The translations under genes were made by a program, and so were the position numbers. From contig OZ022587.1 of assembly GCA_963669155.1 (NCBI GenBank), positions 17,999,491 through 18,063,490 on the forward strand: a stretch of 64,000 nucleotides of DNA, written 5' to 3'. A model generated the notes under the pieces. The model searched no databases. It had not been told where the DNA came from and saw only the letters and a program-made list of their open reading frames with translations. Of the stretch, positions 1-64,000 are shown in pieces. The DNA comes from Arbacia lixula (Eukaryota > Echinodermata > Echinoidea > Arbacioida > Arbaciidae). Within the stretch, counting starts at the first letter, position 1, and each line of letters begins with the position of its first letter.

Positions 1-265
1 AAACTCGATTTCGATCACATTTATGCACGCAAAAATAAAGCCATTTTGCAAAGTTTATGCGCTCAAATGACATAACAAATGCATCAAAAGGCTAGGGTAC
101 TTGAACATGAAGTCAATCAGGTCATGTTGTCTCTCAAATTGTCGGTAAATTAATAATATTCTGGAAGATGTAAATAAACGTACCTGCAAAGTTCCAACGT
201 AAACAAATGAAATGATCTTGAGGTGCTGCTGCCATCTGCTGCTCAAAATAAGAAGAGATTTAAAA

Positions 266-1228
266 ATGGCAGCCTCCATGAGCCAAACGCGAGAACAAGC
301 CCAGGCACTCATTGCCAAGAAAGATGACATTGAGAAGGAAATAAAGTCACTATTTGAAGTTTTAGAGTCGGTAAGTGATTATTAGCATGAAAACGTCCAC
401 ACTTTAGATCGAATATATTTCAGGGCGAGTTGTATGAGTCACGTGAGCATGAAACTGCAAATTCATTGAAATGATAACAGCCCAACATGCCCGTTTCTGT
501 GTCAGTGTGAAATATGCGTCATGACTTTGTGCCTGCACAACTCAAGTTAGTGCGGATTAGAGTTGTACACAAGTGGAACATTCATGAGTTGGAAACACAC
601 ACAAGTTAAGCTTCATTATCATAATATATGATGCAAATGATTGTAGAAATTCCCCATGAATTGTGATTGAAAATCTAACACGAACAGCAATTGTCCTTTT
701 TTCGATTCACCGACGATGGTTTCCTTAAACAATAAATGTGATCATGACAATGAATTTCAATGGCCTTTTTTTTTGGGGGGGGGGGGGGGGAATATGGGAG
801 TTCTGGGCGATTTCGCCCCGAAATGCCTAAAAGAGCCCCCGAAATTCCCATGTTATGTGAAATTGTAGGCAAACGGCCAATGTGTTAAAAAAAAATAGCC
901 CCTGAAAATTTTGAATTAATTTTTTCCATGGCCCTTGCACACACTCAATCAATGGTGTATGTGTAGGATGAAGTATAAAATGAAGTCAAAATATGATTGA
1001 CAATAGCTGGTATATAATGATAAATTCTCAGTTGGCTGACAATTGACATTTGAGTTCCAAATGCAAGTTTCAGTCTCCTCATTTCAAGCTCAACAGTGGA
1101 AAGATGCCAATGGCAGTGAGTTTAAGTGTGAGCATTAGACTGTCTAAGTGAGAGTTATCTACCCCCACACACACACACACACACATACACACACAAGGAG
1201 ACGCAACCTTGATAGATGGAGTGATGGG

Positions 1229-1270
<42 letters not shown>

Positions 1271-1722
1271 TATGAAAAAGAGGAATGGTGTCTTTTGCAC
1301 AGAAGGTCAATTGAACTCCCCTTTTGTTCTGCACTCTGCACCATTTTTAAGTTTTATCTGAGACATTGTCCTTTTCACAATGTCCCCTTGAAATGCCCAC
1401 ATATGCAAATGTATTACTTTTTTAAGGATTTAGGTAGAACTTAGATCTAGTTTTATTTGTATGTGGATCAAAAATCTGGCAAAGAACAGATGATTCTACT
1501 TTTCCAAACAAATGATAGAAAAGAATAAACATATAGTGTGACATTTTCCAAATCCATTTGTGCTCATTTTTTCCAGCAAGGTGGAGTTGGCATGTCCGGG
1601 CCTCTGATAGACAGCGAGGGATTCCCCAGGAATGACATCGATGTATACTCGGTTAGGACAGCCAGACACAGGATCATCTGTAAGTACATTGGAGATTCAG
1701 AAAGAGTTGCTGTCTGTTGGTG

Positions 1723-1796
<74 letters not shown>

Positions 1797-1843
1797 AGCG
1801 AGCGAGCGAGTTATAGAAAAAGAGAGAGAGAGAGTGGGAGAGG

Positions 1844-1891
<48 letters not shown>

Positions 1892-4800
1892 AAAGAAAGA
1901 GAGAGAGAGAGAGAGAGAGAGTGGGAGAGGGATATATTCATTTTTTCAAACTTTGGGTAAGTGTTGACTGTGTTGTGTATTCATCATAAAGTATGCTATT
2001 GCAGTATGCAGATTATATTTTCACTCAGCTACATAGAATTTTATTCTGAAAAAAATTCAATGTAATTCTCTTTACAAATGTAAAAGTTAATCAAGGGGAG
2101 ATGAAACAGTCATTAATGTATGATGTGTACCAATTCACCCAGGTTTGCAGAATGACCACAAGGCCCTGATGCAGGAGATAGAGGGAGCCCTCCACACGCT
2201 GCATGCCACTGTGAGGGAACAGCGCCAACAAGGCACATACAACCCCATTGCAAACGGGGACAGCAACGGCGCAGGTGCCATCCCATTCGCCAAAGTGGAC
2301 CTGGTTTCACAAGGGTCACCAGCTGAGAAGGCGGTAAGTAGGAACACTTGCTGTTATCTAAGTGCCAAATCCTGTGATGTATGTGATCAAGGAGTGCCAC
2401 AACTCTCTGTCCTGAGCCAGCTCCTCATCACCGGTAAACAACCCCTTGTTCTGCTAACCAGTCAGTTAGGCTGCTTATCCAGGGTGTTTATAGCCTTATT
2501 ATTAGCATTATTTTGTGTTAACTATTTCCATGCCATTATGTATTGTACTGTGTTCTTTGTACACAGGGCCCCCAGGGAGAACATAACGAGATTACTGATG
2601 GGGTTTCCCTGTATAAGAGAGGCTGAATAAATACATGAAGTTAAATAAAGTCATCCTCCTTTTTCATTTGCTTCATGTTCCCTTTGTCTTTCCCTGTCAA
2701 GGCCAACTTTTAGAGAATATTGATTGATTGATTGACTATCATTCACCCAAGAGCATTCTATGTCATTCTACATCCATTTTAGAACCAGGGATGTGTTATG
2801 AAATTAAAGATATTGCTTTCCAAGTTGACAGCAGCTAAATGTCTGTGCAGTGCATGGAGCATCAGAGCATTGTAGTGATTGTGGAATTCTTTTGACATTC
2901 ATTAGCATGCTTTAGTATCCATATAGATGTTTGAATACATTATGCTTGAGCTGTTTCTCCTTCCTAACACATCCCTGATAGAACTATTACTACATGTATC
3001 CAGGGTGGTCACCAGAAAATCCTTTACGGATGGCTCAAAATGGCAGAATGTCACTTTTTGTCAGATATCTGTGCTAGATGTGTGGTCAACAGCTACGGTA
3101 CACATGGCTCAAAGAAAGCAAAAACAATAAGAATAATGAGACTATTACTGATTTTACATGTGGCACAGTAAATTTACGCGTGGCTCACAATCACTCTCTG
3201 TACCCCACGTGTGGTGTTTGTGCCACGTGCTTTCTACATTGGGGACCACCCTGCATGTATCACCTTGTCACAGGTAGAAATCACTTTTAATAATCAATGC
3301 CATGGTATATTCACAATCTAAAGTGAATGAATTCATCCCATTGTGTGACTTAAAACACAGCAGTTAATAAGTGAAAATTCTGTCAATTCCATGCAATTTG
3401 TTTATAGGGACTGACTGCAGGGGACAAGGTCTTGGAGATTGGATCTGTGACGTCGGCAAACTTTAAGAGCATTAGAGACATCGCTCCTGTGGTGCAGCAC
3501 AGTCAAGGGGTAAGACTTTGACATTAAAGACAGGGTGCCCATTTGCAAAAGTTATTACACTCAGCAGTATTGCAACGTTTGCTCTGCTGTGCGCCGCTTG
3601 CCTAAATGCATCTCTGTGCTGTGCGAATAGCTGTGATGTGCGCTATTGCAATATGCGCTATTACATCTTGCAGTCTCTGGTCTAGACTCTAGGTTTCTGA
3701 AGACCCATCCAAAATTTCCTCGAAATCTAGTAATCGCTTTAATTCCGCTTAAAGTCAATTTCCACTTCTATTATTGGAAGAGAAGTTCTCAAACATCATT
3801 TTCCTCCATTTTCTGTGTTTTTTCCACCATTTTTTGACCTGCAAAAGGGGTACCCTGTCTTTAAGCCCTCGTGTATGAGACAAAATGGTGCTCTACAGAT
3901 TTGAGTTAATTGCTTGAAGATAAGATTCTTATGTGGCATGCATAGATTTAAGTCACGGAGGTTCTTGAAACGCAAAGAGTTGAGAAGTAGACTGAGGCTC
4001 TTGAGATGCTTGGTGAGAAAGAAGAGAGGTGGTGGTAATAGTGGTAAAGGATTGCCCAGTTAACCAGTGATTTTTAAAAGATTTGATGTTTGTTGCTGGG
4101 TTGGTTGTCCTTCCATCCGTCCAGAATTCGTTGATGTGATAACTCACAAAATGGTTGAACCTTATTTCTGGCATGAATTTAAAGAACCAGTTAATATTTC
4201 AGAATTAAAACAATATATGTTTCAGTCTCCATGTCTCTTTGCCTGTCTGTATCTATCTCTCTCTCTCTCTTTCTATGCACCATTATTTGATTAGCTCTCT
4301 GCTTTCTTCCTACATGTATCTTCCTTTCTTTTTCTGCATTAGATTTGCTCTCCCCCTCTTGCTTTGTACCGTTTTTTTCACATCTTTCCATGAATTGTTT
4401 AATATTTGGATTGATTCCCTCTGATATCCGTCAGAAACCTGTTCGAGTTGTGGTCTTAAGGGACGAGGAGAAGAAGACCCTGTCTCTAACGCCTCAAACC
4501 TGGAATGGAAGGGGACTTCTCGGGTGAGTACAAACAAGACACCCGTCTAAAACAAATCATTTATGGGGAAAAGTAAAATCAGAATGATAGGTACCGGTAC
4601 ATGTAGTTTGTTTTGCACACAGCAATTATTACTTCGGAAAAGACAACCTTGTTTGTTTGGCTGAATTATAATTGATAGTTCTTGAAACACAGCTTAAGTG
4701 CCAGCATAACATAGAATGACAACCCTTCCCCCCCCCCCCCCCCCCCCCCCCCGCTCATTTCCATTTTACATTTGTGCCTAGTAGACCCAGTCCACTGAGA

Positions 4801-5302
4801 AGTGTAATTTAATATGGTTTTCAAGATATGACTACTACTTTTTATATTCTTAAAATGAAGTTGAAAACAGTGGGAATATTTCGTCTTACTTTGTTATCAT
4901 CATCAATCACAATTGTAGTTTCAAATCCATTTCTCATCATATCTCTGCTCCTTCAATTTTTTTACACTTAAATTGAAAAAAGCAAATTTATACCTTCTTT
5001 CCGCTGTTGGTAAATTTTCAAGACCCAGTACTCATCTGTCTAGGATATACAAATGATTACATATGTCATATGTCTGCTCATTTCTTGTTTGGACAATTTA
5101 GTGAAACATTGAAATTATTTCTACTTCCAACTGTCCATATACTTTCAATATTCATCTGTCTAGGAGATGCGAGTGATTGTTGTGATAAAACAATGTATGA
5201 TAAAAAGCATACGCCACAAATATTATCAATTCAGAATACACATTCAAGTATTTCACCATGTGTTTCTTACTTTGCAGGTGCAACATTGTTCCTATGAGGT
5301 AG
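266..5302 (+). CDS. PSMD9: PSMD9, 26S proteasome non-ATPase regulatory subunit 9 (six exons)
   Basis: Exons: 266-370, 1577-1679, 2143-2333, 3408-3509, 4435-4523, 5278-5302. All junctions are GT-AG and the phases agree, giving 204 residues (human about 223). PSMD9 (p27, yeast Nas2) is a chaperone that binds the ATPase subunit PSMC3/Rpt5 while the proteasome base assembles, then leaves. Residues 1-95 form the N-terminal helical domain, with the family-typical strings [16 protein letters not shown] and [16 protein letters not shown]. Residues about 105-185 are the PDZ domain ([28 protein letters not shown]). The C-terminus is GRGLLGCNIVPMR, close to the conserved GLLGCNI ending. The start ATG sits in AAAAATGG and precedes the expected first helix. 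It is convergent with TMEM147. A second copy of the last exon lies after the assembly gap. Identity is secure; start and UTR limits are less so. Confidence 0.95.
2360..2650 (+). mobile_element. Degenerate LINE-like retroelement 3' fragment in PSMD9 intron 3
   Basis: Read on the plus strand this intronic stretch encodes [14 protein letters not shown], which resembles the reverse-transcriptase motif GVPQGSVLGPLLF. It ends with a GGGTTTCCCTGTATAAGAG-type tail and two AATAAA signals, as CR1/L2-like LINE 3' ends often do. A related stretch (GATCACGGAATGCCGCAACT and flanks) occurs at about 32840-32960. Only a short remnant is present, so the family is uncertain. Confidence 0.4.
2786..2979. mobile_element. 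Short inverted-repeat element (CAGGGATGTG family) in PSMD9 intron 3
   Basis: The ends are inverted copies (CAGGGATGTGTTA on the left, CCTAACACATCCCTG on the right), flanked by a possible 5-bp target duplication AGAAC at 2781-2785 and 2980-2984. Longer relatives lie at 56373-57099 and 35510-35765. No coding capacity is seen, so this is a non-autonomous DNA transposon. Confidence 0.65.
3524..3864. mobile_element. MITE, TTAAAGACAGGGT family, copy 1 (PSMD9 intron 4)
   Basis: The terminal inverted repeats read TTAAAGACAGGGTGCCC at the left and GGGGTACCCTGTCTTTAA at the right. A sister copy abuts another MITE at 59050-59500 and a diverged relative is at 40165-40510. It is non-coding. Confidence 0.65.
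4728..4752. repeat. Poly-C tract
   Basis: An uninterrupted run of about 25 C in PSMD9 intron 5. The equivalent place in the second copy (6885-6962) is a longer C-rich tract broken by single T residues, so the tract length is unstable or badly sequenced. Confidence 0.9.
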
Positions 5303-6437
5303 ATGGGGATGAAGATGCAAGCAATTCAAGATTGGATTTTGATAAGCGACCAATGCAAACGACCTAATGTGTGTGCAAAGGAAAGGATCGTTTTGAATTC
5401 ATCCCCTAGTTGCTGGACAATTTGCTGCTATTTGACATTTAAAGAGGCATCAAAGAGTCACCCCAGGCCTGTTTTTGATTCCTTTGAGTCGTACTTGGAT
5501 GATAGTGCCACTGCTATGCTTCATGAAATACGGACAAGTATTTACTCTTTGAGTCTTGGCCACTCCTCCTTGTTCCAGGTCGACCTTTACACCAGCACTG
5601 TGCTCATGTTGAGCTGCAGTGTAAGCTCCGTGATATAATTAACCCATTGCTCGTATTTAGATTTTTGAGCCTCCTGAATCCTGGTCCTGTTAGAAGACCA
5701 AATTGCAGAACCCAAAGGGAGGTGGCTCAATTGTGGCCTAGAAGGAATTTTAAGTTGATTAACTTTATTTATAGCCTATTGTATATTTTCCGTACAGCAG
5801 ATTATCCTAGAGTCATGCTGCTGAATATCTGAGTGGATAAAGCTTTTTGTAAGTTATGCACAACTTTACACAGAACTGATGTCCTGTTATTAAGTGCCAA
5901 ATCAGATTCTCAATGATATTGATTCCCATCAGCTAAAGTTGACATGTGATCTTTGGAGATTAAAATTCTTGTGGTTATAACAAGCATCTGAATATTTATA
6001 ATTTGTTAAATTTGCTATATATTGTACAAAAGTCATTCCCACTATGTTGAAACAGGAACATTCTGGGATATCTCATTTAGCACAAGAACAGGTCACTAGA
6101 CATGTGTATAACTTACAAACAGCTTCAGCAAACAGGACCCAGGACCAGCGTGGCTCGCATTACCCATGGGCAATGATCATACAGTTAGGCATGAGATCAA
6201 CGTCACAGCTGATTGCAATCCATTGCAGTCAGATTGTAGTCAATGTATGGAGCTGATTGCATTTGATTGCAATCACTGTGCATTTGATCTCAGGCTCAAC
6301 TGTATTATAGAGATGTTATCTCCTAATTACTCCATGTACATAATCTCTCTTATGTAGTAATGCCACGTAGGTAATACATTTTTGTACAAGAATATTCTAC
6401 CACATATTTGTGTCACGTTCTACATGTGGTTACTATA

Positions 6438-6598
6438 GAGTACCAAAATGTGATGTCCTTTGAGCATGTTGTCAAGACTACTGGTTTTAAACTTTGTGGG
6501 TAGAGCATGTATGGCAATGATCACACCAAGTGTTGATCATTGCTGGGACTCTCTTTGGCAGGGCCTGACACTAGCCCGATAGATATTGTCAGACTGGT
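6438..6598. mobile_element. GAGTACC-family MITE, truncated by gap
   Basis: The left half of the same inverted-repeat element that is complete at 8545-8775. It begins GAGTACCAAAATGTGATGTC and is cut off by the run of N. Confidence 0.6.
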
Positions 6599-6798
6599 NN
6601 NNNNNNNNNNNNNNNNNNNNNNNNNNNNNNNNNNNNNNNNNNNNNNNNNNNNNNNNNNNNNNNNNNNNNNNNNNNNNNNNNNNNNNNNNNNNNNNNNNNN
6701 NNNNNNNNNNNNNNNNNNNNNNNNNNNNNNNNNNNNNNNNNNNNNNNNNNNNNNNNNNNNNNNNNNNNNNNNNNNNNNNNNNNNNNNNNNNNNNNNNN
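6599..6798. other. Assembly gap (200 N)
   Basis: Exactly 200 unresolved bases. The round length suggests a placeholder, and its flanks are two copies of the same region, so the true gap size may be zero or negative. Confidence 0.99.
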
Positions 6799-8695
6799 CC
6801 TGTTTGTTTGGCTGAATTATAATTGATAGTTCTTCAAACACAGCTAAAGTGTCGGAATAGCGCATGACAACACAACCCGCCTCCCCCCCTCCCCCCCCCC
6901 CCCCTCCCCCCCCCCCCCTCCCCCCCCCCTCCCCCCCCCCTCCCCCCCCTCCCCCCATCCCCCTTATTTCCATTTTACATTTGTGCTTAGTAGTCCCAGT
7001 CCACTCAGAAGTGTAATTTAATATGGTTTTTTATGATATGACTGCTACTTTTTATATTCTTAAAATGAAGTTGAAAAACAGTGAGAATATTTTGTCTTAC
7101 TTCGTTATCAGCATCAATCGCAATTGTAATTTCAAATCCATTTCTCCACCATATGTCTGCTCCTTTAACTTTTTTACAGTTATATTTGATTGAAAAAGCG
7201 AACTTATACCTTCTTTCCACTATTGGTAAATTTTCAATTTTCCCAGTACTCATCTATCTAGGATATACAAATGATTACATATGTAATATTTCTGCTCATT
7301 TTTTGTTTGGACAATTTAGTGAAACATTGAAATTATTTCTACTTCCAACTGTCCATATACTTTCAATACTCATCTGTCTAGGAGATGCGAGTGATTGTTG
7401 TGATAAAACAATGTATGATAAAAAGCATACGCCACAAATATTATCAATTCAGAATACACATTCAAGTATTTCACCATGTGTTTCTTACTTTGCAGGTGCA
7501 ACATTGTTCCTATGAGGTAGATGGGGACGAAGATGCAAGCAATTCAAGATTGGATTTTGATAAGCAACCAAGGCAGATGACTTAATGTGTGTGCAAAGGA
7601 AAGGATCATCCTGAATTCATCCCCTAGTTGCTGGACAATTTGCTACTATCTGACATTTGAAGGGGCATCAAAGAGTCACCCCAGGCCCGTTTTTGATTCC
7701 TTGAAGTCGTACTTGGATGATAGTGCCACTGCTATGCTTCATGAAATGCGGACAAGTATTTACTCTTTGAGTCTTGGCCACTCCTCCTTGTTCCAGGTCG
7801 ACCTTTACACCAGCACTGTGCTCATGTTGAGCTGCAGTGTAAGCTCCGTGATATAATTAACCCATTGCTCGTATTTAGATTTTTGAGCCTCCTGAATCCT
7901 GGTCCTGTTAGAAGACCAACGTTTGCCATGAAATTGCAGAACCCAAAGGGAGGTGGCTCAATTGTGGCCTAGAAGGAATTTTAAGTTGATTAACTTTATT
8001 TATAGCCTATTGTATATTTTCCGTACAGCAGATTATCCTAGAGTCATGCTGCTGAATATCTGAGTGGATAAAGCTTTTTGTAAGTTATGCACAACTTTAC
8101 ACAGAACTGATGTCCTGTTATTAAGTGCCAAATCAGATTCTCAATGATATTGATTCCCATCAGCTAAAGTTGACATGTGATCTTTGGAGATTAAAATTCT
8201 TGTGGTTATAACAAGCATCTGAATATTTATAATTTGCTAAATTTGCTATGAATTGTACAAAAGTCATTCCCACTAAGTGATTAATAGGAACAATTTGGGG
8301 TATCTCATTTAGCACAAGAACAGGTCACTAGACGTGTGTATAACTTACAAACAGCTTCATGAAACAGGACCCAGGACCAACACGGCTAGCATTACCCATG
8401 GACAATGATCATATTATAAAGATGTCATCCCCTTAATACTCCATGTACATACTCCCTCTTTTGTACCAATGCCACGTATAGGTAATGCATTTTTTTTGCA
8501 AAAATATTCTACCACATTTATGTGTGAGGTTCTACATGTGGTAACTACAGTATGGAGTACCAAAATGTGATGTCCTTTGACCATGTTGTCAAGACAAGTG
8601 GTTCTAAACTTTGTGGGTAGAGCATAAAGCAATGATCAAAGCCAGGACTCTTATTGGCAGGGCCGGACACTTGCCAGATAGATATTGACAGACCA
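6799..8695. repeat. Duplicated block, copy 2 (after the N gap)
   Basis: This is the counterpart of 4647-6598, starting just after the gap. It holds a second copy of the PSMD9 terminal exon at 7496-7520, with the same TTTGCAG acceptor and the same codons to the TAG. It lacks about 120 bp found in copy 1 near 6180-6302 and has a 12-bp insertion near 7919. No other PSMD9 exons are repeated. Confidence 0.85.
7496..7520 (+). pseudogene. Second copy of PSMD9 terminal exon (probable allelic artefact)
   Basis: The 25-nt coding part of the last PSMD9 exon is repeated identically, with its acceptor site, 2218 bp downstream of the first copy. It has no companion exons, so it cannot be a separate gene. 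It could serve as an alternative last exon if the duplication were real, but the flanking N gap makes an unmerged haplotype more likely. Confidence 0.7.
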
Positions 8696-8775
8696 GTTAA
8701 ATTGTCACTTGATGGATGTTGTTTAGCGCCAGAAACCTGCCTAAGGATGGATAAGATGACACCATTTTGGTACTA
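8545..8775. mobile_element. GAGTACC-family MITE, copy near PSMD9
   Basis: An element of about 230 bp whose left end (GAGTACCAAAATGTGATGTC, then TGTCAAGACAAGTGGTTCTA) and right end (ATGACACCATTTTGGTACT) are inverted relatives. Other copies are at 27405-27622, 34491-34722 and 35188-35405, with a truncated one at 6438. It is non-coding. Confidence 0.7.
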
Positions 8776-11582
8776 TGGAAGAAATACAAATCTTAAAATT
8801 CTTTGAGGTTAACCAATACAATGAAATGTCATTGGATTTTTTTTTTCCGGTAACACAAAGCGTGTGTGGATTAAGGGACTTCACAGATTATACATAGCTC
8901 AAATGCCAGAGAAATAAAATTCAACTTTAAAAATGCCTATTACCAAAATATTAATCTTGGTTCCTATTGATTTATTTTTTATTCATCTTTAAGACTACAT
9001 GTGGTATTTAATAGGGGAAACTTACTTGACCATATCCATGAATGTTTTTAATCATTTAATGCTGTTTTCTGTGGAGTGATAATGCCAGTTTAGTATTGAG
9101 AGATTATAACCTCAATGGTAATATCTACCATTGTAAGTGTGAGCATAAAAGTGTTCATGAGCATTTACATTTCTCTTTGTTGGTTGTTTAGTGCATTTCG
9201 AGAGTTGACTACATATATACATTTAGTTGAGTTTGAGAAGCGAGTGAGAATCACAAGGTTTATTCTGTGTTTTATCTTTCCTTCTCTCTCCCTCCTTGCA
9301 AAACTGCTGTTTGGTTCTGTATCACCAATATTGATTGGCTAAAGTCTTTCTTTCAAATACCCTTTCATTCTCCACCTCGCTCTCTCACTCCTAATCTCTT
9401 TTTGTTTTAAACTCTTCTTTCATGTACCACTCACATTCCCCATTTCATTTGAATACATTCAATGCCATTTTTCAGTCATACTCCTATTCCTCCCGCTTCT
9501 TCTTAATGTCCCACTCATTATTTTTATCTCTTCAAAATCAACCTTTCCATTGTCTTTTTACCCACAACATAGACTAACTTAATGGGGCGCAAAATAAATC
9601 ATCTGATGCTGTCACGAAATCATTTATTTTTATCACACAATCAAAACAGGGGGCGATTTCAATCATTTGCTTTAAATTGTACACTATATTTGGACAAACT
9701 GTGATTCCAAGGGCAATTTTGATTATATTTAATCGATGTTTCATGTTGATTTATTTGTAATCCAGCTTAAGTTCACGTATTAAGTTAATCCACTGTTGTG
9801 AATATGGGCCTATCTAAATAAGTATCCATATATTTCTTTCATCCTCCACTCTTCCGCATCTCACTCATTCTCTTTCTTTCTTCTTGATTTTTCATCCTAA
9901 TGAAAGTTTCACTCTTTGTTATCTCATCCTCTCCAAGAGACAAATTAAATTCCTGACTATGAATGACATTGTGTCAATGTAACAGTTGTTTATTTCAATA
10001 CAAACACAAACAATACCATTGTTACAAAAGTTTATCATTCTCAGTCATACCACATCTTCTTCGGGTGAAATTTAAAAAAAATGGACAATAACTTAAAATA
10101 TGTGAGACAAAAATTCTATACCGCACAGACATCAACAAATCACATGTATGCATATTATTGGCAAAAAATCATATATCTTATCCAAACTTCTGACAAAACC
10201 CATATTACTCTTATACTCTGTGACCACATCATACCATTTAGTACAGTTGGGAAAAATGGAGCAAATGAAATATAAATACAAATAACATTGTCCAAATCAG
10301 TACAATGAGATAAACTCACAAGGCAAAATGTAGTACAGTGTACACTGTACCACTGTGTATTAATTTAATTTCATTGCCAATTTATGCAGGGTGGTGTCTT
10401 CAGTTATGTGACTGCAGTAACTGAGGGCTCTGAATCCCACATAAATAAGCTCTTCAAATGCCAGACAAAATAACACTCTACACTGTATATGATTTTTGGC
10501 TTTAATCAATAGATAAACATGCCATTATGCAAAATTCCTACCCCATAATTGAAGTTGCCTATCTACAGAAAATTGACCAACTCAGCAACTTGCATGCTCT
10601 TATCATACAGAAGCCCTCCTTCATAAGTGCCTGCATTGTATAAGATACATGTACATAGCAAGACTCTTGCCTGAAGCAGTCCAATATGGAGTGGACTGGT
10701 ACTAAGTGTTAAAATAAAATTGACACTTAAAAAGTTATCCTTAAACAGTTACAACTTTAATCAAGCCAAAATGTCTACATAATATAGTCAGAGGATGTAA
10801 TTTTTTTAAAAACAGGTTTCGTGACATTTCATTACTTAGTATTTATGTCATAATCTGTGGAATCGGAGATCATCATTTTTTGGTCGAAATTGTGTGCATC
10901 AGATAATATACAGTTCTTAAGAACACAACAATGCCCTATTGTGCATCACAGCTGAATAGCCATTACCAACTACCATCACAGTAACGATAATAATTGATGC
11001 TTCTGGAAGAAAAAGCCCTGCGGGTTGTGTAGTATTTCAAGAATAAGAAATGATGAAATGTCATGAGACCTTCTTCTAAAAATTAGACATCCTTTGACTC
11101 TATGATGTAGCAATTTCAGCTTGATTCTAGTTGCAACTTACTTTTTAATTCTTTCTTTTTCTCCAAGTGTTAATTTTTTTCAACGCCTAGCAGTTATACA
11201 GTGAAACCTGTGTACAAGGACTGCTCAAGAGAGAAACCAGCTTATTCAGGACGTGTGATGAAGTACAATAACAAAACGCTAGAAATTTCACAGCGAATTG
11301 AACCCTGATGTCAAGTTAAAATGAATAGAAGCATAAAATTCAACAAAGCAGATTTGAAAAGGGTTAGAAACCCACCTAGACATATAAAGAAGTAATTTAT
11401 GTTTACAAATTTGCAATCACTAAACATAGAGTACAGTACATTATTTCAGACCAATGGATTCGCCTGTGAAGGATAGTAATCAGGAATCATTGCTAGTAAT
11501 CTTACTTCCAAAAATTCACAATCATATTATAAGTCCAATCTTTCTCAAACTTACACCAATGTGGATAGATGATTTTTCTGCT
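8776..11582. other. Spacer between the convergent genes PSMD9 and TMEM147
   Basis: No reading frame here resembles a known protein. It is AT-rich and includes one dispersed repeat (9578-9812) and probably the 3' ends of both flanking transcripts. Short open frames at 9115-9342 and 10081-10275 show no family features. Confidence 0.6.
9578..9812. repeat. Dispersed repeat (GGGCGCAAAATAAATC family), copy 1
   Basis: It aligns with 13724-13910: both begin GGGCGCAAAATAAATCATC and end near TTGTGAATATGGGC. A short inverted fragment of the same family is at about 45335-45395. It is non-coding and of unknown class. Confidence 0.65.
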
Positions 11583-11588
11583 TTTATT
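11583..11588 (-). terminator. Candidate polyadenylation signal of TMEM147
   Basis: AATAAA on the minus strand, about 120 nt downstream of the TMEM147 stop codon. Position and hexamer fit, but no cleavage site can be proved from sequence. Confidence 0.4.
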
Positions 11589-11709
11589 CAAATAATTTTC
11601 AGGGTTTCCTTCTCCTTTAAATGCAGCTGATTATCAGGGTGCTGTACCCCTTTAATGTCTGTGATGCTTGAATGGCCCTCCTGTATTCCTACTAACTCTG
11701 CCTACTAAA

Positions 11710-14700
11710 CTACTTGGTATAATGGTTGGCGGTGCCCTGTAGTCCCACATATAGCTGAAGTGTGACGAAGCCAACGGCCATCGTGAAGAGGGATTTAGCC
11801 ATAAGCAGGGTCCACGAGCCAAGACCAGCTGCATGGATGAGTATTCTGCAGGAATGGAAAGAGAGACATGAGTTACTCTTTCAGGAAGAAGGCCTTTATG
11901 CAGCAAAACTGATCACAATAAATTTGGCTTTTAAATCAGCAATGATATTTTTTCTATCAAATCTTTATTATTAATCATGCATTCACTTTTAAATTAATGT
12001 AACATCAAAAACATGAAATGTAGTGCAATAATTATGCTGATTTGAAGAGCTAAAGTGTGATTTCACTTTTTTCAGGGTGTTACCAATTTCATTTCATTTT
12101 AATTCATTTCATTTCATTTATTTAACAATTATAAAAATGAAACAACAAAATATAAAATATTTACAATTTGAAGATATTTTTTGTGATAATCTATTACCCT
12201 TATTTTGCTTTAAAAAACCATTATGAATGGAATACAAATTACTAAATGCCCAAACCATTATTTGATATAAACTTACTTGAATGAATATCAGTAGCATAAT
12301 TATAAATCAGAAACTTACTCAATAACTAATGGCTTGTATGAGCTGAGACCTAGCAAGGTGCCAACGATGGGCTGGACTGACTTGTTGAGATCATGACGAC
12401 ACCAGAGCCAAACCAGCGCTGCCGTTGATATGTGCTGAATCTACAGACGGGCAAACCAAACAGGAAGAAACAGTATTGATCATACCTTCTATTGAGATAT
12501 AGACAGGGTTTATATCCAGGGAAAACGTTCACCTGGGCCCCGTAACATAAAGGTTTGCGATCAATCGCAAAATGGCAATGGCCAATCAACATCATTGTTG
12601 CATGCGCTTTTAGCTCAAAAGACTGACTAGTAACCAATCAGAATTTGTCTTTAAAATTTGCGATTGATCGCAAACCTTTATGTTACGGGGCCCTGTTCTC
12701 CCCTGAGCCTGTGTGTTTGCGGGCTGTTTTTTTTACACTCGGAATCTAATCAGAGCAACTCCTGCATAATCCGCTACACAGCTATTAGACGACAGAGTAA
12801 ACTTTGAAATCTTTATAGAGCGCCATTAATCCACACCCCTTTGGTAACTATACTTAACTGGGCCAGTATTTATGAAGCCAGAATATCTAACTGTGAGCAA
12901 CAGGTTAAGAATATTTTAGTGAAAGGGCTCTCTGGGGTAATTTCAATTTACAAAGAAATTTTTAGCATACACCCAGTAGTAAGAATAGCATGCTCCATCC
13001 TGTAAATGAATGAAAAACAAGTAAAAACAAAATCTTGGAACCAGACCCTATTTGAACCTGCAATCTACTACTTACCAGGCAGCGACTTAAACACGCAAAT
13101 TATTTCTTGTTCACGGATCAAGACACAACAACATGGAAACAAATACCGAAGACTCTCATTTAATCTGACTCATTAACATTCATGAGTAGTCCGCCGTAAG
13201 GACCATAAGGCTAGATTTTAATGAAAGGGCTTTCTAAGGTAATTACATATTGCACGTTTAAATTCCATCTGGTTCCAAGATTTTTTTCGGACTTGTTTTT
13301 CATTAATTTATAGAATGGAGTATGCCATCTTTACTACTGGAAGTATGCCTAAAATTTCAAGAGAGTCAAGAGAGAGTCATAAAGCCAACAAAGTGAAGGG
13401 ATGAGGTAGCAGAACTAGAAAGGAAAGCAAGAAAGGAAATGGAGGGAAGAAGGGAAGGAATGACAGGGCAGAAGTAGAAAGGAGAGGAAGAACGGAAAAG
13501 GAGGGGGAGGGGAAGAAGAAGAGTGAGGGATCGGAACTGGACAGGAAAGGAAAGGAAATGAAGAAAAGAAGAGAAGGAAAAAGGGGTGAGGCAGCAAAGC
13601 AATGAGGAGCAGATAAGGAAATGAAGGAGTTAACACATTGGCTCATCTTCACAACAGTGGTTTAACTTAGACTGCTTACTTAACATACAACTTTATAACT
13701 TACAACTTAAGATTCTAACTTTATAGGGCGCAAAATAAATCATCTGATGCTGTCACAAAATCATTGATATTTATCACAGAATTTCAACAGTGGGTGAATT
13801 CAACGGATAAACCCAATAAACCATAGTGATTCCAAGGAAAAAATCCATGTTTCATGTTAGTTCAGGTTTAGCAAACTATGAAGTTAACCTACGGTTGTGA
13901 ATATGGGCGATTTACTCACAAGGTTAACATTTGACTCCAAGCTGAGTTGAATGTACTTCCAGTCAAACTCCGTCCCCCTCGCCCCGACCCACATAGGCAC
14001 CACTCTGGTCATGATCAGCTCCGCCGTGGCCCAGCCCACGCCCGCTACCAGGAACTTGAGTTCCCCTTTGGCTGACACGTTGTTCAGAATGAAATAGAAG
14101 CCGATGAGGTCCCCCAGGTCTACAGTAGATTTCATGAACTCCTACAGATATGAGCAAAAATAAAGATTTATAATTACAATGTACCGATAAATCCAACCTA
14201 AAATTTTGATGTTCTAAATCTGTTCTATCTATCAACTGTATTAATAAACTGTAGTTTAAACATAAAATCAACAGTTGAAAACTACTTATCAAATCTATCA
14301 AAAATATTGATGTTCTAAATTCATTGTTCAAATTATCACAAGCAGTAATCAAAATTGAAACTTCAGTTTTGCCACCTGCCTAACTCCAAGAAATCAAACA
14401 AGAAATGATTGAAATTGATTATCATGTACTACACCAACTGGAATGTCCAAGCTTCAATGTACCGATCAACTACATGTATAACAGCAATCACATTTTAAAC
14501 TTGCAATTTTCCCTGTTCCCTACCAAACACAATGATATTAGATTTTTTTTTATGAAAAGAAGTTAATGATCATTCATCAATCCAACGAGAATTGTTTATA
14601 CCTGTACTTAATATACCATATTTATCAATTGTAGTAATCCAATTAGAAAGTTCATTTAATTCTTTAACATGAATCAGTAATTTGAGTTTGCCTTCACTTC

Positions 14701-16611
14701 GGGATGAAATAGAAAACGTAAATCTCCTAGGTGAAGGGTACTCTTTATAAACTCCTAAAAATCATAAATTATTTGCATATGAAGTGTTTTCATTCAATTG
14801 CTGGATGGAACACACTATCCTTACTAATGGGTTGTACCTGAGGTCTTTCTTCTAAACAAAATAATGCACCATCATTTGAAAGTATATTTATAAACACACA
14901 AATTTAGCTTACAGGAACATGAAGACACTATAGCAAAAACCACACCAACATTTTAGGGTTGGTCTGTGAAAATGAATTCAACTGTCGTACTTACCCCCAT
15001 GATATCTAAATGGTTGATTCCTCCTTCTGATGTTGGGAAGAATGTTGCAAGTATCATCATCTGCAATAAAATGCAACAGCAAAGAATATTAGGTTACAAT
15101 GATCAACAATGAAAGGAGTTGAATGTGGAGGTTTGGAGTGGTTATGACTCCTGGACCTGTAGCGGCTCAACTATTATCTTTGTGAATATATTGGGCTGAG
15201 ACTTTGACAAATGACCCCCCTGAAAATGAAACACTATTCTTCCCAAAGTCTGGTGTTTGTCACTAATAGCAGTACTTCCGGTAATCGCCCGACCACGGTT
15301 AAAACATCTGACCATCCGCGGTCGGTAAATAAACTTTCTTACACAGCAGAGCTCGAAGAAAGTTTACCACAATGGAAAATGATTAACGATGTGCTCCCGA
15401 ACAAAGAAGCCGCCCACAAACACATTCCAGCCTCATCATAGAGACTTCACTTCTTCATCTACTCTCGGTGACTCAACACATAATATATTTCTCCAGTGTA
15501 TCTTGCACTATATTCAGTGGTGATACACGACCAGTAAAGACCTTTAATAACTGGAGTGATATTCTACCATGACTGTGGTTCCCAGTCCAGTTCAAGCTTA
15601 AGATACCACAAAGTAAATATGTGTGTAAGAATCATAACAAAATCATACAAATCTGGACTCTAACATTCAGTTCTGCCATGGATTTGGACTGTTGTGGTAC
15701 ATGTACATCAGTACATGTAGTTAGAAGTCTACAATGTTTAAAATAGGATCCTGCAACATAGGTACATTATAAAGTTGCGCTAGAAGAAGAATGAAAGGTA
15801 AAGAAATTACTAAGCAATATAAACCCAGGCTTACCTTACATAGCTGAGTGAAAAGGTATGCTATGCCTGCCTGCACACATTTCCAAAAGGCACTGTACTC
15901 CGATCTGCAGGTAAAATTCAGATTTCATGTTTATCACTTCTAAGTTAATATTGTATTTGTGTATTGCTTGTTTTCATCGGCCACAAGCTGATCAGAAAAA
16001 GAGACGTTTAATCTTACAAACAAGTGATTACTGAAGCCCGGTGAAGGAAGAACTTCAGTCCCAAAATATAGGAACTGGCGCATGCGCATAGATTTTAATC
16101 TTCACCATCGCAGCTGCCGTCGTGCAATTCTGAACCATGTTAGTTCGTAATTCTTCGTAAATGTGCAATGTCTAATCCTTATGGGTTGAGATCTTATCTT
16201 AGACTTAGGCTAAGGCCAGGGGTTAGGCTAGCCATCTCGTGAGTCTCATGTGCAACAACAATAAACTACTTAGTTCTTCATTGTATTACTCACTCTTCCT
16301 TAGTTTCTGTACACAACTGTAATCTTCAATAAAGTGGCCTGACCAAAATACGAGAAAAAAAACATACCAATTGATAACAACCAAGGCAACGATGATTTAT
16401 CTTACATGAAGTTTAATGTTTGGGACTGAAGACAGTTGTAATTGGCATTGTGTATACGGAAAAGAGTCAGATTGAACATGTCGGAAATCATACAATTTAT
16501 GGGTAATCATTCGGACAATTACTAAATAACTTACAATCCAGAGCATTTGTAGATAATGAAGTACGGAATATATGCCAGGGCAATGCAGTTTCCGAAGTGG
16601 AAAAGTGTCAT
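11710..16611 (-). CDS. TMEM147: TMEM147, ER multi-pass membrane protein (six exons)
   Basis: Exons in transcript order: 16535-16611, 15835-15904, 14995-15060, 13920-14141, 12319-12440, 11710-11845. They join in phase to 230 residues (human 224) with a TAG stop. TMEM147 is a seven-helix ER protein that binds nicalin and NOMO, the complex at the back of Sec61 that helps insert multi-pass proteins. Family strings seen in order: [18 protein letters not shown] at the N-terminus, [38 protein letters not shown], then [11 protein letters not shown] and [14 protein letters not shown], the most conserved block. The last exon reads [13 protein letters not shown] then LQLYVGLQ. Introns carry inverted-repeat elements, chiefly intron 4. 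It is transcribed toward PSMD9. Identity is secure. Confidence 0.95.
12535..12693. mobile_element. MITE with perfect 37-bp terminal inverted repeats (TMEM147 intron 4)
   Basis: A 159-bp element starting GGGCCCCGTAACATAAAGG and ending with the exact inverse. The two arms match over 37 bp without a mismatch, as expected for a young fold-back element. The centre is about 85 bp and non-coding. Confidence 0.85.
12957..13358. mobile_element. Fold-back element with arms of about 90 bp (TMEM147 intron 4)
   Basis: The left arm (from TTTTAGCATACACCCAGTAG to AATCTTGGAACCAGA) is repeated inverted at the right (TGGTTCCAAGATTTTTTTC to AGTATGCCTAAAATTTC) with scattered mismatches. The middle has no protein-coding content. 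Confidence 0.7.
13366..13600. repeat. Purine-rich low-complexity tract
   Basis: A degenerate GGAAAGGAAGA-type tract within TMEM147 intron 4, rich in A and G on the plus strand. Its open frames on the minus strand are composition artefacts. Confidence 0.8.
13724..13910. repeat. Dispersed repeat (GGGCGCAAAATAAATC family), copy 2
   Basis: It matches 9578-9812 with substitutions and deletions, and its right end reaches within 10 bp of TMEM147 exon 4. Confidence 0.65.
16078..16087. promoter_or_regulatory. NRF1-like palindrome GCGCATGCGC
   Basis: A perfect match to the NRF1 core palindrome in TMEM147 intron 1, about 450 nt downstream of exon 1. NRF1 sites are common near housekeeping promoters, but this one lies inside the gene and may be chance. 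Confidence 0.3.
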
Positions 16612-16664
16612 TTTGGATGTTTTTCTGCAGTCTTCTTCGCCGAATCCAACCTTGGCTTTCGTTG

Positions 16665-16670
16665 CACGTG
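16665..16670. promoter_or_regulatory. E-box CACGTG upstream of TMEM147
   Basis: CACGTG lies 54 nt upstream of the TMEM147 start codon, in the probable 5' UTR or core promoter. The motif is clear, but binding is only a suggestion. Confidence 0.3.
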
Positions 16671-17639
16671 AGGTCAGCGAAAGGTCAAATTTCATTTTAT
16701 GGGAAAAGCACTGTATGGTATCTTTAAGTGGAACGAAAAAGAACACTGCGTTCACTCTAATTATTCCATCATAAGTTGAGATAAATGGTTATAACTTATA
16801 TAGTTATATAATATATAATGTTTTCAGGGCTGTTCGATTCTTTATATTTGCCTCTCTTTTTAACTTCACAACTATTTACATGTAGCTTATCGTCCCATTA
16901 TGTGTATAGAACGAAGACTTTAGTTGAGAATAGAGAACGATTTTCTCACTTTGTTTTGATCTTTCGCCAGCTGTACATGAAATCCATTTTGCACATTACA
17001 AAGGAGGTTATTAACGACTACCTAACAGTCAATTTACTGAGCACAACAAAACTTGGTACAACAAAAACTGTAGCCTCATTTCAGTATCATTCAGCTATCT
17101 ACACTCATTTCATCGTAATGAAACGGTTATAGGCCTACCTGAAATAGTCCAACTGGGTATCTTTTTGGAAAGTAGAACTCATTCTGGATTCAATTGGTTT
17201 TAGCTGGAAATAATTTAAACAAGCTACCAACTGCTTTCAATTGTTTTCGACTGGAAATTCAATTGGATTTGCTCCTGAGTTATTATGTTTAAACGCTCCA
17301 CCGTCACCAGGAGTTGAAGGCCTATTGACACAAGAATAACGACATGACACTAACATATGTGTATGTTGCTGTGCATATGTTTATTTTTCAAGTTGATTTA
17401 CTTCTTTGCAAAATTACAACGAAGCAAATCTGACTTCACGTGCAACAAGTGCTGTGGACGGTGAAGATTGCAATATGAATAATCGTATTCGACAGTGCAT
17501 GTACCGTGATCGACACATTCATTATAAGTGGATGAAAAGTCTGATAACGGTATTGTAAAATAATAAATGCTGAGCCATCGGAAACTATAAGTCCAAATGA
17601 TCTAGATTAAACCATTATTGAAAGTATTAACTGACGAAG

Positions 17640-17960
17640 ATAAGGACCACCGATCGACGACGTGACAGGTCAAAAAAAAGACAGAAAGAGATTTTAAGAG
17701 AATAAGAAAAAGGATAAGGTATTGGGGTGGGTGATAAAAAAAAACGAAGAGCGAGTGATATCTAGAGCAAGATCATGTAAATATATAGAGAGAGAAAGGG
17801 GGGGGGGGAGAGAGGAGAGGATCAAGAGCGAGGAAGAGAGAACTAGAGGGGTGGATGAGCAAAAGGGATGGGGATAGAGGAGGTTAATCGAGCGAGGATA
17901 GAGAGATGGAGGGGAAGACCGAGGGTGGAAGTGAAGAGTTGGATAGCTATGTCGATAGAA
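17640..17960. repeat. GA-rich low-complexity DNA between TMEM147 and the receptor gene
   Basis: A degenerate purine-rich tract. The 113-residue minus-strand open frame over it is low-complexity. The rest of 16671-18840 shows no recognisable gene. Confidence 0.7.
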
Positions 17961-18840
17961 AACAAAACAAAATGATATAGATGTTGAAGTGATCATCTGA
18001 CACAAAAACACTGAAAACACTATCATCATCATCACAACTCTTCCATCACCATCCTTTCATTTCCTGGTTTCATTTAATCTGAAGAATATATTAAATACGT
18101 TTATTTTTCTACCATGACATTGTTAAGGATATATCTAGCAATAAAAATAATATATCTAAATAGAAGCAAACACAAACACGCAAGAACAGTAATGCTGCAA
18201 CTAAAAAAAAAACTGCTTGTGGAGGCATGACGTGTGTATTCGTCATACTACAGTTTGTCACATGGTGCTACATCCATCTTCAAGTTCCTTCGTTACACGT
18301 TCACATTATAGATCGCACAAATGGATATTGATAGACATGCGATACAAAATGTAACCATTTACGGATATTTTCAAGTAATTTGTAAAGGAAGTGCAAAATA
18401 CAACCAGTCATCCAATCGATATCAAAATGTTTCAACAGGTAATGTTACGAGAGTTAAATTTTACATACTTTCCCATGCAATAAAGTTATTGTGTGACCTG
18501 CGATCGTGACAGACAGAAATGGCAAGCTATTGATATTTTTCTTACAGTTTCGCACAGGTTCTCACTGTATGTTAAACTACTTCAAACTTAAGTGATATAA
18601 CATGTTCATTTACTGTTGACTTGACATCAAAAGAAAAAAAAAAACGTTCTCAACAGTCCGCGTCATATAGATACGCACAGCCGGTTGACAGTCGATCAGT
18701 CAATCAATAAGTGATTCCGGAGCAATGGGTCTGAATCTGCAGAGACTAATTATGTTTGTCTATGTCGCACAACTGACGAGTCCCGTCATAATAGTCTTAT
18801 CATACAGGCACAAGTTTCGAAAAGGTATCACATAATTATT

Positions 18841-19323
18841 AAAGGGACAGTTTACCCTGAAACTTAGTTCGTTCAAAAGCAGACACATTGGAGGTCTGAT
18901 GAAAATCCGTCAGAAGATAAGAAAGTTATCATCTGTTAAAAAGTTGATTTTGTGACGTCACGTGCGAGGTGCTTCGTTATGCTTTTACGATGCTTTTTTG
19001 AAAATGTCAATTTTCTCAAAAAGATATGCATCCTTTTACCTGTGCATGTGATATATCATTAGAAATACGTTTGCGCACTCATACAGTACCTCTATGAAAA
19101 AATATTTATTCCGTTGCCAAAAACAGAAAGAGAGCAATTTATGTAAATAATACACAACATTATAGGAGAGCACATCGCCTGTGACGTAACACAGTTGAAA
19201 TGTCAAAAGATCATAACTTTCTTATCCTTTGACGGATTTTCGTCAAAACTTCACTAATATGTTTTTTTAATGTTTTTGGTTGGATAAAATTGTTGGATTA
19301 ATCTTCAAGGTAAAGTATCCCTT
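18841..19323. mobile_element. MITE, AAAGGGAYAGTTYACCCTGA family, copy 1
   Basis: An element of about 480 bp with inverted ends (AAAGGGACAGTTTACCCTGA and CTTCAAGGTAAAGTATCCCTT) and inverted inner arms (AAGATAAGAAAGTTATC and ATAACTTTCTTATCCTTT). It carries TGTGACGTCACGTG inside. Sister copies are at 46304-46757, 51599-52086 and 58558-59057, with a fragment at 43811-43905. It lies just downstream of the receptor stop codon and may contribute its 3' UTR. Confidence 0.8.
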
Positions 19324-19568
19324 CACTTTTTGCCTCTAAAATAAATTCAAACACGCACATTTTCTATTCAGCTCTTTCTCGCCACATCTCTATCATATCT
19401 ATTTTTGACTTCAAACCTGATCCTGATGACTATAAGTATGTATCTGTATTTGGTATTAATCAGTACAATTTGTTTAGCATTAAACATATCGTCGCGTTTT
19501 GATCATAGGAAAAAAAAATATTTTGCCCTGGGCCCATTTCATACTTTCATCGCAATTTACGGCGTTGC

Positions 19569-20700
19569 TTAACTTTTTTCAACACGACTTGTGTTTTCCT
19601 CCTGACTTTGGAAACTTCTTGCCTCTTTGCCACCTTTCTTACGATCAAGCAGCAGCGGGAACGTGTAGAGAAATGGGTTGATGGATGAGTTGATCGGGAC
19701 GACGAAGATGACCATCCAGGCGTAGACGGCGGAGGGGAGCGTCACCGATCCCGACTGCGACAGAATCCCCAGGATGATCACCGGCATCCAGCAGACGAAA
19801 TCCGTCACGATGATGAACGCCATACGCTTGGCTACTTTGATCTCTCTGTCCCGCCCGCCGGTGTTCCGAACCGACGACGTGGATCGGACGAGCTTAAGAA
19901 AGATGACGACGTAGGCGCTGAGGATGAAGATGAAGGAGCCGAAGTTTACCACAAGGTATACGATGATAGAGAATATCCAGGGTGGACGCGTTTCCACTGT
20001 CGACGAAACGAATCTGACGCCGACGGGTTGGGAGGACTCGTCACGAATAACCTCAAGATTGCCGGTACTGACTGACTCAACGTGCAGCGGCAGCCCGATG
20101 CAGACATCGGAGAGGCCGTAGATATCTGGTCGAACCGGGATCAACACCAGTGGAACCACGCTTAACCCGAAAGTGAAGACCCAAATAGCAGCAATGAAGA
20201 AGAGAGAGGACCGAGAACCTATCTTGTACCTGGCGAACGGAACCATAATCGAAATCAACCGATCAACGGTGATCAGAGTCAGTGTGAATACTGAAGCCTC
20301 GCTCGAGAGGAAACCAAGAAACGCAGCCAACAGGCAGACATAAGACTCCCGCCATTGCGGAGCACTCAGATAGTACTGATCCCCATAGTACAAGTCAGCA
20401 GCTACAATGATAAGCATGTACGCGCCCATGATAGAATCGGCAAATGCTAGGCTGTTAATGAAATAGTTCTGAACTTTACTGCTTTGCACATCCTGCCTGC
20501 ACATCCGGAAATACATAACCAGTCCGTTGCCGATGAGAGCGGAGAGCCCAAGGCCCCAACCCGCCACCCGAAGAGCAATCGAAGGAAAGATACTGCCGCA
20601 GGTGTCCAATGGACTGGATTGCGAAGTTTTGGAACATGTTACAGCGCCCTCACCGAGGGTCCGGTCCAGCAGACAGCAAAGACGCTCATCGGAGGTGGAG
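19569..20700 (-). CDS. Receptor exon 22: hinge and seven-transmembrane domain
   Basis: A single exon encodes the hinge with Cys residues, all seven helices and the tail, ending in TAA. Landmarks: GN in helix 1 (ALIGNGLVM), LAFAD in helix 2, Cys then VDRLISIM at the end of helix 3 (DRL in place of DRY), Trp in helix 4, DVCIGLPL in loop 2 (the GRL101-type cysteine), FVCWMP in helix 6 and NSSINPFLY in helix 7 (the NPxxY motif). Loop 2 is long, about 45 residues. The first codon is completed from the previous LRR exon. The upstream in-frame ATG at 20729 lies in the intron and is not the start. Confidence 0.92.
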
Positions 20701-23700
20701 CTGAAAAAAATATAAAGATGAGTACACACTCAGTTGGGTCGTGTCACTTAGAAGCGTCTCATCTAGAATTGTTTTGAGATGCTGTCTGCCCTAACGCTAC
20801 AATTTTTTTATGTATATCATTTTTTTTTTGTCAGAGCTAACGACATGTTCATCATTATTATCGCCATGGTCTTAATCGTCATTATCACTGCCAGTTTCAT
20901 TGCACACTATTAACATTATTATAAAACATCGTAGTCTCCTTGATCTCTTTACTAAACTTGATATTTTAAAAGCAAGAAAACACATTTTTTTTTTTACAGA
21001 TCGCGGGCAAACCCGGAACTGTCTTACTTACAGAGCCTGAAGCGATGTAAGTCCAGACAGTGTATCACGATGGACTGAACCCAGTTCTGTTCCAATTAAA
21101 AACCTGTAAAAGCATAAACACCCACAATTGACATACTGGATCGGCAAATTCCATTATGGTCTTTGTTAACTAGTTATGTCGATCGCCTTTAGATGTAGAA
21201 CAAATAGCAATGAAGTTCATGGAGAATCGCTACAGGAAGGTTAAGAGCTACTATGGTTTGGTAAAGGAAAATACGTTATCGAAATGGAGAAGTTTTATTA
21301 GGATGTTGAAGAGAGGATCTATATACGTTTCAGTTAAACATTTGAAGGCAGATGGTGAGCAAGTAGAGGCATAGGAGATGAACAACTAGATGGAGGTGTG
21401 CAGTCTTTTTCGCCAAAAGGACGGGTTAGATAAAGGGATTCAGGAGGTAAGAGGACAGTCATTTATCAATAAAAGTCATAAGAGAGTCACCAGATGACAT
21501 TGGATATTTACTAGAGGTAGATTGAGAAGGGAATCCCATACGGTTGAGTTAGAGACACTCCAGAGGTAGGTGGCGATTCAATATTAAATGTGGGTGAAGA
21601 TACACGCCATGAAGACGCAGAGGGCAGCTAGAGGTAAATACAAACGAACCTGATCACTAGATAAAGTGGATGTTTACTACAGGCGCAGCTAGATGCAACC
21701 CGGGAGAGTGAGTGGAAACCCACTAGAGGTAGGTAGCAACCCACAAAGATCCATTAGAGGTATGGATACAGAAGCCCTGCAGCATACCTGTACTGTGACT
21801 CTCATATGCTATGACTTGGCCCCGTGTTCAACGAATGCACGACGGATAATGTCAAGGTCACTGTCACACATATAGGGAACTAATCTCAGGAATAGTAAGC
21901 AAATAATCAACGTCGGTGAAGGTAATGGGACGAACTATCACTTCCGAGACGATCTGGATGTAGCTATCTTTCCGAAGCGCAGCTGAGGAAAGATAGCGTA
22001 TACATTCAGATCGACGAGGAAGTAATAGTTCGTCTCATTGCCTAAAACCAAAAGTTGATTATTTGCTTTATATTCCACATGTGTACCCAACTATCTATAC
22101 CAAAAATTACAATTTGACGTACAAAAGTAATGCTTAACTTCTCTACCTAAACCCGAGCCGCTGCCATGGGGAAAACGCGTAGAGGACGCGTGTTGGGACG
22201 CGCGTTAGGACGCGTGAGTAGGAGCTACGTAGTCCGAACGTAACGCACTTTTATTTCGCGAGTACTTAAAATATTGATCACGCGTTAGGACTGTCATGAC
22301 TGTGAGGAGTGAAGAGATCAGCGAAACCAAAAAGTACTATCACCTAGAGTGTAACGAACTTTTCTTCTCAGGTGATCAGATGGGCAAAACTACGCTTTAT
22401 TACGTGATCAGCTCTTGACCAATCCTATAGCAACATTCTTAGGATGTGGACTATAATGATACTTACATATAACGCAAGTTTGTGAGGTTATGAAAGGACC
22501 CAGCTCCAATGTATCGTATAGGGTTGTAACTGAGGTCCCTGGGGGGAAAAGGGTCAATGGAAAGACGAATCTCATCAACGCTCTAAGTAGTTCGTAAAAT
22601 TTAGTTCGCAATATATGTCATATAGATCGATACGACGTTAGTTTATAGTATGTGACCAAGTAAGGAGACAAGAAGAATCTAAACATTTGATTATCCGATT
22701 GGTTGTTTCAATTACAGCATATTATATGACTAAAGACAATTCAGAATTCAGAAACAGATATATGATATGGTTTTTCAAAAATATTGAAGGGATGCTCACT
22801 ACAATTATATACGAAATGTTAATGTTAAATACTATTATTTTATTTATGACTAGTTCTGTAATGCCGTTCTCATAGTAAATATCAACTAATAGTCATCAGC
22901 TGAAATATATTTTAAAAATTGGAAGCACATATGAATCATCATCTGATTATGGTGAAAGTACGAATAATTGTGTTATTTAGATCCTTTAGAACAAAATGAC
23001 ATAGAATACACAGGTTGATACATTCGTTAAAACGTACAAAAGAATACGTCTGCACTTTAATACGCAATATATCATATGAAAATACTTACATAAGCTGTAA
23101 TGCTGTAAGGCCAGAGACTGCCCCCGGAAGTAGTTCCTGTATCACATTTGCAGATAAGTTTCTGCCATAGAGAAAACATAAAAGTGTTGATGTTTGTCTT
23201 CCTGTACTTTTGCCGTTTATCTTGAACACTAATTTCTTTTACTTTGTCATGCTTGTTTGCGGTCAAACCGGTTTAACATTTTATCGTTTGTTCCTCAAGT
23301 AACCCCGTACGGAGCTTGCCAGAACACAACCTAAGATGTCGTTCATGTTTGCCCGGGTAGGCCAAGGATGTTATTAACTTACTTTGTAGTATTTGTGGTG
23401 TTCAGAATTACCATCTTCGTCTTGTACTGGTTCATATTTCAAGAGGGAAGCGTTACTCTTTAACTGTGATCTTAAGAAAAGAAATGTAAAGTAGAATAAA
23501 TGTCAAATAGCACATGGTGTAGATCTAAGAGTTAAGATCATCAACGCTAAAGGTAAGAGTATTTACAGTTCTTGAAGCTCGTCCAATCCCTCAAAGACAC
23601 CCGGCTGAATCTGTCTGAGATTGTTGAGTCCCAGACGTCTATCGGATAACACAAAAACAGATAAAAAATATTTTGCCTCTCAAACAAACAATAATTATGT

Positions 23701-24439
23701 TTTTACTCATTATGAAATATGATAGGATTTACCATGGCCACCAAATCAATGACCCACATGAACACTACACGGGATCACTGGTGTATATTTCGTCACCGGT
23801 TATCATTTGGTTATATTGGATAGAAAGAAAAAAATGACGGGGTTTCATTCCATGTTCGTTTTTAGTTTACCCCTTATGTGCCAACATTGTGTTTTGCACC
23901 AGTAAAGTGCACACAATGTAATAGATTAGCAATTCGTCTGGCACAGAAAGAGTTATAACTCCTTTTGCGCCAATGTTGATTTTGTGCACAAGTGATGCAC
24001 ACAACTACAGATTAACATTTTTACCGACACAATGGGGTTAAGTCTTTTCTGCACCGTTAATACACATATTTATCGTATACATCGTATAGATCGTATAGAT
24101 CGTATAGATCGTATATCGTATAGATCGGCATGTATAGATCGGCATATAGAAACTCGAGGAAGTGAAACAAGAGCAGGATGATAGCTTTTGAATTGTAGAG
24201 ATTTAACTGCATTATTCAACCATTATAAAAACGAAAGAAAAAAAGTACAACACAATTATTTACATACATAAAATAATAGTATGGACCCCTAACAAGCAAA
24301 TCTGCTTATGAGCGTGTCCATTTACATAACACCATGCATGCATAACAGTTATCGTACTACATCTATATAAAGTGAACGTTTTAATACATAAGCACATACA
24401 CGACACAGACATACATACATAAATACACACACACCCACA

Positions 24440-24493
<54 letters not shown>

Positions 24494-24547
24494 GACAAAC
24501 AATTGACGCACTAGACCATGCGCAACAAGGAATGAGATAGGAATAAA

Positions 24548-24582
<35 letters not shown>

Positions 24583-25984
24583 AGTTGTGTGTGTGGGGGG
24601 TGGGGGTGGGGTGGGGTGGGATCAGAGAAGGAGAAATGGTAGAACATGATGAAAAAGGGTACATTTTAAAGAGTCATTTCAACGATAGATGACATCATTT
24701 GAAATACACATTGTTATAAGACACCATTTAAATCTTGCAATACTTACATATATTTCATCGCCTTCGTGTTGGAGAACACCGAAAGTGGTAAAGTTTCTAT
24801 GTGGTTATTAGTGAAATTCCTGTCAAAGATCAAAGAATCACACTGTGATTTATCATATCTTTGTTATGTTCTAAAACGAAAGCAACAAATAGCAGATGAA
24901 GTGTATGGAATGTAATACATTGAACAAAAAATATGTTAGTTGATTTACATGTTAACACCATATTTACTCTTTCTATTTGGTAATCCTCACAAAAAGTAAA
25001 AACTTTAATTGTGACGCTTTTGATCTGAAGTCCCCATTATGCCCTATATCATTCTCTATTGCAGGCTAAAGGTCTCAATACAAAGATAGCGGTGTTGGTG
25101 GAGAGCATCATCCAACAGAAAATATTTACATACTTACACGTTTGTCAGGCTGATTGTGTCTACAAACAAGTCCGGTTCTAACTTGGTGATCTGATTTGAA
25201 TCCAAGTATCTGTATATTACGATAATGATAAGGAGAATGTTTAAATCTTCTTTGCCACCGTTTAATTTTTGCACTAATGATACATTATCTCCTATATACA
25301 GATATCTTTACTGGTGCTAAAGGGGTTGAATAGATTTTCCATAAGAATAGTTTAGAAGCAGAGGCAAAAGTGAAATCAGCAAAGTTTTCGAAATTCATTT
25401 GCAGCAAAATACAATATTTTATATTTCTAAATCTCCTTTGTAAAAAACAGGCCATTGGGCTCTGAAAAACAACCCTGTTTTTGTTCTTAGATAGAACTCA
25501 GAGAATAAAATAGACGAATTAATTTGAATAAAGCATGGTCATTTTCAATGAATCACAGTGCAGTGATTTATAATATGGTATCATAATGATAGATATCCTT
25601 AAAAAAAATACAAACATTGTAATAATTCTAAATTTTATACTTCAAAGAATTTTGACGAAGAAACAACCCAACAAACAAATTAGAGAACTGTGAAATGTTG
25701 TCAAGTAGTAACAGATATACAATCATATCAGTAAATGTTTGGCAGAAGGCTACTTACAGTATCTGTAACCGTTTCATATTGGTGAAGATTCCAGGCTTGA
25801 AGTGAGTGAGTCGATTGCTCGCTAGAGATCTAAGATTAACGAAAAATGGGTTGTATTAATAATTGTACTAACAAAGTCCATAGGAACAAAGGAACACTTA
25901 ATTGGGTACAGTTTATTCCACGTAAATGACAAGTTACCCGAAGCTCCCCAGAAGTATGGCAGTGCGAGGTGGTGTGCGGTATGT

Positions 25985-26068
<84 letters not shown>

Positions 26069-26131
26069 ACGTACACACACGAATACAAAAGAACACAACC
26101 ACACATATATACACACATACTCACTCGCACG

Positions 26132-26163
<32 letters not shown>

Positions 26164-28348
26164 TACACAAATCAAACAAATATGCGTAGAGTATGTGTTT
26201 TTCCACCCTTCAACCTGTGGGATGCCATTGCTTCTCCCCCCCCCCCCCCCCCCTCTTACTGTCTCCATTTTCTCCTTTCTCTCTAAACTTTTTCTGCTGT
26301 AATTCCGCTCTTTGCATCTAAATAAAGAAGTACTTACAGTATTTCAACGCTCATCAAGTCACTGAAAGCAGTCTGGTCTATCTCCACTATATTGGAGTGA
26401 TCCAAAAACCTAGGACAGAAGACGTATGTGTATGTAAAGTGAAGACAACAACATAAACTTAGAAGTTAATCATAGGAATGACAGAGATGACAAAATGCCA
26501 CTTGAAAAATCTATTTCGAAAGGCTTAGAAATGTCTCATAATATATTCATCATGCTTTATCACTCGATATTGTTAAGGAACTCATATATTCGACATTGTT
26601 CTTGCATATTAACAGGGATCCTACTTTGTATAGTTGCTTACATACATTCATGTTTACAGGGTCACACCCTAATGAAGAAAACACCCAAAAACTAATATGG
26701 GAAAGAGTACAAGAGCTACCCACTTCTGTACGCCTCACTTTTTGTGTCGCCTTGAATTGTCACCAAATGAGACACCGACCATCCCAACTGATCCGAGCTT
26801 CTCTCTCTCTGTCTCTGTCTCTCGTTGTCTCTCTCTCTCTGTCCGTCTGTCTCTCTCTCTCCTTCACTCTTGCCATGGACCCTAGTACGTAGTAAGGTCC
26901 GTGTTCTTTTTACCCCCTCCCCTCCTCTCTCTGCCCCTCTCTCCCTTCTCACTTGTAACACATAGACATTTAAGTTTCACTTCATTCTGCAGTGCTTACT
27001 ACGTATACTTACAGATAAATCAGTTTGGTTAAATTGCGGAAAGGAACACTGTCGACATACGTCAAATTGTTGGCGGCAAGAGATCTATCATGCAAAGGGG
27101 AAAGAGAAATAAAAAAAAAAACGAATGAGATCTGATATGTTTCTGCATTTGCCTAATACCTTTAGCTCCAAAGGATTTCTACAAAGTATTTGTGCAAATG
27201 AATGCAGAATACAGAATTGACAGAAAAACATCGTCTGCTAATGTTGATTGATTTCTGCACATTTGAATCTACAAATGATATCACCAGCGATCACTATACG
27301 TTTAAGATATGGTAATGATGATGGGAGTTAACTGTGACTTTGTATATTTATGTACTGGTTTTATATTTCTGTTCGACAAATTATATTTATCTTAATCTAA
27401 TAGAGTACCGAAGTGGTGTCGTCATATGAGCATGTTGCCAAGACAATTGGCGCTAAACAAACTCGCTCTAGTGAGAGGTTTAGCAGGCCGATATTGTCTA
27501 TCGGGCTAGTATCGGGCATCCCTTATTACAGTCTCCGTTCTGATCACCGCTGCTTGCACTACCCGCATTGTTTAGAGCCAGTTGTCTTGACAATAATGCT
27601 GAAATGACGTCACACTTCGGTACTACATTGACTTTGAAGAGATATACCATGCAAATTATAGAGATAGATATATGGGGGATGAAAGAATGGGCGTAAATGT
27701 GTGTGTGTTTGTGCTTGTGTGTGTGCGTTTGTGTGCGTGTGTGAAAGAATGGGTGTATAGAGCTAGTGAATGTGAAGGAGAGAGAGCAAAAGAGAGGGAA
27801 CTAGATATTAGAAAATTAAAAGAGAGTGGGATAGTGGGCAGGAGAGAGAAAATGGGAGAAAACTAAAAAAGATTAGGTGAAGGGGTGGGGCGGTTTTGTG
27901 TCTCACATGAGTATGGTGAAGCCTGCTATATCCTGGAACACACCCGTTTCTACTTTGGTGACGTCGTTGTATTTCATGTATCTATGGGCAAAGGACAAAC
28001 ATTACATAATCATGTATGTGTTAAACGCCACCCTTAAATCTTTATGTGCCAATGGTGCATTTTGGCACAATTATTACGCACAAATCCCATCGAGCAGCGA
28101 GTTTTCTGGCACATATAGGGTTAAGCATAACATCAAACCTCATAATTTCTTAATTTCCATTATTTTAACAAACATCCTCTTCTCTTCCATAACAATTGCA
28201 ATAGTTTGTACCTCGCATTATTTTCACCTCTCTCTTGTTTTTCAGTCATGTTGGCAGTCTTATCGGTCTGACTGGTTTCAGGTCTGTCTATCTCGCTCTC
28301 CAGTCCATCTCTCTCTCCTCCCCTCTCTTCTCTCTCTCTCTCTCTGCT

Positions 28349-28394
<46 letters not shown>

Positions 28395-29959
28395 GGCCTC
28401 TCTCTCACTCTCTCTCTCCCCCTGCCCCTCTCTCTCTCTCTCTGCCTCCCCCTCTCTCTTTATATCGTTTCCTCTTTCTCCTATTATACCTCCCCCCTCT
28501 CTCCATCTCTCTTTCTCTATCGTTTTACTACCTTTAATTGCCCTTGCACACTGTGATTATCGCAATTTGTATGAATTGATAGAGCCTGTCATACTTACAC
28601 ACCCACCATATTCACGAACCCACCAAAGATGCCCGGTTCAACATGAGCTATGGCGTTATACTCAAGACGCCTGTATGAAATGGTGATATGACGAGATTTA
28701 GCGACATTGACAATATAAACCAAAGAAAGAAGTAAAAGCGGAAGAAGAATAATAATAAGAAGAATAAAACTTAATTAACCATGCAATTGTGGATAGTTTC
28801 ACCATTAATACACATGTATCACACAGAGCAGCGTTTTGTCTGGCACAAAATTAATATTTAAAATTTTATCAGACTGCACACATCTATCTTGTAACTAAAT
28901 TCATATTGAACTACTTACCAGGAACATGATTTACCTATATCGGGCAGCCAACAACCCACAAGCAGCTCCTTGAAGGAGAACTCCGGTCCAAAAATAAAAT
29001 ACTCTCAACAACAGAATGTACCTCTAAGGAGCAGTGCAACAACAACAAAAATAATACGAAAAATCAGACAACTACTGGATATGAAAATTATTAATGTTTT
29101 GCTAAAAGGACAGTTGGCATTTGAGGTAGGCAAATTGGCAAAATCAGTTTTTGTGACACAAACTCATCTGCCTCATATTATGTTGCACGCGTTGAATTAC
29201 CAAAGTTATAAAAGCAAAAATACAAACAAACAAAAATGACTCGCTAATGTTTTTGCTACACTCACATATGTGTCACTCTGCGCTGCCGTTCAATCAGGAA
29301 ATTTGCGTCGACCTTCTGCGGAGTATAATCTTCCAGAACCTCCTCAAAATCCCTGAATGTTGTTGGAGCATATAGCGGCTGAATAAGACGTAAAATATCG
29401 TCCCTCTCGAGGTCGCTGAGATGATATTCGTCCGTCGACCTTAATTCATATCATAGAGACATAAAAATGTTGTAGTTAGTTTAAAAACAACTTAAAAAAA
29501 CACATCATTTACGTTTCTAGTCATGATCATGTTTTTGTATATTGTATGCAATGTCGGGAATTCTCCATACAGCTATTAAATTCAGCAAAGTTTTCAGATA
29601 AATAAGTATAATTTTGACTATACACGAGCCCCTTATTGTAATCATAATGGGTATCTAATAATGACCAAAAGATGTACATGTATTATGTTCATTTCAAGTA
29701 TTGTTTAAAGTGATGACATACTGATTGGTTGTTCCTGTCCAAATATTGGATTTAAAAGAAATAAAATCGTCTTCGTTTTGTTGAATACTAGGTAACCTCT
29801 GAAAACGATTGCAATCAGAGCTCTGTTGGCATGATTAGCAAACCAACGTGAAGTAGTATCAGCGCATTTGTTAAACCTGCCCAGGTTTATCCGCAGTCAT
29901 CACATAAATAAAACATGTTAAAAATTGCATAAGATCATCTCAAAGTTTTTAATCTCTCC

Positions 29960-30015
<56 letters not shown>

Positions 30016-32180
30016 ATCTATCTCTCTGTTAATTACAGTCCTTTTATACATGTATCACTACAATTTTTCAATGTTTTCTTTACTCACATGCATCTTAACG
30101 TTGTGTTTTTTCGATCAGGATCCGGCATTGGGTTACAAACGCCCCAATCTGTAATAAAGCGGTGTAAGTATTTAAAAGTATTTCTTATAATGAATTCGGG
30201 AAAATCAAACATAATAAAATGCACGATAAGCTATATACAATTCGCTGTGTGCAGGAACATTTTTGTATGTACATGTATGTGTTTGGATAATATATGGGTA
30301 TATAATGCAGAAAAAATAGGAGGCTGCGATATCGCTGAAAATGTACATGAAAATAAAAATATATATATATATAAAAACGCCAGACAAGAACAATATGCTC
30401 AAAAGTTTGCCCGCAGACCTTTATCACGAGTCAATATATATTATTTTATAATCTTACATTTATATAATGGCAGTAGGTCTACATCCAGATTATCACTACT
30501 CTTCCCTTTACCAAAAAAAAAAAAATACACAAATCGCGGTTGCAAATTTAGATTTGAATTTTACAGAAAGATCCACATGAAAACCAGCAAGAAATGAAAC
30601 CAGTCTGAATTAAACCTTACCGGGTCCGTCAACGCATAACTCTACGATGGGACTGCACGTCCATTCTAAATAGAAAGCATGACAAAGGAAATACATACAC
30701 ATTATGTTATCATGTTCAGTGTATATGGTATATACTTATATATATATATATACATATTACTATATCATGTATAAACGAATATATATATGGATATGCTTAT
30801 ATTTAAATGTATGAATATATGAGCATGGTAAAGTATATATAAATACATATGACCCAAACCCCCATTTAAACCAGATATCTACATGATCTATCAATGGACG
30901 AAAAGGATCAATATCGCAAGAGCTTTTTTCAAATGCTTATTTATCATCACTTCATGATATAAATAGAGTTGCACAATATAGACATGTTATAAGCCATGAA
31001 AGCTTAGTGTTCAGCCCTCTCTCTATAGATTAGGTCGTATCCATGGTTTCGTGGTATCGCACAGAGATTGCTGATTCATTCAATGATTGATTTAATTAGC
31101 TCACTGAATAGCTAGGCACGGCATAGGCGAATGCATACCTTTCAGAATAAATAGATTTAGCACACTATATAGTGCGACACATGAATAACTGAAAGGTCGT
31201 ATCAACTGATGAACGTACACACACTTAGGTAAACAACCGCCACTAATACATTAAAACACAAGGTAATGAAAACTAATTTAATGGTAGATGTGAACGATTA
31301 ATTACAATTAGCTGTACGTTATGATATCTGATGAACAATTACCATGAACAACATTTTGCCGAATGCACAGAGCGTTAAGGATACAATTGGAACAAAATTC
31401 TTTGAATTTGAAATACTATACAATCTTACCATTGTGATAAGCTGTCTGTTCACATACGCCCACAATGCAAGAGTCATTTTGCACCATTACTACGAAAGAG
31501 ATAAATAAATATCATTCTTCAAATGAAAATCCATTATTCATTATTATTTGTATGGTATACTATGTATTCGTTCTCTACAAAAGATTATTGCCGTAGACTT
31601 AGAAAACTACACAAACAATCATTATGGCAATGGCTACATGCTGGATTCTTATTAAACACAGTGTAATACTTTATTTTATAACCGTTGGCCGATACTACAA
31701 GAAGAAAACTATCAAGAGACTAATCTATTCAAATAAGCCTTGTTTGTAATGTATTCACAATTTTCGTCGCATTACAAACTGCGTAGTGATCTGTCTTCAG
31801 TTGGTGGAATGCAATATGCACTATGAATTGATTAGTTGTTGCTACTCGAACAAACCTTGGGAAAGCTTTGGGGTTGTCATAGTAGCGTATTGTTTGAATG
31901 CGTATACATAACGGACATGATTTACACTTCCTTCCATCTCCCCATCTTCTGGAAGTAATTCCAACTAGAATAAAAAAAACATAAATAAATAAGTGTACAA
32001 ATCCATACATGGTGGAGCACCGAAGGTAAAGGGGACGAATATATTTTAAATATGTAACCGTATGTAAAAGAAAATGAGAACCGGGGAAAGGGAGAGGGGA
32101 GAGCTCTAGAGGGAGATTGTAAGAGTGATAGATAGATAGAGAGATAGACAGATATATATAGAGAGAGAGACAGGGAGAGG

Positions 32181-32218
<38 letters not shown>

Positions 32219-32769
32219 AAGAGAGAGACATACATACATACATACAAACAGACAGACATACATAGAGAAAGAAAGAGAGAGAGAGAGATAGCGAGAGATG
32301 AAAACAATAGAGGGAGAGAGAGAGAGAGATGGAGAGAGTAAAAGAAAGGTATTGGGCAAGTGATACTCAGGTAGGTAGAGATGAGAGTGTATGCATGATG
32401 GAGAAAGAAATAGTGAGAGAGAGAGAGAGGGGGAGGGAGATAGATGGAAAGAGAGAAAGAGAGAGGGAGAGAGAGGGGGGGTGGGGCGGGGTTAATGGTG
32501 ATGGAGAAGATAAATCAAAAGAAAGGCAAATTGCCCATTTGTTTGGAAACAAAAACACTCACAACTGGTTTCACAGCCGTCCTCATCCGACCCGTCCGGG
32601 CAGTCTTCGTCCAAGTCACATCGATACGAGGCTGGGATGCAGCGGGTATCGTCTGTGCCGTTACACCAGAACTGGTCCGAGTTACATACTCTCCCGACTA
32701 GAAAGATAATTAGTTCACTTCAGTTCATGCCTGTTTTTTTCCCTCAAATATAACATATTACAAAAACTT

Positions 32770-32821
<52 letters not shown>

Positions 32822-33449
32822 ACTATCTATCAAAATGCCAAATCTAGTGACGTAGGTGATCACGGAATGCCGCAACTAACTGTCCTGAACTATCCATGAA
32901 AGCTGCTCGTCACTACAAAGAACTCCTTGCTCCATACAGTCAGGCCGCTTGTCCAAGTAATTCGCTCTCTTCCTCTTCCTCTTTTCCATCCGTTCTTCCG
33001 GTCAAATATAATTCTTCAAAGCCATGCAAAAGCAATATCAAACAGAAAAAGATGCAAGCACTTACCACAGTCCTGTTCATCCGATTCATCGTCGCAGTCG
33101 TTCTCGGCGTCGCACCTCCACTCAGCCGGAATACATCGATCAGATAGATGACAATGAAAGTCCGTGGACTCGCAAAGACCGCCTGTCGAATAGAACAACG
33201 CCTTAAAATTGTGTGTTTCCCTTCTTTCCATATCGTTACTTTTAATACATGCCTTCTGGATACGAGGCTCAAGTTTGAGACATATTCTATAACTTGAACG
33301 CCACTGTTGCTACGTAGAAGTCTCAAGTCTAATTGATGAAAACCATTGGACAAAAATGTATAATTGTGACATTTCGTGCAATTATCGATTTTAAAATAAG
33401 TTTTTAAAGTGCAATATCATGTACTACATTGAAACCGCAAGCACAGACC

Positions 33450-33506
<57 letters not shown>

Positions 33507-36500
33507 GAGAAAGAGGGATAGAGAGAGATAGAGAGAGGGAAGACATTGAATGCGGTCTTCATACGCAATTGGTCATTCTGTACAGATTCTTTGAAATAAA
33601 TTAAAAATATTTTTTTCAAAGGAATAACGAAATATGGTCTTTATAGATAGTTGGTCCTTCTCTAAAGGTAGTCATTTCAACAGGCTCCAATGTAGGTTAT
33701 ATATGTACTGTATCCTGCAGTCCTTTATGTGTGTATGTATTATGTATGTCAGTGTGTATTATATAATATTCACTGTATGTATATATTGCACTGACATTTG
33801 TATGTTTTATATACGTATGTAGACTGGTCGATGTGGACGATATATCTTAAGTAGAACTATGTCGTATTCACCCGTCTATCTACCAGTCTCTTCTGCTACA
33901 TCGGTCTATATACCTGACTATATCTATTTATATCGATTCTTTAACCAGTTTTTACGCGAATCTATGTCAAATTTAACGCTTACATATCTGCGTTAAAGGC
34001 CACCATAAACGGTACGATGTGGTGACGATTCTCCATTCGTAAGGCCTGACGGCTGGAAATGTGACGTTACATCCTTGTACAAATTAAATGACTGGATCCT
34101 GCGATTCATCCCGTCGCAGAGTCGTACGACTAATGAGATCGTGTAAAGTAGAGTGGTATTTCGAATCACGAATTTCGATGTCTTTCTGTCTCTCTTTACG
34201 TGACATTCCAACTTACTGTCTTTCTGGCAGATATACGGCTCAGATTGGTAGCACCAGTTGTCGTTCCAGCCGCCGTGTCGATAGGCCAAGGTGCTGGACC
34301 ACAGACATGCGCAGTCCTGACCCGGCCACCCGTCATCGGGCTGGGGGCCCGACCACGCCTGGAAACTAGATCGCCGAGATTAAACGGGTTAAAACTGAAT
34401 TCTTCATTCAGCATACAGAGACAAGTCTGCCCATAATGCACTGCGCAGCTACCTCTGAATCATGCCATTATACCCACTTCCAGTGTCACAGAGTACCGAG
34501 GTGTGACGTCATTTGAGCGTTAATGTCAAGACAACTGGTTCTAAACAATACGGGAAGAGCAAGCAGCGTTGATCACAGCGGGGACTGTCTGTAATTGGGA
34601 ATGCCCGACACTAGCCCGATAGACAATATCGGACAGCTTAACCTCTCATTGGAGTGAGTTTGTTTAGAGCCAAATGTCTTGACAACATGCTTATGAATTA
34701 TGACGACACCACTTTGGTACTCTATACTCTTACGCACTAGACTAGTGCATAACTGCACACACAATCAGGATGTTGCTGTGCAGTGCATTGTGGGACACAG
34801 TATGGAGAATCAAAATCAAATTGAACTGAGTTGATACAAATAACTCAGAACAGAAACATGTGTGTCTTTCAAAGATATTCTACGTCACGGGATACGACAC
34901 TTATTTTGACGCTATTATAGATTTAGTTCAATTCCATCCTTAACCTGAATGTTGCATGCTGCTATAGAGTGTAATACAGAGTACGACGATATTAGTTATA
35001 GCAATTGTTTGTAAAGGATTTATATTCATCCGTGAAATAATAAAATGATACAATAATGCACTTTTTATATGACTCAAAAAGTAGGATAACATTCTTGCAA
35101 GATAATTTAAATTTTTAATTGAGGGAAGGCAATGAGAAAGGTAAGGCTTGTATCACAGTAGACTCCTCACAGCTTCCTTCAATGGGCAACGAAGTGTGAC
35201 GTCATATGAGCGTGTTTCCACGACAACTGGTTCTAAACTAAGAGGGTAGAGCGATCATCGGTGATCAAAGCGGGGACTCTCATTGTGAGTGCCCGACACT
35301 AGCCCGCTAGACAATGTTGGGCGAGTGAAAGTCTCATTGGAGTGATGTTCTTTAGAACCAGAAGCCGGCATAAAAATGGATGTGACGACGTCACTTCGGT
35401 ATTTGATACCACGGTTTATTGTAGAGCTTGGATTAGAAATGTCTTAAAACAGAGTGCCTGAAAGCCAGATAAATTTGGTTACTGTTAGTGGGAGAAACTG
35501 CCCCTTACCCAAAGATGTGTAAGGAAGGAGAAGATACTTGAGCATAATACATACAAACATCTGCATGAATATAATATCGCGTTAATGAATATCAACAGTA
35601 CATGTATTCCAAAATCATGACAATGCTTTGATGCCCCATGATTAACACCGATATTTAAGCGGATGTCAACTTGGAAAGAAATATGGCTCTAGAAGCTTTG
35701 TTTCTTATTTTGCCATTTTCAAAGAAGGTGAGGGCAACACCGTTAGAAATCCTCTACTCGGCTTTCGGGACTTAAGAATGATGAATTAATTGAGAAATAA
35801 CATATCTTTATCACTTACACACTTGACTCTAAATCTCTATCTGTACCCCTTCCTTACCCAAGAGGGGTTCCATCGATCCATTCAAAGTACCCCTCGTTCG
35901 CAATGTCCGTCAACCCGAGCCAGAAACAACGCGTCTCAGGTAAGCCCGGGGAGATTAAGACTGTCAGGAATTCCTAGCAAAACGAAATTCAGAGGAGTCA
36001 TTATGATGACAACAATTTCCAATTTGCATGATTTGTGTAGTTTTAAATAGATATCAGTGACAAGCTCACGTTTTCAAAAAACTATGAAAAAGGTGCACCT
36101 CGAATGAAGCTGAAATTGGAAGAATCCTCCTTATTTTTTGGAGGGGGTGGGGGGGGGGGCGGTTGCTTGACATTTCATCAAATAAATTTTTCATCTGACA
36201 AATATCTTAGAAGTAAAAGTACAACCATATATGTTTTAACTTGTAAAGTTCATACCTGTATTGTAATATTTTTTCTTTTTCTCTTTTATTTGCTCTGAAG
36301 CGCCTTGAGCATCTAATTAAGATGGAAAGTACGCTATTAAAATTGTTTGTATTATTCGTATTATTAGTATCAATAAAATCTAACAAAAACTGGCTACCAA
36401 GATTTTTACATCATTTGACTTCAAAATGTGTACATTGCAGTTTAAATCGTGTTGTAACTCTTATGGGAAAATAACTAGTGTTTATGTAATGTATTGGGAT

Positions 36501-36950
36501 GCAAAACGGGTACATTATATTGGTTATTATCCTTCACAGGAAATTCCTCTTCCACTCTTCAATGTACAAATATAAATAAAACATACATAGACATATAATT
36601 ATCTGACATAAACATAAGCATATATCAACAGAGCATTACTAATATCAACATAAACACGTATAAAATGCGGGAACAACATTCAGTGCATCAATGCATCTTT
36701 ACTCACATTAATCTTCTTCGTCTTGCTGAGCGCCAGTTCGCCTCCGAGATCGCGACACACCTGTTTAGCATCGATGAACGGAATGTTCGCTGAATACTCG
36801 ATCATGTAAAGAGTTCTTCCGAGCTGTTTCCAATCTGTAATGTCACTAGACTCGCCCAGAACTTTGAACGGAGCAAAGAAATCAAACAAATACATGACAT
36901 CCATATACTGATACTACTATTTCTAATACTACTTCTACCAATATTACTAT

Positions 36951-36996
<46 letters not shown>

Positions 36997-37030
36997 GCTA
37001 CTACTACTACTTCTACTACTACTACTACTT

Positions 37031-37114
<84 letters not shown>

Positions 37115-38103
37115 ATACTTCTACTACTACTACTACTACTTTTACTACTACTACTACTTCTACTACTACTACTGCTACTACTACTATTACTATTACTACT
37201 ACTACTACATGTACCATGATATTTACAACTACTAATGCATTCTTATGAGCGCATATTTCAAAATCATTTGTCACGTGTTCCAACAACAACAAAAATCTTA
37301 GAAAAGAATAAGAGATAGGAGACAAGGGGAGAAAGTGAGAGAGTAAGAGTAAGAGTATTAATTTTTAAAAAGTTGTACTTTTGATATTACACTGTAAATG
37401 TAAAAACAGGGGCACGCGGAAGAGTAGCAACGAGTTAAGGCATGCTACTATTCTTTTACTAGTGGTTAAATTTTCAAAGGAGACGGAAGAGGAAAATGTG
37501 TAAAAGTAGATATGAGAAAAAATAAAAAATGATAATTGCATAACAAATCATAGCATGGTAACAATGATTTCAACATTGTACACCTTTCGTAACAGGTCTT
37601 ACGGAATTGGGGCTCTAATCGCAGCGGAAAACAAACATGTTACATTTTAAAGGGAATATACTGGGAAGACAAAAAGCTCTCAAAAAGGTGATCGCGAGCA
37701 ATCTTCTTGCCGATGGTCTTAAATACGTGTATTATTCATTTTAGAAACTTGCTGAAATTTATTTGCCCTCAAATGATCCACATTTGGAGTAATTAGTCTG
37801 TTAGTGATCCTCAAAATGCTCGGCTCAAACATTTTGAGGATTTTTTTTAATTGAATCACTACTTACTCCAAATGTTGATCATTTGAGAGCAAACCCTTCT
37901 CAGCAAGTTTCTAAAATGGACAATGCATGAATTTAAGACCATTGGCAGGAAGATTGCTCACGATCACCTTCTGAAGGCTTGTTGTCTTCCCAGTACAGTA
38001 AATACCCTTTACACATCCTTAGCTCTTATGATGACTTACCTATGTGCCCAACAAGACTGTAAAACGACACGATGCCAATGAGGAAGAAAGGCGCATATTC
38101 CAT
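19569..38103 (-). CDS. C-type lectin/LDLa/LRR G protein-coupled receptor, GRL101/RXFP-like (type C LGR)
   Basis: Exons in transcript order: 38040-38103, 36707-36861, 35858-35934, 34217-34365, 33066-33182, 32563-32697, 31430-31489, 30621-30665, 30088-30148, 29266-29439, 28599-28670, 27907-27981, 27013-27084, 26338-26409, 25758-25829, 25138-25209, 24748-24819, 23567-23638, 23090-23161, 22467-22538, 21032-21103, 19569-20700. They sum to 2964 nt, one frame, about 987 residues. Order: signal peptide (1-22), C-type lectin (about 30-147), two LDLa (about 152-231), Cys-bearing linker (233-345), 11 LRRs (345-611), hinge, seven helices (650-945), short tail. The plan matches leucine-rich-repeat receptors of the relaxin/GRL101 class, probably at the cell surface, with the lectin domain as the unusual part. 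Ligand and G-protein coupling are unknown. The exact start of exon 2 is uncertain (36861, or a second in-frame site about 18 nt downstream). Exons upstream of the ATG could exist. Confidence 0.88.
21032..28670 (-). CDS. Receptor exons 11-21: eleven leucine-rich repeats
   Basis: Eleven consecutive exons each encode one LRR. Ten are exactly 72 nt and one (27907-27981) is 75 nt. Every intron interrupts the codon after its second base, so each exon is a 24-residue unit such as [16 protein letters not shown] or [16 protein letters not shown]. This one-repeat-per-exon, phase-2 plan is standard in glycoprotein-hormone and relaxin-type LGRs and lets repeats be gained or lost without a frame shift. 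The repeats should form the horseshoe ectodomain that presents ligand to the helices. Confidence 0.9.
21898..22067. mobile_element. Fold-back element in receptor intron 20
   Basis: An inverted repeat with arms of about 70 bp. The left begins AGCAAATAATCAACGTCGG and the right ends with GTTGATTATTTGCT. The inner part (GCTATCTTTCC, GCGCAGCTGA, GGAAAGATAGC) folds tightly. It is a solitary, non-coding, MITE-like element. Confidence 0.75.
24062..24145. repeat. Short tandem repeat (TATAGATCG unit)
   Basis: Imperfect head-to-tail copies of a 9-bp CGTATAGAT unit in the intron between LRR exons 17 and 18. Confidence 0.8.
24425..24640. repeat. CA and GA microsatellites with G-rich tail
   Basis: (CA)n at about 24425-24491, (GA)n at about 24553-24579, then a GGGGTGGGGT tract. 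The tandem reading frames across it are artefacts. Confidence 0.9.
25987..26165. repeat. Long CA microsatellite
   Basis: About 180 bp dominated by ACAC with a few T, G and A interruptions, in the intron between LRR exons 14 and 15. A poly-C run follows at about 26237-26253. Confidence 0.95.
27405..27622. mobile_element. GAGTACC-family MITE in receptor LRR intron
   Basis: The left end GTACCGAAGTGGTGTCGTCA and the right end TGACGTCACACTTCGGTAC are inverted copies. The inner arms repeat GCCAAGACAATTGGCGCTAAAC and its inverse in near-match form. It belongs to the family at 34491 and 35188. Confidence 0.75.
28310..28520. repeat. CT-rich microsatellite
   Basis: A (CT)n tract with C-rich interruptions inside the intron between LRR exons 11 and 12. 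The 269-residue frame covering it is not a gene. Confidence 0.9.
29266..31489 (-). CDS. Receptor exons 7-10: cysteine-bearing linker between LDLa and LRR regions
   Basis: Four exons (31430-31489, 30621-30665, 30088-30148, 29266-29439), three of them 45-61 nt. They encode segments such as [30 protein letters not shown] and [13 protein letters not shown], then an acidic helical-looking stretch with [12 protein letters not shown] before the LRRs. I do not recognise a named domain. Phases are 1, 1, 2, 2 and join exactly on both sides, the main reason to accept such short exons. The 29266-29439 exon has a clear open frame but a weak acceptor (AATTAAG). Confidence 0.75.
29957..30012. repeat. CT microsatellite
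   Basis: Pure (CT)n in the intron between receptor exons 9 and 10. Confidence 0.95.
32120..32480. repeat. GA-rich microsatellite block
   Basis: A compound of GA, GATA and CATA runs, about 80 bp from the end of LDLa exon 6. Large open frames over it are artefacts. Confidence 0.9.
32563..32697 (-). CDS. Receptor exon 6: second LDLa module
   Basis: It encodes one LDL-receptor class A repeat with six Cys in normal order and the calcium cage [10 protein letters not shown]. In relaxin receptors the LDLa module is needed for signalling rather than ligand binding, so a similar role is possible. Confidence 0.92.
32771..32831. repeat. CTAT microsatellite
   Basis: About 15 copies of CTAT in tandem in the intron between the two LDLa exons. 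Confidence 0.98.
33066..33182 (-). CDS. Receptor exon 5: first LDLa module
   Basis: It encodes a complete LDLa repeat with [14 protein letters not shown] and the calcium-binding string [11 protein letters not shown]. It enters and leaves in phase 1, so it could be skipped without breaking the frame. Confidence 0.93.
33451..33540. repeat. GA microsatellite
   Basis: A nearly pure (GA)n run followed by GATA variants, in the receptor intron between exons 4 and 5. Confidence 0.95.
34217..36861 (-). CDS. Receptor exons 2-4: C-type lectin domain
   Basis: Exons 36707-36861, 35858-35934 and 34217-34365 make a full C-type lectin fold. Landmarks: [13 protein letters not shown] at the start, [34 protein letters not shown], the QPD triplet, then QDC, WND, WC and ICQK. 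QPD plus WND is the classical calcium and sugar-binding signature, and QPD usually goes with galactose-type specificity. The four canonical Cys are present. Exon 4 starts at TTTCCAGGCG, because the competing acceptor 7 nt later breaks the frame. Confidence 0.92.
34491..34722. mobile_element. GAGTACC-family MITE in receptor intron 3, copy A
   Basis: About 232 bp, with long inverted ends (GAGTACCGAGGTGTGACGTC and GACACCACTTTGGTACTC) and inner inverted arms around TGTCAAGACAACTGGTTCT and AGAGCCAAATGTCTTGACA. It is non-coding and about 125 bp upstream (in the transcript) of exon 4. Confidence 0.8.
35188..35405. mobile_element. GAGTACC-family MITE in receptor intron 3, copy B
   Basis: The same family as 34491-34722, less than 500 bp away, with CGAAGTGTGACGTCATATG at the left and GACGACGTCACTTCGGTAT at the right. 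Confidence 0.8.
35510..35765. mobile_element. Partial CAGGGATGTG-family element
   Basis: It aligns with the left half of the 56373-57099 element (AAGGAAGGAG, CATCTGCATGAATAT, CAACTTGGAAAG, GGGCAACACC) but lacks a matching right end. Confidence 0.6.
36270..36365 (+). mobile_element. SINE/LINE-type 3' tail
   Basis: CTGAAGCGCCTTGAGCATCT followed by a GTACGCTATTAAAATTGTT box and ATT-rich repeats. This is the typical shape of L2/V-SINE-type 3' tails in many animal genomes. No matching head region was identified. Confidence 0.5.
36910..37209. repeat. Long TAC trinucleotide repeat
   Basis: About 300 bp of (TAC)n with TTC and TGC variants, in receptor intron 1 about 50 bp from the lectin exon. Confidence 0.97.
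37648..38012. mobile_element. Large fold-back element in receptor intron 1
   Basis: About 365 bp with arms of about 160 bp: TAAAGGGAATATACTGGGAA at the left, and the inverse near CCCAGTACAGTAAATACCCT at the right. The inner arms share CTCAAATGATCCACATTTGG and its inverse, and the core is CTCAAAATG/CATTTTGAG. It ends 28 bp from the signal-peptide exon. Confidence 0.85.
38040..38103 (-). CDS. Receptor exon 1: start codon and signal peptide
   Basis: It encodes [18 protein letters not shown], a short hydrophobic leader, then a GTAAG donor in phase 1 that joins exon 2 in frame. A possible acceptor (CCATTTTCAG) lies directly before the ATG, so an untranslated exon may precede it. Confidence 0.75.
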
Positions 38104-39390
38104 CTGAAAATGGAAAATCAATATAACATAAAATACGCCTTAAAGACCTTCTGATGGTAAAAAACAAGAAAATGAAGATAATAATTATTTTTATACTGTA
38201 TAAAAAAAATCTCAATGATAGAACTGGAAACGGACTTTGAACAGAATTAAAGCGATTAGCATATTTCGAGGAGATTTTAGACGGGTCGTTAAAAACTTCC
38301 CGGTCCTTGAAGCCTTGAGACCGGACACCGTTGTCTGTCCCACGATGCATGCGTTCAATGCGGTGCTGATATGGTGCTGATAAGAACCTTTCTTACGTCA
38401 AAATGGTGCTCGTAAGCACCAAAAATGCTGCCGCTATTGTGACAAGACTGAGCAGCTATTGCGAACCTTATCCAATGCTGTGCTGACGAGTAACATTATG
38501 AATCAACTCTTTGCATTCCATATGTCTATCAATTTACAGGTAGTACACACAAATCCCGTAGACTGCCGTTCTGTCTGGCATTCAAAAGTTTAAGCACAGT
38601 ACAACTAACGAGATATAGAGGTAGATATATATTAATAGCCGGAATCGCTAATTCCTAAATAGAATAGACGGAGCACGCGACAGCACGCAGTTAATTACTG
38701 GGAAGACTTGTGACAGATACGGCATGATGCTATGTAATAACAAATCCATTAGCACGATTACATGAGAGCTCCGAATGAGCTGCGGATGCTTATGTAGTGA
38801 TTAGATAATGCATCACGAAACGTGAGTCCGGATTCCTTTTTGATTGAAAGTTTAAAATGCCTACATCTCCCAAAAAAATGTCAATTGTCCTCAAGGACAT
38901 TACAAAAATAAATGGTGAAGACTTTGAGTTGTCACGCTGAATAAATAATAAAAAAAAAGGTGATGCTTGTATTCCTATCCGGGAAATGTATTTGTTTCTT
39001 TAAATTCTACAATATATACGGTAAAGAAACTTGAATTGGAAAACACTTAATATTGAGTTCATGGTAGGATTCAAAGGCATTGAAAACGTTGTTGCTATAG
39101 TGGGAATTCGTCTAAAGTTATCTGTAAATCTATTTCCTATCTATTTAACAGATCGGTGCCTACTACTTCAGCTAATATCATTTTAACAGATAGTGGATAT
39201 CAACATGTTTCAAGCTTTTGTCTCAATGGAAGCATAATTTGCTGGCTTACAAATGCTCGCTCGTTATTAAAATAAAGATAATGGCTTCAACTCTACTTCT
39301 GGTTTAGGTTTGAAATTATTGAAAGTTATTTTAGAACTGCAAGGCGTTGGTTTCATGCCGTACACAAATATCACGTAGAGAGCTACATAT

Positions 39391-39681
39391 GGTCCTTCTA
39401 AAACCAGTCAAGAGCAGCCAAAAGGCAGCCAAGAGTTTTCGCAATCGTTACAGCTATCGCCAGGTATCGCCGAGCAGAGCCCGCCAAGAGAATTAACGGG
39501 TTTTAAATGTAATTCTGTTAAATACTGACCCCATTAACCACTCTAACAGTTTCGCAGAGGTCTACCGAGTGTTCCCGGTGTCACATGATGTCTTCCGCTG
39601 CTCTTGCCAGCTTCTTTGTCGATCATGGCCGCTCCTAAATATTGACACTCTTCTCTGCTCTTGGCGGCTTTTAGTGGGACC
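39391..39681. mobile_element. MITE-like element with GGTCC ends
   Basis: The left end GGTCCTTCTAAAACCAGTC and the right end CGGCTTTTAGTGGGACC are imperfect inverted copies that continue into AAGAGCAG on both sides. Internal sequence is non-coding. No clear target duplication. Confidence 0.5.
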
Positions 39682-40164
39682 GGCTAAATATTAGTACAAC
39701 AATGAAATTTAATATGCTTTTTACATACAACATACCAACATGAAACAATGTTTCATAACATATTTTATTGTTATTGACCGTAATAATCATTCTATAAGGG
39801 TTGAAAAAACATACCTTTAAACTTAATGAAATTGTAGTTAGTAATTTTGATACGCCCAAGCTGCCCAGAATCAGGAAGGGTTTATGTGAATCAGATGTAC
39901 GTCAACCGTGGAAGGTTTCTACTGAATGTAAATCTTCCACCACATTGTGTAAGTCCACTTGGGGCCAAAGTTTATCAATAGCCTTCGATTATGTCATCAA
40001 GGGACCCAGTCAATTTTAAAGATTGTGTATTCCTAGCTTTTGCAAAGGTTCTGAAACTCGACAGTAATCAGCAGCATACACTAACGATAACGCGTATAAA
40101 ATCTCACAGTCACAGCTTCACGAACTTTTTCGGGGAAAAGTGAAAAAAAAACCACACTCATGTT

Positions 40165-40510
40165 TACATGTTGTTAAGTACCAAATTTCATAGCGCTTAC
40201 TCATACACCATATTGCGCGGCACAATGTATTGCTTGGCAGTGCGCCCTTCGCCTTACAGAGTATTGATCACTGCAGAGCGGAAAGTCGCGATGAGCGCTG
40301 TTACGGTCCCCGGTCTCTTGCTACAAGGACCGCTAGGTTTTGGACGACCGGCCCAGAACCTACTCACAATCTAGCAATCAATATAACTCCGCTCAAATTC
40401 AGTCTCTTGTTCTTTTATTGGAAGGGACGTTCTTAAACAGGATTTTTTTCCATTTTTGATGGTTCTGACAAAATAAAATGTTTTACTTTCAAAATGGCTA
40501 TCCAATCTTT
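40165..40510. mobile_element. Diverged relative of the TTAAAGACAGGGT MITE
   Basis: It shares internal sequence with 3524-3864 (for example TTTTATTGGAAGGGACGTTC against CTATTATTGGAAGAGAAGTTC) but its ends are decayed. Confidence 0.4.
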
Positions 40511-43484
40511 TAACGGGATTACTTTAGGTTGTGCTACAACCCAGTGACCTTTCACATTTTTAAATATGCCTTATCAAATAACCTTAATTGAAGTATACTG
40601 CTTTTCGGAACATATATTACAAGGCCTTAGTAAAACTTCGGCAAAAGGAAATAATATGCCGAAGCAGTAGCTAATTTTGTTTTATTTCCTCTTAAATGAA
40701 TCATAATTATCTGCATTATAGCTAAATTGTATTACTATTCCATGTTCATTGTCCCTAAATGCTATCAAAATCAGGAGAAATGACATAAAAGCACGTACAC
40801 GAAACGATAATATAGACATGACAAATACATTTATAGCTAAATCGTATTTTTCTTCCGTGTACATTATTCCCAAATGCCATTAATGTCAGGAGAAAATGAC
40901 CTAAAAAAGCACGTACACTGAACGAAAATACATATTTCAGTGCAATTGCGTGCATGCAAAGTATGGCAAGCCAATGAAGATAGAATGAACAAAAGGATCG
41001 CGGTTTTCGTGCAAACGAAATTGCATTGTGACTACGGAGAATATCATATTTGTGAGAGCTTCCAATCTTCTCATATTCATCTTCTTCTCTGTTCTACTTA
41101 TGTACTTTTGAATTTCTCATGTGAATGACGCGGCTGCGTGATCTTTATGACAACTCGTCAATGAGTTAACGATATGGAGGCAATTGCGGCTCAAGGCGGA
41201 CGCGCAAGAGCCACATCCCCCCTCTATTACTAGAGAATTATTCTCTACTACTAGCGAATCACACGCTGAATGTACATATTGATACAACAATATCCAAGAA
41301 AATTTCAGTCTCCTCCCTCTTTTTATAAATCCTGAATCCTCGGCCAATGAAGCAATATCTCCCTGTCAATCAGTTGGCATCAGCTAAATGAGAAATGCAA
41401 ACGTGGGCCTTCATCATAATGTGAATTTGATTTACAAATAAATGATCTATCTCAAACATTGGAATTGCATCCGATGTGAAGTGCTCTGACAAACAGCATG
41501 GCTGGCTCTGTACCAGATACGTCAAATTAGATATCACAGTGTAATTTAACTCTGCAACATCACGGAAAAATCCCGTACACTTCCGATATGATTGGCAGAA
41601 AAGAGCTGATGATGATATCAATATCGTCGAAAAAATTTTGGCGATCAAAAAAAACACAAAACAAGTTGCGAAAGTGGTATGGTGAAATGGACCGTTCCCC
41701 TGACATTCGATTCGAAGGGTTTAGGGGTCAACACTTATGGTACAATCACAGTGAGGCCACAGTGTGTTCACATAATTAAATATGTGTTCACAGTGTTGTC
41801 ACAGTGTGGCAACACTGTATTCTTTCCACATGTTCCACAAGGGAATTACAATACAGATACTTTTAATCAACAGAGTTGCTTCGTACCTAGTTTGGTAAAG
41901 AGGATTTAGTGGGATCCAGTTACCCATTGACTGGCGTAATGATAGAGTTGGGCCTCCATGAAAAGCAGTCTTCATACAAATGCTATCCATGGAAAATAAG
42001 GCCTCCTCCTCCCTTTCTTCTTATTTTATAGGAGTATATAATGATACCAAATAGGGAGAGGGAGAATTTTATACCAAACATGTCTCGTTGTCGCAACGAA
42101 TGTATGCCGCAATCCGAAATCTGAGATTCCTGAAATATAGTGAAAGCTTTTTTTCCATTAAATGAAGTCAAAATTGCTTTGTTGGGCAAGCAGATAATAA
42201 AAGAAAAGGCGCCATGTTGATACCTACTGAAACTAACAGACTAAGTTGGCTAAGCTTCTTTACGTTTCTTAACCTCACCCTGATCTAACCCTAACCGTAA
42301 CCATACCAGCCCTAACCCTATTTTTTTTTTTAATAGATTTGTTTTCAATATTAGGGCGACAAAAACCATACGGAGACAGAGCAGTCACATTAACAAGGGG
42401 GTATTTTACCAAGCTGTCTACAGCAACGAACGACATTACGCACGACTGGTCTATACCTATTCTTGTGCTAAATGAGAATCTCAATGATGTTCATTCCCAT
42501 CAGTTTCCGTTGAAATCTGATCTTAATTAATTACATTTTTGTTGTAAAGTTAACACGTGTCTGCATACAAAGTTTCTGATTTTCTAAGTTTGATTAGGAT
42601 TATTGGAAAGTAACCCTTTTTATGCCTTCATGTTGAAACTGGAACAAATCTTATTTCGTACGAGAAAGGGTAACCAGTCTTGGGGAAAGTCGTTCGTGGC
42701 TGAATAATAGATCGTTGGAGCCCTTCCCTTCACTATAAATTGTTTCATCAGCTCTATGTTTAGAAATTCTGTTCGTAAGTTTTTGTTTTTAAGCTATGCA
42801 GGTAAGTTCTACATATGAATAGACACCTTGGAAGAAAAGCGGTATTTTTCTTTTATTACCGCTGCAATGTTTATTGTGACAATCGTTGCATACTGATGTA
42901 CGGAAGAACAAACAAACAAAATAATTAATTAATTTTCCTTCGCTTTGCATTTCTGAAATCATAGTTTTCTTTCCTTGGCAACCCATTGACCTACAGATGG
43001 ACATCATAGATACTGTAGATCATGCTGTAAGACAACTGTATGGCATTATTCTTACCTTTATGTATTATCTTGATTACTTTCAACAGGTTCTCGATCTGTC
43101 ATGTAAATATGGTACAGTTGCCTTCAGACGCAAGTGAAAAGTTCGTCACAGCTTGTAAATGGCTTCCCTTAGTATCCCACCGCAACCGTGCACCTATTCT
43201 ATGACGCAGCTCACATTAATGCAGGTTTTAACTGCATGACGGTTGACGATTTGATCGTCGTAACTTCAAAGCAACCACTTTAACCACCAACGATGATAAA
43301 GACATGCCGCTTATATTATAGGAAGCATATGGAATAAAACGGCTCCAATTTCTTCTTCATGTTATCGTGTTTTAGGGCACCGCGCATGAGCAGATTGACC
43401 ATAATCTGTGGCACGCTTGCGCACACGTTCAAGGACACACATTTGCGCATATGGTAGAAGGGGGAGGATGAAAGCGAAAGAGTT

Positions 43485-43487
<3 letters not shown>

Positions 43488-43545
<58 letters not shown>
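43488..43545. repeat. GT then GA microsatellite
   Basis: (GT)n of about 13 bp followed by about 45 bp of (GA)n. Confidence 0.95.
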
Positions 43546-43548
<3 letters not shown>

Positions 43549-43810
43549 CACACAAACAAACAAACAAGCTATACACGAGATGGACTCCAACTGCAAAACT
43601 TGCGGGAGGGGTGAGAGAAAGAAAAAGAGAGTGAGCAGTGATAAGGATACGAAATAATTACAATCATTTAAATCAAATCATGAAACGATCAGAGCAGATC
43701 AAAAACAAGGTCACAAACACACACATACACCACTTCACCAGTGACTCCCCTAAAAGCTAATGGCCATTTGAAGAATGAGGGCGATGCCAGAACTTTCCAT
43801 CGACTACGTT

Positions 43811-43905
43811 AAAGGAAAAGTCCACCTTGAAGTTAAGTCGGTTTTGATAAAAGCAGAAACATGAAAGAAAGAAATCAGCTCAGGTTTGAAAAAAACTTCG
43901 CTAGA
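43811..43905. mobile_element. Truncated AAAGGGAYAGTTYACCCTGA MITE
   Basis: It starts AAAGGAAAAGTCCACCTTGA and matches only the first about 90 bp of the copy at 46304. Confidence 0.6.
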
Positions 43906-45334
43906 GGATACCATAGTAAAAAAGAATAAAGACAGACGGACAAACAGACAAACAGACAGAAACAGAGAGAAAATAGAGAAATGGGGGTCAGGGGACAGAA
44001 GCAGACAGACATACCTTTTTTGTCTCCATATGATAACTTTAAAAAAAAGATTCATCAAAGACAAAACATAAAAAATAAAAGAACGATAACAGCAGGATGA
44101 GTGAAAACAATACGCGCCAGCAAAGTTTTAAGGTGCAAAATAAGCAAAAATACTATTTTGTTTTATTCTACTGCCGCTAATATTTGATACTGAAAGAAAA
44201 ACGCCACCGAACACAAAATAACAACTTAACATACGTCATTCTAAGTCAGCCGTTAGGCCAAAAGATGCCATCTTTCTTGCGGGCTGTTACCTATAATGAT
44301 TCACTCTTCTTTTCGTCTTTTTAACCATCGCTCTCACCCCCCCTCCTCCTTCTCAACATTTTAAAGGCGTCTTTCTCGCAATCACAGTGAAAGGATGTTT
44401 CAAATCGAGACTTGACTTTTCCATTTCAGGTATTCCGATGGAAAGGCTCTCTTATGCCCTTTGGGGGAAAAAAATCATACCATCTATTACAAATATATTT
44501 TTCCAAGTCAAAAAGGATAATATCGCCAGCTATGTCCATTGATTTTTCATTCACTTCTCTTAACATTTCCATCCACCGTAAATCGATACCACTTTCCTTT
44601 AGTATGTCCAGCCCTTTGTTAAGCTAATGGAATATTCAGAAAAACATTTTTTCTGCGTTTTCTCAAAAAAAAGAAGAAACTAACAGTTTGAATAGATCTA
44701 ATAGCAAGATACGAGATTGCAGCAATGAATTGAACCTTTCATGATATTGATAAAGACCTGCTCAGATTATTATACGGATCTATACTTAAAGGAAAAGAAA
44801 AACCGTGTTGCCTTTCCGTTAGTATGATGGAAACAAGTACAAATCCACAGTGGTACATTGAATTTGATTTATTTCATTACAGAGAACCGCGAACTTTTAA
44901 AACTAACATGGTACAATGGTATGCCAATTCTATACGCCAAAATTGATTGTTTTTAATGCTTCTTCTTCCTTTTTTTTTTTAGTTCATTACAATTTTTTTT
45001 TAAAGTAATGGAATCTATTCAAATTATTAATGGAATGCAGCTTTGGGAGGGAACTGTACTAGCCTGTTATTTACATTTTCACGATACATAATATGTTTCA
45101 CGATGAAGGCATCTTTACATCCGATTCTGCTGGTCGTCATGCCAATCTCTTTTTATTATTCTTAATGGCTCATATTCAGATGAGAGGTTTTAATTCAAAC
45201 ATTGAGCAAAACTTTGACTTACCTTATGGACGCGTAATAAAACATCATGAAATATTATTATTGATTCAATCTAATTCTTCTGTCGTCTGAGTCACGATTG
45301 TATATTGAGTTTGTTCACACTATAATTGCAGCGA

Positions 45335-45395
45335 ATAAGTGAAATCACCCACTGTTGTGATTCTAAAATGAAAAACATTTTGCGCCCCCTTAAGT
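45335..45395. repeat. Fragment of the GGGCGCAAAATAAATC repeat, inverted
   Basis: AAATCACCCACTGTTGTGATT and ATTTTGCGCCCCCTTA are the inverse of the start of copies 9578 and 13724. Confidence 0.45.
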
Positions 45396-45424
45396 TCATA
45401 CAGATAGCTTGACCGGTCACAGCG

Positions 45425-45825
45425 CTATTCTCCTAGGACGCCCTCGGAAATGTGGTCCATCCTTGTGCAGTGCTGATAAAATATACCAGTTAGTAGTTGC
45501 GCCATGGTCGGACAATCCACTGAATGAATACTGACAGACTGTAGACTGGTATATGTTCATTAAGCTGTTATGATGATGGGTGTAAATACATTTTACAGTG
45601 TGTCTAGAACAACAATACAAACAGGTGCACATGGTGGAATGTTCTTCTACTACCTTGCAAAGCTGAATAACTGTCTTATCTGCATGATAATGAATAGAAA
45701 CGTGGTCGACCATCTCATGAATTTTCACTTTACTCTGTGCGTTGTACGATTGACCCAAGGTCATTTGTACCAGCAATAATCTGCTCATGGGCACATTGCA
45801 ACTACGAACTCGCTTATTGGTGAAT
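45425..45825. repeat. Inverted dispersed repeat pair, member A
   Basis: Much of this stretch recurs in reverse orientation at 47125-47490, for example ACCAGCAATAATCTGCTCATG against GAGCAGATTATTGCTGGTA. It is non-coding. Confidence 0.65.
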
Positions 45826-46303
45826 GTCTCACGATACACATACATACGGTTAATATAAAAAGGTACATAATCTGTTTTATCGAATATAACAAATGTTTGA
45901 AAAGTACATTCATGCATGTATGTACAGTATCGACATATATACATTATGCATTTATAAAGCAAGCTTTATATATAATTTATATAGTTGAGCCAAATTTATG
46001 CAATGCTATACTGATGTGAATTATACTTCGTTTAACAATGTTGCATTTGTACAGCTTTTTTTTTAAGTTTTACAATGAATTTTAATCTTATTTTTGAACT
46101 TGAATGTTTAGAAGAAAGCTGCAGGAGAGTGTATGTGATATGCACCTAACCTAGCTTAGTGAAAATCTATGCAGAAACGCCGCCATCAGAAATAATTATA
46201 ATGAAGCCGACAAATTTAATCTCAGGAACATCTTTGAGCATAATGTGCAAAATAAGGTAGTTTATGTTGAATCATTCATGAAAATTTTACCCATTTATGC
46301 ATT

Positions 46304-46757
46304 TAAAGGGAAAGTCCACCTTAAAGTAAAATGGGTTTTGAGAGAAGAAAAAACATGAAAGAAAGAAATTAGTGAAGGTTTGACAAAAAAAAACTCGCCA
46401 AAGGAGTATAGTTATGAATTTGGCAATTCTTAATTTGGTGACATCACTTGCGAGCTACTCTGCTACATGTTGTGTAGTATTTTTATGTTAAAAATTTAAA
46501 TTTTCTCAAAAGGATATACACACCACTATGGAAAAGATTTATTCCTTCATAAGAAACAATTCGTGGAACCATACAGAGCACAAAATATGGGAGCGAAGCT
46601 CGCACGCGTTGTCACAAAATCAAAACTTTTTATACTCATATGAACAAAATTAAAACTCATGCAATTCGTTATTGTCTTATTTTTGTCACAAACCTTCATT
46701 AATAAGTTGCTTTCACATCTCTGATATATGATATCAGGTTGGACTCAACTTTGAGAG
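46304..46757. mobile_element. MITE, AAAGGGAYAGTTYACCCTGA family, copy 2
   Basis: The left end AAAGGGAAAGTCCACCTTAA and the decayed right end GGTTGGACTCAACTTTGAG bracket an internal region like the other copies (AAGAAATTAGTGAAGGTTTG, AAAAGGATAT). Confidence 0.65.
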
Positions 46758-47033
46758 ATAAATAAGAATATTCAATGAACGCTTATCTCAGCTGTCACTG
46801 AAGCAATGTCCATCTTTTGTCTGAAGTATACATAATAATTAAAGTCCAAGTTCTTTTTAGCCCCTTGTGCCAGATTACTTCTTGTTCTATGGGGATTGTA
46901 TGAATTATCTGTAAGAAACCCCAGATTTTTCAGAAATCACCTTTTTTCCACAGCTGATACCATACCAAACCATGGTTTGTGTATCTAAATGAACTGTGAA
47001 CTCCTTGTGAAGAGTGAACGGTTTAAAACAACT

Positions 47034-47102
47034 GTTGCACCACAAATTGTCGCCCCTGCACAAATTGTGTCCCCCTGCAGGGGCGACAATCTGTGGTGCA
47101 AC
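47034..47102. repeat. Strong hairpin palindrome
   Basis: Arms of 27 nt (starting GTTGCACCACAAATTGTCGC) pair with one mismatch around a 15-nt loop. It sits beside repeat member B and could be its terminal structure. Confidence 0.8.
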
Positions 47103-47124
47103 AACAACTACATGTATAAATAAG

Positions 47125-47490
47125 CCACTTCGAAATTGCAATTTGAGCACGAGCAGATTATTGCTGGTAGAAAATGACCTCAGGTCAATTTCACAACTCA
47201 CGAAGGGTAATGGGAATTAATTATATAGTCGACCACATTTCGAGTTATTATCATGCAAATATGGCAAGAGCTTTTCAGCTCTGAGAAGGTAGTTAAAGAA
47301 CATTCCACCATGTGCATCTGCTTTTATTGTTGTTCCGGGCACATTGTAAAATGTCTTTACATCCATTATCTAACATAGTTTCATGAAAAAATCCCAGTCA
47401 GCAATCCAGTAGCATTTATTCAGTGGATTGTCCGACCATGGTGTACTTACGAACTGGTCTATAATGGAGCATATTACCCAAGGATTACAT
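47125..47490. repeat. Inverted dispersed repeat pair, member B
   Basis: The reverse-orientation relative of 45425-45825, sharing also TTCAGTGGATTGTCCGACCATG in inverse. Confidence 0.65.
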
Positions 47491-47920
47491 GCAGCGTATA
47501 GCACAGGTTTGAATGGATTGACTTTGTTATGACTTGAGATGGTGGTCGCTAAGAAAGTCGATCGTTCGAGCATAGTCCATAATAAAAGTCTATATTTGGT
47601 ATCATTTGAAGGCGGTGCTACAACGCTGTAATCACGCGAGATATTACAATTCCGTGATGTACAGTATTTGTGCGCTGTATAATCCTTTTATATTTGTAAT
47701 GTGGGATTCTGTAATATCCTTTTTACGGAGTCTCCCCTACCTGATTAATTATATAAGGACAAGCTCATCCCGTCGAACCTTAATCTCATCTAAGATTATA
47801 AGGTAATCCTTTACGCGTGGTGTGAATCATCCGTGACAGCACTTTTACTGAAAAGACCCGCTCTAATACATGTATTACAAGGGCGGCGCCTATAACTGTA
47901 CACATTCGCTCTATATGGAA

Positions 47921-47928
47921 TGACGTCA
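47921..47928. promoter_or_regulatory. CRE-like TGACGTCA upstream of the EGF gene
   Basis: A perfect CRE palindrome about 0.8 kb before the start codon, in a more GC-rich stretch (47880-48740) that looks like the promoter and 5' UTR. Here it is outside the repeats that carry this motif elsewhere in the window. Function is not shown. Confidence 0.3.
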
Positions 47929-48738
47929 CCAATTTGAAGAAGGTCGGGACACTCTATTTACAAGTACCCGTCAAGCTCCAATGAACACCCAAACATGTCG
48001 CCTTTGTGCCAATCTGTGCCCGCCCCGGCGCCGTCACGAAACTACTGCAACATGCCGTACATTATGCCGGTACGGTACACGCACTTAATTTAGCCATACG
48101 ACAGACTTCCGTTGGCGCGGCGGTCATCATACACCCACGGTCGAAAACTAATACTATATAGTATACACACAACATAGAAAATTTAGTAACCTGCATTAAT
48201 GTATACCTGCATGACTTGCTGAAGGCGGTATTACGCCATTAAACGAACAGTGTGCTTATGTAGTGTCACGGCAGTCAACTTTTGAAACAGAGCGAGCAGC
48301 AATTGGAAGTCTAGCGGATTGAACTTTTTTCATTTGGCAGTGGAAGTTTGTTTTTAATTTGTCCTCGTTTTGTTTGCGTCTATGACTGTGAACGGGGTGG
48401 TACCGCCCACTATTACCGCCAGTCTCTGTGGCGGGTTAGACGGAAGAGTTCGGGGAGAAAGTTAGGAGCCGCACCGCTATACTTTGACCGCAGCGGCTAT
48501 GAAGTTTGAAGGCCGACCGAGTTCGTAGGGCGTATCTGCTACAGTGTGCGGAAAGATTTCTTCTTTCGTGTTGTGTTTTCTCTTTGCATGTAGACAATAT
48601 GTTAAGAGCTGACCGCGAACCGTCCAGGAAACAAAACAAACGGGGATTTGCATCAACGAATTTTCAGTGTGGAATTCAGTCGGTGGAGTAATATCGGATT
48701 ATCATTTTAACATTTATCGACGAAAGATACAATTCGCG

Positions 48739-48808
48739 ATGGATTCGTTTTTGAACGTTAAGATTTTTCATGTGTTGTGTACCCTTCTGCTTGTCACATG
48801 CGTCAACG
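48739..48808 (+). CDS. EGF gene exon 1: signal peptide
   Basis: ATG at 48739 opens a 23-codon leader with a hydrophobic core (VLCTLLLVTCVN), then a GTATGT donor in phase 1 that matches the next exon. The GC-richer 380 bp upstream probably hold the 5' UTR. Confidence 0.82.
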
Positions 48809-51800
48809 GTATGTATTAAGTACATGTATATTGAAGGTGGAAACATGTTTAACTTTGTAAAGTGTATGTTTATTTTTGTAGTACAAGGTATTAAAATATG
48901 CCCTTTTCAACCCCAATTGTACATAATATTATTCTCCCCCTATTCGTCCATCTGTCTGTCTCTCTCTTCGTCTCTCCCCCTCTCTCTCTTTCTCCCCCTC
49001 TCTCTCTCATTCTCTCCCTCTCTCTCTCTCCCTCCCTTACCCATTCTGTCTCTGTCTTATCACTTTGTCCCTCTCTCCCCCTCCCCCTCTATACTCTTCC
49101 TCCCTCTCTCTCTCTCTCTCTTTCTCTCTCTCCCTCTCTCTTTCTCCCCCTCTCCCTCTCCACGTCTCTCCTTTAACCCATTCTCTGTCCTATCTCTCTT
49201 TCCCTTTATCCTCTCCTCTCTCCTACTCCCCCCCCCTCTCCCCCTCTCTCTCCCACTCTCTCTCCCTCACCAATTCTGCCTCTGTCCTATCTCTCATTCA
49301 CTCTCTCTCCATCTCCCACTCTCTCTCTCTCCCTCTCTTCATCTCCCACTTTCTCTCTCTCCTTCTCCAAATCTCTCTCTCCCTCTCCCAATCTTTCTCC
49401 CCCTTCCTTAGAACCCCCACCCCCTCTCTCTCTCCCTTCCCCACTCTGTCTCTACGTTCTCTCTCTCTCTCTTCCTCACCCACCCTCTAATTATTGTCTC
49501 CCTCTCTCCTCCTAGGCCAATGTACTGACACCTTCTGTCAAAATAATGGGACCTGCGACGGGGATCCAGGCTCGGAGGTCTGTTACTGCCCTGATGGCTT
49601 CTTGGGGCCAAGATGTGAAGGTACTTTCCTATATATTTTCTTCCATTATCTCCTCACTTCGCTGCAGTAATATTAATTACAATTTCAATTTCTTGAGAGT
49701 TTGCAATGACTACCTACAAGTGCTTATAATAGCATCACATATCGATAGCACATTTCTGACATAAGGAAACGATTATTCCCACATGAAAGATTGTTAGATG
49801 GTATTGTGTGAAGACATGTGATGCTTTTGTGGGCAGGTGGAGGTAGTCATTGCAATGTTTAATTTGTTCATAAATTCTGCTTATTATCCTGTTAATTTCT
49901 ACCTTTGATGATGTCACAGGGGGAATCGTGAGTTGGAGGATATTTTGGAGGCGGGGCTTATCAGTGCTGAGAAAAAATAAAGAAAAATTATTTATAAACA
50001 TTGGACACATATTTCCATTGAATAGTTAGTGATTTTGTTATGTACCTATTATGTTGCATCGACATAAATCAACATACATTTTGATGACAGGGGACCTTTA
50101 AAGCAGTTTTTAATTCCTATATCTAGCCAGCGTCAACATGTGATAATTTTCACATTGGTTACGTATGAAATGAGCTAATTGTCTATCACCATGGTTAAAA
50201 TGATACAGATTGTACATTGAAGGCATACTTGGCATCTGTGTACATACCATGTTTGGTTACAGAGCAGCTTTGTGGATTCAATGTTCAGGTGAAGGACATA
50301 TACAAGTGGGTCTTGTGTTTGTATGTATCTATACTCCAGATGTGAAGTGTTAAAACTCTTATATTTGCACTCATAAATGCAATATCATTACATACCCTGG
50401 CACATGAAGAGGTAAACATATTCTCCATGGTCCACAATCTGGATGTTTCATTAATGTGCTTTGTCACAAGTTTTAACTGATGATAGAGGGAGTGTAATGC
50501 ATATTTAGCCTCTAACACTGGGTTTGGGATTGATTGGCCCAAGGTGATGCTATTATTTTATTCTTCTTTGAAACAGCTCATTTTCACAAATGAAGTTTTT
50601 TGCATAAATATCCCATTGCAAACAAAGATTATTTTATTTTAGGAATGTACCCAGATATACATGTAGACATACATGTCCAAAAAGGAAGTTCCTCATAAAT
50701 TATTCACAATAACATTATGCCTAGCACAGCTCCAAAGCCATCATTAACACCTGATACTCTGCTGTAAAGAGTGATGAAATACAATTAAAAATAAGTTGAT
50801 TTTACTGTAATGTTACATTCGGAATTGTTGCCTTGGCATGTGTAAGTACAATGTAGCTTTAGGTTTCCTATCAATCAAAGTCCTTGATATGAATTATGTA
50901 TTTTATTATCTTATTACCGGATCTACTGGAAAATGCGGTGTTTTCTGCAGACAGGTTTCTAGGTTTTCTTCTGCGGGCTGCTACATGTACATGTAACTTC
51001 AGCTTCTGTATACTGTAGCTGATTATTATTAATTTGTGCCAGTGTGTTGTGCTAACAGCAAATGCTATTCCAAGAGTGGGTGTAGTATGGTACGGACCAG
51101 AACGCCAACTCTGTCTTGAACTTGTCTACTGACGGTGATGCAACTGCAATAAGTTCCAGACTTCCAGTGCTACTTTGGTATCAACAATTATTGCCTAACA
51201 TTCAGCCTTCTTCCCCTCGTGTAACCTACATTTTGTTGGGATGACCACGAGTTGTCTTAGAAGGAGCAGATGTGAAGAACGGGCCTTTGTTTAATTTATC
51301 AATGGTCTTGATGATGATGTAAGTCTGTATCATGTCACCTCGTCTTATTCTGTACTGGATGGAAGGCCATTTCATGGCATGGAGTCCCCTGCCGTAGTTT
51401 ACATACATGTACTCTTTGAGCATTGGTACAAATATAAAGGAGCTTGTAACTGGACTTTTTCAATCGACTTTTATTCGGCAGCATACATGTATCTCGGATA
51501 CCAGACTCCGTTTCCATACTCCACGATTGGTCTCGATCAGATCAAGGACACAGTTTGATTTTGGGACTGTTCTTGCTACAGTACTTGCGAGTAGAACTTA
51601 AAGAGATACATGTAGTTCACCCTGAAAATAAGTCAGTTTTAATAACAAAAAAGGACACATGGAAGAAACATATGAGTAAAGGTTTAATGAAAATTCGTCA
51701 AAGGATAAGAAAGTTATTATCTTTTGAAATTTCATATTTTGTGATGTCATATGCAAGGGGCTTTTCCGTATGTTGTGTACAGAATAATTCCATGAATTAC

Positions 51801-54800
51801 TCTTTTTCTGTTCTTGATAATGGAATGATTTTTTTTTTTCATACAGATATGTGTGTAAAAACATTTTTCTAATGATGTATCAATAGCACAGGTAAAAGAA
51901 TGGTTATCTTTTTGAGAAAATACTCTTAAAAAAGGCACACAAAATTATGGGAGATTTATAAGATCAGAACTTTCGTATCCATTGACGGATCTTCATCAAA
52001 ACTTCGCTAATATGTTTCATGATAGTATGTTTCATGTGTCTCCTTTTTTGAAACCAAATTAATTTCAGGGTGAACTATCCCTTTAAGTTGAGAATCAGTG
52101 ATGACTCCCAGGTCTCCGCTTAGAATCAGTGACCTTTTTTGGGGATGGTGTCTTTGTGTGGTTTCTCCAGAATCCAGGATAAGCTTAGTGGCACAATGTG
52201 AGCTTAGGCACAGCATTAAGTCGTTAAATCACCTTTGATGTATTTTTTTCACAAGTATTTCACACAATTCCTATATATTTCTTGTAGTATGTACATGTGG
52301 TAAGTAAAACCCTACATACACTACAGTTCAAAGGAATTGGCAAAGTGAAAGGGAAAGGGAAGAAAGAGAAGGACCCGCAGTTTTAAAACCGTGGTATATT
52401 TTGTCCAGTTCAGCATGAAACATGATGCTTTTTAGGCTAAAGCATTGTGTTTCATGCTGAACTTGACAACATATACGACTGTTTAAAACTGCGGGTCCTT
52501 CCCTTTCGTCCCTTTCCCTTTTAGAACAACACAACATAACTGTTGTTTATTGTTTTTTTTTTTAAATGAACAATCACCTTACCAAATTTCACCAACTTCA
52601 AAATCAATGGTCGTTTCCAGTGGTTAAATAGCAGATCCATTTTTTAGACATTGGGTTGTTTCCAAAGGAAATTCTTTAAAGCTTGATTACGGTAATTTTC
52701 AAAAAGATGGCAATGGAAAACATAATGAAATTAATCCCCAATTTGATTTAGGGAGCACTGTTCACATGTGCGCTCTCTTAAAGGGTTGAATAGATTCTGC
52801 CCCAATCATATTGACAAACTAATTTGCATAAATTAAAGGACAACCTTTGAGAGTATGAAGAAAAGGATACATATGAAAATGCAATGGGAGGAGTTGTCAT
52901 GATAACATGTATCTAATCAATGATGCCGCTCAATTAGAATTAAGTTCTGAGTATAGGTTTGACTTTATAAAGGCACAAGAGAGAACAGAACTACACAGAT
53001 CGGCAACTCTTTGAGAAAAAATCAGGCAAATCATATTAAAGAAGTCATGAATTGTCGAAAATTGTAATTTCTCGGACTGAATTTTGTTCATGGGTATATC
53101 CAATTAGTCAGCAATGATGAACTGTACTTGCATGTCGTTGTTTTTTGTAATTCTATAATTAACCCAGACAATAATCAACTACACACCTTGTATTACAGAG
53201 CAAGATTATACAGTAACGTGTAATGATGAAGATGTTCAAACATGACTTGCTTGTAAATTGTGGTGTCTGATTTTCCTTAGTTTTTCTCCCCTCATCTAAT
53301 TCAACTTGTTATAAGGGTTTCTACAATCAATAAAGTATTTCCACATTTTCCAGCCTGTTCATTGTACATGTATGTATATTAGTTTTGATGGATCGTGCTT
53401 AATGACAGTCCTTATCGATTATTTACGGTTCGCATCATTTATACCATCATGATACATGATACAAACGTACAGTGTACCTGCACTTTTTTGGAACTCAATC
53501 CTTCTTTACGCCTTTCAAGTGTCCACTTCTTGTCAACTTTGACCTCCATGTCAAGGTTTTGGTCAAGGATACCTTACACACGTTACTCTCTACTTCACTT
53601 TATTTGTTGGCTATCACTTTCCTGCCAGCTCACTGGGAAATATAAATCTGAAACATACTATGATGTATTCTGAATACATTTACACACACTTTCCTATAAT
53701 CCAATCAAGTCAATATGATATCATACATACCATACATAGTTACCAATTAAACATTAGATTGAAAATGTTGTTTCTTAGAGGGTACCTCTTTTGTCACATC
53801 ACATTTGAGTGTTTTTTCCACATTTAAAATGTAGAAAGAGGCCCAGCGCCCTATACAGAAGATAATTTAGACATGTCTGCTTAAGATATTAGTTTAGGTT
53901 AAATAATGGGAACATATTTTGAGCTATATAATACATACATGTATTATCAATCAAAACATGTTCAATGATTCATTCAATTAATATTTATGTGTATTGAAAT
54001 GCACATGAATCTTCAATTTGTATATTGTGACATTGGGGAATCTGTTCTTTCAAACAAGCTCTAACATATTGTGAACCATATAATACATACATGTATTATC
54101 AATCAACAAATGTTCAATGATTCATTCAATTAATAACTATGTGTATTGAAATGCACTTGACTCTTCAATTTGTACATTTTGACATTCTAGAATCTGTTCG
54201 TTCAAACAAGCTCCCCTCAAATTGTCGCATTTGATATTTATCAAGAAATGTATTCAATTACATTTAATGAATGTTAGTTCAAACATGCTGGTCAGATCAT
54301 TGATTTGAGACGTGTTCGATCATTGAATGTTTATTCAAACAAGCTTGTTAAATTGTTGTATTTTAATGCCAACCGTTGGATTCCATGGGATGACAGAGCT
54401 TGATCCCTGCTCTCCGTCTCCTTGCCTCAATGGTGGAACATGCGCGCTAATTTCAGGCTCCATCTCCTGCCAGTGCATCCCTGGATTGGGCGGAACGATT
54501 TGTGAAAATGGTAAACTGTACACCCTAAAGTGTTGCACAGTTGTCAGTGTCACACAATGTTTTGTTGCTATGAAGTCAGAGCCTAGAGCTACTCTGGATA
54601 ACGATTTTACCCATTGCCATACTGAGGTGCCGTGGGAAGGGAGGTTCAAAAAGTGTTCTGTTCTTAAAGAATCATTTGAAATACAGCTGATTTTACAGTT
54701 CTGATCAATCAAAAATGGAAGATCTAATAAAAACCTCAAACAATCATTTCAAAAGTACAATTGACGGCAATTGACAGAACATATGCCCTCCCCCAGAACT

Positions 54801-57800
54801 GATCCTTAAGCTTTAAAATGTGTAAAATTGATTTTGTCTACAGTATACATAATGTCGATTCGAGCTGGACATATATGGATGTCATTGATCAATAGTGTCA
54901 ACAACAGCTACATGTTCTATACGCATTTTTTGTGTTTTTACTGTCAACAAAAATGAGTTATCTTTTCCTTCATGATACTCAGTCATATATGTAGGAAGCA
55001 AACTATAATGATGCAGTCTTATCAAACTTGTGTGCAGTATTTTCTCTTTCTCAAATGTGAATGTTCTTTATCAGACGAGTTCAATGAGTGTATCAGTTCC
55101 CCATGCTTGAATGGTGGGAGCTGCAACGACTTGCTGGGAGCTTACAACTGCACGTGCCCCCCTGACATGCCTGAGCTTAGTGGCACCAATTGTGAACCAG
55201 AATTAGGAAAGTATTACATGGGTGTTTTGATTGTTTGTGCTTTTTGTGCATTTGTTTGCCTGTAGATACAGCATGTTCCAGTGTGTTGTGAGATCTCCCG
55301 CACTAAACGCTCAATTCAACAATTTGTAAAACTCTTTTGTGGAAATAATCCTGATTTTTTGGTCCCATCATTTACACTGGTCTATATCAGAATCCACAGA
55401 GTTGGACTGTCAACAAAACTTTCAAAATATCATTACCAGGCCATAAGAACAGTTAGCTTAATGTTCATTGCAACGGTCATAAGAGGTTCGAGCAGTTTGG
55501 GGGAAATTGCCTGGACTAAATAGCCCTGATTTCCCATATTTCTTCTCACTCTGCTATGACAAAAAATCACTCTCCCGTCCTCAGAATATTACTAAATGTG
55601 CATGATGTTACATTCTACATGTATGCAGTATTTTGTTAAGATATTAGCATGTTCCTGTATACATAGCCGCTCACGCTCATGTAGTATCGACATTGACAAT
55701 TAAAACTATGATTACAATAACATACTTGTTCTTGGTGCACGCAATAGTATTGCATACTACAAGTGAATTTCTCTTCTACCCTCTACTAGTAACTCTACTA
55801 CCCTTCTACTAGTAATTTTGCTAATAAAATATTTAACACTCTGAAAGGATTACTTCATGTAGGAAATGAATATTTAAAAAAAAAAATGTGAGATTTATTG
55901 CATATCTATGGTTTGTTAGTTTCACGTACTGAATGTGCAACAGGAATCCTTCCATTTAAACTTTTATGATTGTCTTCCTCATATTCTTGTTAATAACAAT
56001 AATAACCAATGTATGAGAGAGTTTTTATTTTTATATGATAGTCAGCTTTTTGTAAAATTGCACTTTTTCTGGTAGTACCACTCAAAGTGCCCTGGCTGAA
56101 ACCAAGCTGCTGTATTGAGCGCTAGTCTGCTAGTGGCTAATTGATCTTAGACATGTTAGGAATAGATCCTGCCACACCCATTTTCACTTTTCCGAAGGTT
56201 CGTTAGTCTGAAAAAGAAATAGGGTTCGTTATTGCGAAGGTTCCTTTGTCCGAAACCGTAAACGGTTTGTGTTGTTCTGAATGATCGTTATTCTGAAGGT
56301 TCGGACTAACGAACCTTGTTTCATTTTCGGATTAACGAAACTTCGGAATAACGCCACAGTTGCTCGGATTAACCAGGGATGTGTTAGGAAGGAGGGACAA
56401 CTCAACCATAATATATTCAAACATCTGTATGGATACTAAAGCGTGCTAATGAATGTCAAAAGCATTCCACAATCACTGCAATGCTTTGAAGTCCCATGCG
56501 CGGCACCGTCATTTTGCTATCGTCAACTTGGAAAGCAGTATCTTTAATTGCCTGTTTTGTTTCTCGAAGCTGTGTTTCTTATCACATTTTTTTTGAATTT
56601 TCAAGAAAGTTAAGGGGCAACACCTCTAAAGATCCTGTATTCGTTTTTCTTCTAAATAATTGTTGAATGATGCACAAACGGAGATATAAGATAATATTCT
56701 TACTTGCATAATTAACAAATTTCTTCACTTTCCGGAGATTTCCGGAAATGTCGGATTCAATCATTATCAAAATCATATATTAAGCTGCTTATTTTCATTA
56801 ACAGAGTTTGCGTGAATTTGCGTGCAAATGAGATATTTTACTTTAAAAAACTGTTTATTTTTGTTCGCTGATATCGCTTTTCCTCACAAAAGTATTGATG
56901 CAATCCAACAGAAGTGGACAAGCGAAATAAGACTCTACATATCTTTTGTTCTCTCTGAGAAACCGTTGCTACGCAATCGTGTTCGTTATTGTTAAAACAC
57001 GTGAAAAGCACATGCTGAGACCACGCAATTTTTCGGCGGTGCCACGCATGGGCTCAAAGAAAGAATGTTGTTTCATATCCTTCCATAACATATCCCTGGA
57101 TTAACGAACCCTGTTTCGTTTTCAGACTAACGAACATCGAGGTATAGGCAATTTACGTGTTTGGGAATTACGAACCTTCGGAATAACTAACCTTCGGAAT
57201 ATCGAAATGTAACCGGACTGGGAGGGACAAGCTTGAGTAAACCACCTACAAAAATGCACCAGGCCTCGGCAGAACCCCAAATCTCACGTTAAGCACGATA
57301 CATATTAACAGCTCTAGCAGTGTCTAGGTTAATCTTAAAACACATACTATACATGACTTTGTCCTGGGTTGTGATTTGTTGCATACTTTACTCTCCATGG
57401 TATACATCACCATTTTCCAGAATTAATTACATGTATGTACAGTAAAGTGCGTTTAATCCTGTGTTGCATGCGTTATTGTTTTGTTTGTAGCATTAGAATG
57501 AATGACGGATTTAGAATAATTTAGAGATTCTTTGCATTCAAGAACTACATGTCCCTGTCCATTGTGTCGACATGTAGTCAACAATTTCCCGGTCTTTTAT
57601 AAATGGATTGTTGATAGAAAATGATATAATTGTCAAAAAGGTGTTGTATATGAAAGTTTATGGATTGGAACGAACTTGTATATTCAAGAATGAGTGTGTG
57701 CTCTTTCATGCTGGCCATGTGGAAAAGCAGTTGACGATCCGTGCCACCCCTCGCCGTGTCTGAATGGAGCTACCTGCGCGGCGACGGATTCTACCACCAT

Positions 57801-60800
57801 CATGTGTTCGTGTACACCTGGCTATTACGGGGATTACTGCGAGGATGGTGATCTTGCATTTTAACCACTCTTATGCCCTCTGTACATATTTGTGCCCTTA
57901 AATTCCACAGCTTAGCATTTGCTCTGGCAAAGAAACAGTTAAGGCAGTTTGCCGTTTTCCCATAAAGTCCTTTTGATTTGAGGCAGTGAGGAAAATGTAA
58001 AAGTTTGAAGAAAATATTGCAGGTAACTCTTTCACTCTGAGTGTGATATTGCTGCACTTTTGCAGATCTACATAAAACAATTAAAATCATATTCTTTTAA
58101 ACTGTACATGTCAGCTTTTCTCAACACGTCTTTTTTTTCTCATTAATATCACAAGACATGATGAGGGTGATACTGAAGGAAGGAAGCAAGGAAGCAGAAA
58201 ATGAAAATGATAAACATGAAGACATTTACATACAGTTGTAACAATCATAAAATACACACATATTACTTGTATCGATGTTATAGACATTTCGAATGCATAG
58301 GACGTAAAATGAATGATGATTTTCATTCTTTTCTTAATATGTTTTCTTTTCCCCATTGATATCATCAGACATTGATGAATGTGCAAGTGCCCCTTGTATG
58401 AATGGGGGCATATGTAATAATTTGCAGAACGCATATAATTGCTCCTGCTCAGCTGAATACAGTGGCTCTCGTTGTGAGGCAGAAGCAGGAAAGTATCTAT
58501 ATAATGGGTTGTGTTTCTTTGTTTTGAAGTGTGACTTGTCTGTGGTTCTTCTGTGAGACAGGGATAGTTCACCCTGATGTTAGGTTGGTTTCAATAAAAG
58601 CAGTGACATGACAGAAACATATTCGTGTAAGTATGAGAGCAATCACACAAAGGAAGAGGAAGTTATGAGTCTTTTAAAGGTTTTGATTATGTGACGTCAC
58701 ATGCAAGTTGCTCTCTCATATGTTGTGTACAATATTTTGAATGTCCATTTCCTCAAAAGAGTATGCATCATTTTACCTGGGCTTTAGACAATGTATTAGA
58801 AACATGTTTTACACACATACCTCTATGACAAAGAAAGTATTGCATTGTCAAAAAGGAGGAAAGTATGGAATCGCACAGTATACACCATACATGTATAAGA
58901 GAGCACCTCGCATGTGACGTCACTAAATTGAAATGTTAAAAGATCATAACTTTCTTATCCATGGCGGACTTTTGTCAAACCTTCACTGATATATTTCTTT
59001 CCTACTTCTGCTTTTATTAAAACCAAGTTGATTCTAGGGTGAACTATCCCTTTAAAGACTGGGTAGCCCTTTTGCAGGTAAAATATATTTTGTTTAAAAA
59101 ACACGGAAAATGGAAGAAAATACAGATCTTCTATCCCAATAATAGAACATGAAATTGACTTTTAAGCAAAATTATCTTGATTGCTAGATTTCAAGTAGGT
59201 TTTGCACGGGTTGTTCAAAATTTATTGGTTCCAGTAGACCGTAGACCGTAATACACAATACACTGCATATTACAGCTTTTCACACTGCAGTGTCTGTTAA
59301 TCGACCAATATAATACATTGAGCGGTTCAATGCGGTTTATGGACAGAATGTTTACAGTGGTATCTGTGTCAAACGTAAACAAGAATATTTTTTCCCTATC
59401 CTGAATAGGTTTGTAAAGCTTTGACTGAAATTCCATACATTTTATCGTTTGGATATACCACTGATTACTGCTGAGTTTCAAGATTTTTGCAAATGGGCTG
59501 CTTTGTTATTGAAGCATGAAAGTGTGAAATAGAGGTCAATGCTACACTACATCATTTGCATAAGTTCCAGATTTGGGTTCGTGACTATGTTGTGTGTGAA
59601 AAGTCTTGTTGTTTCCCGAAAATGTACCCTGAAAAATAGCATTCATGTGTGAGTTGCTACCCCCAGTGTATTGTTAACATTTTTGTTCCTGTTGTTGGTA
59701 CATGTACTACATGTCCGTAAATATTTACATATATGTACTTTTACACATCAGGGACACATTACACATTGATTTGAATGAGTAGAGTCAATACATGTGTATA
59801 AATGTAACTCGACCCCCTGCACAAATGCTGATGTCATCTTGCTCCTAATCCATGGATTATATGTAGCATTCTCTCATAAAATGTCTTTGTTCAGGTGATT
59901 AAATGGATTGTGGAGAATGAAGAGCGTCAGACCACTTTTCTAATGACGTGTACTTTAAGATTTGATGGTCTTGTAGAGACGGAAAGACATTAACAGGCTT
60001 GCCTGCCCACTCACCTTGTGTGCGTTGTTCATGTATCCCTACATGACTGATGCATGTCAGTCAGAAAGTTGCCAGTGAGCCTCTCAAACACTGACCCGTA
60101 TCATGTCCTTTCCTGCTTTTCTCTCTCTAGTGATTAAAATAAATGTTGTTTTTCTCCAGTTCGTGAAAGCAAGTCATTTTACCAAATGCTCCTATTCCCC
60201 TCATGTTTCTTACAATACGAGACTGAATTGAGTTGCATTGTCATTGTCAGTACCTTATTATTTTTGTCCAGTGTTTCCCTTTACCCCATTGTGTTTGAAA
60301 TTGTTCGCATGCTGCTTAAATTTGTTTCGCCTTTCTCCTTGACCTCCAAAGTCGTACGTTCTTGTAAATAATGTTCTTCTTTCAGATTATCACTGCTACA
60401 TGAACCATTATTCACCTTTTTTCAAAGTTTGTTGAAGAAGTTTTAATTATATATCATTGTATAAGTATTGTAGAAAGAGAGATTTTTGTTACTCACGAAG
60501 CTGGCACGGGTCTCTCCATACTACCACTTAATGGTCAGACTTGCCCTGACATGATATCTGCAGTATTCATCTCCTGTCAAATCGACATCAAAATAGGAAA
60601 TAATCTGAACATATCCAGATGTTCTAAAAACCCTTAAATGTGAAGACAAAACATTCGTGACGTCCTGCTGCTCTTCCGTGTATAAAACAAAAATTTGAAG
60701 CAGACCATAATAATGAACGACCCTCTATGGTATTTGAATATTCATTATTATCCTCTGCGATACTATCATAAATATTCATGAAATTGAATGATAATGTTGA

Positions 60801-61161
60801 CTCTATAATAGAAATGAGCATGTCATGTAAAATGTCTGTCAAATGTTCCGTGTTTTTTTTTTTTTTTTATAATTCATGTATTTGGTCGCAACGCTTTTTA
60901 TTTGTAGGAGTTCTTTTAATGTTACAAGCAGGAGATCTTTCTCTTGAGGCTAAATTGTCCTGACCCCAGTGTACTTTTAGACATTTTAAAATTCAAAATA
61001 TTGTATTATAAGTTATTCATTGAGAGTTCATGTTTTCCTTCAATTTGCAGATGTGGACAATTGTTTTATTAATGCAGTAGAGTGTTTCAATGGAGGTACC
61101 TGCCATCCCATGGATGGCACCTGCGATTGTCCTGCAGAGTTTGCTGGAATGAACTGTGAAT
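48739..61161 (+). CDS. Multi-EGF secreted or cell-surface protein, 5' part (gene runs past the window)
   Basis: Exons seen: 48739-48808 (signal peptide), 49516-49620, 54397-54510, 55075-55210 (or -55206), 57731-57847, 58369-58492 (or -58488), 61051-61161. Each of the last six encodes one EGF module. The leader reads MDSFLNVKIFHVLCTLLLVT. EGF 3 and EGF 5 are calcium-binding type (EFNEC and DIDEC before the first Cys) and carry the Asp/Asn hydroxylation pattern (CNDLLGAYNCTC, CNNLQNAYNCSC). Most modules have a C-x4-S/T-C site for O-fucose (CLNGGTC, CLNGGSC, CLNGATC, CFNGGTC). Such arrays occur in Notch-like, fibropellin-like and matrix proteins, and nothing here decides between them. The ends of exons 4 and 6 do not fit the next exon in phase if the visible GT donor is used. 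No stop is reached. Confidence 0.82.
48940..49510. repeat. Long CT-rich tract filling intron 1 of the EGF gene
   Basis: Almost the whole first intron is (CT)n with CCC and CATT interruptions, ending directly at the acceptor CTCCTAG of exon 2. Open frames of up to 213 residues over it are artefacts. Confidence 0.95.
49516..49620 (+). CDS. EGF gene exon 2: EGF module 1
   Basis: Six-Cys EGF pattern QCTDTFCQNNGTC then VCYCPDGFLGPRC. It enters and leaves in phase 1. Confidence 0.9.
51599..52086. mobile_element. MITE, AAAGGGAYAGTTYACCCTGA family, copy 3
   Basis: The ends AAAGAGATACATGTAGTTCACCC and AGGGTGAACTATCCCTTT are inverted, and the internal arms are as in copy 1. It lies in intron 2 of the EGF gene. 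Confidence 0.8.
52347..52522. mobile_element. Fold-back element in EGF gene intron 2
   Basis: An inverted repeat with arms of about 80 bp: AAAGGGAAAGGGAAGAAAGA and GGACCCGCAGTTTTAAAAC at the left, their inverse at the right. The inner arms share GTTCAGCATGAAACATGATG. Confidence 0.8.
53905..54200. repeat. Tandem pair of about 140-bp units
   Basis: TATAATACATACATGTATTA, then TTCAATGATTCATTCAATTA and CTTCAATTTGTA, occur twice in the same order about 140 bp apart (53927 and 54078). This is a local direct duplication. Confidence 0.75.
54397..54510 (+). CDS. EGF gene exon 3: EGF module 2
   Basis: Six-Cys module LDPCSPSPCLNGGTC then CQCIPGLGGTIC, phase 1 to 1. Read-through past the donor is not supported. 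Confidence 0.9.
55075..55210 (+). CDS. EGF gene exon 4: calcium-binding EGF module 3
   Basis: EFNECISSPCLNGGSCNDLL begins a calcium-binding EGF with all six Cys. The visible donor (GGAAA then GTATTA) leaves phase 2, but exon 5 needs phase 1. Ending at 55206 (TTAG then GAAAGT) would fit. The 3' end is therefore uncertain. Confidence 0.8.
56191..57212. mobile_element. CGAAGGTTCGTTA repeat split by another transposon
   Basis: A repeat built from inverted CCGAAGGTTCGTTA-type words occupies 56191-56372 and resumes at 57100-57212. The interruption is the element at 56373-57099. An uninterrupted relative is at 61364-61530. Confidence 0.75.
56373..57099. mobile_element. Nested CAGGGATGTG-family DNA transposon (727 bp)
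   Basis: Terminal inverted repeats CCAGGGATGTGTTAGGAAGGA at the left and its near-inverse at the right, flanked by ATTAA at 56368-56372 and 57100-57104. The empty-site order GGATTAACGAACCC is preserved at 61364-61530, which supports insertion. No transposase frame is seen. Confidence 0.85.
57731..57847 (+). CDS. EGF gene exon 5: EGF module 4
   Basis: DDPCHPSPCLNGATC then MCSCTPGYYGDYC gives six Cys. It is phase 1 at both ends. Confidence 0.9.
58369..58492 (+). CDS. EGF gene exon 6: calcium-binding EGF module 5
   Basis: DIDECASAPCMNGGICNNLQ begins a second calcium-binding module. As in exon 4 it runs into GGAAAGTAT, and the obvious donor leaves phase 2 while exon 7 needs phase 1 (58488 would fit). 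Confidence 0.82.
58558..59057. mobile_element. MITE, AAAGGGAYAGTTYACCCTGA family, copy 4
   Basis: GGGATAGTTCACCCTGATG at the left and GGGTGAACTATCCCTTTAAA at the right. It starts 65 bp after exon 6 and abuts the next MITE. Confidence 0.85.
59050..59500. mobile_element. MITE, TTAAAGACAGGGT family, copy 2
   Basis: Left end TTTAAAGACTGGGTAGCCC and right end TTTTTGCAAATGGGCTGC. It shares its first bases with the end of the preceding element, so one probably inserted beside or into the other. Confidence 0.65.
61051..61161 (+). CDS. EGF gene exon 7: EGF module 6
   Basis: VDNCFINAVECFNGGTC then CDCPAEFAGMNC, with a clear TTTGCAG acceptor and a GTAAGT donor, phase 1 to 1. This is the last exon visible. 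The 2.8 kb after it look intronic. Confidence 0.9.
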
Positions 61162-61363
61162 GTAAGTATTTCATATTTTTATTGTGATAAGTGTTTAACC
61201 TCTTCCTTCATGGTAGCATACATGTAACATAGAAATACGCACTTAAGTGTTTGTAAATATATTCAAATTGCTAGAGCCACTTTCGAGGGTGAATGTGAAT
61301 GTAAGTATTGGATGTTTTTGTTCTCCTTTGTTTGCTGTTAAACCTCTTCTTTATGGAAAGCTC

Positions 61364-61530
61364 TCGTTATTCCGAAGGTTCGTTATTCCGAAAGTTACGC
61401 GACAAATGCTCGGATTAACGAACCCTTTTTCGTTTTCGGACTAACGAGCACCGAGGTATACAGTATAGGCAAATTACGTGTTTCAGCATCACGAACCTTC
61501 TGAATAACGAACCTTCGGAATATCGAACTG
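61364..61530. mobile_element. CGAAGGTTCGTTA repeat, uninterrupted copy
   Basis: TCGTTATTCCGAAGGTTCG at the left and CGAACCTTCGGAATATCGA at the right. It contains the intact version of the site interrupted at 56373. Confidence 0.7.
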
Positions 61531-64000
61531 TAACCTTCTTTATAGACGACATCGCGCAACAACAATGTGCTAACTGAATATCTTGAAATCGCTTTTAAAT
61601 GCTCTGCAGGTGACGGGTAGAGTGGTAAAACACACATTTGTAAGCAATGAAGTTCTGTTCTGCCATTCATTCTTTGATTTCAGGATACCAGTCTGAAGCA
61701 ATCTTAAATTAAACAAATTTCACAACCATGTCACGACAACCGAGCAGTTCTGACATAGCTACGACCTGTAATCATTTCCATTTCTACCTATGAACTTAAA
61801 CATGTATACTATTTAGTAACATATATGAAAAAAAACTATCATGCTGCTAAATAAGGAACTATTTATATGTTGATCAGTTCCTCCCACTTCTCACTATACA
61901 GCCAATATTTGCGTCCCACTTATGACTGCCAAATAAAAGGACAATGCTTCATTTGCTAATACTTTCTGTAATTATCATGCAAAGCTTTTGTCCAGATTGT
62001 TTTTGACGAGAACCCTTCCTATGGGAATTGGCTGTGTACCTGTGACCACACACATGAGTGGAGAAGACACTGATTGGTGTCAACTAGATAAAAGAGATCC
62101 ATTGAGCAAATATCGCTTGCCGATCAGGCATTTGCAGTTACAGTATTATTCTACAGTAAGTGGCTTCTTGCTATTCAGCAAGGGGAGGAAAAATGGTGTG
62201 ATGTCATTGCCAGTCCTTGTTGTGATTTGTAGTATAGAAAAACAATGATGTCCGAAGAAAAGAATCTACTGGTGTATGAATTTACATAGCGTTTGTGATT
62301 CAAGGCCACATATTGAATGAGCGTACAGTAGGCAGGTTATAAAACTTCACCTTGAGCTAGCCTTACGTTCAGGCTTATGCACATTTATAATCAAAACTCT
62401 ATCTAAAATCATGTAAAGATGATAAGGACTGATCTTACTGTGGCCTGGCAGAAGTGTAGACTATTTAAGCACTCAAGTTCTTTCGAGCCTATGAGATGTA
62501 AAGGAGGAGAATTGTTCTAGATACTGGCTAGACCGAGATGTTTTGAGGATAGTTTGGACTAGAAATATTCCCCACAGACTAGATGCTAGGCTACCCTTGA
62601 TCTCACATTCGGTACATATATGTGTATATAGTTCTTCATAGTCACTATATAGTTTGCAGGCACAATCTCTTGTCAGTAAAATATGCTAGTATAGGGTTTG
62701 AATCGATCAATAGCATAGATTAGCTCGGGCAACTTTTATGACTATTTCAAGCCTAGCAAATATCTAAAGTGCAGTAAGCTTCACACAGTACGTGTATCTC
62801 GCTGCACTTTATGATAGAAAGGTTTCCGAAATATGGTCCCATACTGCAAACAAACTGGAGTTGTGATGAAATATTAATAAAGCTATATTGATCTACTATC
62901 AAAAGTGCATGCCGCTACATGCATGCTTTTCAACTGTTTTAGCTACAGGGTGTAGGCTTCAACGGTTGTAGGAATGGCCGCTAGTCTCTTAACAAACTTG
63001 GAGCCATATTCGCATGAAATCTTGCTAATCCTTGCAAGGTGCTGAAGTTTATTCAGCTACATGCATGTTAATCAACTTTCTAGGCTAGAAAGGTTTCAGA
63101 AATATGGCCCCAGCTTTCAAACAGACATTGGTTCAAAATAGAGTCTGTTCCAGCAGTCTCTGTAGAGTATCCATTATTGCCTGCGGAGAGTCATATTACC
63201 CACAGTCTTCTCAATTCTATTATGTATGAAAGGCAGGTTAACAATAGAGGTTTTTATTCCCGAGCCGGTGAAGCATGGGAGAAGTGCAGATGCAGGGTCA
63301 GACATCGTATGATGTCAAAGCCAGTCGTATTCACAATACTCACTCAAAAGTATACTTACGAAAGAACTGTATGACAGTGTAGTTCCGCAACTTAATTCCT
63401 GCAGTCAATGCAGGTAGATATTTTTCTAGCCACTGTATGACCTGTTTTTTGCATGGCTGTTATGCAGGCTAAAGTATTAAATGTTTGTCCATGTGATCCA
63501 CCTTTCCTTAATGTTAAATGTCTCATGAAATAGATACTCCTTTGCCATGTTTGCTGAACTTATTAAATAGGAGGAAACTATAGAAAGTGATGCATATTAG
63601 CAAAGTAAACACAAATGAATTTCAGCTAGAGGAAGTTAAAAAAGTTTCCACACTAATCATACACTACAATATTCATGCTTGTGTGCACAAAAAGACAAAT
63701 GTCTCTCATTTCCTGACAATCAAAGAGAAACAAAAGCAGTTCCAGTCCCATTGACCGGGACCCATGATGATTGCAGAGCGGTTATGCCATGTTTATGGGA
63801 CCCATAATCTTTACTACTTTATCAACTGAACTGAAACATATACATATACACCTAGCAAGGGCTACATGTAGAAGGATCTTAGAAAGCTGTGATTCAGAAA
63901 TGATGTTTTTTGTGTTTTGGGCGTTGGAAGCCTCGTCATGCCTCATACGGTAATAGGTCAAGCATGGCACGTGATTACAAACAGGAAATTTGTCTCACAA
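61531..64000. other. Probable intron of the EGF gene to the window end
   Basis: No further EGF-like cysteine pattern or splice-consistent exon was seen. Short open frames (for example 61988-62248) lack any family feature. Confidence 0.55.

Follow-up and report, generated by a model that had tools for sequence, protein, structure and literature searches.

The minus strand of the window (the whole 64,000-nucleotide stretch of Arbacia lixula DNA analysed here) carries, from 38103 to 19569, 23 exons that join in a single frame; the preferred model predicts a receptor about 1,004 residues long. From the N to the C terminus, the predicted protein comprises a signal peptide, a C-type lectin domain (CTLD), two LDLa modules, a Cys-rich linker, eleven LRRs and a seven-helix (7TM) domain. 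The gene model joins these parts into one predicted gene for one cell-surface receptor. We interpret it, with the case for and against evenly balanced, as a type C-like LGR that gained a galactose-type CTLD by exon shuffling and that would work as a glycan-holding, LDLa-activated, G-protein-coupled receptor. The exons of the preferred model are listed below.

38040..38103, minus strand: exon 1, start codon and signal peptide (21 letters); hydrophobic leader, 10-residue Kyte-Doolittle maximum 2.29
36707..36834, minus strand: exon 2, CTLD part 1, phase 1 in and 0 out (gene model, Pfam)
35858..35973, minus strand: exon 3, CTLD part 2, CFWLGL core (gene model, Pfam)
34217..34365, minus strand: exon 4, CTLD part 3 containing QPD (aa 111-113) and WND (aa 136-138), phase 1 out
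33066..33182, minus strand: exon 5, LDLa module 1, phase 1-1 (Pfam PF00057; Ca2+ motif of 12 letters)
32563..32697, minus strand: exon 6, LDLa module 2, phase 1-1 (Pfam PF00057; Ca2+ motif of 12 letters)
31926..31964, minus strand: exon 7, linker, uncertain; 3′ end alternatives 31917 or 31908 (strong acceptor, 14.1)
31430..31489, minus strand: exon 8, Cys-rich linker (gene model, splice scores)
30621..30665, minus strand: exon 9, Cys-rich linker (gene model, splice scores)
30088..30148, minus strand: exon 10, Cys-rich linker, phase 1 to 2 (gene model, splice scores)
29266..29439, minus strand: exon 11, flanks the LRR array on its N-terminal side (gene model; weak acceptor)
28599..28670, minus strand: exon 12, LRR 1, 72 nt, phase 2-2 (gene model; missed by the LRR-pattern scan)
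27907..27981, minus strand: exon 13, LRR 2, 75 nt (gene model, LRR-pattern scan)
27013..27084, minus strand: exon 14, LRR 3 (gene model, LRR-pattern scan)
26338..26409, minus strand: exon 15, LRR 4 (gene model, LRR-pattern scan)
25758..25829, minus strand: exon 16, LRR 5 (gene model, LRR-pattern scan)
25138..25209, minus strand: exon 17, LRR 6 (gene model, LRR-pattern scan)
24748..24819, minus strand: exon 18, LRR 7 (gene model, LRR-pattern scan)
23567..23638, minus strand: exon 19, LRR 8 (gene model, LRR-pattern scan)
23090..23161, minus strand: exon 20, LRR 9 (gene model, LRR-pattern scan)
22467..22538, minus strand: exon 21, LRR 10 (gene model, LRR-pattern scan)
21032..21103, minus strand: exon 22, LRR 11 (gene model, LRR-pattern scan)
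19569..20700, minus strand: exon 23, hinge, complete 7TM, C-tail and stop (7tm_1; GN, D-R, CWxP and NPxxY motifs)

Gene model and its reliability

All 22 introns are of the GT-AG type, and their phases are consistent. The start and stop positions (38103 and 19569, minus strand) coincide exactly with those in an earlier note on this DNA, which had described a lectin, two LDLa modules, eleven LRRs and seven helices; all of these are present in one frame. The single frame claimed in that note was recovered as well, but its count of 22 exons applies only when exon 7 is omitted, and its length of 987 residues was not reproduced, the model giving 1,004 aa in the preferred form and 991 aa without exon 7. 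This 39-nt exon is uncertain. The frame is kept with or without it, and three donors keep the frame, the best being that at 31926 with a score of 7.8 (1.8 and -0.9 for the others). The acceptor of exon 11 is weak (score 1.0; an in-frame alternative at 29415 scores 1.8), and that of exon 4, with a score of 4.6, is below average. An exon 11 acceptor at 29490 has a higher score (6.7), but its frame, read by eye, meets a TAA within four codons. An additional exon near 29023-28935 was rejected because exon 11 connects to exon 12 directly in phase. The ATG of exon 1 comes immediately after an AG acceptor-like site, and therefore a 5′UTR exon or a further N-terminal exon upstream is possible.

As a chance control, AG-[69/72/75 nt]-GT exons that were open in phase 2 and carried an LRR pattern were scanned for. 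The minus strand yielded 10, which were 10 of the 11 LRR exons in the model, while exon 12 misses the pattern; the plus strand of the window yielded none, and ten 64-kb order-2 Markov sequences yielded one in all. When the model was compared with the window by tblastn (E ≤ 1, with low-complexity filtering), only its own exons were matched, plus each LDLa module matching the other, and no paralogue was found elsewhere within the 64 kb. Pattern scans for relatives gave 9 matches in viral contigs and 65 in genome contigs, none of which was confirmed, and Rfam gave no match in the window at the gathering score. Repeats in the window are reminiscent of sea-urchin repeat families.

Domain matches and nearest solved relatives

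The domain search proposed in the earlier note was run with Pfam on the model with the exon 7 variant that gives 1,010 aa. Four families scored above the cut-off: Lectin_C (2.1e-16, covering profile positions 5-107 of 107), Ldl_recept_a (5.3e-18, in two stretches), LRR_8 (2.4e-48) and 7tm_1 (4.2e-26). The Cys-rich linker matched no Pfam family. When the LRRs and the complete 7TM were used as the query, the best solved match was the relaxin receptor RXFP1 (7tmw, 3.2e-58), with an alignment that runs from the LRRs through TM4/ECL2 in one stretch. With the 7TM as the only query, RXFP1 (6.4e-34) ranked above glycoprotein-hormone receptors among solved structures. When the query included exon 11 and was cut at ECL2, IGFALS (9.8e-53) and LRRC15 (4e-46) outranked RXFP1 (2.8e-41). 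These two are non-GPCR LRR proteins, and therefore the LRR signal by itself is unspecific. The LDLa pair had its best solved matches in LRP2/LDLR, and both modules retain the Ca2+ motif. An AlphaFold2 model of the exon 23 frame by itself was poor (mean pLDDT 45.6, pTM 0.28).

The receptor shares with RXFP1, a type C1 LGR, the order of LDLa, LRR array, hinge and 7TM, the CWxP and NP..Y motifs and, in the alignments, an ECL2 core, whereas the CTLD, the second LDLa and the Cys-rich linker are added here and ECL2 is about 27 residues longer. The position of the LDLa modules N-terminal of the LRRs, together with RXFP1 as the top solved LRR-7TM match, agrees with the relaxin/GRL101 plan that had been recognised before. 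Like the GRL101 or type C2 LGRs of Lymnaea and their ambulacrarian orthologues, the receptor has more than one LDLa, LRRs and a 7TM. Lymnaea GRL101 is described with twelve LDLa and six LRRs (PMC8286064), whereas two LDLa, eleven LRRs and an added CTLD are found here; the LDLa count of GRL101 varies by species, with six in Acanthaster as an example (PMC8286064, PMC6267866). Two LDLa with LRRs and a 7TM are also described for the starfish receptors of the LGR4/dilp7-receptor type in Patiria and Acanthaster (PMC8286064) and for RGPR of Patiria pectinifera (PMC7682835). The passages of PMC7682835 on its receptors describe LDLa, LRR and TM domains only, compared with which the lectin domain here is extra. 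The word "lectin" is absent from the main text of PMC8286064, PMC11863921, PMC6267866 and PMC4079206.

We found the lectin-LDLa-LRR-7TM combination in print for snails only. GRL101-like proteins at the SudRes2 locus of Biomphalaria sudanica are described with an N-terminal C-type lectin, LDL class A, LRR and a rhodopsin-type 7TM (PMC12297450, Nat Commun 2025), so that the earlier designation of the present gene as an under-described system is not supported in general. The SudRes2 locus is associated with schistosome resistance and holds ten complete paralogues and two possibly incomplete ones, and the lectin is called unique there (PMC12297450). The likeness consists of CTL, LDL, LRR and 7TM in one protein, joined here by the gene model, and is a likeness of domain sets compared by description, not by sequence. 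SudRes2 is a gene cluster for which the LDL repeat is given in the singular, whereas we observe one gene with two LDLa and eleven LRRs.

The lectin domain and its origin

The CTLD carries QPD (111-113) and WND (136-138) at Ca2+ site 2. QPD permits galactose-related binding (PMC7618208). With both motifs in place, Ca2+-dependent galactose-type sugar binding is a plausible prediction. Among the best single-CTLD matches to the half containing the sugar site were 2ox9 (1.7e-9), aggrecan 1tdq (3.4e-9) and 1wmy (3.8e-9); 2ox9 is a scavenger-receptor lectin and 1wmy is the GalNAc-specific CEL-I. The whole CTLD best matched multi-lectin proteins of the mannose-receptor family rather than galactose lectins, in a ranking where summed repeats favour multi-lectin proteins. 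The QPD motif is common to this domain and the galactose-type CTLD of MGL, and SRCL and CEL-I, which carry QPD, show sequence similarity to it. Unlike those of MGL, SRCL and CEL-I, the present CTLD caps a GPCR, and its sugar binding is predicted from sequence.

Exons 2-4 (393 nt), in phase 1 at both ends, make up a symmetric block that lies between the signal-peptide exon and the first LDLa exon. Skipping them in the 1,010-aa variant leaves an open 879-residue receptor with an intact relaxin-receptor plan. The symmetry of the block and its removal with the plan left intact fit the prediction of exon shuffling.

Discussion

In the proposed mechanism, the CTLD would have been inserted by exon shuffling between the signal-peptide exon and the first LDLa exon. 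As the outermost domain, it would bind Gal/GalNAc-type glycans with Ca2+ and keep the receptor at a surface or ligand that is glycosylated, which may place the LDLa modules and the linker against the LRR/7TM unit. LDLa could then act as a tethered agonist by analogy with RXFP1, where LDLa is described as having an activating role (PMC4837482) that involves Leu7, Tyr9 and Lys17 (PMC4837482, PMC3822782). The signal would exit via a heterotrimeric G protein, most likely Gs by the same analogy, and the bound glycan could be either microbial or self. A narrower version, which we regard as unlikely, is a glycan-gated relaxin-type receptor in which the lectin and LDLa form a coincidence switch and the tethered agonist fires only with the lectin on a galactosylated surface.

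It is possible, rather than probable, that the receptor primarily serves an insulin/relaxin-like peptide bound on the LRRs, with the CTLD serving as an accessory stalk or as a tuning module rather than as the trigger. The relaxin-receptor plan and RXFP1 as the nearest solved relative point in this direction, as do the argument of Veenstra that ambulacrarian type C LGRs, including GRL101, have insulin-related ligands (PMC8286064) and the reported response of starfish RXFP/LGR3-type receptors to relaxin-like peptides (PMC11863921). The intact QPD/WND site, however, suggests that the lectin is in use. In RXFP1, D231/E233 and E277/D279 bind the arginine cassette of relaxin (PMC4837482); only E277 of these four acids is kept here, D231 being changed to N, E233 to T and D279 to N, as read by eye off the RXFP1 alignment, where residue numbers were deduced from the D-x-E and E-x-D pairs, which lie 46 residues apart in the chain. 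With one acid of four kept, a vertebrate-type relaxin would be an unlikely ligand. Starfish relaxin-like peptides are described as lacking the arginine cassette too (PMC7682835), and therefore the loss of the acids speaks against vertebrate relaxin only.

The receptor may also be an innate immune pattern-recognition GPCR whose CTLD detects parasite or microbial glycans and whose 7TM signals, as proposed for SudRes2. This reading overlaps the glycan-holding mechanism and differs in naming the glycan as foreign; we consider it a tentative possibility. It is consistent with the presence of the QPD/WND site and with a domain set shared with ten SudRes2 genes, whose locus is associated with schistosome resistance and has the associated variants spread across the whole GRL101 cluster (PMC12297450). 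The validated and top-outlier variants, however, are reported in non-coding parts of the neighbouring Zn-RING-IAP gene and not in a GRL101 gene (PMC12297450), and no paralogue was found here within 64 kb.

An endocytic or adhesive role, with galactosylated glycoproteins, lipoproteins or gametes bound as cargo by both the CTLD and LDLa, is improbable. Among solved structures, both modules best match endocytic receptors, the CTLD those of the mannose-receptor family and the LDLa pair LRP2/LDLR, but the LRR-7TM part resembles, across its LRRs and its 7TM, an LGR that signals. We rejected as very improbable a division into two genes, one for a secreted lectin (exons 1-4) and the other for an LDLa-LRR-7TM receptor (exons 5-23), on the basis of the intron 4 content, the phase-symmetric lectin block and the phases of exons 4 and 5. 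Exon 4 ends in a good phase-1 donor with no stop before it and exon 5 begins in phase 1, and the receptor part alone would lack a signal peptide. Intron 4, of just 1,034 nt, has no AATAAA, although it contains one ATTAAA (33246). In none of its eight ATG frames of at least 15 aa is a leader-like start combined with a phase-1 donor of consensus type; the frame at 33562 begins with a hydrophobic stretch of low complexity (10-residue Kyte-Doolittle 1.52), but its only donors are the non-consensus GTGCTT and GTTTCA. The two-gene case, named in the earlier note as what would refute its single gene, thus gets little support.

To our knowledge, G-protein receptors that read sugars directly have rarely been described. 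A differently built copy beside the snail genes would show that the lectin-LGR plan is wider, and with an echinoderm as the source the plan would extend to another lineage and be common to molluscs and deuterostomes. If shared with molluscs, it would represent either an old bilaterian receptor class missing from the survey in PMC8286064 or repeated lectin capture by the same family. The symmetry of exons 2-4 makes the lectin cleanly deletable in this gene, which would allow its role to be asked directly. For each species studied, the ambulacrarian survey describes a single orthologue of LGR3, of LGR4 and of GRL101 (PMC8286064), and in an echinoderm the present gene would add one receptor more to that family.

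Gene model of the receptor

The gene proposed in the earlier note was borne out. It lies on the minus strand, begins with an ATG at 38103 and ends with a stop at 19569, and has GT-AG introns whose phases agree at all junctions. Its exons do join in a single frame, although the 22 exons and 987 residues first counted were replaced by a preferred model of 23 exons, 3,015 nt and 1,004 residues. Exon 7 in the linker has three in-frame donors. On a matrix built from the 21 remaining donors of the receptor, the donor at 31926 scored 7.8 and the two alternatives 1.8 and -0.9, and because of this best score the 1,004-residue form was preferred over a 1,010-residue form. Omission of exon 7 keeps the frame and leaves 22 exons and 991 residues, which may approximate the model of the earlier note. 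Weak acceptors precede exon 11 (1.0) and exon 4 (4.6); the remaining 20 scored 6.2 to 14.1. Because the start ATG directly abuts an acceptor-like TTTTCAG (window 38103-38117; acceptor score 6.4), a 5′UTR exon or an extra coding exon may lie upstream. Clean skipping is possible for 16 of the 17 symmetric single exons. The exception is exon 8, whose skipping leaves the phase intact yet introduces a stop where exons 7 and 9 meet (exons 7-9, window 31964-30621).

The domain search suggested in the earlier note, run with Pfam on the 1,010-residue form, recovered four domains above their curated cut-offs: Lectin_C (2.1e-16, spanning 5-107 of the 107 profile positions), two LDLa modules (5.3e-18), LRR_8 (2.4e-48) and 7tm_1 (4.2e-26). 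The LRR exons comprise ten of 72 nt and one of 75 nt, in phase 2-2 throughout. As a chance control, both strands and Markov sequences were scanned for phase-2 exons of 69, 72 or 75 nt that fit an LRR pattern. The minus strand yielded 10, corresponding to 10 of the 11 LRR exons of the model, the plus strand of the window yielded none, and ten 64-kb order-2 Markov sequences yielded one in total.

Comparison with relaxin receptors

The 7TM alone matched the relaxin receptor RXFP1 best among solved structures (6.4e-34), followed by the TSH, FSH and LH receptors. The LRRs with the complete 7TM matched RXFP1 (7tmw) at 3.2e-58, with the LRRs to ECL2 as a single stretch. When the query ran from exon 11 to ECL2, IGFALS (9.8e-53) and LRRC15 (4e-46) outranked RXFP1 (2.8e-41), indicating that the LRRs alone are not decisive for the family. 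The GN, D-R, CWMP and NPFLY motifs and the ECL2 core are in place. The relaxin-binding acids of RXFP1, D231, E233, E277 and D279 (PMC4837482), read N, T, E and N here in an alignment judged by eye. Because only one of the four is kept, the receptor has a relaxin-receptor build but is not to be classed as a relaxin receptor by ligand. The arginine cassette that these acids bind is itself missing from the relaxin-like peptides of starfish (PMC7682835), so loss of three of the acids would still allow a relaxin-like ligand.

Lectin domain and proposed mode of action

The C-type lectin domain (CTLD) carries QPD at 111-113 and WND at 136-138. According to a review, QPD permits galactose-related binding and EPN binding of mannose, fucose and glucose (PMC7618208). 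The best single-CTLD solved matches of the sugar-site half include a scavenger-receptor lectin (2ox9, 1.7e-9); two others among them are aggrecan (1tdq), at 3.4e-9, and the GalNAc-specific CEL-I (1wmy), at 3.8e-9. The top solved matches of the CTLD overall were multi-CTLD proteins of the mannose-receptor family, whose scores sum across several CTLDs; this ranking counts against a galactose-type reading. From its sequence, the CTLD is predicted to bind Gal/GalNAc in a Ca2+-dependent manner.

The domain order and motifs are observed, and the favored working model built on them is a putative lectin-anchored LGR. The outermost CTLD would bind a glycan, the LDLa pair may serve as a tethered agonist, the LRR array would provide a platform for the ligand, and output would pass through a G protein. 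RXFP1 cannot be activated without its LDLa, which has been described as the true ligand (PMC4837482, PMC3822782). Two other readings are tentative: a peptide receptor to which the lectin is only accessory, and an immune glycan sensor as proposed for snails, which overlaps with the lectin-anchored LGR. An endocytic or adhesive receptor is unlikely.

One gene or two

Lectin exons 2-4 together span 393 nt between phase-1 introns, and their removal leaves the frame open from the signal peptide directly into LDLa1. Linker exons 7-9 share phase 1-1 with the LDLa exons, and the LRR exons are phase 2-2. We infer from these phases a mosaic gene that arose through exon shuffling, in which the CTLD was added after the exon for the signal peptide. 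That the lectin exons and the LDLa-LRR-7TM exons form two separate genes is very improbable, given the phase symmetry of the lectin block and the shortness of intron 4 at their boundary (1,034 nt), which contains one ATTAAA in favor of two genes but no AATAAA, and in which none of eight ATG frames of at least 15 residues had both a hydrophobic, leader-like start and a phase-1 donor of consensus sequence; the closest candidate, at 33562, is hydrophobic and of low complexity, with non-consensus donors only.

Neighboring features

Features of the window around and within the receptor gene
about 2142-2333, plus strand: reading frame similar to the proteasome assembly factor PSMD9 (Nas2_N 21.1 bits, under the cut-off of 23.2)
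4650-8413: direct duplication, period about 2.2 kb (families D8, D9, D14, D16, D17, D20; 81 to 100% identity)
8551-8731, 27426-27624, 34492-34694, 35180-35360, both orientations: dispersed repeat, MITE-like in look (D12, D13, D15, I3, I10)
13959-14120, minus strand: exon of a small membrane protein, from the DUF2053 (PF09767) or TMEM147 family (Pfam 5.5e-18)
37685-37970: inverted repeat I2 of 113 nt in receptor intron 1, 86% complementary, arms 60 nt apart
49548-57855, plus strand: scattered EGF-like exons; those at 54396, 55074 and 57733 exceed the Pfam EGF cut-off, and that at 49548 is under every cut-off

The EGF-like exons probably belong to a multi-EGF gene lying head to head with the receptor. 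Positions 6599-6798 within the duplication read N. The dispersed-repeat copies at 27426-27624, 34492-34694 and 35180-35360 fall in receptor introns.

Published relatives

This kind of receptor is already known from snails, since 2025. SudRes2, a region of Biomphalaria sudanica associated with schistosome resistance, contains ten complete genes for GRL101-like GPCRs, each with a C-type lectin at the N-terminus in addition to LRR and LDL (PMC12297450), combining in one protein the same domains as the receptor. The same report terms the lectin unique to the SudRes2 GRL101-like genes and annotates six more B. sudanica genes outside the region as GRL101 with CTL and LDL. The validated and top-outlier variants sit in a neighboring gene, and resistance-associated variants are scattered across the GRL101 cluster (PMC12297450). 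Apart from that report and its preprint (PMC11722531), no description of the lectin-LDL-LRR-7TM plan was found among the matches listed from the open-licence PMC literature, an absence that is weak evidence, and scans of viral and genome contig collections found no relatives of the receptor. Veenstra reported a single orthologue each of LGR3, LGR4 and GRL101 in every ambulacrarian species studied, and the main text of that paper never mentions the word lectin (PMC8286064). As an echinoderm gene, the receptor would be either LGR3, LGR4 or GRL101, its lectin having been overlooked, or a gene beyond these three.
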